Origin: Dichotomocladium elegans
Lineage: Eukaryota > Mucoromycota > Mucoromycetes > Mucorales > Lichtheimiaceae
DNA length: 64,000 nucleotides
NCBI GenBank assembly: GCA_025716815.1
Contig: JAIXMN010000013.1
Span: forward strand, 992,001-1,056,000
Direction: 5' to 3'
Notes under the pieces: model-generated
Told to the model about the DNA's origin: nothing
The model's input: the letters and a program-made list of their open reading frames with translations, nothing else
The model's database searches: none
Translations under genes and position numbers: made by a program
Shown: piece after piece, positions 1 through 64,000 of the stretch
How the letters are laid out: each line of letters starts with the position of its first letter
Position numbering within the stretch: the stretch's first letter is position 1

Positions 1-6
1 TTCAAA

Positions 7-2187
7 ATGGTGCTGAATTGGATTGAGGACATATCCACTCGTGCCAAGTCAACAACTTATTTCACCGGCATTACATCAACGACAACATTTGCTGGCGCAG
101 GTGCTTTTGCATGTCTTGTTGCTATCCTTGGATATAGTGGATTCAAGGCGTTTCAGGGCCAGCGCCCTAGAGACGCCAAAACAGCGGCGGCGGCGCTACG
201 TGAACTCCCGATGCCATCCAGAGGGTATTTACCCTATGTTGGTTAGTTTCATAATATTATTCTTTTTTTTTTCCTTCGTTGTCGTTACAATCAACAACAA
301 CTGCCTGTAATTCTGTGACCAGGCCATCTTTTATCCCTCGGTCCTATTCCTGGACAGCAATTGACAAAATGGCGTGAATCGTGTGGTAAGACTGCGACTT
401 TGCCAAAAATAAAAAGGCATGAGTCTGATGGTATCAACAGGGCCCATCTTCCGGATCAAACTTGGCACGAAAATATGGGTCGTTATTAACGGTAAGAGAT
501 TCTTTAGGGAAAATAGGGTTCTTCAGACAATTTTTATATCATCTCTCATAGACCCAAAGATTGCACACGATGTCTTTGTTACTCATGGGGTATCGACTTC
601 TGCGAGACCAGCTAATACATACGCATTTCGGGTGTATTCGATGGGTGGAAAGTACGTATCTTTGTTATTACCTTTTACACGAAAAACAAGGATGTAGATT
701 GGATGTACTTACGGCAGACAGAGGTGTCGTTTTTCCAAGTAATGGAAAACATTGGCGCAGAACTCGCAGAGCAGGTATAGGTCTTCAGATACGACGAGAA
801 TCCTCCATCCTTTATTAATAATCATAATAATAATAAACCACACAGTTCAAGCCATCCTCTCTCCCAAAGTAGTGGATGATTGTCAAGACTTGGTCGAGGA
901 AGAAGCCAATGCGTTACTCGCCCGTTTGCACAATGCTCAACCAGAAGGTATATCTGTATACCAGACCATTGAGCTTATGACGCTTAATGTAGTCTTGAAA
1001 ACCATTTTCGCAATACGAGCGGCGAGTACAGATGATCCACTCTATAAGGAAATCCACGGCTACATCAGTGAGACCATCACCTACAGCAATCCGGTCAACG
1101 ACATGCCCTCCTATTTGCCGATATTTGGGTTCATTGAAAAGTTTGGCATCGAACAGCAAAAGAAGGCGCGGGGTTATCGACTCAATACTATTCGGTGCGC
1201 GTTATTTAAGCGGCTGATCCAGCAGGCCCGTGAATCTGATAGAAAATGCTTCATCAAACGGCTGGACGATATGAAACAAGAATTCGGACTGGATGACAAC
1301 GATATCCTAGTGACATCAAGCAAGTCTAATTCAGCTTAATGCATGGTGAGCATCGATATCTAATTCTACTTTTAAATTCCTGCAGATGACTTGATGGTGG
1401 CAGGCACAGATACCACGGCAGTCACTATCACCTGGATGCTCGTCATCTTGGTGAATCACCCTGATATCCAAGCATTGCTCCAGGCACAAGTGGACGCGTT
1501 CAAAGCAGCCCACGATGGTCGATTGCCCACGTTTTCCGAGCGCCAAGCGATACCACTCCTCATCTCTTTCCAAAAAGAATGCATGCGCTTCAGACCCAAC
1601 TCGCATTTTGGTGTTCCACACATGGCCGAACGAGATGGTAAAGAAGAAGAAAAGGAGGTGGGGAGGTTCTTTTTTTTTTTACATTCTGCTTATGTATTGT
1701 TTGGGCAGTTGACTTCCATGGGTACCTTATTCCAAAAGGTGCGATTCTAGTCGCCAATCTCCATGCCATTCACATGAATCCCGAAATATATCCCAATGCT
1801 GAGCAATTCGTGGTCGATCGGTTTCTGGAGAGCACGGAAACCATGTTTGCGGCATCCAACGGGAGATTCGAGAAAAGAGACACATTTAATTTTGGCTGGG
1901 GGAGGTCGGTCCAATGAAGTTCTGTTGAAGAGAGGAAAAAGAAACTGAGTCATGTTCGGTTTGGCATTAGGCGCGTCTGTCCTGGATCTTACCTTGCTGA
2001 ATCTGAGATGTTTGCAGCGCTCGTGCGGATTCTTGACCATTTTACGTTGGAGCCACCGCTCAATGAGAATCAGCAGCCCATCTACCCTGATCTACACAGT
2101 TATGTCCTTACCGGTGTTGTGGTCCAGCCCGCCCAGCATAATATACGCTTTGTACCCCGGCAACGTCGTTCCGTCTCTAAACAATGA
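7..2187 (+). CDS. cytochrome P450 monooxygenase (fungal, membrane-anchored)
   Basis: Heme-thiolate monooxygenase, expected at the ER membrane. I read nine exons: 7-241, 323-385, 441-491, 551-651, 722-774, 846-1319, 1386-1637, 1709-1904 and 1971-2187. A hydrophobic anchor lies near residues 28-48, followed by the proline-rich hinge PMPSRGYLPYVG. The I-helix oxygen motif AGTDTT, the K-helix ExxR (ECMR) and, across the last intron, the heme loop FNFGWGRRVCPG with its Cys ligand are all present. The intron at 1320 seems to use a GC donor (gcaagt); a GT donor there breaks the frame. The product is about 510 aa, normal for the family. It resembles Mucorales CYP509-type enzymes, but the family number is a guess and the substrate is unknown. 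The ATG lies six bases inside the window. Confidence 0.88.
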
Positions 2188-2913
2188 ACCAGAAACATCA
2201 TCTTGTTCATTCTGCCACCCTTTCCCCGTCCGATGACCCTTCTCTTCTTCTGTCCACTGCACCTATTCACAACACCATCCTGAGCGCTCTCACTTCTATT
2301 TGTAATCATTATGGTCATGTGTATTATTATCCTCTCATAATTTCTTCGCAGTAAAGTATTTCACATGCTTATTGAACCAAGAGATGGAGACGGTTGGCCA
2401 TCTTGCCCGAAAAAAACATTCAGTGATACAAACATTGGAGGATGCTGGCCATCACTTGCATATTCCCCCCCTTCTGAGTGTTACCATGCAAACAGTTTCC
2501 CCCCAGCATATCCTTAAAACAGATTCAGCAACAGTCTCAATGATAAACAAAGGTTGACAACCCATGTTGATGATGTCCATAGTGGCAACGATGTGGGAGT
2601 ATATGAAAGGGAAGGAGTGCACGGGGACTGGGGTGTCCCAAAAGAAGGCGTTAAAAAAATCAGCCTTACGCCTCGCAACTCCCCTTTTTTTTTTCCGCTG
2701 CCCATGAGAGAATCCCCGCATGTTCCTTGCTGAGTCATACACATCAAATCAACAATCGCTGACATGTAATCGTTTTCGGAAACGCAATTTCCCCAGGAGC
2801 CGCTTGTTAGGTAGTTTATTTTCTCTTTCTCTTTTCTCTCTCTCTCTCTTTCCTTCAATACTCGTACCCCCCGTCTGACCTTTTATTTTTTCTACACAAT
2901 ATATAAAAAAAAG
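2188..2913. other. intergenic region, no gene seen
   Basis: The space between the P450 stop and the RIB3 start. It holds T-rich and CT-rich tracts (2821-2855) typical of a fungal promoter upstream of RIB3. Short open frames here have no recognisable motif. Confidence 0.6.
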
Positions 2914-3747
2914 ATGCCTCAGTTATGTCAAGAATACGACTTCAACTCGGTCGAGGATGCGTTAAAGGATTTTGGTAAGGAAAAAAATTACGACGGGTGA
3001 CGATGGTCGTACATGAAAGGTGGAGAGAAAGTGGCAAGAGTGGGGTGGTACTGACTCTACCGTTTTTTTGTCTTTTATAGCCGAGAATAAATTTGTCATT
3101 GTGATGGACGATGAGGATCGTGAGAATGAAGGCGACTTGATCATTGCGGCCGAGAAGGTGACCACCGAACAAATGGCATTTTTAATTAAATACTCCAGGT
3201 AAAGAATAGAAAGTGAGCAATGATATATCATTGAGGTAAAGTGGGATCCATGATCGGCCGACACGTGTATTTTTTATGTAGCGGTTACATCTGCGTACCG
3301 ATGACAGGCGAGCGTCTGGATGAATTACAGCTGCCGTTGATGGTTCCCAAGAACACCGAATTAATGAAGACTGCGTACACCGTATCCGTCGACTGTGTCC
3401 ATGGCACGACGACGGGGATTTCTGCACACGATCGGGCCGTCACTGCCCGCTACCTGGCAAGTCCCGATAGCAAGCCGAGCGACTTTTCGCGGCCGGGCCA
3501 CATTCTCCCGCTCCGGGCAGTGCCCAAGGGTACGCTGGAGCGGTTCGGTCATACTGAGGCTGCCGTGGATCTGTGCAAGCTGGCGGGCCTGCCGTCCGTC
3601 GCCTGTATTGGTGAGTTGGTCAAGGAGGATGATATTCAGGGTGGCATGGCACGACGTGACGACTGCTTTGCATTTGCAAAGAAGCACGGCTTGAAGATGA
3701 TCACCATCAAGGACCTTATATCCTACAGAAAGAAGCATAATCTGTAA
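2914..3747 (+). CDS. RIB3: 3,4-dihydroxy-2-butanone 4-phosphate synthase
   Basis: Converts ribulose 5-phosphate to dihydroxybutanone phosphate plus formate, the branch that supplies the xylene ring precursor of riboflavin. Three exons (2914-2974, 3081-3198, 3282-3747) give about 214 aa, the usual size of a single-domain fungal RIB3. Visible signatures are the acidic metal/substrate loop [16 protein letters not shown], the motif [25 protein letters not shown] and HTEAAVDL. There is no fused GTP cyclohydrolase II domain, as is normal in fungi. The start [17 protein letters not shown] matches the family N-terminus. Confidence 0.95.
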
Positions 3748-3867
3748 AATTACCCTCGTCTACCACCCTTCCATTTTCTTCTTTAAATCATTCCTAGCTC
3801 GTTGTACTGTATATATATAAGACAAGGCCCTCTTCCCCCCCCACTTTAATAGACAAGTTCGTTCGTA

Positions 3868-6800
3868 CTAAGCAACGACATATCGTATCGTATCCGACCA
3901 GCGCACCAAGCGCTCGAGTGTGGCCTTCAGATGTTCGGCAGAGTATGGTGTGCTTTCTTTGGCCTCGGCCTTGTCCCGCTCAGACTCGAGGAGTGCCCGC
4001 TCAAATTTGGCCCGATGGTTTGAGCAGATATCGTCCGACGACTGCCGAAAGAAGGACACAAGGCCGCGTGGATAACTGCATACGTATGGCAACGACACAA
4101 AGGGTGTGCTCCACGTAATCTCGTCAACACGATCGATGAATCCCTGGACCTGTCCAAAGAACCTGGCTTTGTTTCTCCAGTCCTCCACCTTCTTGGAAAA
4201 TTCCAGTGGATCGTCGTAATCCAGATCGTACATGAGATTCTACGGTACCCTTAGCACCAGCAATTTTTGCTTCGTTATGTGGGCACGCAGGCATACCTCT
4301 AAAACAGCATAGCGTCGTGCCTTCGCCTCGAGTTTGCGTGCGTTCTTGTCCCATCCTTCGACGATCGTCCGAAAGTCGCTCAGATCTTCACATCCAATAT
4401 CGGCGATCAGCGTCTAAAAGAAATATTAAGAGGGTGGATCAAGAGAAAAAAAAATACACCATATTAGGGTATAAAAAAAACCTCAATGGGACCAAAGGCG
4501 TCCAGTTTAGCTTGCAACTCTTTCATTCCTATCCGCCATTCTTCGATTATTTGCCTGAAATTCTTTGGATCGTCAAGCTCCATGTGTTGCATCAGCTCCT
4601 ATGAACGTACATATCCGTTAATCTGAATGGTTTAATCGAGGTGGATCCCTTGGGAAGGAGTGGAATTTGTACGTACTTCGAGGGGTGTTATACGCCTGAG
4701 CTTTGACTCAAGTCGTGTGATTTGGATCCGCTGGGCGTCCATTGTATTCTTGAGGTCTATCGAATCTTTCACGCCCAGTTCCGCCAAAGCACTCTGTTTT
4801 TATTTTGAGGATTTATGTTAGCTCACCCATCGTTGTCTTTTTTTTTCGGATGGGGATGTTTGAAGCAGTTCCAGCTCCCTACGTAGAGAATATTACCTCG
4901 AGTATCTTTAATTGATAGGCTTTTGTCTCCAACGCATTCAAGTTTTCGTGCCAGTTTTGCACAGTCAGTTTAAGATGATCTATGCTCTCGAACCCCAGTT
5001 CGCTCATGGTTTCCTATATAAATCTTGTTAGAAATGTGTATTTCAACATACTGAAACGGGGGAAGAGAAAAAAGCAAAACCTCTATTGATTCCAGCCTTT
5101 TTGCCTTGACCTCCAGCTGCTTTTTCTGTGTCCGCCAGTCGTAAACCGAGTCTTGGAAGTCCTCGATATCTGAGAACCCAAGTTCAGCAATCACTTCCTG
5201 TAGCTTGATCAGTAAAGAGCCACCTTGGTCTTCTGTTAAAAAGCAATTCTAACCTTGAGGGATGCTAACTTTTGGGATTTTAACTCAAGTCTCTTTATAT
5301 CCAACTTATAGCTGTCTATGGCCTCTCGGATTTCGTCCGGACATGTGGTTCCTACTTCCGCTATCATCTTTTCCTACAACAGCTTCCTGTTTTCAGCGAG
5401 AGTGTTACTTTTGAATAACGATGCCCATACCTCTGCAGCTTCAAATTTTTTAACCTTCTTCTCCATATCCAATATCGTTTGATGGAACATGTCCTCGTCG
5501 TTGTGGCCGAAATGATTCATTAATGTCTACACGAGTTTGGAGGGGGGAAGATGGGGTGAATGAGTCCACCTCACACACCTTGTATTTCACAACAAAAATA
5601 CCTCGATGACACCCAGTTTTCCGCTGCTCATCCTCGCTCTTTGTGCCTCTTCTTGCCATCGTGCCACGGTTGCTTTGAGATCATCTAGATCCCTGAACCC
5701 CATTTCCACGATGTACTCCTGAGGTAATCGAATCCACCCTTTCAGTCATTTTTTCAGCTTATCAATATCGCCTTACCTCGACGGATGCTATCTCCTTTGC
5801 TTTCATGTCCAACGCCTGTCCATTTTCAGCCCAGTCCACGAGCGCATGCCGGACGTCTTCTGGATCTTCGAAGCCAAGGTCAGCCATTATATCCTTTTCA
5901 GTGCATCCGTATATGTTGACTTTTTGGTAAATACAAGAGACAGTGAGGGTTATTATTACTAGCTAATGTACCTTCAAAGCCCCGAGATACCGGGCTTCAG
6001 CATCGAGCCGTTTCAGGTTCTCGTCCCAGCTTTTCATCATTTGCCTGAATTCGTTCGGGTCATCAAAGCCCAAATCATGCATCATTTCCTATGCCAACGA
6101 GCGTCAAGTGATGATCATCCGGGGACTTAGAGATAGAACCTTACCCTGATATTCTCCAACTCCTTTACACTTTTACTCCAATACTCGACCGTATCTTTGA
6201 GTTCTTGGGCATCCTTAAAACCGAGATCCTGCATTTCTTGCTGGTTTTTTTTTTTTTTTGTATGTGTGTGAGGGAAATATGAGCGGATGATGCGTTTGCT
6301 TTACTCAAATGTCCTTGTTAAATCATTGTCTCTAACCTGAAATGCATTAGCGGTCGCCGGCGCCGCCGCACCTTCGAGTTCAGTTAGATAATGGATCCCT
6401 GCAACACTGGTTTGGACACCTAAAATAGCAGTAGCATGTTCCATTTGCTTGTCAATCCCTTTGAGCGCGCCCCGGTCTCACCAACCCCCAACTCCTTCCG
6501 CGAAAAAAACAATAAGAAAAAAACAGACCTTGGTCGATATGCTCAAAGAATGGCAGGTGTGTTTCTTTTGCGTCGACAACCCCGTGACTGGTCTCTTGTG
6601 TGCCGTTATCCAAAAACTTAACAGCATCATTAACAGCAGAAAAGATCTTTTACCACGTCTGCGAAGAGAGAGATCAGCTTACCTTGCGTCGACAATCAAA
6701 TGACGCATTGATAGTGGCCCTGAGGTTCTTGTCTTCTTCTTCGCCTGTTATGGAGCTGCGTGGCGCATGTCGGCTCATCGATCGGATATTTGACAGAGAT

Positions 6801-7198
6801 CGCTCTATTCGTCTCCGGGTTTCGGAAGACGCGTCAAGCAGTTGCTGTCGCCGATCGCTTGTCGTGTTATTGCTGTTGGCTGATGTTGATGTCGTCGTTG
6901 ACAGAGCAGTGCCGGCACCTTTCACTACGATTTCCGAGTGGAACGATGCGAATGAGGCTTGCTGCTGTGTTTGGTTGTTCGGGAGACTAGCGGGCCGAGG
7001 TATCGCGAGTAATGAGCGCTTACGTCGCGCGCCGTGCTTCTTCGTTGCGTAATTCTCATTCAAGCTCCTGCTGTAAAGGTCAGAGGAATAAGAGAATTCC
7101 GAGCCGCGATCAACGCTGGGATGATTGACACTGCCAGCGCCAATGAATTCGTAATCGGATACGAAAGAGGATCGCTCTTCAGATAAGTTGCTGTCCAT
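3868..7198 (-). CDS. multi-exon helical repeat protein, about eleven 38-39 aa repeats, one per exon
   Basis: Not recognised. The minus-strand gene starts at 7198 with a low-complexity Ser/Thr/Asn-rich first exon (7198 to about 6682). Several short exons follow, then about eleven exons of roughly 115-120 bp (near 6240-6145, 6088-5972, 5892-5776, 5719-5602, 5526-5431, 5373-5253, 5198-5081, 5013-4898, 4793-4676, 4600-4483, 4413-4297), and the last exon is 4239-3868. Each middle exon encodes one divergent copy of a unit of the type (M)xxLGFxDxxDFxxxxxxWxxxxxxLExKAxxLxxxE, predicted to be mostly helical. The copies diverge at many positions but share the LG(F)-D start and the final E. The last exon adds a unique C-terminus ending DTIRYVVA. 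Exon edges are approximate. A scaffold or coiled-coil role is possible but unproven. Confidence 0.75.
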
Positions 7199-8443
7199 GA
7201 TAAGTGCGGGACTAAGGACCTGTTGCAGGAGGGAGGGGGAGCGGAAGGTTTAAGACAGGTAAGGGGAATAAGTGTTTGGAGGTTAGAAAGAAAATCTCCA
7301 GCTCTCTTCGATAATGAGCCTTTTTTTCTTTCTAAGGCAGCGTCTAAACAAGCTCCTTTAAAAAGAGTTATCCCAAGCTCCTCATACCTTTCTGAGCGTG
7401 ACAAGCACAAGTACTGCATTGCCACTAAACCACTATAACCACGGAGGAATGCATAAATAACACTCTTTCTGGAAAAACCACCTTCGTATAGCCTGTAAAA
7501 GTAGTTGTTACCGCTTCAACATCGATGGATTGAAGCAAACAAAGGGATCCGTTACCTAGAGCGCATCCAAATACGTGACATTGGATGATTGGAGATATAC
7601 TCAGTCTTATGACTGACTACATGCATTCCCAGACAATGGTCCTTCGTATGTTGGTGTTTATCCACCTCGTCTTTTTTTTTTTTGGACGGCGGCCACCGAC
7701 TTCTCTATTTACTAATACTGCGTGATACTGGAATTACTTCCCTGATGCAGTGGCCGCCCGTTATAGTGATGTTCGTTATAATGATGATTCGGTATACCGA
7801 TACACTTTATGATGAACAAACTTGCCAGGTGGGGCTTATTCCAATTGGTTATAGTGATGGGATTTCCTGGAACTGGGGGTATCCCTACAACGGGCGGCCA
7901 CTGTGGTTATCCTGTATCCTCTTGTCTTTGGCAAGAACTCTCCAGCCTACCCCCCCAGAAAGCGATTTCTTAGAGCCAGTCATACTGCCTATGATGCTGC
8001 TTGCTACGTACCTGAGAGTAACCTCGCTGCTCCATGACACCTGATATTAGGGTATTTTACTTGGCACACATCTACCTATGATTTGATAGTGATTTTGAGA
8101 GATGCTTACCGAATCTGTAACTGAGGGTTAAAGAAGCATACGATAAGATGATATTACTATCTACCGGAGACGTGGCTATGTGCGAAATCTGCAGCATCAA
8201 TGACACACTTCTTCTCTTTGCTGCCGCATTGACAAGTGCGACGGCTGTTACTTTCTGCTACTCCTTGCAGGAACTAAATAAACAAACAAAAAAGAAATTT
8301 GCAGCAATGATATTTCCAGGTAGCACCAACGAGAGCTTAACAACAAAATGACAGGGAACTGGCGAATATCATAACTTTTTATTTTCAATGATTAAGAGGC
8401 AAAGAAGAACAGAGATTAGGGGCGCGATCATGGATCACAAAGA
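7199..8443. other. intergenic region holding a small MITE-like element
   Basis: Between two minus-strand genes' ends I see no convincing coding sequence. The longest open frame (7682-8044) runs through the inverted-repeat element at 7748-7903 and has no family motif. Confidence 0.5.
7748..7903. repeat. 156 bp MITE-like element with 15 bp terminal inverted repeats
   Basis: CAGTGGCCGCCCGTT at 7748-7762 is repeated inverted as AACGGGCGGCCACTG at 7889-7903. The inside is non-coding. I find no clear target duplication, so the superfamily is unassigned. Confidence 0.5.
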
Positions 8444-9327
8444 CTAGGCGTAGACCTTCTGATAGATTCGATAAAGTGTTTCCTCTTCTTCAGGATCAAG
8501 TAGACCAGGAGGCATATTGTCGAGGTTAAAAATACGGTTCTGAGTCTGAGTCTCGCTGGACTGGACAGAGGATATCTCAGTGGGCCGATCATTGGTTACT
8601 TCGATATCGCCTGCGGGCTCATTTGACTTTGGAGGAGCGGAGGGTGACCACCAGAACGCAGGATATTGACGTTCGATATTATCAATGACAAGAGCAATGA
8701 CCAACATGATCGCGATGGAGAGCAGCACAACGGGAATATAGTACCAGCCCATGGCCTTCACGTCGTCCGATGTGACAGCTAGCACGGCAGTAGCACCGCA
8801 CGGAGGGTGCACTGATTTAATGACTTGCATAAGCACGAGCGTGAATGCCACAGCTGTCGCTCCAGCGACCCATTGCACAGTAGGGTAGGCTGTAAGTGGA
8901 GTGTTGATGTCAAGGAACATTTTGGAAATGGCAACACCAACCACTGAGGAAATGAGAGAAGCGATAATTACATTCCTCGGTTGTGCAAGAGGAGAGTCAA
9001 TGGAGCCATATATTAAGACAGCTGTAGCGCCCTGGACAGGTATACATGTATACTTCAGTTGTGGGCAGGTCGGACCGTTTGACGAGAGCTAAATGAAAAG
9101 AAGTCGCTTACCAAGCTACCCACGAGAGGAGGAACATTTTGATAGGTGTGAAAATAGGATGAGTATGTGAACAATATCTGGACAATGGCGATGCCAAGGA
9201 ATGCACCAATAAAGGACCAGAGGTGAACACGCCAAGGTGGAATGGGCTTTGGTTTCGGACGGTGTCTGTCAATGAGACGAAGACATCTTAGTATTTCAGA
9301 TTTGGCGATAGAAGAAGAGAAAACCAT
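8444..9327 (-). CDS. HPP-family integral membrane protein
   Basis: Two exons (9327-9112 and 9031-8444) encode about 267 aa. Several hydrophobic helices are visible, beginning with WSFIGAFLGIAIVQILF, and the signature HPPCGATA follows a membrane segment (VAFTLVLMQVIKSVHPPCG). The C-terminal 80 residues are hydrophilic and acidic, ending YRIYQKVYA. HPP proteins are poorly characterised; some plastid and bacterial members transport nitrite, but the substrate in fungi is unknown. The start MVFSSSIAK gives a cytosolic N-terminus with a Pro/Lys-rich stretch (RHRPKPKPIPPW) before the first helix. Confidence 0.85.
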
Positions 9328-9978
9328 CGGATGAAATTGTCAAGGGATGGAAAAAGTTGTTTATGTATGCGACAGTCGGTTTCTTCGTTTCATTCCTGCT
9401 GCCGATGTTCCATGTTCGCGCGTCAAATACAGTACACATACTGGGAAAATTTCCTCAATGACAGGTGGCGCCATCGCATTATCCAAGTCATCGGAGACCA
9501 CCCACTTCACTGGTTTTTTTTTTTTGTTTCCAAACACCTCGTGGAACAGGCAGTCTTCTTCAGGCAACCGTTATGCTTTGGTCACGATCGCAGGAATTTC
9601 CCTCTCTTTCTCTCTCGCTGGTAACTAACGCTCACAAATTTTGCTGCACTGTACGTAGTTATAATAACCTCACCATTTGGTGTCCAATCGCTGCTTATGT
9701 TTGTAGTGGAGAGATTGCATAGATATACATTCTGTCATCCACCCCCCCCATTGGATGCTGAAAAAGTTCTGAACAAGGCAAGCACACTCTGGCTCAACCC
9801 TGTTCGTCTGGTTTTTATTCTCCCGTTGAGACAAATGCCGTTCGTGACTGCTCTTGCACGAGATCGCGCCCATTCAACTTCGCCCTTGCTTATACATCTA
9901 GCAGGCATTCTCTCTTTTTTTGTCCTCCGGATCGCCGCCGTTCCCTCCCACAACTAGTTACTGTATAATCCCAGGGTC
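9328..9978. other. divergent intergenic region
   Basis: Shared upstream region of the HPP gene (minus) and the SF3A3 gene (plus). It contains T and C homopolymer tracts and no coding sequence I can support. Confidence 0.6.
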
Positions 9979-11814
9979 ATGAACAATCTCCTCGAGCAGC
10001 AAAGACAGTATGCACGACTTGTTAAAGCGCTACCAGATATACCCGACTGGCTTTTTAATAATCTGTACCATCTGCCCCTTGTATAGAGCCCATGAAGAGA
10101 TCGAGCGCCTGGAGCAGGCCATCGTAGATCAGTATATGGAGGAATCAAGAACGCATCGCGAACGTTTGCGGATTGAACATATTGTTGACAAGTTTTTGGA
10201 GCGCATCGCTGAAAAGAGCAAGGCCCTCGATGTGATGTACGAAGACCATGACGGGTAAGTCGTTCTCGATCTTTATTCAACAATGGTGATGGGAGGAGGG
10301 ATAGAAGCTTCTGTGTGCATGCTTCTATATATTTACACGGCTATAGTCTTCGCCAGTCAGAAATTGAAGCCTTGTCAGTATCGTCTGAATTCAGCGAATT
10401 TTACGAACGTTTACGCGTCATTAAAGACCATCATCGAAAGTACCCCAATGAGCCTGTGGAGCCACCAGAGATGGAATTTATTCATGCCAATCAGGAGCAC
10501 GATGAGAATGGCGATGACGGTAATCGAAATATGCACTTAAACATTCAAACATATTGAGTTCTTCTTTTAGAACTTGACAAGCAGTTTTCTGGTGAAGAAG
10601 CGCTTGGGCGGTATATCGACATGAACACATTGTACGGACAGTATATCAACCTCAAGGATGTCAAAACGATGGATTACCTGCAGTATCTCAGCACATTTGA
10701 CGACTTCGAACGTACTACATACCCAAAGAGCATCCGCGGTTCTCCAGAGTATAGAAAGTACTTGGATGCCATGTGTGATTACTTCTACTCGTTCTTCCGC
10801 CGCGCAAAGCCATTATTTGATCTCGACGAGCTAAAACACAAAAGCCGCGAAGAATTAGATGAGAAGTGGACCAAGGGTGAACTCCCGGGCTGGGAGGAGA
10901 TGAAGGATTTGTCAGAGAAGTCGACAGCCGATCTTTATTGCAACGTCTGCCAAAAGCAATTTTCAACTCAAACGGTTTTTGATGCCCATCTGAAAGGCCG
11001 AAAACATATCAACAAGCAAAAGAAGCTCGATGAGGACAAGAACCACACAAATACTGGAAGTGCTAGAGAAGGAGCAATATCCGAGAACGGCAATGGCTCA
11101 CCACCAACTCCAAAATATGACATTCGGAAGGAAACTGCATGGAAGGAATTGCTAATTCGGAAATATGCAGAGGCGTTGGCAGATGTACGGGAAGAGACAA
11201 AGGCGAATGTTGAGCGCAAGCAGGCATTAACGGACCGGGAAAGAACAGTGAGTTTTTATATTGAGATGACGATGGAATTAGGGCATTGAATATGTGTGTA
11301 TAGTTAGAACAAGATCAAGATGAAATTGAGCTTGACGAGCAGGAATCAGACGACGACGACGAGGATAAGATCTACAATCCGCTCAAACTCCCTCTGGGAT
11401 GGGACGGTAAACCTATTCCATATTGGTTGTATAAGCTACATGGTCTGGGCGTAGAATACCCTTGTGAGATCTGTGGCAACTATGTATATATGGGACGCAA
11501 GGCTTTCGACAAGCATTTCCAAGAATGGCGACATGCCCACGGCATGCGATGCTTGGGTATTCCAAACACTCGACATTTCCATGAAATCACAAAGATCGAG
11601 GATGCGTATACTTGTAAGTTCTGATTTTGTTCTTTCTATGAGCTAATGGATGGAAGATCTCATATTATTTACGATAACAGTGTTCGAAAAGTTAAAAAAG
11701 GAGGGTCAGACGGAAGAGTTCGTCGCAGACACCATGGAGGAATATGAAGACGACGAGGGCAATGTGTACAACAAGAAGACCTACGAAGATCTGAGACGTC
11801 AGGGCATCATCTAA
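9979..11814 (+). CDS. PRP9: splicing factor 3a subunit 3 (Prp9/SF3a60)
   Basis: U2 snRNP component of the SF3a complex, needed for pre-spliceosome assembly in the nucleus. Six exons: 9979-10007, 10087-10254, 10347-10519, 10571-11247, about 11307-11612, and one ending at 11814. The N-terminus [19 protein letters not shown] matches the family start, and the mid region [19 protein letters not shown] is typical. A first C2H2 zinc finger of the matrin type ([24 protein letters not shown]) precedes the strongly conserved C-terminus: [19 protein letters not shown], a CEICGN...[18 protein letters not shown] zinc finger, and the end [13 protein letters not shown]. Length about 490-500 aa, as expected. 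The first exon is only 29 bases. Confidence 0.95.
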
Positions 11815-11949
11815 TAACTTTTAGTGAAATAAAGGACATACAGTATAATCGGGTTGCAATATGTTCCGAGCTACGTAGAATAACAATTCTACGTACGACA
11901 AATGTTTATGGAAAAGCTATACATTGTTTTTTATTTCTATTTACAACAA

Positions 11950-13557
11950 TCAAGCGGACGACGATGGCTCTGATGGTGGTGGTGCTTGATATTCCCTGGC
12001 ATATAACCTGTGCCGTTCTTCTTTGAGCGCCAATGCGCGTCGTTTGACAGACTCATCAGAGAGGTCCTGAAAGTGGCCTCTCTCTCCCGTCTCCATGATC
12101 CGCCGTTTCATCCTCGTGAGGGATTGCTCAACGAAGGTGGATACGGCGTTCTTATCGTCCTTTTCAATGAGCTTGCGTACTACGTCCTGAAGCTCATTCT
12201 CGGGGAGGACCGATAGACTCTTTCCAAGAAACTCACTGACGAGATCCTCTATCTGGACGGTATCGAGGCGTTCGGGCACTGATGCACTGACGCTGACTCC
12301 ATGCTGGTGTCGGGTATTCGCCGATCGAGCGATAACGCGGTGGAACTTGAGGATGTCTTTTGGATTGGCGACCTTGTTGAGGAACTTTTTGCCGAAGACC
12401 ACCACGTTAAAGGCCTCGAAATCGCCGGTGTAGTCGACCCGGACCCGGATGAGTGGCAAGGGCATCTCTCTTCTCGTTCCTATTGGGCTCTGCTGTTGTG
12501 ATCTGCTCTCCCAACTGGATTTTGCCCTGTCGATGAGGTCTTCGATGACCGAGATGAGGTACAGCTCCACCTGCTTTGGTTCGGGCGAAAGGTTCGGCAC
12601 CGAAGCGAGCTGGACGGTTGTCCATTCAAATGGGCGGACCGAATTGAGTCTGATCTTTTTGAGGGTGTAGTCTCTTCCGGTGATTTCGAGCAAGCCGACG
12701 TGTTTCTGGATGGCCTCGCCTTCGGAGAGACTGGTTGCGACGGACGAGCCCGGCTGGCAGATATCGGCCGTCGAGCAATACTCGGGATCGATTCGGCAAT
12801 CGTGTTCATGGCCCCACACCACCAGATCCATAAAATCCGGGATGAATGTCTCTGGGATATACGATGTGGCGCCGTGGGCCACGCGGTTTTGGTGGAGGAC
12901 AAACATATTGAAGGCATCGTCGTGCCACGCCGGCTCCTCATGCGGGTCAGGCCGGGAGAACACGACATTGCCGTCACGCCACGCGTGATGCAACCGCTCG
13001 TCCCTTACGTTGCCGAGGCCATACAGCGCAAGTCGCGAGGAACCCTTTTTGAAAAGCACCGGACTGATCTTGATATGTTTAACGTCATATGCGCGACCAA
13101 AGTGATTGACATGGCCGCCTATCTGTAGCAGATCAAGCGCGCAAAGATTGCCCATTCCTGATGGGTCATCGTGGTTACCGTGAATGGAAAAGATAGGAAT
13201 GCTGATGTTGAGATTGGGATCGTAAATGTTCGCGCCATAAGGAAAGCGCGACTGGAAATTGACACTTTGGTCACTGGCAATATAGAATTCACACCGCTTA
13301 TCGCCGTAGCAATGCTCACGTATCAGTGTTATCACCTCATTCAGACAATAGAGCGATGGCCGATTGTCATGGAAGAGATCGCCGCCGAGAAGAACAAAGT
13401 CAACCTGATGCTGCTTCGCCAAAATCAGAATTTCTTCAAACGTTTTAAAAGAGTCTTTCCCGCGTATCTTGTCATTCTCAAGATAACCGACATGATTGTC
13501 CGTTGCAATCAGGATCTTGAATGTGCTGCTGCCTCTGTCACTATCGTTGTCAGCCAT
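11950..13557 (-). CDS. MRE11: MRE11 double-strand-break repair nuclease
   Basis: Mn-dependent 3'-5' exonuclease and endonuclease of the MRE11-RAD50-NBS1 complex, acting in break resection and telomere care. A single exon. All five phosphoesterase motifs are seen in order: ATDNHVG, GGDLFHDNRPS, GNHDDPSG, VLHQNRVAHG and VVWGHEHDCR, followed by the capping domain. I chose the start MADNDSD at 13557 because it sits just before the conserved core; an upstream in-frame ATG at 13578 would add seven residues. The protein is about 535 aa and ends in a short PPPSEPSSSA tail, so the basic C-terminal region found in most orthologues (often 650-700 aa) is absent or in an exon I cannot see. Confidence 0.95.
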   Translation of the reverse strand: MADNDSDRGSSTFKILIATDNHVGYLENDKIRGKDSFKTFEEILILAKQHQVDFVLLGGDLFHDNRPSLYCLNEVITLIREHCYGDKRCEFYIASDQSVNFQSRFPYGANIYDPNLNISIPIFSIHGNHDDPSGMGNLCALDLLQIGGHVNHFGRAYDVKHIKISPVLFKKGSSRLALYGLGNVRDERLHHAWRDGNVVFSRPDPHEEPAWHDDAFNMFVLHQNRVAHGATSYIPETFIPDFMDLVVWGHEHDCRIDPEYCSTADICQPGSSVATSLSEGEAIQKHVGLLEITGRDYTLKKIRLNSVRPFEWTTVQLASVPNLSPEPKQVELYLISVIEDLIDRAKSSWESRSQQQSPIGTRREMPLPLIRVRVDYTGDFEAFNVVVFGKKFLNKVANPKDILKFHRVIARSANTRHQHGVSVSASVPERLDTVQIEDLVSEFLGKSLSVLPENELQDVVRKLIEKDDKNAVSTFVEQSLTRMKRRIMETGERGHFQDLSDESVKRRALALKEERHRLYAREYQAPPPSEPSSSA

Positions 13558-14269
13558 AACTTTTGCATAGGCGAGCAAAGAAGAGAAAGGAAGTTCCAGG
13601 TATCATTTCTAGTTGCTGCGGATAATAACCCTCCACCCCCACCCCCTAATTAGGCAGTACATTAATGCACCCTTTTGATTTGCCTTCACAAAGGTCTCCT
13701 TTTAGCGCGCTCTCTCTCTCTCTTTCCTTTAAGCTCTTGGATTTTTTGTAGATAACAATCAGACGAACGCACATGCCGTAAGAAGAGAAGAATTTAAAGG
13801 CTACGCACATTTCCAACACGTCATACATCTTTTCAATGGGAAAGGTAAAGTAACTTTTTTTTTTACTGGCAGACATCATTCGGATTGTATTGTCCGCATC
13901 CCCATGGGCGCCTCGAAGAGGACGACGGAGGTGGTCTGTGCGAGTTTTTCCTTCTTCTCAACACATAAAGCAAACACCTTAGACCTGAGGCTTTGATCTT
14001 GCTGTCTTTTGTTTATTTCTCAGCATGACAGATATCTATATGTATATATATCTGTGTGTGCCTGTGTATATGAACTCGTGCTTACACATTGTAGATTGAG
14101 GAGGAAGAAGGATCATTCGTTTGTCCCCCTCCACCAAAGATGTTGACAGCTGACTTTTAAAACATACGATGGCCCTTGACGGCAGATGAGTCACTAATTT
14201 TTGTTCTGGTATATCTCGGTCATTCTCTGTTTCTTGTGCTCATCTCTAACCGCTCGATATAAATCCATC
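13558..14269. other. divergent intergenic region
   Basis: Upstream region shared by MRE11 (minus) and PRO1 (plus). It holds CT-rich and TATATA tracts (about 14035-14050) but no gene I can support. Confidence 0.6.
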
Positions 14270-15829
14270 ATGCTCTACAAGAATAGTCAAAACAACCACC
14301 GATCCTCTAGCTCATCTCTTACGCTTGTGCTCAAAGTGGGCACGACTTCCATTTGCGATGAGAAGACCCACTTCCCGGTACTGTCGAATTTGTCGTCGAT
14401 TGTCGAGACTGTTCTTGAATTGAAGTCACTCGGACATCGCGTTGTGCTGGTGACCAGTGCAGCTGTTGGCACTGGCTTAAGGCGCTTGAACATGCAAAAG
14501 AAGCCTACAAACATGGCTGCATTGCAGGTATAAAAGCATCAGACGAGGAACTTCTCTTCCCGGTTTTGATAAGAGAAATGAAATGAATGTAATTATCTGT
14601 ATAGGCAGTTGCCGCAGTAGGCCAATGTCGCTTAATTCGACTTTACGATGACTTATTTGGTCAATTCCAGCAACCTGTTGCTCAAATCTTATTGACGAAA
14701 AACGATCTATCCGATGTGAGAGAGAGAGAGAGAGAAAAAGCGAGCCAAGTTGGGGGTTGTGAGGAGGGGGGAACTGATCGATTCAGAAGACTAAATTATT
14801 GGCATTCCATTAAGCGTGCACAATATCTTAACGCGGTGAATTGCTTAGAAGAGATCCTGGATATGGGTGTAATTCCCATTGTGAATGAAAATGATACCAT
14901 CTCACCGTCTGTAAGTTATCCGAGACCTTTGTTTGCATGGTTTGGTTTGACACAAGAAACAGGAAATTCGATTTGGCGATAATGATACACTGTCGGCCAT
15001 CATGGCAGGCATGGTCAAGGCAGATTACCTGTTTTTGTTGACGGACGTCGATTGCCTCTACACTGACAATCCACGCACTAACCCTGATGCCAGACCTGTC
15101 ACGGTTTGCCACGATATCCAGACATTGCGAGAAAAAGGTACAAAAAAAATGGGAGGATTATCCAACAGTTCGCTCTGACGCACACAGTCGGGGCACACAG
15201 TATCGGTCGCATCAGGTGGCTCTGCTTTGGGAACAGGAGGGATGTCCACCAAACTGATTGCGGCGGATCTTGCAACGGCGGCGGGCGTGCGAACAGTGAT
15301 CACCCATGGTGCGCACCCTCAGAATATTCTGAGCATCATCGATGCTGATGAGGCTGGAAGACTACTGCCGCAAGACCGGTCTGAGCTAGTGGTGACAGAA
15401 GAAAATCTGTCGAGCAGGAGCTTACCGTTACACACCTTATTCACCGCCAAGAACAACCCGCTGTATGATCGCAAGTGGTGGATCTTGCACGGCTTGCACA
15501 CGGCAGGCAAAGTGATTGTCGACGAGGGCGCTGTACGTGCGTTGACCTCCAGCTTGCGTTCTAGCCTCTTTGCTGCAGGTATCATCGACGTCAAGGGATC
15601 GTTTTTCACGCATCAAGCAGTCGAAATATATGGTCAGAAAATGGTCAACGGTGAAAGACGTGAAGTACTGGTGGGTAAGGGCCTGGTGAATTACACCAGC
15701 GGCGAAATTTTGCGTATCCGCGGCTGCAAGAGCAAAGACATTCCAGAAGTGCTGGGATACATGGATGCCGATTGTGTCATTCATCGTGACAATCTTGTGC
15801 GCATTCTCAGGGACAGCAGCCAGTGGTGA
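14270..15829 (+). CDS. PRO1: glutamate 5-kinase (gamma-glutamyl kinase) with C-terminal PUA domain
   Basis: First step of proline synthesis: ATP-dependent phosphorylation of glutamate, in the cytosol. Five exons: 14270-14527, 14605-14715, 14815-14910, 14963-15137 and 15201-15829. The amino-acid kinase fold shows [66 protein letters not shown] and [16 protein letters not shown], then the phosphate loop [19 protein letters not shown]. The C-terminal third (VDEGAVRAL...[14 protein letters not shown]) is the PUA domain usual in fungal and bacterial enzymes. Length about 420 aa is normal. Confidence 0.93.
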
Positions 15830-16608
15830 AGGAATGGAGATCATCGTATATATATTATAGCTTACATGTGCATTATTTCTCTCCCATATAATTTTTGTTT
15901 CTTTGCTCTACCATCATTGTCTCTCGGAACAAAATGGGTACTTGATATATTAGCCTTTATTCACGCTCAGGTGGGATCATCATTTCTGCTTCTCTTGGTA
16001 GAGACTGTAATATGCGTTAGAAATGCAAGTGAGATATTATTATTATTATTATTATTCAGGTGTGCGTGTATGTCCATGCATGGGCTTCCAATTTTGCGTC
16101 CTTGGACGAATCTCCTAAACGTAACAATATACTACAGTCCCCCTTGTGTTTCACGCCCTCCGTCCACCCCGCCCCTTGCATGCCACAAATATGCGTGGAA
16201 CTCTTGGTTAGGCGATGACTCTGTGCCGAATAAGGGCACCTGGACACCAAAAATCTCGATATTTATCGATATCGTTTTTACATGACGGAACGATCTTGAA
16301 CGGTTAATAGACTAAGAGGAACGTTTAAAATGGTTGCCTGAAAAGATTCTTATAAAGAAACATGGATGGGGGTATGAGCTTGAGCACGATAGAGGAAGAA
16401 AGGGGTGGGGAGAGAAGGTTGCTAGAGAAAGAAAACAGGTTGAATCATGCGTAGGGTCTCCTTGTTCTTATCTGTTGCTGCTACTGTTAATGTTACTGCT
16501 GCCGCTGCTGCTGCTGCTGCTGCTGCTGCAGTAACTCATCTGTAGACGTTCAAGTGCAAGGGGAGTTGATCGTCACCCTTTCCCCCTCTCCGTTTTCGAA
16601 TACATCTG
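15830..16608. other. intergenic region with trinucleotide repeats
   Basis: Contains an ATT run near 16036-16056 and an imperfect CTG/CTA tract at about 16477-16530 just upstream of the next gene. No supported coding sequence. Confidence 0.6.
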
Positions 16609-17379
16609 ATGGACACTCTCATTGTGGTCATCATTGTGATTGTCGTCTTTGTGGTCGTCGGCATCGCAGGAGCAGCAATCGGTTATGTGCTGTACCGAAA
16701 GAAGAAAAAGCAGGCTGCGACTACTCCGGAGAATAAAGCGCTGGATCAGGAACATACGGCTGCCACGGTAGCTTGGACCCTCGCCGACACAACGGAAGCA
16801 ACGACGACGACGACGACGACTACAGCGACTACTGTACCGGTACTTCATCATCTAGACGCCGAGACGACAACAATCATCGTTCCACCTGTGGTTGGGGAAG
16901 AGGCGGGCAGTGTGGGCAGCAGCATCAGCAAGCCCCAGCGTAAATATACTCGACGCGCCCTCTCGCCTCCCTCTCTTCTCGCAGACAAACTTGAGCTGGG
17001 ATCCGAACAAGAAGCAATGGAACTATTTGACAAATACATGCAAGCCGGTATTGTTGACAATAATGCCAATAAGGGCTTCTATTCCAATGCGGTGGCAACC
17101 CTCAAAGGCACACTCAAGCAGTCCGTCCGGCGCCAAAAATCGACGAGAACAGCAGAAACATCGTCCACCTCGCCCTTGGACCAGATGTTCACCATGGTGA
17201 TCGAAGAAGACGAGGTAGTCGCAGCAGCAGCAGCAGCAGCAGCAGCAGAAAGCAACAAAACCGCCAAAGCGGACCGCCGTACATCTATTTTTAATACACT
17301 CACACGCAATGGTGGCGGACAGCGGCAGAAAAGAAATCAATCCAGCCCATGGAGTGAGGCTGACGCACCAGAACAGTGA
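16609..17379 (+). CDS. hypothetical single-pass membrane protein with low-complexity cytosolic tail
   Basis: Intronless, 256 aa. It starts with a strong N-terminal membrane segment (LIVVIIVIVVFVVVGIAGAA) followed by a stop-transfer cluster YRKKKKQ, giving a membrane-anchored protein with most of its length on one side. The rest includes Thr runs coded by ACG repeats (about 16800-16820), an Ala run coded by GCA repeats (about 17220-17250) and Ser/Thr/Arg-rich stretches. A short helical segment (SEQEAMELFDKYMQAGIV...ANKGFYSNAVATLKGTLK) looks like the ordered part. No family recognised. Homopolymer lengths probably vary between strains. Confidence 0.7.
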   Translation: MDTLIVVIIVIVVFVVVGIAGAAIGYVLYRKKKKQAATTPENKALDQEHTAATVAWTLADTTEATTTTTTTTATTVPVLHHLDAETTTIIVPPVVGEEAGSVGSSISKPQRKYTRRALSPPSLLADKLELGSEQEAMELFDKYMQAGIVDNNANKGFYSNAVATLKGTLKQSVRRQKSTRTAETSSTSPLDQMFTMVIEEDEVVAAAAAAAAAESNKTAKADRRTSIFNTLTRNGGGQRQKRNQSSPWSEADAPEQ

Positions 17380-17557
17380 TAGCAGCAATCCGTAGTACTA
17401 GCAACAATAGGCAGTAGTCGATAGGCTAAGTCCTTAGTGTCCGGTCCTTCGTATAATAAGAGAAGCCAGTACTAGCAAACATCATCACCTGGCAACGCTT
17501 CATCTCCACCTTGTGTATATGAATATATTACATTTCAACTAATCCCCCAATCTTGCT

Positions 17558-18735
17558 TTATGAAGCAATTCCCAGCGTGTTCAAAAACGCGCTCGCTGCT
17601 TGTTCAAAAGCGGTGGCCCCCGATGTATCACGGATATTTACGTCGCATCCGCGCTCTATCAGCAGTTGAGCAGTCTCCAGTTGTTCAGATATGCATGCTG
17701 TATAGGGATATGTTTTATGCATGCGTTAGCGCTATTGGGTTTTCGGGGATTTGTAATCATGTGCTGTAGTTTACCATAATGAAGTGCAGTCTCATTGTCT
17801 GGCGACTATATAATAGCAAATATTCCTTATCAGCACACATTCGCACTTACTTCTTGCCGGAGATTTACCTTAGCATTGACGTTAGCGCCCGAATCCAAAA
17901 GCAGCTTTACTATTTCAACATATCCTCGATCGCTTGCATGATGGAGGGCAGTTAAACCCTAGTTATTCCGGACCCCCCGTTAGACATACTTCAAACGCCC
18001 ACAAGATTCCGATATTTTCAACCTGCCTCCTCGTCTTGCGCATTCACTAACTCGCTTTGATGTTTTACATATTCGCGTAGTTTTATGATATCATTTTCCA
18101 GGACGCACGCAAACAGTCCTCCTTCTTTGCCATTATTGGTATCTCTTGAAAGAAAAGAGCGTGAAATGAGGAATAAAGTCAATGTCAGCTGCTTACTTGT
18201 CGAATTCTAGTCCATCTGCACTTACTCGGTGTATGACATCTTGCTCACTGATTTGCCCATTGTACTTCCGGAACTAGCGCCCTACATTGTTAACAAGAGA
18301 TTAGACTATAAGATATCTATGGCTTTGGAGACTCTGCGCTTCATTGTATATACATGAGGTTTCGTCGGCGGAGCAATATCGGATTTCTCCACCTGATTGT
18401 CATGACGTGACCAGCCCACCTGGAGCTCCTCGACGTATTGGATATACCCTTCCTTTGCTTCTGGTTCAGACATGCCCTTGACGGCGTGCCATGCATCCCA
18501 CTTTGCACGCCCCACTACATCGAGGAGGCCTGGACGGCTTGCTCTGCAATCTCCTTCAATGGCTTGTTTGTAAAGTCCATAGAGCTTTTTCGATGTTAAA
18601 GAGCAAAGCACCATCAGGCGATTACCGGCGTTGCAAGCATCAAACCTTCAATTTTTGGGTATTGGCGAGCTGGACATTATGAGTGTTCATATACGTGTAG
18701 GCTTTCTTAAATAAGCAATTCTGTTCAATCGACAT
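17558..18735 (-). CDS. acyl-CoA-binding protein with ankyrin repeats (ACBD6-like)
   Basis: Binds long-chain acyl-CoA through an N-terminal ACB domain; the ankyrin part likely mediates protein contacts. The first exon (18735-18646) encodes MSIEQNCLFKKAYTYM and ends in KLK; the second starts at 18594 with LYGLYKQAIEGDC, then GRAKWDAWHAVKGMSEPEAKEGYI, the ACB core with its lysine and tyrosine ligands. Downstream exons on the minus strand give NGQISEQDVIHRVSADGLEF and ankyrin units such as GLTALHHASDRGYVEIVKLL, NETALHYG and CISEQLETAQLLIERG, ending FLNTLGIAS at 17558. About six exons; inner borders are approximate. The ACB plus ankyrin order is that of ACBD6. Confidence 0.82.
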
Positions 18736-18844
18736 GATCCACACACATAGAACACGAGGGAGAGAGAGAGAGGGAGGGAGAAAGATCACAATATTTTTCA
18801 AAATCAAAGTCGCACCCTGCCAGTTCTGGAAGTCGCAGGATCGC

Positions 18845-19340
18845 AAAAATACATACACGGAAAGATGTGGCAAATCCACCCCATCCTTATAACTCTTTCT
18901 CTTTATAAACTTTTACATTCTGAAATGAGCTATCTATTTTTTTACGACGATGGCCAAGGTCATGTCGTTGATGAGAGTGGCTGACCTGAATCTGTGGACT
19001 ATGTCATTAATGAGGAAATGCACTCATTTCAATCCGTTTGTTCTTACACTGAATATCTGCGTAGCATATCGTGCAAAGATAACCCTGAGCTTACTGCCAC
19101 GAACATTCCCAAGCGAAAGGATCCAGACATTCGGATGAAAGAAGCGGGGGTCAAGCGCAGTACACAGCGTACACTGACCAAGATAAAGACAGACTTTTCA
19201 AACTGGTGTTTGAAAAGGTATTGAGTGCATCAGCTGTGGCAAAACAGCTAGGAATCCATGTCCGTTCAGCACAGTGATGAGCATTACAGTACAAAAAGGA
19301 CCCTGAAAGCATTTTTAAGAAACGTAGAAGCAGAGGGCCG
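18845..19340 (+). pseudogene. decayed Tc1/mariner-like transposase remnant
   Basis: Reading frames broken by stops encode fragments such as FKLVFEKVLSASAVAKQLGIHV and YKKDPESIFKKRRSRGP. This is the helix-turn-helix region of a transposase type common in Mucoromycota. A first fragment (DYVINEEMHSFQSVCSYTEY) precedes it in another frame. The 5' flank (18857-18945) resembles 24423-24530, so a second fragment of the same element exists there. Confidence 0.5.
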
Positions 19341-19689
19341 ATCGGTATTCTCAATGAAAGTTACAATACATTTATTATTCTAGAATCCAATTGTCGCTGA
19401 AAATAGCCATACTCAAAAGAATCCTATATCCTGTGGGACTGGAGAAGAGTAAGTTTATTCTTGGAAAGAACAAAGAACTGTCGGAGTGTGCTTGTCTCTT
19501 TGTCAATGAGCCATTCAGCCTGGAGATTATAACTGCGAAGCTCGTTATCAAATGGAATAATGAAGTGATGGCTTTCAAGAGACCACTGTGAAAGTTAATG
19601 TTCTCATTATAATATTCAGAGAAATAGTTCATTATGTACCTACACTTCCTGAACGTATGGATAAGGACGACAGTAGTGTCATGCCTGGT

Positions 19690-19942
19690 TGTGCTGTAAG
19701 AGACTGAGAGAGTACGAAAACAAGTACACTCTTCCTACACTACACAAGTGCCGGATATATATCGGGTTATCCTTGAGATGGAATTAGTTTTTGGAATGGT
19801 TTGGGATCTCATTGTTGATTTCAGACCGCCCTCATGTCGGTAAAACCTCATTAAAGAACCCAGTGGGAAAAAGACAGTGGAGATGGATCTGGAATACTGC
19901 ACCATAATAGCTCCATTGTTCTCAACAATCACCTATGCGACA
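19690..19942 (-). repeat. solo LTR, family beginning TGTCGCATAGGTGATT
   Basis: On the minus strand the unit begins TGTCGCATAGGTGATT at 19942 and shares the internal stretch CCCACTGGGTT...GAGGTTTTACCGAC with copies at 27713, 35578-36031 and 57839. The far end is set only approximately. Confidence 0.55.
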
Positions 19943-20135
19943 AGCAGTACTCAAAGTATGAGCAACCATTGCTGACACTATAAATAGTGATGCTCAAGCA
20001 AACTGTCCCTTTCCACTATCCACATATACAGAAAATAACACAGCACCACATTTACGGTCGAAAGGTAATACGGCCGCTTTCATACTCGGCTCTGCGATAC
20101 TAAGAAGTAATATACCCTAGGTCTTCACCTACCAA

Positions 20136-20645
20136 ATGGCCCAACCCCACCGCCGCGTCATCCCCGAAGGCATGCGCATTGGCCACAACATTGACCGCAT
20201 TGGCCGTATAGTTGGGGTGAAATCGTCCATAAGGGGCATCGGCTGGCAACAGCAGTACCGTGAACGTCTGTATCAGTTGGTCGATCTTGTCCACAACACC
20301 ACAGCACAGGCGTACGCGTCCGCCAAATATATATTCACCAACGAGGCAGCACGCGATCCAAATTTTAACATCCCGGAAAACATCACGGAGAAGTTCTTTT
20401 CAGAAGTTTGGCTCTCCATGGTTAACAAAGCCGAACGCCGCACCCAAGGTGAAACTGCCCGCATCCGAGAACTAATTAATCGCCACAAGGATGAGTACCT
20501 TCGGATATCCGGATACGACAGGCATGAATTCCCTTATTCCCAGCAATGTTCTTCTTAGGAAGGCACCAAGATTCATACTGCTTACGTGAATAACGTCCAC
20601 ATGCGGTTCGGGCAACACCTTCGGCGTGTCATCAATGAAACCTAG
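20136..20645 (+). pseudogene. Fanzor (eukaryotic TnpB homologue), N-terminal fragment
   Basis: The open frame shows the Fanzor-type N-terminal region: LYQLVDLVHNTTAQAYASAK, NITEKFFSEVWLSMVNKAER and, after an in-frame stop near 20556, GTKIHTAYVNNVHMRFGQHL. It breaks off near 20645, where the rest of the protein is found on the opposite strand. Fanzors are RNA-guided DNA nucleases spread by transposons. This assignment rests on motif memory of Mucorales members. Confidence 0.55.
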
Positions 20646-20654
20646 CTGGGATGA

Positions 20655-22288
20655 TACCATCTTCCCGAAGACCCCGGAGAATATGATGCATGTTGAGAGT
20701 CACCGCCAGATCCCGGTTCCATAATCTTGGTTGATGAATACCCTCTTCCATGCCTGCTGTACATTTTTGATTTGTGCATCTATTGAAACATCAAAATATT
20801 AGAATCTTTTGGAAATATAACACAACATGCCCGTCCTTCATACCGTAGCAGGCCATGACAGATCGTGAGCGGATTGTCGGGTCGTCGATATGGGCGTGGA
20901 TTAGGAACCATTTTAAAGGTAGCAATGCGTTCATTGTCACATACAAGACAGCACTTGTTTTTCTTGTACTCGTCGATTAAATAAATATTGCAATTGTTCT
21001 TCTTCATCAGCCGCCGGAAGCCGACACCACGGATAGGCTCGTGATATCTGGTATGCGGCGCAGACCAATTTCCCATCACGAAGACGGACTTACTGCCAAA
21101 CTTCGCATTCAAAGAGTCCAGAAGCTTTTCATCTGCTTGCTGCTTCTTGTAAAATGCTGACAGGCGAAGTTTTCGAAAAAGCAATTGCTGGGTCGGGTGG
21201 TTCGTAGTGGTTGTCGCGTAGAAAGGCTTGAGAACTACAGAGACCCGGCTCTTGCCGACGAGGTATCCGTCGTATTTGTGCGCGGAAAGCGTATTGAGAT
21301 AGATTCTGCTCAGCCAGCGCGACCACGGGTCGCTCTAACTTGAGTCGTTCTCGGAGTCTGCGGTACCGTTTGGCCTTCCGTGTATGATCTTGAAGCTGCT
21401 TTGTATATCGGAAGGTCTGGTGGTTGTCGGGTGAAGAGTTCTCATGAACGCAATACAACAGGTCCCTTCTGCCAGGGTCAATGGTGACCCATTGTCCTCT
21501 ATAGTCTTCGTTCCGGACTATCTGTGGGTTGACGTACTCGATATCTTCGCTCTGGATGCCAAATCTCTGTCCGAAACCCGATTGAAGACCATTTGTCTCC
21601 TTGAACACAGTAACACCGACGCCGTCAGTGTGAATAGTCCCACAGAATTGGAGCAGCTCGGATTCTTGGGGTTTGAAGGCTCTTGATTCAGGTTTACAAG
21701 CCGTCTCCAGTACTCCATATTGCTTGTGTGGGATTCCATTTTGCAGCCCAGGATATGGTAGCAAAGGATTTTCGTATCGATATCCATGTAGTATGGCGAC
21801 CACGAGCGACGACGTGGAAAACAGTTGAATCCGCGTATTCGGTTCTGTTGACAAACACGTGCAAGCTGGAAGAAGGCGTTGCAATGCTTAACGGGATTGG
21901 CCTTGGCGTCGTAATAAATACTCTAGTGTTTGAATTGGTGGCTTCGGGGGTAAGCGTTTAAGACAGGCTATAGGATATCGTATGCTTCCGGAAGAAACCC
22001 AGGCTCGGCATTAATGTCTTCCCTCAAAACACCTCGACGGGCAATTGCTGGATTGAATCCTGTGGCATGCCGGGTGATGGTTTCGTAAAGGCCCTGGCGT
22101 ACTTGATCGGGGCTTAGGCCCTGTGCGATTAACTCTCGCTTGCGGTCGGCTTTTCGCTGACGAAGATCCAGGATGACAGAGAAATGCTGCACAAACGTCC
22201 GCACCTGGTGGAAGGCCACACTCACCTGAACCAGAGCAGCGCAGCGTGAGAGCACGACGGGCAAGGCCAGGAAGGCCACGAGGTGCAC
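20655..22288 (-). pseudogene. Fanzor, central and C-terminal part (RuvC and zinc ribbon), frameshifted
   Basis: Minus-strand frames read in order: DLRQRKADRKRELIAQGL, a central part, then TIHTDGVGVTVF and the RuvC-I motif WVTIDPGRRDLLYCVHEN with its catalytic Asp. Next comes KFGSKSVFVMGNWSAPHTRY and the C-terminal segment YLIDEYKKNKCCLVCDNE with RuvC-III Asp and the first zinc-ribbon cysteines. After a frameshift near 20780 the conserved end RLWNRDLAVTLN appears at about 20660-20715. Several frameshifts and stops make it inactive. Together with the plus-strand fragment at 20136-20645 it makes one gene broken by an inversion. Confidence 0.65.
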
Positions 22289-22586
22289 GCTCTGGCGGGT
22301 CGAGACGACCGTAAGCCGACCAAGAATTTTCCGCGCCAGTTATCGCTGACGCACCCAGGATAACCACAGCCCCTCGGGGCAAGCCACCTTCCTTTGGAAG
22401 GACAGTGTGTTGTAAGTTAACGAGATTGGAGAAGGCGTAATGTTTTCTGCTGACTAACAGGGTTTAATCGATGGATGCGAAATCTTTTTACCTATTGATA
22501 CGACAAATTTATATGATTCTATGCGACATTTATTTTTGCAAATAAAGTATACTAGCAATGTTTAGCGTTCACACAACTCAAATTTG

Positions 22587-24267
22587 TCATCGCTTTTTGT
22601 ATAAGCATGGCTTCAGCAAACTAGCTGCCCTCTTCTCTAACTTCGCAGTTGATGTCTTCAAACCCGCACCTTTCTTCAGTGCACGCTTTTGCTTTTTGGT
22701 GAGGCCCTGGAGCATTTCCTCGTTAATCTCCTGCTCCACATCCGTTGTCTGCTTTGCAAAATAAAGCATAACAAACATGGTGTTTCCAGTATCCTAAGAA
22801 AGCGGCAAGCAGAGTTAACGCAGAGTAGAGTATGAATAGGATGACCCTTACTACCTTCTCGAGAAATTCGAATCCAAGCTCTTCGAGCATATCGATGAAT
22901 CCATCGATATCGCTGAATCGACTGACCACCTCAGCGATTTTCAGTTCGCCTCTGTGTGCAGGTTTGATAAAATGCCTTTAGCCTACTGAGGGCCCCATAT
23001 TTCCCACTCATACAACCTACCCAGGCTTCAGCACTCGTTTTGCCTCTTTCAAAAAGTCGATATAATTGGTGCCCATCAACGCTAAAGAGAAGACTGCAAC
23101 ATCAACAGAATTCTCCGGTAAGGGAAGCTGAAATCCACTATTGAGTACCTCCTGGTCTCTCAAGACGCCTTTCTTCGCAACTCACCTTGGAGATATCGCA
23201 TGGGACAACCTTGTCATTCTTTGCTACCATATCGAAGCTAAGCACCTTCTGCTTCTTCAGCGTGTGAGCTATCTTTGCATCGCCGCATCCCAAATCGGCA
23301 ATGACTGTTCCTTCCGGTAGCTTTGCCAGCTGGCTCACAAAAATATCTACAGGGTTTTCTGGCCACGACTCCACCTGATGTCGGAAACCTGAGTGATACT
23401 AAGAAGGAATGGTTCGTATGAGCTATAATAACTAGACACTTCGCTTTCGTACCTCGTCAAAAAGTTCGGGCTTCTCTTGAAATAGTTTGAATGAAACGTC
23501 ACCCGGAGCTGTGTAGAGCTGTTCGTTCAGCCATCGAAATCTAGCACCTGTTAATTTTTCCCTCATCTTTTGTTGTAACGGTGTTAACTTTGTTGGCGTT
23601 GTAGGGCTTTTTCGCTGGATAGAGGTATGCTGCTCGTCTTTCTTGTCGGATATGGCCCTGGTGTGAGAATCTTCTGGTTGTGGGGCGGATGATGATTTCT
23701 CTTTCAGCATCTACCTCGAATTATCGATACCTTATACAATTACATTTTAAGGTGCCTACGACTTACCTTCTGTAATCTTTTCTTCAGACCTTTTTTCGTT
23801 GCTTCTTTCCTCTTGTTCTCCTTTTTCTCATTCTTAATCATCGTCGGACCTTCTTCTTCCTCTTGAAATCCTTTCTTTTCGTCTTCCCCTTGATTCTGCT
23901 GCGGTTGTCGCTGATCTTTCTCATCCACGTCATTTCTTACAGGCTGTTTGTGATCGCTGTTGGCTTTTGACGCATTTCTGTTCTTTTTGGCTTTCTTATG
24001 GTTAGGAGGCGTTAAAACATTTTCCGATCGGCGCTTAGGCTGCTGATGCGGTTTCTTTTTGCCATTCTTTATATTTAGGGAAGAGTCAGGCGCATCATGC
24101 TTGATCTGTTGGATCTGCAACTGTAATCGATCGGCTTCTTTTGTTGCTTGCTTTTGCTCTTCAGGTGCACCGGTGCTTGCAATCTCGTGTTGAATCTGGT
24201 TTTGCTTTCCAACCGTTTGAGGTTTGATGGTCGGTGGCAGTCTCCACCCTTGGGCTTCAAACAGCAT
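22587..24267 (-). CDS. RRP8: 25S rRNA adenine-N1 methyltransferase, nucleolar
   Basis: Methylates adenine-N1 in large-subunit rRNA and acts in early pre-rRNA processing. About six exons: 24267 to about 23764, 23710-23453, 23400-23190 (approximate), one near 23106-23023, 22955-22856 and 22797-22587. The long Lys/Gln/Glu-rich N-terminus (nuclear/nucleolar targeting) is followed by [20 protein letters not shown], the Rossmann motif [58 protein letters not shown] and [13 protein letters not shown]. The C-terminus ends in a basic [14 protein letters not shown] segment and KPCLYKKR. The order and motifs fit Rrp8 along its whole length. Confidence 0.92.
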
Positions 24268-24735
24268 ACTTCAACGTGCGTGGAGAGCTACACAGAAGGA
24301 ATGATTTTTATCTGACACCACTGCTTTTCCAAAGTCAGATAGCAGCTCTAAACCAGTGACTTCCAAAAAAATCCCGTTTTGCCCAGAAATCTTTACGCAT
24401 CATGACAAATCGAATGTCGCATGCATACACGAAAAGATGTCGCATCTCTATAAAATTTGTCCTTTTGACTCTTTTCCTTTTATACACTTTTACATTCTCA
24501 AATGAGCAATCTAATTTTTAGGGAATTACTACGCGCACAGAAAAATGGGTAGTTTGCTCCTTTAAAAGTTATATACTTGTCTGATTGTTTATTGTGTTGT
24601 GGGTTCTTATAAGTTTGAATATTGGTAAAAGGAATGTAGTCAGGTTGCTCTTCTGTGTTTCGAGGGTGAAGTCGATGAAAAAGGGGAGACGGGAAAACAG
24701 GTATGACTATTGCTAATTGTATATCCCAATTGTAG
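24268..24735. other. intergenic region with a transposon 5' fragment
   Basis: 24423-24530 resembles 18857-18945 (shared stretch CTTTTACATTCT and flanks), a leftover of the same transposon. No gene seen. Confidence 0.45.
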
Positions 24736-25886
24736 GGTTTTGCTATTTGCACCACCCCATTTACACCACCCCTGTTTCAAACCCAGACGGGGCCCACCCG
24801 CACCACGCTCTTACACCACCCCTCATGCAAAACTCGCCCGGCGCGCACCACCCCAACTCAAACTCTATCCTAATTACAATCGCACAAGGAAGATTGACTT
24901 GTGTTTAATCTAATGGCATTAGGTGTTGCACCTTACAGATCGCAGCAATGATGGTAAATTAGGTGGATCCTTCTGCCAGATGCTGAGCATATTTGGGGTA
25001 TGATTCAGCTAGACAAGGAAAACTCGGTGCTGAAGTCTGAAGTGAGCTTTATGCACAATCTGGAAGGTGTCATTTAAACTTTACCGAATGAAATGGCTTT
25101 TATGGAAGAAATCTACAAACACAGAGTTTTCTTTATGTAATGATGCAATACATTGTTTGTGCTTTATCCTCTTAAGCCTTTCGTACTCATTTCAGGGCAA
25201 TAATATGCTGATGAAGAGGATAATCGACATCTCGCCAAGCAACATAATTCACATTTCAAGACTCGTTGTCAGATAGTCGGAAAAGAAATAAAGTTCTGCG
25301 CCCAGAAAATAATACATGCTTTTCCCTCATACTCTCATTACTAGAACTCAATCTCATCAATCATGTCAGATGTGAAAAACTCAGGTAGCATTCCCACGGA
25401 TCTGGATCGTACCTGGACCGGCCATGAAGCTGCTTATGCGGCCTGCCAAGCATGGGCGAAAAAGCAAGGCTACGCTCTTTACACTTGCAAGAACAGTTAC
25501 AAAAGTAGCAAGAAGTATCGGCGCATCTCATGCAAGCATCACGGGGTACCCAGGAACCAAGACGAGCTTCCTCAAGCGGTGCCTGGTCCAACAGCAGTAA
25601 TAGTGGACAGCCAAGGCAATTCCGTTTCGCCCACTAAAGTAAAGAAGCATAATAAAAAGCACTCCCAGCGTAATGGGTGCCCTTTTCAGCTTATGCTACG
25701 ACCATTGCACAAGGACACTTTGAGTGGAGGGTTGTGTCAATCACTAATAGACACAACCATCAGCCTGCCTTAGGCGTCACCACCTACCCAATCCACCGTC
25801 GATTTGACAACAAGACTGAGCACCCTGTTATCCAGATGGTTGAATCTGGATTCAAGGATGGTGCAATTGCGATCCTCTTGACAGAG
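24736..25886 (+). mobile_element. MULE (Mutator-like) transposon, truncated left copy
   Basis: Starts with GGGTTTTGCTATTTGCACCA and repeats CACC-rich stretches, matching in inverted orientation 41780 downwards. At 25363 it opens a FAR1/MULE-type transposase N-terminus (MSDVKNSGSIPTDLDRTWTG; NGCPFQLMLRPL), but a frameshift near 25725 splits it and an LTR truncates it at 25886. The partner copy at 40450-41780 keeps the same frame open further. Confidence 0.6.
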
Positions 25887-26269
25887 TGACATATCCACGA
25901 CTATTTTCTTACCTAACAGCAGTGTCCCTGGATTATACGGGACATCAACACTTTGTTTCACTCTTCGAGCGCCGTTATCATAATTACTCTCGCGCTATCC
26001 GGATTCATAATTTATATCCCGGACCTGTCTCAGGACGCAGTTATAATCACAAGGGTAAATGATGAACTTCTTTATCAACCTTTTAACTGGTCCACCGTCC
26101 CGGGAGACCGCCTAGACGATTATCCACACCCAGCCTCCAGAGTGACCGTTTTGATAAGCACTTCTTATAAATAGGCCCATTATTGGCACTTAATAAAAAA
26201 CAATCCTTTTGCGAGTCCCACAGAATCATATTCTGTCTCTTTTTATTCCTAAAACCCCTTGATTCCACA
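25887..26269 (+). repeat. probable LTR of a decayed gypsy element
   Basis: Begins TGACATATCC and ends GATTCCACA. It contains a TATA-like CTTATAAATAG at about 26163 and AATAAAAAAC at about 26192, the usual promoter and poly(A) arrangement of an LTR. It abuts a gag zinc knuckle directly, so the 5' internal part is deleted. Confidence 0.45.
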
Positions 26270-27058
26270 GTCGCACTTGCTTCCGGTGTGGTGGTGCCTT
26301 TGTGCCAGGCCACAAGTGCCCCACAAAGCACTTGGCGATTCGATCGCACGTGCACGCCAAGGGGAAGAACAAGAACCTGGTGCATGTTGGTTCGCGAACC
26401 TACAGCAGCGACGCGACGAAGCCGGCGTCGCCGGAAAATAAGATTGGTATCCATTTAGTAGGTTTACCCACGCATTGGGACGCATCAGCACTAGCCCGAG
26501 TACCAGAGTCCACTGGCGATGACGATTCGGTTCTGCCCAACAACTCTCCAGCTGGCTCGCCACGTGAACACCAGACGTTCATGGATGCCATCCAACCTTA
26601 CCTCGAGGCCAATGCAGCGATCCCTATTGATTCCTTCTGTACGCTACCACAGGCTGTTGTTCGACTTGAAACCCCTCCTGGAGCTGTTGCCTACCGCGCA
26701 CAATACAAGTTATCTGTTGCTCTTCAACCCTTATTACAGCAGCACGTCGACAAATGGCTCGCTGACGGAGTAATCACACGCTTGACCACGATCAGTCATT
26801 GGAATAGTCCGATCGTCTTCGCGCGAAAAAAGGACAACAAGGGCAACTATACAAAATATCGCCCTTGCCTGGATGTGCGTCAGCTCAACTTACTGCTCCC
26901 CGAGGATCGGTTCCCATTACCCCACTTGTCCGACATCCTTGAGCGCACGGCCGGGTCGACAGTGTTTACGAGATTAGATCTGACCAATGCTTTCCACCAA
27001 TTTCCCATAGCGAAAGAGCACCAGCACAAAACAGCATTCAAAGTCAATGGCGTGCAGT
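26270..27058 (+). pseudogene. gypsy gag-pol fragment (zinc knuckle joined to reverse transcriptase N-terminus)
   Basis: Encodes a CCHC knuckle (CFRCGGAFVPGHKCPTKH) followed, with no protease, by the RT start: WLADGVITRLTTISHWNSPI, KYRPCLDVRQLNLLLPEDRF and VFTRLDLTNAFHQFP. It stops at an LTR insertion in the codons after KVNGVQY. The piece from about 26840 to 27425 is repeated inverted at about 36610-37190. Confidence 0.7.
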
Positions 27059-27393
27059 ATTGTGTTGTTGTGTAGAGAGTTAGTGGCAAGTAGAAACCAA
27101 TGAGTCAAAATCGAGTCTTTGAGGCGGGATCCTCTTTATTGAATAAAAACAACTCTCTTTTTATATGCGTTGGGATGGACCATGTTAGCTTTGCCGGAAC
27201 AAGTGTTAGCCGTTGACACCACTTCTCCGCTACTCTCCATCTGTAGTTAATATTCCGGGCAATTGTTCCCTCCGTCTTCATTAAGAGGAAATCACCGATT
27301 GGATAGATGTGAGATGGAAGAAGTCAGGGCATCAAGACGTACCTGCGGGAATTGTTGGATGAATAGCAGTTCCGCTCACTACTGACTGTGCAA
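27059..27393 (-). repeat. 335 bp LTR insertion in RT fragment (left copy)
   Basis: Sense is minus: TATA-like CATATAAAAAG and AATAAAGAGG are read on that strand. It is bounded by the direct repeat GTGCAGT (27052-27058 and 27394-27400). An equivalent 335 bp insertion sits at the same codon in the inverted copy at 36640-36974. Confidence 0.55.
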
Positions 27394-27712
27394 GTGCAGT
27401 GTCATGGACAGGAGGACTATGACATCACCGCCCACCAGGCTGGATGCAGCCGAAAGCTGTGAATGGTCTTGCGCTTGTGGTGCTATCAATAAACATGTAG
27501 CAAGTTCAGTCTGGAAAAACCCTCGTAGCAAAAAACCCAGTGGGAAAAATAAAAGGGAAAAGACGTCAGCTTAAGCGCGTGGTCGCAAGCGTTTGCGGAT
27601 CGCATTAGCTGCGGTATCTTTGGCTGGGCGTTTGTTTGTCGAGCTGTGTTGCGGAGCACGTCTAGTAGCCGTTGTGATGGATGGCGTGTTAGGAGCTGCT
27701 CGTGATCGTTGC
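27394..27712 (-). pseudogene. gypsy pol remnants
   Basis: 27401-27425 continues the interrupted RT. 27572-27712 read on the minus strand gives a basic Arg/Ser/Thr-rich tail ending RKRLRPRA, which looks like the C-terminal tail of a chromovirus-type pol. Too short to assign firmly. Confidence 0.3.
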
Positions 27713-27971
27713 TGTCGCATAGGTGATTACGGATTGAAGGATCCATGACGCCGCGTTATAACCAGATCCATTTCCACAGTCTTTTTCCCTCTATTTTTCT
27801 CCCACTGGGTTTTTATGAGGTTTTACCGACGTGAGGATGGTCTGAAAGGAACAAGGACATATAACGTATGATAGAGGTCACCGATACACACACAAGCACC
27901 TTATCTGTAATAGTGCTACCATCTCCGAGTACCCGTGTAAGACGGAGTAGCCAGTTGACCTAATTAGGACC
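27713..27971 (+). repeat. LTR, first part (split by the chromovirus insertion)
   Basis: Begins TGTCGCATAGGTGATT. It is continued after the chromovirus at 33632, where TATA-like CATATAAATAG and GAATAAAAG follow. The target duplication GGACC marks the insertion. Related copies: 19942, 36031 (both minus) and 57839. Confidence 0.55.
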
Positions 27972-28342
27972 TGTGGTGAACATTGATCCGTGTTAGAGAA
28001 CTTAGCCGGTTTCACATCACTATCGCCGATATCCTGAAACTAAGACAATGATGAATTTAACACATTGATGTTCAGGGACCGATATTTTCATATCCGCTTG
28101 CGTGACAGGACAATCGCACCTATCAAAGGTACTTCCTCTACCCAGGATCCATCACTGGTCTTGAAGAGGACAATGAAAAGAGAATGCTCTCATCCGATAC
28201 GTCCTAACAGGATTAAGCACTTACATCGCCGTTCTAATAGAATTATTATAAAAGAGAGTTATTTTATTTTCAGGAATAAACATCAACCTCAAAGATACTT
28301 TTATAGTTGTCTTTTTTCATTCTCTCTAATCCATCCATCTCA
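27972..28342 (+). repeat. chromovirus 5' LTR
   Basis: Starts TGTGGTGAACATTG and ends CCATCCATCTCA. TATA-like TTATTATAAAAG lies at about 28242-28253. Confidence 0.9.
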
Positions 28343-28346
28343 TTTT

Positions 28347-28355
28347 TATCTTTGA
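28347..28355 (+). promoter_or_regulatory. candidate self-priming primer-binding site
   Basis: TATCTTTGA, five bases after the 5' LTR, is the exact reverse complement of TCAAAGATA at 28289-28297 in the LTR, about 40 bp downstream of the TATA box. No tRNA-type TGG primer site is present. The arrangement recalls the self-primed Tf1/sushi group, in which the 5' end of the mRNA anneals to the primer site. Confidence 0.4.
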
Positions 28356-28385
28356 AAACTTTTGTTTTTCCTACCTGATCCCACC

Positions 28386-31300
28386 ATGTCTGACATCATC
28401 CCGATCACCACCACTGAACTTACCAAGGAGTCCAACATGCACGAGGAGCGTGTCCCAGAATGCCAGGATGAAGATACGCCCATGCAAGACAAGGAAGAAG
28501 ACCCCAAGCAGCGAGTGCTCACACTCGAAACGTATGCTACGGAGCGCATACTCACGCCCGCCAACACAGAGTCGATCCTCCGCACCCGCTTGCAACAGGT
28601 GTACGAGAAATACATGTCCTCAGTAGGCGAACCAGAAGAAGAGAGGGATCGTTTGCGTCAAGAACATAAGCAAGCACTGGATGACCTAAAAATGTTCCAG
28701 AATACAAGAGATGCCCTTCGACCCCGCAATGCCAAAACGGCGCATAACCAACAAACCTTGGTGCCCAAGGAGCTTCCCGCGTTGCAATTCCGTGGCGGTC
28801 CAGTGCGCAACACCGGCAAACCGGTGCACGAGTCAGTGCGTGCGTTTACAGAGGCGTTCGAGGCACAACTGAGGAGCCACGGCCTGTCTATGGACGAGCA
28901 TTGGGAACGACTCTTCTGGTTGTGTCTTGACCAAGGACAAACGATGTGGTTCCGCCGTGAGTTGGCAGACAAGCACTACACCTGGGAGCAAGCTTGTAAG
29001 GTGATACACAAGGAGTATGGCAACCCCTACCATGCTTACATCAAGCGACACGAGCTGTACTCCAAAAGGTACAGGAATGGCCAGTCGGTGCGACTATACA
29101 CAGAGCAGTGGATCGCATTGGCAACAGAAGCCAGCCGTCAGCAAGGACCCGACCTAACCTTCGATTTTGTGTCATCCTTCCCGCGATACATCCGAGACAA
29201 GATCCACCCCGTCATGGCGCAGCGTTATGGAACGTTGCTGCCCGCAGACATCATGGAAATGGCGCAACTGGTGGTTTCGACACTCGGCGAGTACATTGAA
29301 GGAACAGAAGAACAGGACGGACCCGACGAGGTGTACGAAATGCGCGAGGTTAGCAGTAAGAAGCGTCGCTTGGTGCAGAAAACACACAGCCAACCCAAGT
29401 ATGGCGATTGCCCAGTTCATCCAAAGGGCAGACATTCCAAGGCCGACTGCAGCATCCTCCAGCAACAAAGGCAGTTAGTACAACAACAACTGCAACAGAG
29501 CAAACGTGGTAAATACACCGCGCAACCTGATCAACATACCTCCAGCAACCTTTGCCGCTATTGCAAGAAGGTACCTTATACACAAGGACACACCTGCCAG
29601 GAATACTTCGAGGCAAGAAAAAAGGTTAAGACACCTATCACAAATCGATCCATGCGTGTTAAGGTTGGACACACCCCTGCAAACAACACAGCTCACAAGC
29701 TGTCAGACCGTGACGAGGCTATTCTGCAGGAAATCCTTCCTGTCCGTTTGGAAGAATTGGACATAACGAGTAAGTACACTCTGCGTTCAACACATATATC
29801 ACACATCCCAAGCGATGATGACTCACTGCTGATTCCTATCATGGTACAGAATGAACAAACACTGGGCCTCTTTGACACAGGTGCTAGTAGATCGTTTATC
29901 ACACCATTTTTCATCGAAAAGCTAGAATCAGAACGCAGTATCATATTTAATAAAAAAGCAGTGCACAATATCTCTGTCTCTCTGGCACAACGAGATAAAA
30001 CAGCCGACTTACTTGGCTTGGTGACCGACGTCGCGATAACCTACAATGGCAAGCATTTCAAACATGATTTTTACATCTTGGAACTTGAAGGTGACGCACC
30101 CGTGACAATTGGTCTTGATTTAGCACGCAAAATGGGAGTTGGTTTCACTGGTTTGGTTCTCTCATGGAACACGCAACCAAAGAACAAAGAAGAAAAGGTG
30201 AACGACACGCCTGAACCCAATAATTCTCCTTATGGTACAAACACGGAACGTAAAAATTTCTTCTCCGTTGTACAACCAACCATTGAGGATAACAAACAAA
30301 TCCCAAAGAACTCTTTCTGTACGGTACCGGAATCAGTCATCCGCATCGACACGCCAGAAGGTGTAGTATCTCACCGTGCACAATATCCTTTGGCACTAGC
30401 ATATAAGGAAATCATTGATAAGCAGATACAAACATGGTTGGAAGATGGCACCATAGAACCTGCACCTGTCAACACAATGTGGAACAGTCCACTTACGCTA
30501 GCACCAAAAAAGGATCTCTTTGGTAATTACACTGATAAACGGCCATGCCTTGATCCTCGACACATCAACAAACTGTTGGTCCAACCGGATCGTCATCCGC
30601 TTCCATTAATCAAGGACATTTTTCATATGCTGCAAGGCTCCACAGTTTTTACAACTCTTGACCTAAAAAGCGCATTTCACCGCTTTGAAATTTATGAGCC
30701 ACACAGACAAAAGACAGCATTTAAGCCGCATGGTCATATACAATATCAATTCCGAGGCTGTCCCTTTGGACTCAAGCCCATATCCTCTATTTTTCAGCGT
30801 ACCATGAACATCATTTTCCATGATCTCCCTTTTGTCACCACATTCGTGGACGATATTATTATCTTCTCTAAGGGACTGGATGAACACGCTCAGCACGTCG
30901 CTACAGCAATTAAAAAGCTCACCGACGTAAACCTCATTCTGAATCCGGATAAGTGCCATTTCGCACAACGCTGCGTTTACCTCCTAGGCTTCTGCGTGTC
31001 TGAACAAGGCATCGGGCTAGACCCTCGCAAAGTCAGCAATATACAGGAGTGGCCTACACCTCGCACGGGTAAAGACATCCAACGATTTCTCGGAGTGATT
31101 AATTATTTCCGTGAGTCCATACCCAAGTGTGCGGACCTCACTGCACCCCTGGACTGTCTGCGTTATGCAGGGGACCTGGGTAACAAATGGACCAGTCATG
31201 AGCAAGCGACTTTCAACCGCTTAAAACAGGTTTTGCTGGATGCACCCATCCTTCGCTACCCTGATTTACGACACCCTTTTCAGGTTGCTACTGACGCATC

Positions 31301-33227
31301 CAACATCGGTATTGGCGCTGTCCTTTACCAAGTCATTGATAAAGAAACACGGCATATCGCTTTCATGGCCAGAGCTCTCTCAAAATCAGAGCGAAATTAC
31401 TCTACAACAAAGCGTGAGTTGCTCGCTGTTGTTTACGCACTCACAAAATTCCACAAATTCCTTTGGGGACAAAAGTTCACACTTTACACCGATCACAAAG
31501 CGTTGGTATATCTTCACACCCAAAAGGTTACTAATGCCATGATGAACAACTGGTTAGACACCATTCTTGAATACACTTTTGACGTAGTACACTTGCCAGG
31601 ATTAGACAACATCCTTCCCGACCAACTTTCTCGCCTTTTTCCCACGGACAAAGAGCTGGAAGGGGGTAATGCTACGCAAAGTAACACGACCAATTTAATC
31701 GTAAACAAAACTATGTCAACACACACCACCATGGACGTAACTAAGGAAGACGATGTTGACACATCAGTACATTTTATTCCTCCTGAAGAAGAACGACCAC
31801 AGCTGTTAGCACAAGCTCATGCGTTTGGACACTTCGGCGCTGAAGCAATGACGAAGTCTCTTCAGAATGACGGGCTCAGATGGCCTAACATGTACAAGCA
31901 AGCGGCTGAACACGTTAAACAATGTCCACAATGCCAACGCTTCAACGTGACGAAAACAGGGTATCATCCTATGCGCCCTATTCACGCCTTCTACCCTGGT
32001 GATCACTGGGCAATCGACCTTGCCAGCGGCTTTGGAACAAGCGCACGAGGGCACAACTATCTCTTAGTTATGGTCGATGTTTGCACACGCTTTTGTGTAC
32101 TACATGCACTTCCTGACAAGTCTTCAGACACAGTAGTACAAGCAGTCATAAACACCTTTTGCGATTACGGTTTTCCACGCTATCTACAATCGGATAACGG
32201 CACAGAATTTGTCAATCATTTGATGAAGCAACTTAGCCAGTCCACCGGTTTTGACCATCGGTTAACAACACCTTATCATCCACGCGCAAATGGCTTGGCA
32301 GAACGATATGTACAAACATCGGTCAACGTCATACGCAAGAGCCTCAATGGCGCACGACATGATTGGGACTTGTACGTCAAAAGTACACAGCTCGCCATCA
32401 ACAACAAAGTCGCCAGTAGACATGGTTCCACACCATTCGCCCTAATGTTCAACCGCACAATGAATGGCTTCAGAGATTATAGCAATGACGAGATACCACG
32501 GCCCTTAACAGAAAAGGAGCTGATGGACCGCATTGACAAAATGTCTGACACCATCTTTCCGGCCATAGCAGAACGGGCAAAAGCTCTATCAGATGTTAAG
32601 AAAGGTAAACATGATACCAAATACAGGATCATTAAATATCCTCCTGGTAGCACGGTCATGGTCAAAGATGAAGTACGCAGTAGAAAAACGGATCCTCGAT
32701 ATGAAGGACCATACACTGTCGTCAGGGAAACCAAAGGTGGTTCCTATGTCCTCAGAGACGAACAGGGACTCCTCGCAACCAGAAATTTTGCACCCTCGCA
32801 ACTCAAACTTGTATCTCAAGATGAACTGATCAGCATCGAAGAGGTATATGAAAAGAATGGTAAATACTATACAGTCCAAGCGATTGTAGACCATAAAGAG
32901 TTGTCACCCGGAAGGTACCTATATCGGGTTCGATGGGAAGGCTATGGACCAGAAGACGATACATGGGAACCGCATGCGTCCTTCAATAGTCCAGAGCCAA
33001 TCGCAAAATACTGGGACAGGATACGGAGCCTAGGCCCACAGGCTCATTCAAAGGTAACAGGTACTACACCAACACCAAAGAAGGTAAAAGGTACAACACC
33101 CACACCAAAAAACATGACTCAACAAGCTCCACAGCGAAAGCGTAGACATTCAGGTACTGACACCACAGAACGCAATGGCTATATCCTAAGACGTAGTAAG
33201 CGCAATCAAACGGCACACCTCCATTAA
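28386..33227 (+). CDS. chromovirus Gag-Pol polyprotein
   Basis: One uninterrupted frame, about 1613 aa from MSDIIPITTTE (an in-frame ATG at 28362 adds eight residues). In order: Gag with a degenerate knuckle LCRYCKKVPYTQGHTC; protease LGLFDTGASRSFI; reverse transcriptase with FTTLDLKSAFHRFEI and TFVDDIIIFSK; RNase H with ATDASNIGIGAVLYQ and TLYTDHKALVYL; integrase with the HHCC finger (HFGAEAMTKS...CPQCQRF), HWAIDLASGFG, LQSDNGTEFVNHL and HPRANGLAERYVQ; and a C-terminal chromodomain YRVRWEGYGPEDDTWEPHAS. All catalytic residues are seen. Gag and Pol share one frame, as in Tf1-like elements. Confidence 0.93.
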   Translation: MSDIIPITTTELTKESNMHEERVPECQDEDTPMQDKEEDPKQRVLTLETYATERILTPANTESILRTRLQQVYEKYMSSVGEPEEERDRLRQEHKQALDDLKMFQNTRDALRPRNAKTAHNQQTLVPKELPALQFRGGPVRNTGKPVHESVRAFTEAFEAQLRSHGLSMDEHWERLFWLCLDQGQTMWFRRELADKHYTWEQACKVIHKEYGNPYHAYIKRHELYSKRYRNGQSVRLYTEQWIALATEASRQQGPDLTFDFVSSFPRYIRDKIHPVMAQRYGTLLPADIMEMAQLVVSTLGEYIEGTEEQDGPDEVYEMREVSSKKRRLVQKTHSQPKYGDCPVHPKGRHSKADCSILQQQRQLVQQQLQQSKRGKYTAQPDQHTSSNLCRYCKKVPYTQGHTCQEYFEARKKVKTPITNRSMRVKVGHTPANNTAHKLSDRDEAILQEILPVRLEELDITSKYTLRSTHISHIPSDDDSLLIPIMVQNEQTLGLFDTGASRSFITPFFIEKLESERSIIFNKKAVHNISVSLAQRDKTADLLGLVTDVAITYNGKHFKHDFYILELEGDAPVTIGLDLARKMGVGFTGLVLSWNTQPKNKEEKVNDTPEPNNSPYGTNTERKNFFSVVQPTIEDNKQIPKNSFCTVPESVIRIDTPEGVVSHRAQYPLALAYKEIIDKQIQTWLEDGTIEPAPVNTMWNSPLTLAPKKDLFGNYTDKRPCLDPRHINKLLVQPDRHPLPLIKDIFHMLQGSTVFTTLDLKSAFHRFEIYEPHRQKTAFKPHGHIQYQFRGCPFGLKPISSIFQRTMNIIFHDLPFVTTFVDDIIIFSKGLDEHAQHVATAIKKLTDVNLILNPDKCHFAQRCVYLLGFCVSEQGIGLDPRKVSNIQEWPTPRTGKDIQRFLGVINYFRESIPKCADLTAPLDCLRYAGDLGNKWTSHEQATFNRLKQVLLDAPILRYPDLRHPFQVATDASNIGIGAVLYQVIDKETRHIAFMARALSKSERNYSTTKRELLAVVYALTKFHKFLWGQKFTLYTDHKALVYLHTQKVTNAMMNNWLDTILEYTFDVVHLPGLDNILPDQLSRLFPTDKELEGGNATQSNTTNLIVNKTMSTHTTMDVTKEDDVDTSVHFIPPEEERPQLLAQAHAFGHFGAEAMTKSLQNDGLRWPNMYKQAAEHVKQCPQCQRFNVTKTGYHPMRPIHAFYPGDHWAIDLASGFGTSARGHNYLLVMVDVCTRFCVLHALPDKSSDTVVQAVINTFCDYGFPRYLQSDNGTEFVNHLMKQLSQSTGFDHRLTTPYHPRANGLAERYVQTSVNVIRKSLNGARHDWDLYVKSTQLAINNKVASRHGSTPFALMFNRTMNGFRDYSNDEIPRPLTEKELMDRIDKMSDTIFPAIAERAKALSDVKKGKHDTKYRIIKYPPGSTVMVKDEVRSRKTDPRYEGPYTVVRETKGGSYVLRDEQGLLATRNFAPSQLKLVSQDELISIEEVYEKNGKYYTVQAIVDHKELSPGRYLYRVRWEGYGPEDDTWEPHASFNSPEPIAKYWDRIRSLGPQAHSKVTGTTPTPKKVKGTTPTPKNMTQQAPQRKRRHSGTDTTERNGYILRRSKRNQTAHLH

Positions 33228-33255
33228 GCGTTATGTTCAACCTGGAAGGGGGTAA

Positions 33256-33626
33256 TGTGGTGAACATTGATCCGTGTTAGAGAACTTAGCCGGTTTCACA
33301 TCACTATCGCCGATATCCTGAAACTAAGACAATGATGAATTTAACACATTGATGTTCAGGGACCGATATTTTCATATCCGCTTGCGTGACAGGACAATCG
33401 CACCTATCAAAGGTACTTCCTCTACCCAGGATCCATCACTGGTCTTGAAGAGGACAATGAAAAGAGAATGCTCTCATCCGATACGTCCTAACAGGATTAA
33501 GCACTTACATCGCCGTTCTAATAGAATTATTATAAAAGAGAGTTATTTTATTTTCAGGAATAAACATCAACCTCAAAGATACTTTTATAGTTGTCTTTTT
33601 TCATTCTCTCTAATCCATCCATCTCA
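33256..33626 (+). repeat. chromovirus 3' LTR
   Basis: 371 bp copy of 27972-28342, preceded by the purine tract GGAAGGGGGTAA, a likely plus-strand primer. Confidence 0.9.
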
Positions 33627-33631
33627 GGACC

Positions 33632-33731
33632 TCTGCCATAAATCATATAAATAGTAGATAAATGTGTAGCGAGGGAGGATCTTAATTCCGATTTCACTCG
33701 AATAAAAGACATCCACGAGTCTCATCGTATT
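33632..33731 (+). repeat. LTR, second part (continuation of 27713-27971)
   Basis: Contains CATATAAATAG and CGAATAAAAGAC and probably ends near CTAACTGTCCA at 33731. It borders the decayed pol on the minus strand. Confidence 0.4.
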
Positions 33732-35574
33732 CTAACTGTCCACCATAAAAAACAACGAAAACACCACAGTTGCTCGCGTGTTTTGCCTTTACCATGGTTG
33801 GGATTACGGCGCTGCCAATATTCATTAATTAGTTCAGTGTCCATAAAATGAGCAGCTGGTTCCCATGTATCATCACTTTCCGTGTATCCCTTCCAGCGTG
33901 TGCGATAAGTATAGTTGCCTGGAGTGCCTTTATGATCAATGATGGCCTGCACTTCGTAATGGTCCTGACTCAGTGGTACCATGTCGTGCGATATCAGCTT
34001 GATGTGAGAAGGCGGGGTATTGAACGGAAGGAGTGCGCCCGTGGAATCAGTTAGAATGTAAGCGCCGCCCTTGTTGACACCGTTAACTGTAAATGGTCCC
34101 TCATAGCGTGGATCCGTCTTACTGCCTCTAGTGACGTTACGGATCATAACTTTGCTGCCGATTGGATAAGGGTCGATTATTCTGTGATTCGAATCGAAGC
34201 GGGCTTTTTCAGCATCTCGTGTAGCTTTCATGCGTTGACGAATGGCTGGTATGACGACCGATTCCATCTCGCTGAGTCGTTCCCGTGCTGCTTCGTAGTC
34301 AACTGTAGGCGGGGCGCTGCTGCCTGTAGTCGTGTCTGTGTAATTTGCGAAGGCGTTAGGTGGACGAGCAAACATAAGCGAGAAGGGTCGTGAACTGTGT
34401 ATCGCAGCGTGCTTAATATTGAGTGCGAACTGCACGCTAGGGACATGGATATCCCATTCTGACTTTTTTCCATGCAGCTGCTTGATGATCGCGTTCTTGG
34501 CAAGACCGACCCATTTTTCTGCTACGCAGTTAGCGCGTGGATGGTAAGGTGTAATCAAGCGGTGGTCAAGGCCCGATATCTTTGTAAGCTGCGTGATGAG
34601 GTCGTTGACAAATTCCGTGCCATTGTCACTGGTAAGTGTGCGCATTGGTCCATATTCCATCATGTGTGACCAGAGTACTCGGGCGACACTAAGAGCTGAC
34701 TTATCCGGAATTGCTCGCAGGACGCAGTAGCGTGAGAAAATGTCGACCAGAACAAGTAAATGGTTATTTCCGCTGTCAGACGTTATATTGAGCGTACCAA
34801 GATCGATGGCCCAATGATCGCCAGGGTAGTGAGCGGTGACATGACGCAGTGGCTGAAAGCCATGTTTGCCGACGTTAAAGCGTTGACAGTCCGTGCATTG
34901 TGAGACGAGGTTCTGGGCGTCTTTGCGCAGGTTAGCCCAGTGAATGCCGTCACTGTGAATGGACTTGGTGATTGCGTCAGCCCCGAAGTGACCGAGTAAG
35001 TGTGCTTTCTGCAGCAGTTCGGTACGTTCGTTCTCGGGAGGCGTCATAAAGTCGACGGGTTCAAAGTGTTGTGCGCGTGCAAGAATGGGCGCATGACCGT
35101 CGGTGTTGTTCTCAGAGGAACGTGAAGAAGAAGAGGAGGAACCCCGGCTTTTCTTGTGGCTGAGCCTGCAGTGTTGGTGATAAGATTTCGTGACGTGCTG
35201 TCTGAAACGCTGTTCTTTCCTTTACCCCCCGCCAGGCTTTTGTCCGCAGGAAAAAGACAGGAGAAGGCGTCAGGCAGAACATTGTCCATGCCAGGCAAAT
35301 GTACTACCTCGAAATCGAAGTCATACAGGTCGTCAAGCCAACGACCCATCATGGGGTTGACTAATGGTTGCGTGTGGAGATACGTTAGTGCAGCGTGGTC
35401 AGTGTAAAGAGTAAAACGGCGTCCCCAGAGCCAGTGTCGAAACTGTCGGAGCCCGTAGATGACTGCAAAGAGTTCACGTTTAGTAACCGACCAGCGCTGC
35501 TGGCTGGGAGAGAGTGCCTTGGCCTTGAAACCGATGTAATGAATCTGATTGTTGATGACCTGATAGAGACACAC
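33722..35574 (-). pseudogene. decayed chromovirus-like pol: RNase H, integrase, chromodomain
   Basis: Minus strand. 35574 to about 35044 carries RNase H (GFKAKALSPSQQRWSVTKRE, TLYTDHAALTYLHTQ). A frameshift near 35045 leads into integrase (GHFGADAITKSIH...CTDCQRFNV, HWAIDLGTLN, TLTSDNGTEFVNDL) and a chromodomain (YRTRWKGYTESDDTWEPAAH). It belongs with the RT pieces at 36032-36639 and 36975-37190, the three blocks being separated by two LTR insertions. It differs from the intact chromovirus, so it is another family. Confidence 0.75.
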
Positions 35575-35577
35575 CCC

Positions 35578-36031
35578 TGTGGTAAATAAGGTTTGTAGAG
35601 ACTGTCAAAGTACAATGAGACTCTTGGAGGTGTTTTTAATAGAAAGAAAAATTCTTCTTTCTGTTTACTCCTACACTACATAGTTGTTTATATATTGTTA
35701 TGGATAAAATAGATTCCGCCCGATTGACATGGGTCAATTGTCCTGGAAATTTCCATAAGAAGAGTTGTTGGGGTGCGGTACTTGACAAGTCATAGAAAAA
35801 CTTTTCGTTCGTTCCTGTAGCTGAATCCCAGACCATCCTCACGTCGGTAAAACCTCAAAAACCCAGTGGGAAAAAATAGAGGAGAAAAGACTGTGGACAT
35901 GGATCTAGTGGCTATGTATGATCGTGTTTCCTTTGGCTGAATCGTGTTTCTGTATTGCGGTTGTTCCAGTTCTTTACATCATTGCCATGGAGGTTCACTT
36001 CATTGGTGCTCTTGCAATCACCTATGCGACA
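35578..36031 (-). repeat. solo LTR inserted in decayed pol, with target duplication ACCCC
   Basis: 454 bp, TG...CA ends. Read on the minus strand it starts TGTCGCATAGGTGATT. The duplication ACCCC is present at 35573-35577 and 36032-36036. Pol reading continues on either side (ASEVGVGV before, CLYQVINNQIHYIGF after), confirming a clean insertion. Confidence 0.75.
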
Positions 36032-36639
36032 ACCCCCACACCAACTTCACTCGCGTCTGTGGCCAAACAAAAGGGTTGTTGCAAATCAGGATGACAGAGG
36101 ACTGGAGCCTGTGTGAGTGCGATTTTCACGTTGTTGAAGGCGCGTGTGTGCTCTTCCATCCATAATTGCGAGAGGTCACCTGCGTTGCGTAAACTGTCCA
36201 ATGGCCATGTAGTTGCGGAAAACCGAGGTACATGGTCACGGAGAAAATTCACAGCGCCGAGGAACCGTTGCATGTCCTTACCAGTGCTTGGTCGTGGCCA
36301 TGCTGTGATGTTGGCGACTTTGTGTGGATCCAAAGCAATACCCATGCCTGAGATACAAAGTCCCAAGAGGTAAACCTTGCGCTGTCCGAAGGCGCGCTTG
36401 TCCCGATTAAGAATGAGGTTGACCTCGGTGAGGCGATGGACCACTTCTTGGACATGCGATACGTGTTCTTCGAAGCTGGCACTATGGACACACAAATTGT
36501 CAATGAAGAGCAACACATATGGAAGGTTGGCGAAGAGCCGTTCCATGACAGCTTGATACTTAAATGACAGAGAGCGGATACCAAAGGGAGTGCCTCGGAA
36601 CGCATACTTGTCGTAGTCCTCCTGTTCATGACACTGCAC
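36032..36639 (-). pseudogene. decayed gypsy pol: RT central/C-terminal part and RNase H start
   Basis: Encodes DKYAFRGTPFGIRSLSFKYQ, YVLLFIDNLCVHSASFEEHV, LILNRDKRAFGQRKVYLLGL and RKVAN-type RT end, then FCLATDASEVGVGV. The YxDD box reads FIDN, so the polymerase site is damaged. Confidence 0.7.
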
Positions 36640-36974
36640 TTGCACAGTCAGTAGTGAGCGGAACTGCTATTCATCCAACAATTCCCGCAAGTACGTCTTG
36701 ATGCCCTGACTTCTTCCATCTCACATCTATCCAATCGGTGATTTCCTCTTAATGAAGACGGAGGGAACAATTGCCCGGAATATTAACTACAGATGGAGAG
36801 TAGCGGAGAAGTGGTGTCAACGGCTAACACTTGTTCCGGCAAAGCTAACATGGTCCATCCCAACGCATATAAAAAGAGAGTTGTTTTTATTCAATAAAGA
36901 GGATCCCGTCTCAAAGACTCGATTTTGACTCATTGGTTTCTACTTGCCACTAACTCTCTACACAACAACACAAT
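36640..36974 (+). repeat. 335 bp LTR insertion in RT fragment (right copy)
   Basis: Inverted counterpart of 27059-27393 at the same codon of the same RT. It is bounded by ACTGCAC at 36633-36639 and 36975-36981. TATA-like CATATAAAAAG and AATAAAGAGG read on the plus strand. Confidence 0.6.
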
Positions 36975-37190
36975 ACTGCACGCCATTGACTTTGAATGCT
37001 GTTTTGTGCTGGTGCTCTTTCGCTATGGGAAATCGGTGGAAAGCATTGGTCAGATCTAATCTCGTAAACACTGTTGATCCGGCCGTGCGCTCAAGGATGT
37101 CGGACAAGTGGGGTAATGGGAACCGATCCTCGGGGAGCAGTAAGTTGAGCTGACGCACATCCAGGCAAGGGCGATATTTTGTATAGTTGC
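36975..37190 (-). pseudogene. RT N-terminal fragment
   Basis: Minus strand: RQLNLLLPEDRFPLPHLSDI, VFTRLDLTNAFHRFP, KVNGVQY. Cut on the right by the LTR beginning at 37191. Confidence 0.7.
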
Positions 37191-37507
37191 TGTAACAGTA
37201 CAGGCACTGTTGTGCGAGTACTTACAAAGAGCGTCTGATATACAGCGTGGAGGAAGCACGAACGCGACGAGAAGAACGATGATTATAATAATACAACGTG
37301 GGGATGCCCGACGTCACAGGGCATCCTTGTTTATATAGTAAACAGTAGCGGGGTAATTACAGTGGTATACATATAGGATCGTCGTACAGAGAAAGTGAGT
37401 GTGGTACATAATGTCGTCGCCGGAGATGCGGTCTTGATCGTGATCGTTATCCTTGTAGTATCTTGGTCGTCGGTCAAGAGTGACCCGTCACTGTAGCTAC
37501 TGCTACA
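37191..37507 (+). repeat. 5' LTR of a second gypsy element
   Basis: Begins TGTAACAGTACAGG and ends GTAGCTACTGCTACA, with a TATA-like GTTTATATAG near 37330. Its 3' partner is missing because the element is cut at 38809. Confidence 0.5.
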
Positions 37508-37521
37508 CTGCCATTGCCGCT

Positions 37522-38808
37522 ATGGACCAGAAATCACTATTGGAGACCATCCAAGCCATGGTGGTACAATTACAAAATCAACAAGACGAGCTGAGAGCAC
37601 TTCGTGAGGCCACTAATAACAAATCAACGAATGTCAAGCCAGTCCAACCCGATTCTTTCAGTGGTACCCGCTCAACAGCAATGGTAGAGGCATGGTTGCA
37701 TATGGTCGAAAAATATCTCGATTGTACCAGTCTTGATGACAAAGGGAGAGTCAATTACGCTTCCAGTCACTGCGTAACGGTGCTGCCACGTGGTGGCGCC
37801 ACCTGAAGACTACCACGGACCCAGACGATGATCTTTCGGACAGGACCCCCAAGAGTTGGAATGCGTTCAAAATCGCGTTTCGTCATGAATTCAAACTGCA
37901 TAACGCACAGGACATCGCCCGCAATAGGCTCATGCAGTTATGACAAGCTACGATGCCCTCACGTTCAATTCGAGAATATATTGTTGCATTTCGGGATATT
38001 ATGTTAGAACTACCAGATATGGGGCGCGGAGAGACGATCCATTATTTTATACGAGGATTGTCCTATAACGCATGCCTACAAGTATCCTTGCGACAACCAG
38101 CGACTCTTGTGGACGCGTATAATGCTGCCGAGTCTTTTGAGGCTGTCCAAGAATATGCACAAGGAATTCGTGATTCGATACAATATCAGGCCGGAACCAC
38201 CGCTCTGTCGCAACAGTATGACACTGGTCATTCTGAACCTACGCCGATGGAACTCAATGCTATCCAAGGCCGTTCTCCCTGGCAGTGGTCTACTGATCAG
38301 CGTTCGTGGCGTCCTACATCTGGATTGCAAAGACAGTCCCGCACTAGTCCCATGTCGCACCAAGGACTGGGGCGAGTCACTAACAAACGGTGCTTCAACT
38401 GTGGTGGAATAGGGCATCTTGCTAGATCTTGTCCATCTGCTCCTCGCACCACATCAAGTTCAGGCAATTTAAAAGCAGTGGCGCGTTCGGATTAAAGGGA
38501 CTCCGGACGCGTACCACTCCATCCCTTAACACCATACATGACAAAACGACGTACACCGAACATGCCATGAAGGATCAGCCGTTGCTTGATATAACCACCG
38601 CCCCGCACTCCGCCGGTGCCCCCGCATCAGAAATACCAGACTCCAGAGATCCACAGGCGGACGTAATTCTAAAGGATGCCCAGAATGATATCAACCACAT
38701 AGAATCGTTGTGCTCAATAAAGCAGAGTCAGTTACCTTTGTACGAAATGGTGTGCAATAGGCAGCGGATTGCCGTACTGCTAGATAGTGGAGCGACAGGA
38801 ACATATGT
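37522..38808 (+). pseudogene. gypsy gag and protease fragment, frameshifted
   Basis: Gag begins MDQKSLLETIQAMVVQLQNQ, continues through FSGTRSTAMVEAWLHMVEKY, has a frameshift near 37770 and a stop near 37940, then REYIVAFRDIMLELPDMGRG and the knuckle CFNCGGIGHLARSC. A protease fragment follows (LPLYEMVCNRQRIAVLLDSG). The element then ends abruptly at the mariner insertion. Gag is similar in layout to that of the element at 51898-57612. Confidence 0.7.
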
Positions 38809-38809
38809 A

Positions 38810-40447
38810 CAGTGACTAAATAAAGTGCACAAGTGAAGTCAATTTTTTTCTTATCTAATCTGTATAGTCAGAACAGTTAAATTTTAAGACTTGAAACTAT
38901 GTGCGAATGTAGTTTAGATGATCAGCTTTCTATAGCAATTTTAAACTCCGTTGTAGCTCTTCCGTAGCTGACGATATAGTGTAGAATAAAAAGGTTTTCA
39001 CTTGTGCACTTTTTCACACTTGATTTAAAATTTGTTGCTGTCTTGGGTTGGACTGTCAAAAATTAATCTTTCACCTATGGGCATGCCCCAAAATACCAAT
39101 AAAGTTCCCCTTTTCCGATCTCACCATCGCATCTGGTAATTAGAGCATTCCATTCCACTAATCCCTTGCAATTAACATTTGCCATTGACATTCAGCCACA
39201 TTAGCAATGAAGGCCCATTCAACTGAAACCAAGAACTCTGTTATTGCACGAATTTCTCGCGGCGAGTCCCAACGCACTATTTCTGCAGCACTTGGAATTT
39301 CTGTTGGGTCTGTTGGCAATATTGCCAAGCAATCAGGGACTAAGAGTTCAGCCAAGAATGGCCGCCCTAGGAAGATCTCTACAACTTTGGGAAGACTGAT
39401 ACTCAGAAAGTTTGGGACTGGAGAGTATGCTACTGCAATGGATGCGGCGAAGAAGCTTTCTGCTGGTGACGTAAAGATACACCCACAGACAATCAGGAAG
39501 CTCTTAAAAGATAACAATTTCAAGTCATGCATCAAATGGCCTGCACTTCCTCTCACTCCAGCACGTAAAAAGGCGCGCCTAGCATTTGCTAAGAAGTATA
39601 AGGATTGGACAGTTGAGGACTGGAAGCACGTTGTCTTTAGTGATGAGACAAAAATCAACAGGCTTGGCTCAGATGGAAAGCAATGGACATGGGTTGAATG
39701 CAGGCAGGCACTTAGAGATCATAATGTGAATCAAACATACAAACATGGAGGTGGCAGTCTGTTCCTGTAGAGCTGTATAACAGCTGAGGGACCTGGATAT
39801 ATTGTCAAGATTGAGGGTGGATTGGATTCTGCAGTTTATTGCCAGATTTTGGAAGGAGATATGCTCAATACGTTGAACGAGTATAATATGCCGCTTAAGG
39901 ACATTATCTTTCAACAAGACAATGATCCTAAACACACATCGAAACTGGCTAAAAAATGGTTTGATGATCATCAAGTTACTGTTCTTGACTGGCCTGCCTA
40001 TTCACCTGACCTGAATCCAATTGAAAACCTGTGGTTTTTTCTGAAAAGACAGCTGTGTGACTATGATACTGCACCAAAGGGTATGCTTGAGCTCTGGGAG
40101 CGTGTGCGGGATGTCTGGTACAAGAAGGTAACCAAGGAACTATGCCTTAAGCACATTGCATCCATGCCAGAACGAATCCAGGCTGTTCTCAAGGCTAAAG
40201 GTGGAGAGATTAAGTGGTAATTACTATCAAAAAGGTACTTCAAAAAACTGCACAAATGAAAAAATTTATCTGACTTTGAATATCTCTAGCCCTATTTGCC
40301 ATAGAAGCAGAAAAATATATTTTTCTGAGAGCTTAGATGCTGAAGATTGTTTAGTATTAAACACATACATTTTCCATTGCACACTATTGAGTAATTAAAG
40401 CATAAATCCAAAATTGAACTTTACTTGTGCACTTTATTTAGTCACTG
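38810..40447 (+). mobile_element. Tc1/mariner-family transposon, 1638 bp
   Basis: Terminal inverted repeats start CAGTGACTAAATAAAGTGCA on both ends (about 25 bp), flanked by TA at 38808-38809 and 40448-40449. The left flank is gypsy protease and the right flank is MULE transposase; neither resumes on the other side. Confidence 0.92.
39207..40220 (+). pseudogene. Tc1/mariner transposase with a single in-frame stop
   Basis: Catalyses cut-and-paste transposition. An N-terminal helix-turn-helix region (NSVIARISRGESQRTISAAL) is followed by VVFSDETKINRLGSDGKQW with the first Asp, FQQDNDPKHTSKLAKKWF with the second, and DWPAYSPDLNPIENLW with the final Glu. The spacing is DD34E. Length would be about 337 aa. 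One TAG at 39768-39770 follows GGGSLFL, where relatives have Trp; the frame is open on both sides. The defect is thus one G-to-A change, and no other damage is visible. Confidence 0.9.
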
Positions 40448-40449
40448 TA

Positions 40450-41153
40450 TGCGCAAAAAACAAGGACTGGAGATACGATTTGCCGTCTTCCTGTTTTGTT
40501 GAAAAACGGACGTCATAGCCATCATTCTCCAGAGCGCGAATAAGCTTGAACATAAGATCGCCTGGATCGTTGCTAAACCGTTTCTGGCGAAGGTTGGCAA
40601 TGTCCTTTGCCTTCACTAGCGATCCTTGCTCTGTCAAGAGGGTTGCGATTGCACCATCCTTGAATCCAGATTCAACCATCTGGATAACAAGGTGCTCAGT
40701 CTTGTTGTCAAATCGACGGTGGATTGGGTAGGTCGTGACGTCTAAGGCAGGCCGATGGTTGTGTCTATTAGTGATTGACACAACCCTCCACTCAAGGCTG
40801 TCCTTGCGCAATGGTCGTAACATAAGCTGAAAAGGACACCCATTATGCTGGGAGTGCTTTTTATTATGCTTCTTTACTTCAGTGGATGAAACGGAATTGC
40901 CTTGACTGTCCACTATTATTGCGGTTGGACCAGGCACCGCTTCAGGAAGCTCATCTTGATTCCTGGGTACCCCGTGATGCTTGCATGAGATACGCCGATA
41001 CTTCTTGCTACCTTTGTAACTGCTCTTGCAAGTGTAAAGAGCGTAGCCTTGCTTTTTCGCCCATGCTTGGCAGGCCGCATAAGCAGCTTCATGGCCGGTC
41101 CAGGTACGATCCAGATCCGTGGGAATGCTACCAGAGTTTTTCACATCTGACAT
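40450..41153 (-). pseudogene. MULE transposase, N-terminal part
   Basis: About 234 codons are open: MSDVKNSGSIPTDLDRTWTG, AYAACQAWAKKQGYALYTCK, YRRISCKHHGVPRNQ, NGCPFQLMLRPLRK and WRVVSITNRHNHRPAL. This is the FAR1-like WRKY/GCM zinc-binding DNA-recognition part that precedes the DDE domain in MULE transposases. The catalytic part is missing because the frame runs into the mariner. Confidence 0.65.
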
Positions 41154-41780
41154 GATTGATGAGATTGAGTTCTAGTAATGAGAGTATGAGGGAAAAGCGT
41201 GTATTATTTCCTGGGCGCAAAACTTTATTTCTTTTCCGACTATCTGACAACGAGTCTTGAAATGTGAATTATGTTGCTTGGCGAGATGTCGATTATCCTC
41301 TTCATCAGCACATTATTGCCCTGAAATGAGTACGAAAGGCTTAAGAGGATAAAGCACAAACAATGTATTGCATCATTACATAAAGAAAACTCTGTGTTTG
41401 TAGATTTCTTCCATAAAAGCCATTTCATTCGGTAAAGTTTAAATGACCCTTCCCGATTGTGCATAAAGCTCACTTCAGACTTCAGCACCGAGTTTTCCTT
41501 GTCTAGCTGAATCATACACCAAATATGCTCAGCATCTGGCAGAAGGATCCACCTAATTTACCATCATTGCTGCGATCTGTAAGGTGCAACACCTAATGCC
41601 ATGAGATTAAACACAAGTCAATCTTCCTTGTGCGATTGTAATTAGGATAGAGTTTGAGTTGGGGTGGTGCGCGCCGGGCGAGGTTTGCATGAGGGGTGGT
41701 GTAAGAGCGTGGTGTGGGGTGGGCCGCCGGCTGGGTTTGAAACAGGGGTGGTGTAAATGGGGTGGTGCAAATAGCAAAAC
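40450..41780 (-). mobile_element. MULE transposon, right copy, cut by the mariner
   Basis: Inverted partner of 24736-25886, with the CACC-rich terminus at 41780. The transposase frame starts at 41153. It is truncated at 40450 where the mariner target site begins. Confidence 0.65.
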
Positions 41781-42172
41781 CCACTGAGTTGCCCGCTGTA
41801 TTCTCCGAAAAAAATAAGGAGGATTGGTATTAGTAACTATAACTTAAAAATGTCATTTTGATCCTTAAAATGGCGATTGAAAATTGAAAGCTAGAAATTC
41901 TTAAAAAAAGTCCCTATTTTCAAAAGGCTATAATATAGTGAGAATCGGAGATATAATTACCAAATTACTCACACAGAATACCAAAAACCCACAGTTTATG
42001 ATACTGTTTTCAGTATTGCGATACCATGAATAATGGAGGAGTAATATCAATTTAAAAAGGTGAGTACATATCTTTTCTTTTAGCCCCCCGACCCATTTTA
42101 CATATATAGGCAACGTTGTGTAACACAAGCATATATATTATTATAGTAGTATATAGATATATATATTTAGAG
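41781..42172. other. AT-rich spacer, nothing recognised
   Basis: AT-rich sequence with TA runs at about 42130-42165. No coding sequence. Confidence 0.5.
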
Positions 42173-42438
42173 TGTGGCGTGTTATACTCCCAGAGATCCT
42201 AACCGTAGAAGAAGAAGGGTAACGGATAGATGATGTTTATTGCATGGCACTACTAGGATATTTATACTGGTTTTGCTATCTAATAATAATCATGGAGAAG
42301 TGGGATAAAAGGGAAATAGAAGTGGGCTGTGCGTCTGATGCGAGGACTACTGTCATTCGTGCACTTGTCGAAGAGGACTATGAAAAGCGATAAAAATAGA
42401 GAGCACCGTTGATTGGTCAAGCAATCTGTGCTACGACA
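42173..42438 (-). repeat. diverged LTR related to the 291 bp LTR family
   Basis: Ends GTGCTACGACA like the neighbour at 42449-42739 and shares the TATA block (GGATATTTATACT) and the ATCTAATAATAAT stretch, but the left end differs (TGTGGCGTG). It lies ten bases from the neighbouring LTR. Confidence 0.6.
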
Positions 42439-42448
42439 CGCCAAAAAG

Positions 42449-42739
42449 TGTCGTGCTTGTATTTTGGCGGTTACACCGTGGCCAATAGCAACGACGCAAG
42501 AGTAACAGTGGGGAGAATAAGAGTCGCAGATAGATAGATGCTCTTTATTGTATAGGGACTACTTGGATATTTATACTATTTTGATATCTAATAATAATAT
42601 ATGGAGACAAGAGAGAAAAGGCATTCGGCGATGCGTCCAAAGAGGGAATTACGACCGGCTGTGCTTTCACTGGGGAAGAAGACAGAAAAGGATAAAATAA
42701 TGAATGACGTTGATTGGTCGAGCAATATGTGCTACGACA
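42449..42739 (-). repeat. LTR A, 291 bp
   Basis: TGTCG...CGACA ends. On the sense strand it starts TGTCGTAGCACATATTGC, carries AGTATAAATATCC and ACAATAAAGAGC, and is preceded by the purine tract GAGGAGGGGATAT: a normal 3' LTR with plus-strand primer. Confidence 0.85.
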
Positions 42740-42776
42740 ATATCCCCTCCTCAGAATGTTGGTCGTCCTTGAACAA

Positions 42777-44198
42777 CTATGACAATTGTGCGCGGGCTTC
42801 GGCTGCGGCTTCAAGGTGGCGACGCTCTGCGGCGCGAGCAGCAGTTGGGTCATACCATGGGTCGGTGGGTTCTTCACAAAAGTTTTCCTCATAAGCCTTT
42901 GCCACTTCCAAGTATGAGAAGAATCTATCGGTTAGAATCTTCCTCTCTTTTGTAGTGAAAAGTCTTTGTTTCATTTTGAACGACTGAATGTCAATGAACT
43001 CACTCCTCATATACTCCTTCGTCAGTTCAAAATGACGGTTAAACTCTTGACTGTCCTTCTCAAAAATAGTTCTTTCTCTTGGTGAAAAGATAGTAGAAAT
43101 AGTCAAAGAATCCGTTTGCTTTTGAATAGCATTGGCTTTGTTGTACTCGTCGTAATACAAATTCAACGAAGCCAAATACACAATAGATTCACGATTATCT
43201 CTGAAAAACCTTTTTCCGTCGAAACAGACGTAAACATCCTCACACCCCAAAGGAGTGGCGACCGGTTTCAAGATCTTATATCTTTCGAAATGGGCGGAAA
43301 ACACGGTCAATATGTCCCTGGTGACCTGATGGAACATAGAAGGAACTCGAACCAACAATTTTCCACCCTCTTCGAGGGTTTCAAATGAGTGAAACATCTG
43401 TTTGAAAAGAAAATAGTTATGTTGCAACTCTTCGGTAATATCTATCTTTCCTACCGTCGAATAATCACAGAACACAAAGTCATAGGCAAGACGTTTAGAT
43501 TCATCGCGTAGAAACGCGGAAAAGTCTCGAAACATGTTGTGATCTGAGCGACAGTTTCTGTACACGTCGTCCCAACACTTTCCTTTGACTATGTATTCAG
43601 CATATTCAATGCGAGGAGCACCTTCAGAAAACCAATGTCTAAGATAGTTGGGATCACTACCTATATACACAGCTTTCTTAAAATAATCACCGGACTTTCC
43701 TCTACAAAGATCGAACTCGTGATCCAGTTCTCTCAAGAGCAGTTCGGAATTGGGATAGAAACATTCGACAGATGGTACAATCAAAGGATGATACGAAACG
43801 CTCATAACCTTTTTGTCCCATGAGTCCAAGTTTCTATGATAGCGTCTAATACGCCAGTATTCGTTCGTTGGATTCCTATAAGCATTCTCAGTAGGTTCCT
43901 CAAACTTCATATGACTTCCACGCACATACATTTTTTGGAAATCATTGAGACGAATGATATTGGTGTCGTGCACGTCATTCCAATGCACCTTCGTACGATC
44001 ACTCTGCGTACGAAACATGGCCAAAAATCCGGCGTCGGATCCTAGCCATAGACTTTTTGTGAGTTCCCAATCGATGGGATCTCCAGTCCGATCAGCCTCC
44101 TCTTGCATCATCTCGAACATTGACTTCATCTGAGGTGACAGTGTGTTGCGTCTTGCACAACCACTATCGGGTGAACCTATGGTTCTGAAAAAAGGCAT
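42777..44198 (-). CDS. FtsJ/cap 2'-O-methyltransferase-like protein, copy 1
   Basis: 473 aa, same protein as 46790-48211. A central Rossmann-like domain is visible: VYIGSDPNYL (residues 177-186) as SAM-binding loop, AYDFVFCDYSTVG with Asp245, a helix-loop EEGGKLLVRVPS with Arg284 in the place where the catalytic Lys of the K-D-K-E tetrad is expected, and KPVATPLGCEDVYVCF with Glu320. The layout recalls cap-1 2'-O-methyltransferases of large DNA viruses more than cellular rRNA FtsJ. The last 30 residues (EEPTDPWYDPTAARA) match the C-terminal tail of the gypsy Pol at 54054-57221, so the reading frame is a fusion. The stop lies about 30 bases from the purine tract and LTR. Function is inferred only. 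Confidence 0.65.
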   Translation of the reverse strand: MPFFRTIGSPDSGCARRNTLSPQMKSMFEMMQEEADRTGDPIDWELTKSLWLGSDAGFLAMFRTQSDRTKVHWNDVHDTNIIRLNDFQKMYVRGSHMKFEEPTENAYRNPTNEYWRIRRYHRNLDSWDKKVMSVSYHPLIVPSVECFYPNSELLLRELDHEFDLCRGKSGDYFKKAVYIGSDPNYLRHWFSEGAPRIEYAEYIVKGKCWDDVYRNCRSDHNMFRDFSAFLRDESKRLAYDFVFCDYSTVGKIDITEELQHNYFLFKQMFHSFETLEEGGKLLVRVPSMFHQVTRDILTVFSAHFERYKILKPVATPLGCEDVYVCFDGKRFFRDNRESIVYLASLNLYYDEYNKANAIQKQTDSLTISTIFSPRERTIFEKDSQEFNRHFELTKEYMRSEFIDIQSFKMKQRLFTTKERKILTDRFFSYLEVAKAYEENFCEEPTDPWYDPTAARAAERRHLEAAAEARAQLS

Positions 44199-44476
44199 TT
44201 TGTATTCAAAGGCTAAAGAACGAGTCTTTAAGTAAAAGGCAGGTAAGTAACAGGCAGGGTTTTAACTAGGCAAAAAAGTACTGGGCTAAACAATTGTCTT
44301 CTCAAAATAGAATTGAAAAGACAAGGAAAATATTTCCTTTCACACACAAGTGTGACACGTTATAAAGATAGCTAGATCAAAATATATATTTCATAATTTG
44401 ACAATCTTAAGGAAAACCGAGTTAACGATAAAAAACCTTAAAATTCTCAATTAAATTTTAAAAAAAAAAAAATCCA

Positions 44477-44785
44477 TTATTTGAAAAAGAAATTTGGGTT
44501 GCATAAATTTGTCCACAACTTCTTCATCATCAAATCGTCCAATGCGTCATGTTTACATAGCATCACGTAATGAATGTCTCTTACCATTTCTTGAACGAGC
44601 GGACTGAGATTTTTGTATAGATTCAGAAATTTTTCATACCCAAACACAACCATTTTCAAACGAGCGTCAACCGCGACTTTCTTCACCTCATCCAAGTCCA
44701 ACACGTATTCGTATGCATTAGTCACCAATCCTGGAATAGTATATTGCATCAAATTCCGGATCAGATCCAGTTTATCCCTACACAT
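44477..44785 (-). CDS. unknown 102 aa protein, copy 1
   Basis: Same as 46203-46511. Starts MCRDKLDLIRNLMQYTIPGL and is rich in Leu, Val and charged residues (DLDEVKKVAVDARLKMVVFG), predicted helical. It has no family I recognise. The frame is open upstream of the ATG by at least 14 codons (HPRKATPTEFE). It ends NPNFFFK just before a run of thirteen T. Confidence 0.5.
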   Translation of the reverse strand: MCRDKLDLIRNLMQYTIPGLVTNAYEYVLDLDEVKKVAVDARLKMVVFGYEKFLNLYKNLSPLVQEMVRDIHYVMLCKHDALDDLMMKKLWTNLCNPNFFFK

Positions 44786-45555
44786 TTCAAATTCAGTCGG
44801 AGTTGCCTTTCTGGGGTGTTTGACTTTAAAAATAAAAATAATTTTAAGGTCAGGCCTGTGCCCAAGAGCAATTCATGTTTTCTAAAATAAAACCACACGT
44901 CACAAGCATTTGCAAATTTTGCAAAATATTAAGTCACGATATCTAAAAAATATTATCAAAACAATAAGCCACATTCAAAAAAATCTACAAGAGGGACAAG
45001 CAAGCAAAAAACTCTTAAACTGCTAGACCTAGTAATCACAAACTCTATCTTTAGAAACCTATCCTTACTAGATCGTGTATATTAAAGCGCAAATACAGGA
45101 TTTTCAAGAAGAAGTTTGCCACAAATTTTAGTTGTTCATATAGACCATCTAGGTTTTTCGTTTTTTTTTGCTTCAAGTTCGAATACAATTTTTAGTATTT
45201 CGTTGCTACCCTTTTGTCAAATTTAAAGGCAATAGTAGCAAGAACATTTCAATCAAGGCTATAGGTGAGTCTTCCTTCTCTTCTTTTTACACCAGAATAA
45301 TTTTGGGAGGCCAAACATTTGTGTTTCATTCTAATTTCAAAGGAAGAAGAGAAACGAAATACTAAAACTTGTATTTGGATTTGAAGCAAAAAAGTTCTTC
45401 TTGAAAATCCTGTATTGTTTACTGAAAATTTTTTGGGTGGCTTTAACTGTGTTTTAAAGCTGACTGTATTTGAAATTATTTTTTAAAAGTCAAACACCCC
45501 AGAAAGGCAACTCCGACTGAATTTGAAATGTGTAGGGATAAACTACCTTTCAACC
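44758..45555. repeat. 798 bp direct duplication, left copy (spacer with MITE)
   Basis: Same sequence and orientation as 49677-50474. It covers the start of the 102 aa ORF, a 317 bp MITE and the stretch just after the N7-methyltransferase-like ORF. Ends are sharp junctions with the inverted middle unit. Confidence 0.8.
45096..45412. repeat. 317 bp MITE, copy 1
   Basis: Starts CAGGATTTTCAAGAAGAA and ends with its reverse complement TTCTTCTTGAAAATCCTG, flanked by TA on both sides: a Tc1/mariner-type MITE inside the element's spacer. No transposase. A small open frame in it is considered chance. Confidence 0.7.
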
Positions 45556-45575
45556 AAAATTTTCAGTAAACAATA

Positions 45576-45892
45576 CAGGATTTTCAAGAAGAACTTTTTT
45601 GCTTCAAATCCAAATACAAGTTTTAGTATTTCGTTTCTCTTCTTCCTTTGAAATTAGAATGAAACACAAATGTTTGGCCTCCCAAAATTATTCTGGTGTA
45701 AAAAGAAGAGAAGGAAGACTCACCTATAGCCTTGATTGAAATGTTCTTGCTACTATTGCCTTTAAATTTGACAAAAGGGTAGCAACGAAATACTAAAAAT
45801 TGTATTCGAACTTGAAGCAAAAAAAAACGAAAAACCTAGATGGTCTATATGAACAACTAAAATTTGTGGCAAACTTCTTCTTGAAAATCCTG
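45576..45892. repeat. 317 bp MITE, copy 2 (inverted)
   Basis: Mirror of 45096-45412 in the inverted unit, with the same terminal repeats and TA flanks. Confidence 0.7.
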
Positions 45893-46202
45893 TATTTGTG
45901 CTTTAATATACACGATCTAGTAAGGATAGGTTTCTAAAGATAGAGTTTGTGATTACTAGGTCTAGCAGTTTAAGAGTTTTTTGCTTGCTTGTCCCTCTTG
46001 TAGATTTTTTTGAATGTGGCTTATTGTTTTGATAATATTTTTTAGATATCGTGACTTAATATTTTGCAAAATTTGCAAATGCTTGTGACGTGTGGTTTTA
46101 TTTTAGAAAACATGAATTGCTCTTGGGCACAGGCCTGACCTTAAAATTATTTTTATTTTTAAAGTCAAACACCCCAGAAAGGCAACTCCGACTGAATTTG
46201 AA

Positions 46203-46511
46203 ATGTGTAGGGATAAACTGGATCTGATCCGGAATTTGATGCAATATACTATTCCAGGATTGGTGACTAATGCATACGAATACGTGTTGGACTTGGATGA
46301 GGTGAAGAAAGTCGCGGTTGACGCTCGTTTGAAAATGGTTGTGTTTGGGTATGAAAAATTTCTGAATCTATACAAAAATCTCAGTCCGCTCGTTCAAGAA
46401 ATGGTAAGAGACATTCATTACGTGATGCTATGTAAACATGACGCATTGGACGATTTGATGATGAAGAAGTTGTGGACAAATTTATGCAACCCAAATTTCT
46501 TTTTCAAATAA
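46203..46511 (+). CDS. unknown 102 aa protein, copy 2
   Basis: Same protein as 44477-44785, in the inverted unit. The first 40 bases and the 5' flank (46160-46217) are present in reverse complement just after the N7-methyltransferase-like ORF (49554-49617), so the monomer's spacer has about 60 bp inverted repeats at its two edges. Open frame is preserved but without a recognised motif. Confidence 0.5.
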   Translation: MCRDKLDLIRNLMQYTIPGLVTNAYEYVLDLDEVKKVAVDARLKMVVFGYEKFLNLYKNLSPLVQEMVRDIHYVMLCKHDALDDLMMKKLWTNLCNPNFFFK

Positions 46512-46530
46512 TGGATTTTTTTTTTTTTAA
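46512..46530 (+). terminator. T-run directly after the 102 aa ORF
   Basis: A run of about thirteen T starts five bases past the stop codon, also present in the mirror copy (44458-44476). Poly-T of this kind acts as a transcript end signal in some large cytoplasmic DNA viruses; here that role is only a suggestion, and it may be simple AT-rich sequence. Confidence 0.25.
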
Positions 46531-46789
46531 AATTTAATTGAGAATTTTAAGGTTTTTTATCGTTAACTCGGTTTTCCTTAAGATTGTCAAATTATGAAAT
46601 ATATATTTTGATCTAGCTATCTTTATAACGTGTCACACTTGTGTGTGAAAGGAAATATTTTCCTTGTCTTTTCAATTCTATTTTGAGAAGACAATTGTTT
46701 AGCCCAGTACTTTTTTGCCTAGTTAAAACCCTGCCTGTTACTTACCTGCCTTTTACTTAAAGACTCGTTCTTTAGCCTTTGAATACAAA

Positions 46790-48211
46790 ATGCCTTTTTT
46801 CAGAACCATAGGTTCACCCGATAGTGGTTGTGCAAGACGCAACACACTGTCACCTCAGATGAAGTCAATGTTCGAGATGATGCAAGAGGAGGCTGATCGG
46901 ACTGGAGATCCCATCGATTGGGAACTCACAAAAAGTCTATGGCTAGGATCCGACGCCGGATTTTTGGCCATGTTTCGTACGCAGAGTGATCGTACGAAGG
47001 TGCATTGGAATGACGTGCACGACACCAATATCATTCGTCTCAATGATTTCCAAAAAATGTATGTGCGTGGAAGTCATATGAAGTTTGAGGAACCTACTGA
47101 GAATGCTTATAGGAATCCAACGAACGAATACTGGCGTATTAGACGCTATCATAGAAACTTGGACTCATGGGACAAAAAGGTTATGAGCGTTTCGTATCAT
47201 CCTTTGATTGTACCATCTGTCGAATGTTTCTATCCCAATTCCGAACTGCTCTTGAGAGAACTGGATCACGAGTTCGATCTTTGTAGAGGAAAGTCCGGTG
47301 ATTATTTTAAGAAAGCTGTGTATATAGGTAGTGATCCCAACTATCTTAGACATTGGTTTTCTGAAGGTGCTCCTCGCATTGAATATGCTGAATACATAGT
47401 CAAAGGAAAGTGTTGGGACGACGTGTACAGAAACTGTCGCTCAGATCACAACATGTTTCGAGACTTTTCCGCGTTTCTACGCGATGAATCTAAACGTCTT
47501 GCCTATGACTTTGTGTTCTGTGATTATTCGACGGTAGGAAAGATAGATATTACCGAAGAGTTGCAACATAACTATTTTCTTTTCAAACAGATGTTTCACT
47601 CATTTGAAACCCTCGAAGAGGGTGGAAAATTGTTGGTTCGAGTTCCTTCTATGTTCCATCAGGTCACCAGGGACATATTGACCGTGTTTTCCGCCCATTT
47701 CGAAAGATATAAGATCTTGAAACCGGTCGCCACTCCTTTGGGGTGTGAGGATGTTTACGTCTGTTTCGACGGAAAAAGGTTTTTCAGAGATAATCGTGAA
47801 TCTATTGTGTATTTGGCTTCGTTGAATTTGTATTACGACGAGTACAACAAAGCCAATGCTATTCAAAAGCAAACGGATTCTTTGACTATTTCTACTATCT
47901 TTTCACCAAGAGAAAGAACTATTTTTGAGAAGGACAGTCAAGAGTTTAACCGTCATTTTGAACTGACGAAGGAGTATATGAGGAGTGAGTTCATTGACAT
48001 TCAGTCGTTCAAAATGAAACAAAGACTTTTCACTACAAAAGAGAGGAAGATTCTAACCGATAGATTCTTCTCATACTTGGAAGTGGCAAAGGCTTATGAG
48101 GAAAACTTTTGTGAAGAACCCACCGACCCATGGTATGACCCAACTGCTGCTCGCGCCGCAGAGCGTCGCCACCTTGAAGCCGCAGCCGAAGCCCGCGCAC
48201 AATTGTCATAG
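46790..48211 (+). CDS. FtsJ/cap 2'-O-methyltransferase-like protein, copy 2
   Basis: Same 473 aa protein as 42777-44198, in the inverted unit and reading into LTR B. The nucleotide arms differ just past the stop: 48218 (G) and 48224 (A) correspond to differing bases at 42770 and 42764, so the two arms are not perfectly the same. The start MPFFRTIGSPDSGCARR follows an AT-rich leader. See copy 1 for motifs: residues 177-186, Asp245, Arg284 and Glu320. Confidence 0.65.
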   Translation: MPFFRTIGSPDSGCARRNTLSPQMKSMFEMMQEEADRTGDPIDWELTKSLWLGSDAGFLAMFRTQSDRTKVHWNDVHDTNIIRLNDFQKMYVRGSHMKFEEPTENAYRNPTNEYWRIRRYHRNLDSWDKKVMSVSYHPLIVPSVECFYPNSELLLRELDHEFDLCRGKSGDYFKKAVYIGSDPNYLRHWFSEGAPRIEYAEYIVKGKCWDDVYRNCRSDHNMFRDFSAFLRDESKRLAYDFVFCDYSTVGKIDITEELQHNYFLFKQMFHSFETLEEGGKLLVRVPSMFHQVTRDILTVFSAHFERYKILKPVATPLGCEDVYVCFDGKRFFRDNRESIVYLASLNLYYDEYNKANAIQKQTDSLTISTIFSPRERTIFEKDSQEFNRHFELTKEYMRSEFIDIQSFKMKQRLFTTKERKILTDRFFSYLEVAKAYEENFCEEPTDPWYDPTAARAAERRHLEAAAEARAQLS

Positions 48212-48248
48212 TTGTTCGAGGACAACCAACATTCTGAGGAGGGGATAT

Positions 48249-48539
48249 TGTCGTAGCACATATTGCTCGACCAATCAACGTCATTCATTATTTTATCCTT
48301 TTCTGTCTTCTTCCCCAGTGAAAGCACAGCCGGTCGTAATTCCCTCTTTGGACGCATCGCCGAATGCCTTTTCTCTCTTGTCTCCATATATTATTATTAG
48401 ATATCAAAATAGTATAAATATCCAAGTAGTCCCTATACAATAAAGAGCATCTATCTATCTGCGACTCTTATTCTCCCCACTGTTACTCTTGCGTCGTTGC
48501 TATTGGCCACGGTGTAACCGCCAAAATACAAGCACGACA
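48249..48539 (+). repeat. LTR B, 291 bp, shared between two half-units
   Basis: Has a 3'-LTR context on its left (purine tract GAGGAGGGGATAT) and a 5'-LTR context on its right (primer site at 48542), as in a one-LTR circle or a head-to-tail tandem. Confidence 0.85.
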
Positions 48540-48541
48540 AT

Positions 48542-48554
48542 TGGTAGCTGATGA
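48542..48554 (+). promoter_or_regulatory. primer-binding site candidate (TGGTAGCTGATGA)
   Basis: Two bases past LTR B, also mirrored beyond LTR C at about 51466-51478. The same 13 bases follow the 5' LTR of the gypsy at 52394. TGGTAGC fits the 3' end (GCTACCA) of an initiator-Met-type tRNA; full matching to a host tRNA is unchecked. Confidence 0.55.
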
Positions 48555-48850
48555 ACTTCGATTCCCCGATGGACGACCAAGAACCGTACAATAACTACTG
48601 TCGCAATTGTGGAGGCTACGGTCACGATGAAGATATCTGTACTTCCGAGATCCCAGATCGTTGTTACAACTGTGGAGGACATGGTCACGATGAAGATATC
48701 TGTACTCCCAAGATCCCAGATCGTTGTTACAACTGTGGAGGACATGGTCACGATGAATATGCCTGCACTTCCGAAAGAATGTCACAATGTTATAACTGTG
48801 GTAATGAATACCATTTTGCCCGGAATTGCATGTTGCCGACTCTTATATAG
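48551..48850 (+). CDS. four-CCHC zinc-knuckle protein (Gag-like), copy 1
   Basis: 99 aa. Four CX2CX4HX4C knuckles in tandem (CRNCGGYGHDEDIC, CYNCGGHGHDEDIC, CYNCGGHGHDEYAC, CYNCGNEYHFARNC) follow a short acidic N-terminus MNFDSPMDDQEPYNN. Nucleic-acid binding is expected, as for retroviral nucleocapsid or CNBP-type proteins. It starts within the primer site and occupies the gag position. Its end overlaps the next ORF by 25 bases in the -1 frame, the same relation as gag to the protease frame in the gypsy at 51898. It could thus be extended by frameshifting into the methyltransferase-like protein. Confidence 0.7.
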   Translation: MNFDSPMDDQEPYNNYCRNCGGYGHDEDICTSEIPDRCYNCGGHGHDEDICTPKIPDRCYNCGGHGHDEYACTSERMSQCYNCGNEYHFARNCMLPTLI

Positions 48851-49551
48851 TGTCTGAAAATGAGGTTGTTGTCGTGGAAGAACACGACGCTGATTTCAGA
48901 GTACAACAGTCTGATTTCGAAAAGACCGCTCACGAGATCTTGGACATACTTGTTAACTCTAAAATCTTGATGCCAGACTTCCCCAGGAAGGAATTATTGA
49001 CGAACCATGGGTTTTTCAAGGATTTATTAGCGATGGCCAATAAAACAGCATACGCTAAAGGTAATAAGGATCCGAAAGTGGAAGAATTCATGGAAATGTC
49101 TGTTTACAACAACAATTGTAAAAGATTCCTTATCGAGTATGCGAAAAATCTAACCACTGTTATAGACCTAGCGTGTGGTAAAGGTGTCGACATACAAAAG
49201 TATTCTGGTGGGTCGTCGAATGTCACTTCATACATAGGGATGGACATATGTCAACAACAACTTCAGGATTTCAAGGATAGGGATCCTCAAGTTAGATTTC
49301 CGTATGAATTATACAAAGGTGATTTTACTCAACCGAAGATTCTACCAGGATTGCAGGGTAGAACTTGTATAGCCACGTATAATGTGTTTTCGCTACTGTG
49401 TACCTCGAAATTGGCTTTTAACACTTGGTTGCGCTACAACTTCAGATTCAAAGATATTGTCTTGTTGGGGTCGTGCTTGTCGAAATCTGTGTTAAAGAAT
49501 GAGGAGTACATAAAACGGTTTTCGTGTAAATTCAATGGGAATTTGGGTTGA
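48826..49551 (+). CDS. mRNA cap guanine-N7 methyltransferase-like protein, copy 1
   Basis: 241 aa if started at the ATG at 48826; a -1 frameshift product with the CCHC protein is an alternative. SAM-dependent fold: the segment YNNNCKRFLIEYAKN followed by VIDLACGKGVDIQKY (residues 112-126) is the N-x-x-K plus DLxCGKGxD arrangement seen in cap guanine-N7 methyltransferases, then TSYIGMDICQQQLQDF as the acidic ribose-binding strand, FPYELYKGDFT and CIATYNVFSLLCTS. The C-terminal part ends FNGNLG and is shorter than in full enzymes, so it may be truncated. The protein is AT-rich in codon use. I infer a viral or plasmid-like origin. Confidence 0.65.
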   Translation: MHVADSYIVSENEVVVVEEHDADFRVQQSDFEKTAHEILDILVNSKILMPDFPRKELLTNHGFFKDLLAMANKTAYAKGNKDPKVEEFMEMSVYNNNCKRFLIEYAKNLTTVIDLACGKGVDIQKYSGGSSNVTSYIGMDICQQQLQDFKDRDPQVRFPYELYKGDFTQPKILPGLQGRTCIATYNVFSLLCTSKLAFNTWLRYNFRFKDIVLLGSCLSKSVLKNEEYIKRFSCKFNGNLG

Positions 49552-49676
49552 AAGGTAGTTTATCCCTACACATTTCAAATTCAGTCGGAGTTGCCTTTCT
49601 GGGGTGTTTGACTTTTAAAAAATAATTTCAAATACAGTCAGCTTTAAAACACAGTTAAAGCCACCCAAAAAATTTT

Positions 49677-50474
49677 GGATCAGATCCAGTTTATCCCTAC
49701 ACATTTCAAATTCAGTCGGAGTTGCCTTTCTGGGGTGTTTGACTTTAAAAATAAAAATAATTTTAAGGTCAGGCCTGTGCCCAAGAGCAATTCATGTTTT
49801 CTAAAATAAAACCACACGTCACAAGCATTTGCAAATTTTGCAAAATATTAAGTCACGATATCTAAAAAATATTATCAAAACAATAAGCCACATTCAAAAA
49901 AATCTACAAGAGGGACAAGCAAGCAAAAAACTCTTAAACTGCTAGACCTAGTAATCACAAACTCTATCTTTAGAAACCTATCCTTACTAGATCGTGTATA
50001 TTAAAGCGCAAATACAGGATTTTCAAGAAGAAGTTTGCCACAAATTTTAGTTGTTCATATAGACCATCTAGGTTTTTCGTTTTTTTTTGCTTCAAGTTCG
50101 AATACAATTTTTAGTATTTCGTTGCTACCCTTTTGTCAAATTTAAAGGCAATAGTAGCAAGAACATTTCAATCAAGGCTATAGGTGAGTCTTCCTTCTCT
50201 TCTTTTTACACCAGAATAATTTTGGGAGGCCAAACATTTGTGTTTCATTCTAATTTCAAAGGAAGAAGAGAAACGAAATACTAAAACTTGTATTTGGATT
50301 TGAAGCAAAAAAGTTCTTCTTGAAAATCCTGTATTGTTTACTGAAAATTTTTTGGGTGGCTTTAACTGTGTTTTAAAGCTGACTGTATTTGAAATTATTT
50401 TTTAAAAGTCAAACACCCCAGAAAGGCAACTCCGACTGAATTTGAAATGTGTAGGGATAAACTACCTTTCAACC
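49677..50474. repeat. 798 bp direct duplication, right copy (spacer with MITE)
   Basis: Equals 44758-45555. Left edge: AATTTT joined to GGATCAGATCC. It contains the third MITE copy. Confidence 0.8.
50015..50331. repeat. 317 bp MITE, copy 3
   Basis: Same orientation as 45096-45412, with CAGGATTTTCAAGAAGAA termini and TA flanks. Confidence 0.7.
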
Positions 50475-51194
50475 CAAATTCCCATTGAATTTACACGAAA
50501 ACCGTTTTATGTACTCCTCATTCTTTAACACAGATTTCGACAAGCACGACCCCAACAAGACAATATCTTTGAATCTGAAGTTGTAGCGCAACCAAGTGTT
50601 AAAAGCCAATTTCGAGGTACACAGTAGCGAAAACACATTATACGTGGCTATACAAGTTCTACCCTGCAATCCTGGTAGAATCTTCGGTTGAGTAAAATCA
50701 CCTTTGTATAATTCATACGGAAATCTAACTTGAGGATCCCTATCCTTGAAATCCTGAAGTTGTTGTTGACATATGTCCATCCCTATGTATGAAGTGACAT
50801 TCGACGACCCACCAGAATACTTTTGTATGTCGACACCTTTACCACACGCTAGGTCTATAACAGTGGTTAGATTTTTCGCATACTCGATAAGGAATCTTTT
50901 ACAATTGTTGTTGTAAACAGACATTTCCATGAATTCTTCCACTTTCGGATCCTTATTACCTTTAGCGTATGCTGTTTTATTGGCCATCGCTAATAAATCC
51001 TTGAAAAACCCATGGTTCGTCAATAATTCCTTCCTGGGGAAGTCTGGCATCAAGATTTTAGAGTTAACAAGTATGTCCAAGATCTCGTGAGCGGTCTTTT
51101 CGAAATCAGACTGTTGTACTCTGAAATCAGCGTCGTGTTCTTCCACGACAACAACCTCATTTTCAGACACTATATAAGAGTCGGCAACATGCAA
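50469..51194 (-). CDS. mRNA cap guanine-N7 methyltransferase-like protein, copy 2
   Basis: Same 241 aa protein as 48826-49551, in the outer unit next to LTR C. In the outer element it is the second ORF after the 5' LTR. Motifs as in copy 1: DLACGKGVDIQKY at residues 114-126 and YIGMDICQQQL at about 136-146. Confidence 0.65.
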   Translation of the reverse strand: MHVADSYIVSENEVVVVEEHDADFRVQQSDFEKTAHEILDILVNSKILMPDFPRKELLTNHGFFKDLLAMANKTAYAKGNKDPKVEEFMEMSVYNNNCKRFLIEYAKNLTTVIDLACGKGVDIQKYSGGSSNVTSYIGMDICQQQLQDFKDRDPQVRFPYELYKGDFTQPKILPGLQGRTCIATYNVFSLLCTSKLAFNTWLRYNFRFKDIVLLGSCLSKSVLKNEEYIKRFSCKFNGNLG

Positions 51195-51469
51195 TTCCGG
51201 GCAAAATGGTATTCATTACCACAGTTATAACATTGTGACATTCTTTCGGAAGTGCAGGCATATTCATCGTGACCATGTCCTCCACAGTTGTAACAACGAT
51301 CTGGGATCTTGGGAGTACAGATATCTTCATCGTGACCATGTCCTCCACAGTTGTAACAACGATCTGGGATCTCGGAAGTACAGATATCTTCATCGTGACC
51401 GTAGCCTCCACAATTGCGACAGTAGTTATTGTACGGTTCTTGGTCGTCCATCGGGGAATCGAAGTTCAT
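51170..51469 (-). CDS. four-CCHC zinc-knuckle protein (Gag-like), copy 2
   Basis: Same 99 aa protein as 48551-48850. It is the first ORF behind LTR C, the 5' LTR of the composite, and overlaps the methyltransferase-like ORF by 25 bases in the -1 frame. Confidence 0.7.
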   Translation of the reverse strand: MNFDSPMDDQEPYNNYCRNCGGYGHDEDICTSEIPDRCYNCGGHGHDEDICTPKIPDRCYNCGGHGHDEYACTSERMSQCYNCGNEYHFARNCMLPTLI

Positions 51470-51480
51470 CAGCTACCAAT

Positions 51481-51771
51481 TGTCGTGCTTGTATTTTGGC
51501 GGTTACACCGTGGCCAATAGCAACGACGCAAGAGTAACAGTGGGGAGAATAAGAGTCGCAGATAGATAGATGCTCTTTATTGTATAGGGACTACTTGGAT
51601 ATTTATACTATTTTGATATCTAATAATAATATATGGAGACAAGAGAGAAAAGGCATTCGGCGATGCGTCCAAAGAGGGAATTACGACCGGCTGTGCTTTC
51701 ACTGGGGAAGAAGACAGAAAAGGATAAAATAATGAATGACGTTGATTGGTCGAGCAATATGTGCTACGACA
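51481..51771 (-). repeat. LTR C, 291 bp
   Basis: Outer 5' LTR of the composite on the minus strand. It is followed by AAAG, the likely target duplication, and lies 33 bases from the 3' end of the tRNA-Ser gene. Confidence 0.85.
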
Positions 51772-51804
51772 AAAGGACGACAAGGGCAACGACACACAAA
51801 AGGT

Positions 51805-51886
51805 CGACAACAGCAGGACTCGAACCTGCGCGGGCAGAGCCCATGAGATTTCGAGTCTCACGCCTTAACCGCTCGGCCATGTTGTC
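51805..51886 (-). tRNA. tRNA-Ser (anticodon CGA)
   Basis: Read on the minus strand: acceptor GACAACA pairs with TGTTGTC, discriminator G, D-arm TGGCCGAGCGGTTAAGGC, anticodon stem TGAGA/TCTCA with loop CTCGAAA (anticodon CGA, codon UCG), long variable arm TGGGCTCTGCCCG and T-arm GGTTCGAGTCC. 82 nt, type II, no intron. LTR elements flank it on both sides. Confidence 0.92.
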
Positions 51887-51897
51887 TTATATATTTG

Positions 51898-52391
51898 TGT
51901 CGTGGACGAACGGAGTTTTGGCTCCAGGACTGCCAAATCAAGGCAAAGATTCAAGCCCAGGAATCCCGGTCGACCCAAGCTCTCAATTCGAAGCACGTGA
52001 TCCCAGACATCCCTCTTGTCACGTGCCTTTCGGAAGCTAAAATGCCATGGCGCTTCCTGGCATCTTCTGGAACTTGCTCCACGATCACTTCCCCACCACA
52101 CCAGTCATGTCACGTCGACTCTTCTAGAAAAAGGATGTCTCTAGAATCATCAGTAGCTTTTGCTAGTATCTTCTTTAGACATTAGTATAAATATCAGCTG
52201 TATCCTTTACTACAATAAAGGACAGTCAATCTATCTACTCTTATTCTTATATTCCGCTTCCTCCTGAAATCAAGGCTTCCTCGGCGCATATCCTCTTGTT
52301 TACTGCTAGTTTGAGTACTCTTTGGGCTGGATAAAGATATTATTACAAAAGCGGAAAGAGACAAGACAACTAGGAAACAAGAAAACCGACA
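51898..52391 (+). repeat. gypsy 5' LTR, 494 bp
   Basis: TGTCG...CGACA ends, as in the 291 bp LTRs. TATA-like TAGTATAAATATCAG near 52183 and ACAATAAAGGAC near 52212. Confidence 0.92.
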
Positions 52392-52393
52392 AC

Positions 52394-52406
52394 TGGTAGC
52401 TGATGA
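52394..52406 (+). promoter_or_regulatory. primer-binding site TGGTAGCTGATGA
   Basis: Two bases downstream of the 5' LTR; the same 13 bases as behind the LTRs of the composite element. Confidence 0.6.
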
Positions 52407-52492
52407 TCATTCGTTCCCACTGAATACAAGATCAAGATTGGATACGACTTTATTTTGCTTAACAAGAACTACTACCCGACAACTGACTTACC

Positions 52493-53407
52493 ATGGACAC
52501 CGATAACAGTCTTACCTTCGAGCAACAAGCTCTGATGACGGTAATGCAGTCACTGCAACAACTACTGCAACGACAACAGCAAGTCCCACAGGAAGACGAG
52601 TTCATGCATGGTACTGGACAAGAAGACAATCGGACTCTTTTGCAAGCGCTCCGACCTGTCAAACCTGACACTTTCTCCGGTGAACGTAATTCGCGCAAGG
52701 TCGATGCTTGGTTGTACACTATCGAAAAGTATTGCGAATTGGTGCAAATGCGCCATGATCATCAACGCGTGTTGTTTGCTGTGGCTCTACTTCGAGATGG
52801 TGCTATTACTTGGTGGCGTCAATTAGAGTCCGACACAAATGTGGCGACCCCCCAAACATGGCAACAATTTTGCGATGCATTCCGTACAGAATTCAAGCCC
52901 GAAAATGCCGAACAAATTGCTCGACAAAAGCTTCAAGAGTTACAGCAGCGTGGCTCGGTGTCTTCTTACGTCCGTGCCTTCCGGGATATCATGCTCGAAC
53001 TACCTAATATGGATGTCAAGGATGCTCTGTTTGTTTTCACCAACGGTCTAAAATATCAAGTCAAGCTGCATGTGCTGATCCACAAACCGGATACTCTCCA
53101 CAAGGCGTACGAACTGGCTGAATCATACGAAAGTGCTCAACGAGTGGCCCGCGGTCTACACAATTCTCGTCCTGCTTTTGGTTTTGGCCATCATGGTGCT
53201 ACTCGTAACGCATACACTGCCTCTGAGCCAACACCTATGGAATTGGATGCTCTCTCCCCGGCACAATCAAATCGTTCACGTATTCGCTGTTTCCGTTGCG
53301 GTCGAATGGGTCATTACCGTCGTGAGTGTCGACAACCAAGAAGCAACAACGATGACCAAACACAAGCACAATCATCAAGCCAGGATTTTGGCAACGCACG
53401 TGCGTAA
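52493..53407 (+). CDS. gypsy Gag
   Basis: 304 aa structural protein forming the virus-like particle. It contains the retrotransposon gag core (FSGERNSRKVDAWLYTIEKY, ITWWRQLESDTN, SVSSYVRAFRDIMLELPNMD) and one CCHC knuckle CFRCGRMGHYRREC near residue 265. The C-terminus overlaps the protease frame, which is open from upstream in the -1 frame. Confidence 0.9.
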   Translation: MDTDNSLTFEQQALMTVMQSLQQLLQRQQQVPQEDEFMHGTGQEDNRTLLQALRPVKPDTFSGERNSRKVDAWLYTIEKYCELVQMRHDHQRVLFAVALLRDGAITWWRQLESDTNVATPQTWQQFCDAFRTEFKPENAEQIARQKLQELQQRGSVSSYVRAFRDIMLELPNMDVKDALFVFTNGLKYQVKLHVLIHKPDTLHKAYELAESYESAQRVARGLHNSRPAFGFGHHGATRNAYTASEPTPMELDALSPAQSNRSRIRCFRCGRMGHYRRECRQPRSNNDDQTQAQSSSQDFGNARA

Positions 53408-53517
53408 GCAAGGGGAAACGTACGTGCAGCCATGAACTTCCCCTTAAGAAGAAGCAAAACCAGTCGCTGGAGGATCAGGGGATTGTTCACAAGGGTCCAC
53501 AAGAAAAGGATTCTCCA

Positions 53518-54057
53518 GTGGGGTTGGCCAATGTTATCCACCAAGGCAAGGAAAGTTCTGTAGCGTCTGATACTAATGTTGAGGGCATGCAGGTTACTCC
53601 AAGTGATGGATTGGTGGACGCAGCTGTGGGTGGCCAACGCAGTGATGATGCTGTTCAAAATGCTCACACTGAGGAGAAAGAGCTGCGAGAAGATTGCTGT
53701 CACTTGGAAGAGTTGAACGCTTGCACGGGTGAATCGTTACCATTGTATGGTGGCATGACAAGGAAAAAGCGTATTTTGGCTCTGATCGATACAGGTGCAA
53801 GTGCAAGTTATGTTTCATCAAGGTTTTGCAAGGACTTGGATAAAATTGATATTGTGGCGCGCGATGTTGAAACTGCTGGCGGACACAGACTGAAGATCTC
53901 CAAGAAGGTGGCGTTCCCATTCTCACTATCCGGTTGTGATATGAAGGTCGATGCATATGTGCTAGACACCAAATTTGACGTAATCCTTGGAAGAATTGGC
54001 TGGCAGAATACACACCAAAGGCAGACTGGAAAACTGATGTCTGGAATATCGTCTTGA
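53518..54057 (+). CDS. gypsy aspartic protease region of Pol
   Basis: Retropepsin-type region: [20 protein letters not shown] holds the catalytic [14 protein letters not shown] and [11 protein letters not shown] follow. The frame is open before the ATG at 53518 back to the gag end, so expression by -1 frameshift from gag is likely. It ends at a TGA (54055) because of a one-base change near 54010 (ACACACCAAAGG); in the next frame the protein continues as [19 protein letters not shown] into the RT ORF. So protease and RT were one frame. Confidence 0.85.
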
Positions 54058-57000
54058 ATGGCAAGAAGTACAAGCTGGAACCAGAGCGGTACTTGGGCGA
54101 ATCTGGTGTGCGTTACTTGTTGACCCATCGACAAGTTGGTAAAGCCGTGCGCAAGAACAAAGTCGAAGCCGTATACATGTTACATTTGTTGGAGAATGAA
54201 ATCAAGTCCAAGGATATCCCACCTACCTTACAAGCATTGGTGGATGAATACAGCGACGTTTTTCGTGCCGAATTACCTGGATTGCCACCTGAGAGGGAAC
54301 TGGAACATGTGATCGACACTGGAGATGCAAAACCTATATCAAGACCGCCTTTCAAGATGTCTCCTTTGGAATTAGATGAACTACGCCGCCAATTGGATGA
54401 GTTGTTGAAACTTGGCCTGATCAAGCCTAGTGTATCACCTTGGGGAGCCCCAGTACTCTTTGTCAAGAAGAAAGATGGCAGTATGAGAATGTGCATTGAC
54501 TATCGTGCATTGAACAAGGTGACGATTCGGAATCAACATCCACTACCAAGAATCGATGAGTGCCTTGAACGACTACAAGGTGCCTTGTACTTCACCAGTT
54601 TAGATCTCAAGTCGGGATATCACCAAATTCGGATCAAGGATGAAGATGTCCCTAAAACGGCTTTCAACACCCGCTATGGTCAATTCTCATTTTTGGTACT
54701 GCCTTTCGGATTGTGTAATGCTCCGCCTACCTTTCAAAGCCTGATGAATCGAGTACTCGGTGACTATATCGACCGTTTTGCGCTGGTGTATCTCGACGAC
54801 ATATTGATTTTCAGCAAGTCAGAGGAAGAACATGTCAAGCATGTCAAGATGGTACTGGATCGACTACGGGAAGCCAGGCTGTATGCCAATATGTCAAAGT
54901 GCGAGTTTGGTAAGACGGAAGTTGAGTTCTTGGGATTCCGTGTTTCAGCCAAAGGGATCAAACCGGCAGAGGGAAAGCTTAAAGCTATTCAAGATTGGGA
55001 GCCACCTACCAATGTCCAAGAGGTCCGGCAATTTATTGGACTAGCTCAACATTACCGGCGTTTCATCCCATCTTTTGCGAGCATTGCGACACCCCTTACC
55101 GACTTGACCAAAGGCTCTGGACCCAAGAAGAGACCTATCGTATGGACTGACGGATGCCAAGCAAGTTTCGATCTGATCAAGGAAAAGTTGACCACTGCTC
55201 CTGTGCTGCAAGCTCCCGACCCTAGCAAGCCCTATCGTGTCGAATGTGATGCATCAGATGTCGGCGTTGGTGCTGTATTATTACAGCCCGATGACACTGG
55301 CGTATGGCATCCTCTAGCGTACGAATCCCGCAAGTTGTCCCCTCAAGAAAGAAACTATCCGGCACAAGAACGCGAACTGTTGTCTATATTGCATGCATTA
55401 AGGACGTGGCGATGTTTTCTGGAAGGACGTCAATATGGGATCTATACCGATCATAATTCTCTGAAGTACTTGCGGTCCCAAGCCAAAATCACACCAAGAC
55501 TTGCACGCTGGATGAATGAACTGGAACTCTTCGACCCTGAAATCCTGTACAAGCCTGGGAAGGAAAACGGTGTTCCTGATGCCCTTTCAAGAAAAGCATA
55601 CGATGCCCCACCCAATGATACGTCATTAGAACCCCAATTCCTTTATGCAAGCATGAATGTATTACCGGAATCTCATCGTCAAGACTGGCCATTGTATTAT
55701 GTCTCTCGCCCTGCTGATTTGCCCAAGGAAGTAACTGCTTTCCTGGACCAAGAGCAAGAACACTTCGTGGTGCGTGATGGCAAGGTATATCGCAAGATCA
55801 AGCTGAAGACCGGTGACGGTGATCCTCTTATCAAGGAAGTTCGTTATCTACCATTTGCTCTTCGTGCTGATAAAGTCAAGACATTTCACGATGGATTTGG
55901 ACACGCCGGCAAGACCACTGTATTCGACTTGATGCACCTTCGTTATTGGTGGCCTACTATGCGTGCTGACATCCGCGATTGGTTGTCTACCTGTCCTGCC
56001 TGTCAAATGAATAGTAGACGCGATCGTGCTCATCATGATGTCATGCACCCCTTGGATGTCCCTGCGGCTTTCTCAAGATGGCACCTCGACTTCATTGGCG
56101 AACTGCCGAAGACTGTTCGTGGAAACCGGTGGATCCTAGTTGCTGTGGATTACATGACCAACTATCCAATTGCAAGAGCTGTTCCTGTTGCGTCTGGTAA
56201 AGCTGTAGCTGACTTCTTGTACGAAGAGATTGTGATGCGTTTTGGCTGTCCCAAGGAAATCCTCACTGATCGCGGTGCAAACTTTATGAGCAAAGTGTTA
56301 TCCCATTATACAACGCGCATCGGTACTACCCACAAGTTTACATCGGCTTTTCACCCGAGAACCAATGGCAAGTGCGAACGTCTGAATGGTACTCTGAAGT
56401 CCATGTTGCGCAAGTATGTAAATGGCGCCCTTCATCTTTGGGATGATTACTTGGATGCTGCTTTATTTGCTTGCCGTGTCCGAACACATGCCACTACTGG
56501 ATACAGCCCCTTTTACCTTACCTATGGAAGAGACCCAATACTGCCAGGTGACCCCCTTCGCCCATACATCTCGGAAGAAGCTCTCAAGGACCCTCGAGTT
56601 GTGGCAGAATTGACTGCTCAAGAATTGGAAAAGGTGAACCACGCTCGTGCTGCTGCTACGGCAAGAATGCAGGCTGTTGGACAAAAGGACAAGGAACGAT
56701 GGGACAAGGCGTTAAACATTGTTGACTTTGATGTCGGTGACTATGTCAAGCTTACACACGAAGGCCGCTACGGTTTGGAACCCCAGTACAAAGGACCTTA
56801 CGTTGTTACCGCCAAGAATGAAGACTTTGGAACGTACAAGCTGGAGACCTTACAGGGACAACCACTTGCTTCCTGGGTACATGTTGATCGTTTGGCAAAA
56901 GTGAACTTTGACACGGAGCCGGCAACTCCATGGTTTGACCCTACAACTGCTCGTGCCGAATGGCGTTCCAAGATGGGTCTACCACCTGACAATGACGAAG

Positions 57001-57221
57001 TCGACAAGCTTGTTACTAACACCGTTGACGAAGACCATTTGACTGACCGGTCTGCAAGTTTTGGTCACCACGATTCCGCCATTGTTCAGAGACGAACAAG
57101 TGTTTCGGGAGGGAGTAATGTCGTGGACGAACGGAGTTTTGGCTCCAGGACTGCCAAATCAAGGCAAAGATTCAAGCCCAGGAATCCCGGTCGACCCAAG
57201 CTCTCAATTCGAAGCACGTGA
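54054..57221 (+). CDS. gypsy Pol: reverse transcriptase, RNase H, integrase
   Basis: 1055 aa from the ATG at 54054. [62 protein letters not shown] and [13 protein letters not shown] with the YxDD box. RNase [21 protein letters not shown] and [13 protein letters not shown]. Integrase: zinc finger [11 protein letters not shown]...[31 protein letters not shown] and [14 protein letters not shown], the D-D-E residues all present. The C-terminus [20 protein letters not shown] resembles the end of the FtsJ-like ORFs of the composite element. The frame runs about 100 bases into the 3' LTR before stopping. No chromodomain. Confidence 0.93.
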
Positions 57222-57612
57222 TCCCAGACATCCCTCTTGTCACGTGCCTTTCGGAAGCTAAAATGCCATGGCGCTTCCTGGCATCTTCTGGAACTTGCTC
57301 CACGATCACTTCCCCACCACACCAGTCATGTCACGTCGACTCTTCTAGAAAAAGGATGTCTCTAGAATCATCAGTAGCTTTTGCTAGTATCTTCTTTAGA
57401 CATTAGTATAAATATCAGCTGTATCCTTTACTACAATAAAGGACAGTCAATCTATCTACTCTTATTCTTATATTCCGCTTCCTCCTGAAATCAAGGCTTC
57501 CTCGGCGCATATCCTCTTGTTTACTGCTAGTTTGAGTACTCTTTGGGCTGGATAAAGATATTATTACAAAAGCGGAAAGAGACAAGACAACTAGGAAACA
57601 AGAAAACCGACA
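57119..57612 (+). repeat. gypsy 3' LTR, 494 bp
   Basis: Copy of 51898-52391, preceded by the purine-rich CGGGAGGGAGTAA. Confidence 0.92.
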
Positions 57613-57785
57613 TTTGGTTTATGGATGCATCCAAAGAAGGACGTAGCCATCCCAAAATAAATGATAGTTTTAAGCCCAGAAATCCAGGCCAATAGGAAAA
57701 CCTTCGACCTGAAACCAAAACCTTGGATACTGTGTTAAGATTCTAGATGTCAGCTGCATATCGAGCACCTTATACACCATGCATA

Positions 57786-57838
57786 CAGGATTTTCAAGAA
57801 GAATTTTGCCACAAATTTTAGTTGTTCATGTCGCATAG
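57786..57838 (+). repeat. 5' fragment of the 317 bp MITE
   Basis: Begins CAGGATTTTCAAGAAGAA after TA and runs to TTGTTCA, like the MITE in the composite's spacer, then is cut by an LTR at 57839. It shows the MITE is a separate repeat family in this genome. Confidence 0.65.
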
Positions 57839-58003
57839 GTGATTACAGATTGAAGGATCCATGACGCCGCGTTATAACCAGATCCATTTCCACAGTCTTT
57901 TTCCCTCTATTTTTCTCCCACTGGGTTTTTATGAGGTTTTACCAACGTGAGGATGGTCTGAAAGGAACAAGGACATATAATGTATGATAGAGGTCACCGA
58001 TAC
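57839..58003 (+). repeat. LTR fragment, family TGTCGCATAGGTGATT
   Basis: Near-identical to 27713-27890 as far as GAGGTCACCGATAC, then truncated by another LTR at 58004. Confidence 0.6.
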
Positions 58004-58330
58004 TGTCATGACCCAAAATGGGATTATTCGAGAGCGTTCACCCCTTACCCTGGGTACCCCTTTCACGAATGCATTTATTGTCCTGGTTGCATTAATTTTG
58101 GTCGATTGCATTTATTACTCCGTCTACATTTATTAATTCTTCAAGTCATTGCAATGAACCTCAGTATATCCCATACGCCTCTCCCATAAGATCTAGTATA
58201 AATACTCTCGTATTTGTTATAATAAAATATCATCAGATTATCCTTCGTCATATATCATCCCTGGTCATCAGTTCTCTGTCTATCTGGTCTATCGATCCAT
58301 ACCTATCCTTTGTCCTGCCTCTTGCACTGC
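58004..58330 (+). repeat. probable LTR beginning TGTCATGACCC
   Basis: Contains CTAGTATAAATACTC near 58193 and ATAATAAAATATC near 58219, the TATA and poly(A) order of an LTR. The right end is uncertain. Confidence 0.4.
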
Positions 58331-59451
58331 GCCCAGAGTGAGGAATACCCCACCCAAAAAGTGGGTTATTCTTGGGTGGATTCTTGAGAATACATCAGAG
58401 AATAACACTGTGTTATTCTTCAGCCTGAAAATGAGTTCCGTAAGAATCCACTGGTGGATTCCTCAAAACTAGTCCATAAACGGACAGGCCGGTTTTCCCA
58501 TTGAACATGACCCCCCAAGTTTTATTCTGTCCATATATGGTTGTTTTGGTTATTTATAAAATCTGTGCCATATTCCCAACCTTCCATGATGGGATTATAG
58601 TTCAAAAAAGCTATCCGTTTTTTCTTTTACGATGGTATCACAATGGAACTGAATGGAAGGGTTTTTTTTTCAATAAAGGAGTAGACGTAGTTTCGTTTTG
58701 GATCATAGGATTATGGGATAGTATTTTGTATTTTTTATTATTTTGACTGGCAAAAGCAATAGCGACATTTTACATGGAGCATGGCATTGAAGTAAGAAGA
58801 TAATGTGGAAAAGCTATTTAGGCCGCGCTCTACTATTACCACCACCGAGGGATTCTGATCATTACGAAATGGGGATATTGAATGGCAGTAATGGAGATTG
58901 AACAAGTAAATGGAGCAAGTCGTTTTTATTCATTAGCCTACGAACCTCTGTAGCTTTGATTAATTTGAGTGAAGTATGAGCGAATGCAGAACTAACCTTT
59001 TACCGTAGAAGTGAAGGTGGTAATTCTATTCGAAAAGAAGAGATATCAATATAAAGAGAAGGCATACCGAAAATGTTCGCAAACATACCTCAAAGAACTA
59101 TGAAAGCGATTCTGTCAAATCCAAAACTACCAGAAAGAAGATGAATGTCAAAAAGGCCTTCGTCACTAGCCCGATATCAACAAATGAAATACTTTGCTTA
59201 CTTGTACTGAAGAATAGACCATGATCGTGAGGGAGGTATTGAATTCGAAAGAGAAAGGAAACATCAGAATTGCGCCCGATTCCTATTTAATACCTGAGAA
59301 AACATTTACTAAAAATGGGAGCCGTGTCATCCCTGATACCCTGTCAAGAGTACAGCCTGCGTTTTCATCCTTGTTCCCATTTACAACGCGAGTATTCAAA
59401 GTAATAATAAAGAAAGATCCATAAACAAGATCAATACTTATCTTTCCATAG
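58331..59451. other. intergenic region with short inverted repeats, no gene recognised
   Basis: 58340-58470 has several short inverted repeats (GAGGAAT near both ends; CCCACCC/GTGGG) and may be a MITE. The rest is AT-rich with scattered short frames lacking motifs. Confidence 0.35.
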
Positions 59452-60502
59452 ATGTCCTTCCATAGCAGTGCCTCCAACGACTCCACAGCTGAAGAACGCG
59501 AGCAACATGCTCGCAATCTGGAAATAGCGAACCTGCGTGCCACTATTCGTCGACTTGAAAATCGACTTGAAGATGAGTGTGTCAGCTTCCAAGCTGAAAA
59601 AATGGCGCTTCGGCAGCAGCTTGGCGGTCTTGCAGCTCTCGTTGCAGCAAACCAGCAACAATCTCTGGTGGCTGTTCCACCTGCGGGTCCCCCTGCAGAC
59701 TTGGTGCAAAAGGCACTGGTATGTAACTTTACGAGTGTATTCGTAGCTTCTCCATTCCATAGTAACCTCTAGAGGAAACATCCAGAGAAACATTAGCCGT
59801 TGCCATGACGCGTATGCTGCAGGCGACGGTTACAAGTATGGTGAAGACTTCCGGTCGCGCCATAACAATGGTGTGACCACGGCGATTGCTGCATTTTGCC
59901 GCAATTCCGTGGACGGCCAAGTACTGGACGAGAAGGTCTTGCGCGCCAAGATACACCAGTACTTCAAAGGCCAGAAGCGCGAGCACAAGCGTCGGCAGCG
60001 AGGGGAGGAAGGGATCGCCGAGGAGGGACGCCTGAAAGTCCAGAAAAAGCGCAGCAAGCGGGTGTGGAGCGTAAGTTCATATTACGCTATCTTAAATTAC
60101 GATGAATCACTTACATTGAATTAACAATAGAAACTTAGAGCTCGCAAGATTGCTCGCGCCCAAAATGCTGCTACTTTGGAGGCAGAGTTCTCCAATGGAG
60201 AGCGCCTCCTGCGCAAAGAATGCATGTCGCCGGAGATTTCCGACACAGAGTCGGGCGTCACTTACGTCCTAAAGCCTGGATTCCGAAATGAGAACGTAAG
60301 ACCTTTTTATAAGGATTCAATGCTGTACTAACCGTTATTCGCCTTGATGTAGGTGGCACAATATTTTGACACGTTAGATAGGCTGGCAGAGGCCAGCAAG
60401 AAGATCAAGGGGAAGAAAATGTTTAAGAGGGAGGTGGTCGTCGATGATGGTGCTGAATTGCCAAACGAAATTAGGAGCGAGCTGCCCGAATGGGCTCAAT
60501 AA
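59452..60502 (+). CDS. hypothetical basic protein, probably transposon-associated
   Basis: About four exons: 59452-59718, one beginning near 59775 and ending about 60069, 60131-60296 and 60353-60502 (second exon start unsure). The N-terminus is a coiled coil (ANLRATIRRLENRLEDE), then AIAAFCRNSVDGQVLDEKVL, a strongly basic stretch KGQKREHKRRQRGEEG, KKRSKRVWS, and the motif LLRKECMSPEISDTESG followed by YVLKPGFRNENVAQYFDTLD. I recall proteins with an MSPExSD-type motif near Tnp2-like transposases in Mucoromycota, so an accessory transposon protein is possible. It converges with the Tnp2 gene, 3' ends 80 bases apart. No function assigned. Confidence 0.55.
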
Positions 60503-60582
60503 AATTCTTTTATTATTTTTTTTCGTGCGCTCTATTTCTTTTACCGCCATTTCTCTCTTGCTCTCTACATCTCTTATTGACA

Positions 60583-63500
60583 CTATGCAGCAATTCTTCG
60601 CGTTAACGGGATTACAACGATCTTTGCGGTGGTGGGATTGCTTTGAGATCCATAGGTGACGACAGCAGCTTGCGAGAAAATTCGGTGGATAGGCAGGAAG
60701 CACTGGCAGTCATCAGCCATGAAACTGTTTCGCCATTCCTCTAAACCTTGGTCAATGAATCGCTGTGTTGATGCCTCTGTGCGGTACCAACGAACATAGG
60801 CAAAGTAATGCTTAACAGGAATGCGGTTGATGACAATAACATGGCTGAAATAGAACTGTACTTGTCCCGTCCAGGCGATAGCGCGGTCGTTCTGAACAAA
60901 TAGAGCCTGTATGTGAGATCCACGAATGGAACGGGCTGTTGCTGATCTGTATGTCTGTCCAAAGATTTCGATCGTCCGAAACTTCTCAACTTCGCTTTGA
61001 CAGTAAATTCGGCCTGCCTGTCGCGCGTTGATGCTGACGACGCCTTCGTAATGGTTTTGGTAATGCTGCACCAACAAATCATGTAGCGCTTCGCTCAAGT
61101 GGGATTTCCGGCCATCGCGCATGGAGGCAAAGGTGTCTGGTGGTATTGGTTCGCTTCCCGAAATATTAGCGTCGACATTGCACGAAAAATCCATGAATTC
61201 AAGTGGATCGAAGTTTGGAGTGTTCGTTTCGGTACAAACTAGACGTCGCTGGCCAGCAATACGCAGCAAGATACTGAGCTCCAAGCCACGTCCCATCAAC
61301 CGACTACTAACTTCGTTATGGACAAAGTCGAGGGCACCGGTCTTCTCAATGAAGCGCTTCATGAACGTCAGTTCAAAGGAGTCCTTTTGGTTGGTTTCAA
61401 CATTCTTCATATATCCGTTATACCGCTCAAAACTGAATAGCCAAAAGGCGTAGATGGGGCCAAAATCTTGGATGGTGCGGGCCAGATGCAAATGCAAATG
61501 CATATTTGGTGTTACGCTTTCAGCACCGTAAAGCTGGCAGCAACCTCGAACAAAGTCGACCAGCAAATTGTGGGCTTCATCGATGTCAGAGTATGCGATA
61601 ACGGTCTTGGCGAGCAGCCGGCAGGCGGAGACAAACAGCATCCAGTGCTGGAAATAGCGAGCAGCAAGGACACCTTTTAAAACAAAGGGAGAGTAGACCA
61701 GACACCATGCCTTCCAATCGTCTGCGGTCATAAACCCGAATTTTCGCTCTATTTTGCGGTTCAGGGACGGAATTCCAGGCGGCAGCACAACTCCATCTGC
61801 AAGCTTCTGCATTTCGACACCGTCTGCGTCAGTGAGTAGCCCATGATTTCGCCATAGTCGCACCATTCGTTCAGCAGTTCCGAGAAAGAGGTTGTGCATT
61901 GGGTCAATAATGGAATCTCGAACAGGATCGAAATAATGGAGCCGATGAATCTGTGACCAGCGCGTGCCAGTAGCACGCTCAACGCGAATGCGACCCGCTG
62001 GCGTTGTCTGGGCTAACCACTCCTCCGCATTACGTGCATTAGCCGCCTTTGTTCTTAAATCGCCAATAGTATGTCCAGAGTAGTCAAGATTCGAAGTGCC
62101 CGTGAAAACGACAAACTCGCGAGTGCACTTGTTGCATGCTCTGGTACTGTTGTGCGATGTGAATCCCCCGACTTTGCGACTAGCTGGAATGTCGCACGCA
62201 ATGTTAAACAATGCTGCGCGTATGGTTGTTCCGCTTGGAATTTCAAAGGTAGGAATTCGGATTCCATTGTAGAGTTCAAGTAAGTCATCTACAAGTGGCT
62301 GCAAATAATGGTTCATTTCGTAGGTACTCGGCTCTTTTGGCCCAGGCATGACACCAGCAAGGATCACATTCTCAGTTTTATATCGCTCTGCGCGAGGCAA
62401 GTTGTTGACGATAAGGTAGATTGCACCGCATGAATACCCACTATCAAAAGGGGCAAACCAGTCGACGTTTAATGTAAGCATCAACGAGCGAGGAGTTTCG
62501 ACAAAAGGAAGTCCATTGTCTGGATTGTGAAGAGAACGCCATCGTACGCCGTCATAAACATCGCTGAACACTCCTGGCCGGTATTGACGATGCTCCCACT
62601 CTGTTATCTTCTGCTCAAAGCCTTCTCGTTTGAAAAGCCGTGCCAAGCTTTGACGAAGTGGATAGTAGGCATACTGCTTGATCGGTATCCGATTATATGG
62701 ATTGCTCAACGTCGACTTCAATAGTGTGGTGCCGCAAAGATCGCCATTCATGCGCCGACTTTCATTTATGCATGTTTGGGGGCCAGGCAACGGGTAAATG
62801 GCATGGCATTTGGAGCACGCACTGTACATTTGGAGATCATTTGTGAGACGATCAAAGCCAATCCATTTTCGCAAGCTTGTGATTGTTTCTGGAACCAAGA
62901 GGAAGGGATTATCGGTAAAGGCTTGAACCAGTGCGACAGCAAAGGTGATAAGGATGGCTGCTACTCTCTCAGACGTGTGATGTAACTGGAACAGCACGAG
63001 GAAGACAAACGCGAACAACAGAGGGTGAGGAATATGATCAAGGATGCTGGCATGGGTGGTCGGGCGCTGGTCTAATGATAATATCGTTAATATAACCCCT
63101 TTTTTTCCTTCTTTTCTTTTACAAACCCTCTTCATCGTCAACAATGCGGTCAAACTCAATGTCAACGGCCTCATTTAAATCGTCATCTTCGGCAATGTCA
63201 TGTTCAATGTCGAAACTTTCAACCGGCAGTTCTCCTGTTGTAAAAAAATCAGTATTTGTTTCTGCTCGTGACCACTGGCGTTAACATACCGTTGTCAAGT
63301 TCTGACAGATATTGCCTGGCGTCAGTCTCACTATTGACATCGCCGTCAAGTTGCATGGATGTATCACCATCTATTTTCGGCATATCAGTTTGGCTGCTTT
63401 TAGTACCACACGCACCATTCATTATCTTACCGCCACCGTGACTTGAAGCAACGATAGCAGCTGTAGCCGCTCGCGCACTAGCCTGAATATGTTCATTATA

Positions 63501-63590
63501 TGTTCGCTCCGTCACATACGCGTATCCCATCTCAGGATTTCGGTGCACGCATAGTGAGCAAACACAAATATGGGTTCTGTTGTTGGTCAT
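60583..63590 (-). CDS. Tnp2-family (CACTA/Plavaka-like) transposase
   Basis: Three exons (63590 to about 63288, about 63235-63120, about 63068-60583) encode about 970 aa. Exon 1 has a CX2C...H zinc-binding pattern (ICVCSLCVHRNPEMG). The second exon is acidic. The third carries YSACSKCHAIYPLP, then LTLNVDWFAPFDSG, NVILAGVMPGPKEPS, the zinc-type RACNKCTREF, SIIDPMHNLFLGTAERMVRL and HLHLHLARTIQDFGPIYAFW, the diagnostic blocks of Tnp2 proteins (RNase H-like DDE fold with an unusual spacing). The last exon is open over 820 codons, so the copy may be functional. I did not find matching terminal inverted repeats; the right one may lie past the window. Confidence 0.75.
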
Positions 63591-64000
63591 GGTCGGCTGT
63601 ACTCAGAAAGGTAAGAGGTAAATAATGATACAGCGTTCCTCCGGTTATAGTGCTACCATTATATACCTTTTGTCCAAGCTATAAATAAAAACCAAATACT
63701 TCAACCTGAATATCATATTGTATCTTTTCTGCCTTGGCAGACGCAATCATTCGTCTTGGCAAATGCAATCATTCGTCTTGGCAGAATATATTGATTTCAA
63801 TCGGTCATCATGGTCGAAGCTGTTGGTATTACACGTATATGACACAAACGAGCTTTTTTGGCACTTGTGCCCATATTGGCTTGGCAGCTCTATCTATTAA
63901 TAGGAAGTTTTCATCAAGCACCTTAAAACCCAACATGATCATTCCTCAGAAAGGCAAAGCGTTTATTTCTTCTCCTGTTTGTGGCTGTATCCCCATCACA
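63591..64000. other. upstream region of the Tnp2 gene
   Basis: Holds two to three short direct repeats of GCAATCATTCGTCTTGGCA (63740-63785), of the kind found as subterminal repeats in CACTA-type elements. No gene seen. Confidence 0.4.

Follow-up and report, generated by a model that had tools for sequence, protein, structure and literature searches.

A virus-like two-domain methyltransferase gene, probably taken up twice by LTR retrotransposons, in Dichotomocladium elegans

Results

A Ty3-like element present as a rearranged double copy

The 64,000-nucleotide stretch of Dichotomocladium elegans DNA analysed here (the window; contig JAIXMN010000013.1, positions 992,001 to 1,056,000) contains an LTR element at 42449-51771 with exact ends, 291-bp LTRs and a 4-bp target duplication (Table 1). 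The outer LTRs, the primer-site-like sequence, the purine tract and the Gag-like ORF with four CCHC knuckles that had been described in an initial annotation were all located, the 99-aa gag ORF matching zf-CCHC in Pfam over four stretches (E 3.3e-11). Its statement that the element lacks RT and integrase also holds, with no such frame found among the ORFs of at least 60 aa between the LTRs (Pfam was run on four ORFs). The element is a non-autonomous Ty3-like derivative, having an LTR pair, primer site, purine tract and fixed-length target duplication, while the protease, RT, RNase H and integrase of an autonomous Ty3-like element are absent between its LTRs.

The simple two-LTR layout first assigned to this region was correct in its outer ends and not in its interior, which is a tandem dimer with a third, middle LTR and two near-perfect palindromes, the arms measuring 2,987 nt (4 mismatches, one being the flank base 42448) and 1,429 nt (no mismatches). 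The element stems from one capturing retrotransposon that was later doubled and rearranged, without a simple layout of three cargo genes. The palindromes apparently go back to a single inversion event between copies of the 798-bp transposon X, whose sequence suggests a hAT-like non-autonomous element. X has 8-bp target duplications in the window (GGAATTTG and AAAATTTT) and inverted repeats near its ends, the outermost ~11 bp of which are unlike each other, and the split copy reassembles to full length (131+675-8=798) with two 8-bp duplications. Five further copies lie elsewhere (96-100%); among the three whose flanks were judged, L070 and L072 have matching 8-bp flanks and L073 has none.

Table 1. 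Features of the element and its surroundings, in window coordinates
Feature	Position	Strand	Remarks
Target-site duplication AAAG, left copy	42445..42448	.	4 bp; sibling elements likewise have 4-bp duplications
Outer LTR 1	42449..42739	-	291 bp
FtsJ ORF with pol tail, inverted copy	42777..44198	-	
102-aa ORF, inverted copy	44477..44785	-	C-terminal piece of the 771-aa gene
Transposon X, full copy 1 (putatively hAT-like)	44758..45555	-	798 bp
3' part of X copy split by nested X	45556..46230	+	675 bp; starts with duplication AAAATTTT
102-aa ORF	46203..46511	+	foreign-gene part from 46231; first residues from X
8-bp target duplication GGAATTTG of X	46231..46238	+	partner at 49538-49545
Captured unit, C-terminal coding part and 3' UTR	46231..46650	+	terminal hairpin and GTGTGAAA
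Captured unit, 5' UTR	46651..46789	+	starts GGAAATATTTTCC; abuts 3' UTR directly; 5' hairpins z -4.3
473-aa ORF	46790..48211	+	residues 1-~446 FtsJ-like captured part; rest pol C-terminus in frame
Retrotransposon pol C-terminal tail	48119..48211	+	
Polypurine-tract-like GAGGAGGGGATAT	48236..48248	+	directly before LTR
Middle LTR	48249..48539	+	common to both dimer units
Primer-binding-site-like TGGTAGCTGATGA	48542..48554	+	two bases behind LTR
Gag piece, four CCHC knuckles	48551..48850	+	99 aa; carrier sequence up to 48840
Captured unit, N7-methyltransferase part	48834..49545	+	ORF from ATG 48970, 193 aa; open frame 247 aa
5' part of split X	49546..49676	+	131 bp; terminal duplication AAAATTTT
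Transposon X, full copy 2	49677..50474	-	798 bp
N7-methyltransferase ORF, inverted copy	50469..51050	-	
Gag CCHC ORF, inverted copy	51170..51469	-	
Outer LTR 2	51481..51771	-	291 bp
Target-site duplication AAAG, right copy	51772..51775	.	4 bp
tRNA-Ser(CGA)	51805..51886	-	element inserted 33 bp behind tRNA 3' end

The cargo is one two-domain gene

The ORFs annotated as N7 methyltransferase, 102 aa and FtsJ are pieces of a single two-domain 771-aa gene, which is unbroken on contig C116 and to which the window pieces are 95.6-96.8% identical in DNA. The 102-aa ORF, listed before as a separate unknown ORF, is its C-terminal fragment with a start supplied by transposon X, and the 473-aa ORF closes with ~25-31 residues that belong to the C-terminus of a retrotransposon pol. 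Foreign methyltransferase sequence does supplant most of pol, as had been proposed, in the form of one two-domain gene and not of a multi-gene cassette.

Profile searches matched both domains to methyltransferases. The reading of one domain as a predicted cap guanine-N7 methyltransferase stood, as it exceeds the PF03291 (mRNA_G-N7_MeTrfase) cut-off of 26.6 bits in the window ORF (35.9), in C116 (30.3) and in the metagenomic relative P0003 (41.2), each match spanning just profile positions ~26-132 of 315. The FtsJ assignment is tentative, the unbroken C116 protein scoring 24.9 bits against PF01728 (cut-off 24.1) and the window ORF on which it was made falling short (21.3 bits). P0003 has no PF01728 match at E 0.1, yet its JGI label is RlmE/FtsJ. 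The catalytic residues of FtsJ-like 2'-O-methyltransferases are K-D-K-E; here the D and E positions are kept, the third position is R in the genomic copies and K in P0003, and the first K is unplaceable.

The captured unit is 2,596 nt long, a full lap of ~2.6 kb with the same two ends in both copies, and a genome search placed its terminal motifs in the window and C116 copies alone. Its 139-nt 5' UTR begins with stacked hairpins (z -4.3), and the 3' hairpins are no more stable than shuffled sequence (z -0.5 and -1.2). The genome yielded no third locus of the gene (90 of 93 candidates were scored in one of two scans) and no further copies of either chimera.

A second copy lies in another LTR family

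On C116 the 771-aa ORF sits inside a second Ty3-like element, of an LTR family other than that of the window, with LTRs 99.87% identical over 794 bp and the target duplication TTGT. The sole other copy found in the genome also lies between LTRs, a point on which the original interpretation had been open to refutation. A sibling of this family without the gene is present on C43, the only one that a search of the genome returned; a 22-A run occupies the 3' junction of the C116 copy, and the C43 sibling is A-rich at the matching place. The two genes differ at 66 synonymous and 16 nonsynonymous positions (dN/dS 0.054, 768 codons), with 72 transitions, 10 transversions and no strong C/T direction. 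Since this divergence is mostly synonymous and each LTR pair is near-identical, the gene would have diverged while its source was still living, and two different retrotransposons would then have taken up the same foreign, probably viral, capping gene independently and recently.

Intact siblings of the window element are present in the same genome and could have supplied the enzymes. A sibling on C69, its LTRs ~98% like those of the window, encodes a 1,251-aa gag-pol with protease, RT, RNase H and integrase, and the pol tail that terminates the window FtsJ ORF matches this protein. A 4-bp duplication flanks five of the seven two-LTR siblings found at a threshold of at least 97% (C34, C43, C56, C79 and C29, for the last of which an additional LTR start lying 31 bp upstream was used); the remaining two are C69, whose 3' LTR end was not found, and C62, whose 3' LTR runs off the contig. 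Sibling elements also have tRNA neighbours. As the LTRs, the 4-bp duplication and the position behind a tRNA gene recur among siblings, the window structure is not a product of chance. Mre11-like and Ty3 genes are in keeping with a eukaryotic genome.

Junctions

The gag-side junction has TGCCGAC in common between carrier and unit; the pol side has ACC in common with a near-match around CCGAC, its exact homology being 3 nt. Among 200,000 random junctions, at least seven shared bases occurred in 0.04% and at least three in 5.3%. The window unit is circularly permuted, entered and left at one identical site, and its 3' UTR is joined straight to its 5' UTR with no A run, the ends being those seen in C116.

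Relatives of the captured gene

Besides the genome's own ORF, protein searches returned one full-length relative, P0003, at 33% identity, on a metagenome contig of 2,642 nt. The profile search did not list it again, and its candidate step therefore loses distant relatives. No relatives were found in scans of IMG/VR, nor by tblastn among phages or plasmids. As none of the protein, IMG/VR, phage or plasmid searches gave the relationship to an identified virus that defines an endogenous viral element, we call the unit virus-like by its structure. In the genome RdRP_1 was not found, and a control genome gave a match; searches for RdRP_4, RdRP_2 and Capsid_N were likewise negative, a weak result since control genomes were silent too.

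With a profile built from the two relatives, the FtsJ part matched African swine fever virus (ASFV) EP424R (E 4e-4) and chain 3dou_A, and a further match was chain 7d8u (E 0.005), labelled GTP--RNA guanylyltransferase, which we take to be the ASFV N7 domain. The structural check proposed at the outset was less informative: AlphaFold models were poor (mean pLDDT 38 from both four- and two-row alignments), and Foldseek with the low-confidence model from the four-row alignment, which carries little weight, put EP424R at the top of the PDB matches and a giant-virus protein at the top of the viral models, RNA-virus proteins ranking lower in the same viral list.

Discussion

We propose a model in which the two captures are best explained by template switching of a reverse transcriptase, and we regard the model as a whole, from capture of what is likely an RNA-virus segment to the later rearrangement, as fairly probable. 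The RT of an intact sibling, while copying its own RNA, would jump to a foreign monocistronic RNA of ~2.6 kb (or to its circular cDNA), starting GGAAAUAUUUUCC and ending GUGUGAAA, copy exactly one lap of this template and then return to the element RNA. The two-domain capping gene (771 aa, predicted FtsJ-like 2'-O and cap N7) would in this way supplant all sequence from the gag knuckles up to the ~31 codons that close pol. An integrase of the sibling family may then have inserted the chimera close behind a tRNA gene, with duplication of 4 bp of target. In the order that we infer, X later entered the gene, a tandem dimer formed, the first X received a second one, and a single crossover between X copies in inverted orientation would have given the two palindromes. 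The C116 family would have captured the same gene independently, where it stayed uninterrupted. The source is most likely a segment of an undescribed RNA virus infecting the organism, in keeping with the earlier suggestion of an endogenous viral segment.

Alternatively, the template may have been an mRNA from a cytoplasmic DNA plasmid or a large DNA virus that encodes capping genes of its own, again taken up through LTR RT, which we consider rather unlikely. That the nearest matches of the FtsJ part are EP424R and giant-virus proteins, in the profile and in the weak fold comparison, speaks for a DNA virus, as would the 3' hairpin near the unit end, giant-virus mRNAs having a 3' hairpin before their end. 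The 22 A at the C116 junction would suit a poly(A) tail, and a poly(A)-tailed mRNA was at first favoured for this reason; it was not proven, and the reading is weakened because the one known sibling of that family is A-rich at the same place and the window join has no A run. The 139-nt 5' UTR with hairpins at its very start, and the length of the sole relative's contig, which about equals that of the unit, also argue against such an mRNA, as do the negative Capsid_N search, weakly, and the statement in PMC10640383 that no dsDNA virus infecting fungi was known as of 2023. A different path to the permuted gene begins with an LTR fragment entering a circle of foreign DNA, such as a viral cDNA circle, which with its one LTR would then have entered the chromosome by recombining with a resident LTR. 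Circular viral cDNAs are reported in insects (PMC8964962; PMC6338049), and the carrier (pol tail-LTR-gag) is set into the gene at one site serving as both entry and exit, yet this path requires a solo LTR at the spot and the loss of pol anyway, ordinary integration accounts equally for the duplicated 4 bp and the distance to the tRNA gene, and the C116 capture is linear; we judge it distinctly unlikely.

Two further readings concern the rearrangement and the fate of the gene. Arms 99.9-100% identical in assembly-only data could reflect long-read or polishing artefacts, with one simple 4.4-kb element duplicated and inverted in silico. This is unlikely, as the outer LTRs end exactly at the 4-bp duplication, the first arm pair has 4 differences, and an error would have to produce two states of X, one single and one nested, both bearing 8-bp duplications, where by our reading a single crossover is enough for both centres; the capture would stand in any case. 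That the methyltransferases were kept as a working capping cassette for element RNA or host might be argued from the open FtsJ ORF with its in-frame fusion to the pol tail and from the purifying selection on the gene. This selection is assigned to the time before capture because the LTRs hardly differ, and the window gene is broken, interrupted both at the capture junction and by X, on which grounds we reject a functional cassette as highly improbable. The gag frame moreover stops right past the junction, ahead of the N7 part, the genome searches gave no additional copy of either chimera, and the equivalent of an FtsJ lysine is R in the genomic copies and K in P0003. Nothing that we found points to a role of the methyltransferases in serving the element.

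One study has reportedly described DNA methyltransferases in retrotransposons. Viral helicase domains are described in insect retrotransposons (PMC6338049), alike in being captured enzyme domains; according to that account they are fused to element proteins and retained in many lineages, whereas the captures here are recent, few and broken. A close parallel is a nodavirus-like element within a Bel/Pao LTR element of Bursaphelenchus xylophilus, present as a single copy with LTRs identical over 132 nt and some genes lost, for which RT copy-choice was proposed (PMC5177903). Both cases place non-retroviral viral-type sequence between the LTRs of a gene-losing element. As described there, the nematode cargo is an RdRp, whereas ours is a capping gene in Ty3-like carriers, with a complete unit having both ends and two independent captures by two LTR families, one of them circularly permuted. 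Viral circular DNAs formed through RT, including one from a dsRNA-virus segment, are described in insects (PMC8964962), and circles of viral and LTR-element sequence by Poirier 2018, as cited in PMC6338049. The likeness is circular DNA of viral RNA linked to RT; the circle here is deduced from the permuted order, the host is different, and the silkworm circle comprises nt 426-1045 of a segment (PMC8964962). Polymycovirus and hadakavirus, fungal RNA viruses with several segments, one of which encodes a methyltransferase, are alike by description only, and HadV1 segments (RNA7 excepted) are reported to end CC(A), whereas the captured units end GTGTGAAA (PMC7251205). Profile matches link the two domains to ASFV EP424R and to cellular and viral cap N7 enzymes, which are separate proteins, whereas here both lie on one 771-aa chain.

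Entry of non-retroviral sequence into genomes has mostly had to be deduced from decayed copies; in this genome, fresh captures of one foreign unit by two LTR families can be read together with cargo-free siblings, both unit ends, junction homologies and target duplications. The template-switch route thereby becomes directly testable, and exact ends are known for a replicon that is most likely viral. We put forward, tentatively and as a possibility more doubtful than not, that LTR RT converts segments of an undescribed multisegment RNA virus, whose capping enzyme would unite 2'-O and N7 methyltransferases in a single chain, to linear and circular cDNAs of full length, and that mobile LTR elements have taken these up as cargo repeatedly and until very recently. 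The captures hint at circular replicon cDNA in a host other than an insect and, if true, the multisegment RNA-virus reading would be the fungal counterpart of insect viral circular DNA.

A single captured gene with two methyltransferase-like domains

The window covers positions 992001-1056000 of contig C28 in a genome of 39.4 Mb and 122 contigs. Searching this genome revealed three loci for FtsJ-like and N7-like proteins, two of them in the window and the third on contig C116 (scored candidates: 90 of 93, then 4 of 4). On C116 the gene is one open frame of 771 aa, in which the FtsJ-like part precedes the N7 part, and its protein lies above the Pfam cut-offs of both PF03291 (30.3 bits against 26.6) and PF01728 (24.9 against 24.1). 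The three separate cargo ORFs of the initial annotation are replaced by this single frame, the C-terminus of which is the window's 102-aa protein. The window's 473-aa ORF corresponds to residues 1 to about 446 of the 771-aa protein; the remainder is the C-terminus of a retrotransposon polyprotein, and 70 of the ORF's 73 matches in the genome are confined to stretches in its last ~49 residues, this pol tail.

Structure and origin of the window element

The chimeric LTR structure (42449-51771) was located correctly in the initial annotation, which also gave its LTR size correctly, but it holds three LTRs rather than two and is filled by two large inverted repeats. The outer LTRs are identical to each other. 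Followed along the minus strand, its components are LTR, gag, N7, X, N7', gag', LTR', pol tail', FtsJ', 102', X, 102, FtsJ, pol tail, LTR, where X is a 798-bp hAT-like transposon.

Features of the window and of C116
Feature	Position	Strand	Details
LTR	42449-42739	minus	291 bp
LTR	48249-48539	plus	291 bp
LTR	51481-51771	minus	291 bp
First inverted repeat	42446-45432 / 45556-48542		4 mismatches, including flank base 42448
Second inverted repeat	48248-49676 / 50344-51772		0 mismatches
Older LTR fragment	42246-42438		~70% identical; adjoins chimera's left LTR
Second Ty3-like element	51898-57418		gag of 304 aa, pol of 1,014 aa; direct repeats of 300 nt with 100% identity
Inverted repeats, ~1.1 kb	24790-25886 / 40629-41725		96-97% identical, ~15 kb apart
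Inverted repeats	26843-27424 / 36609-37190		99%
Ty3-like element	27972-33555		300-nt identical direct repeats; 1,613-aa chromodomain gag-pol frame
Transposase_21 (tnp2) gene	60583-63174
Mre11-like gene	11950-13557
Third LTR element (C116)	L055:1432-7261		identical LTRs of 456 bp; chromodomain-bearing gag-pol of 1,611 aa; GTACC duplicated

X has five further near-full-length copies in the genome (96-100%), whose 8-bp flanks match in two and not in one (two not judged). It entered the captured gene with an 8-bp duplication, GGAATTTG, and is absent from the C116 gene copy. A second X was inserted in the first, duplicating AAAATTTT (8 bp), and the copy thus split adds up to full length (131 + 675 - 8 = 798). 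We propose a tandem dimer, its units sharing the middle LTR, in which one unit would have carried the nested X and the other a single X; one crossover between the inverted X copies would then have produced both palindrome centres. The order of events would accordingly run from dimer to X crossover to palindromes.

The window LTR matches LTRs elsewhere in the genome at 97-99% (40 of 102 candidates scored), and two such LTRs occur in copies on C69, C29, C34, C43, C56, C79 and C62, the last extending beyond its contig end; the LTR pairs of the other six differ by 0-3 bases. The C69 copy encodes protease, RT, RNase H and integrase in a single 1,251-aa frame. What the window element retains of this family is the LTR and primer site, the zinc knuckles of gag and the last ~31 codons of pol. 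Target duplications of 4 bp flank the C34, C43, C56 and C79 copies, a lone LTR on C75 and, counted from an additional LTR start located 31 bp upstream, the C29 copy (C69 and C62 not judgeable); the window element is flanked on both sides by AAAG. Five of the seven siblings (C69, C56, C29, C34, C79) lie 27-52 bp from a tRNA gene whose 3' end always faces the element (raw tally; ARAGORN, bacterial code), and ARAGORN placed none near the C43 sibling or on the readable side of C62. The window's tRNA-Ser lies 33 bp from the chimera in the same orientation. Given the shared 4-bp duplication and tRNA spacing, the chimera probably integrated like an ordinary member of its family. The second Ty3-like element starts 5' of this tRNA-Ser, at a distance of ~11 bp, which leaves the tRNA gene wedged between two LTR elements. 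The tRNA side differs for the C116 element and its own C43 sibling, each of which lies ~10 bp ahead of the 5' end of a tRNA gene.

Two independent captures

On C116 the gene is flanked by a gag start and an integrase frame belonging to another Ty3-like family, a sibling of which, lacking the gene, is on C43. Its LTRs are 99.87% identical across 794 bp (about one base difference). A third LTR element (456-bp LTRs, 1,611-aa frame), nested in the 3' LTR, displaces its last 10 bases, and the flanks, TTGT and TTGT, agree once it is skipped. As the families and junctions differ and the captured DNA diverges by 3-4%, the two captures are independent events.

The 82 coding differences comprise 66 synonymous and 16 nonsynonymous changes, the latter slightly raised by the first piece's last three codons, which sit in the junction; dN/dS is 0.054 over 768 codons. 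By codon position the differences number 9, 10 and 63, with 72 transitions and 10 transversions (window C/C116 T at 26 sites, the reverse at 20). Because the differences are mostly synonymous while the LTR pairs are identical or nearly so, divergence preceded capture: the gene diverged while functioning in its source, a pattern not attainable by neutral cargo after capture.

The C116 unit, the captured sequence including UTRs, is 2,596 nt long, starts with GGAAATATTTTCC and ends with GTGTGAAA. GGAA is common to its 5' junction and the carrier; for a circular unit the shared stretch would be AAGGAA. The run of 22 A at its 3' junction may represent a tail or else an A-rich tract belonging to the carrier. 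The window unit has its ends fused head to tail at 46650/46651 and opens elsewhere, within the gene, at TGCCGAC. The gag side of the carrier has this stretch too, and the pol side has ACC in common with the unit, together with a near-match around CCGAC. Among 200,000 random junctions, at least 7 shared bases occur in 0.04% and at least 3 in 5.3%. Since entry and exit fall at one site, a circular or end-joined template seems to have been copied for exactly one lap; that both captures have the same ends also points to genuine linear ends. At the 5' end, two stacked hairpins form in the window (first GG included; z -4.3) and one on C116 (without it; z -3.7), with none of 200 shuffles as stable in either case; 3' hairpins showed no stability beyond shuffles (z -0.5 and -1.2).

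Source of the captured gene

In a limited literature search no case of one capping gene captured by two LTR families appeared; such a case may nevertheless have been published. A mammalian retroelement-virus experiment has reportedly been described and is mentioned in PMC5177903. A nodavirus-like polymerase lies within a Bel/Pao element, and the passages cited state that one earlier natural example only was known to the authors (PMC5177903). Insect circular viral DNAs have been linked to reverse transcriptase (PMC8964962, PMC6338049). RNA viruses with methyltransferase-bearing segments or domains are described (PMC11351042, PMC12282112, PMC7251205, PMC7761488), and the passages cited demonstrate no match between these methyltransferases and the captured gene.

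Among 5.8 billion proteins, in a search reaching only relatives with short exact words in common, one relative was found, the metagenome protein P0003 (765 aa, 33% identical over 93%); none was found in IMG/VR, phage or plasmid collections. The mRNA of a DNA virus or plasmid is a rather unlikely source. Against an RNA virus speaks the resemblance of the FtsJ part to ASFV EP424R and giant-virus proteins, seen in profile comparison and, with a weak structural model, in a fold search that also lists RNA-virus proteins at lower ranks. We modestly favour an RNA-virus segment as the source. P0003 is encoded on a JGI contig of 2,642 nt, a length similar to that of the unit, which fits a monocistronic segment.
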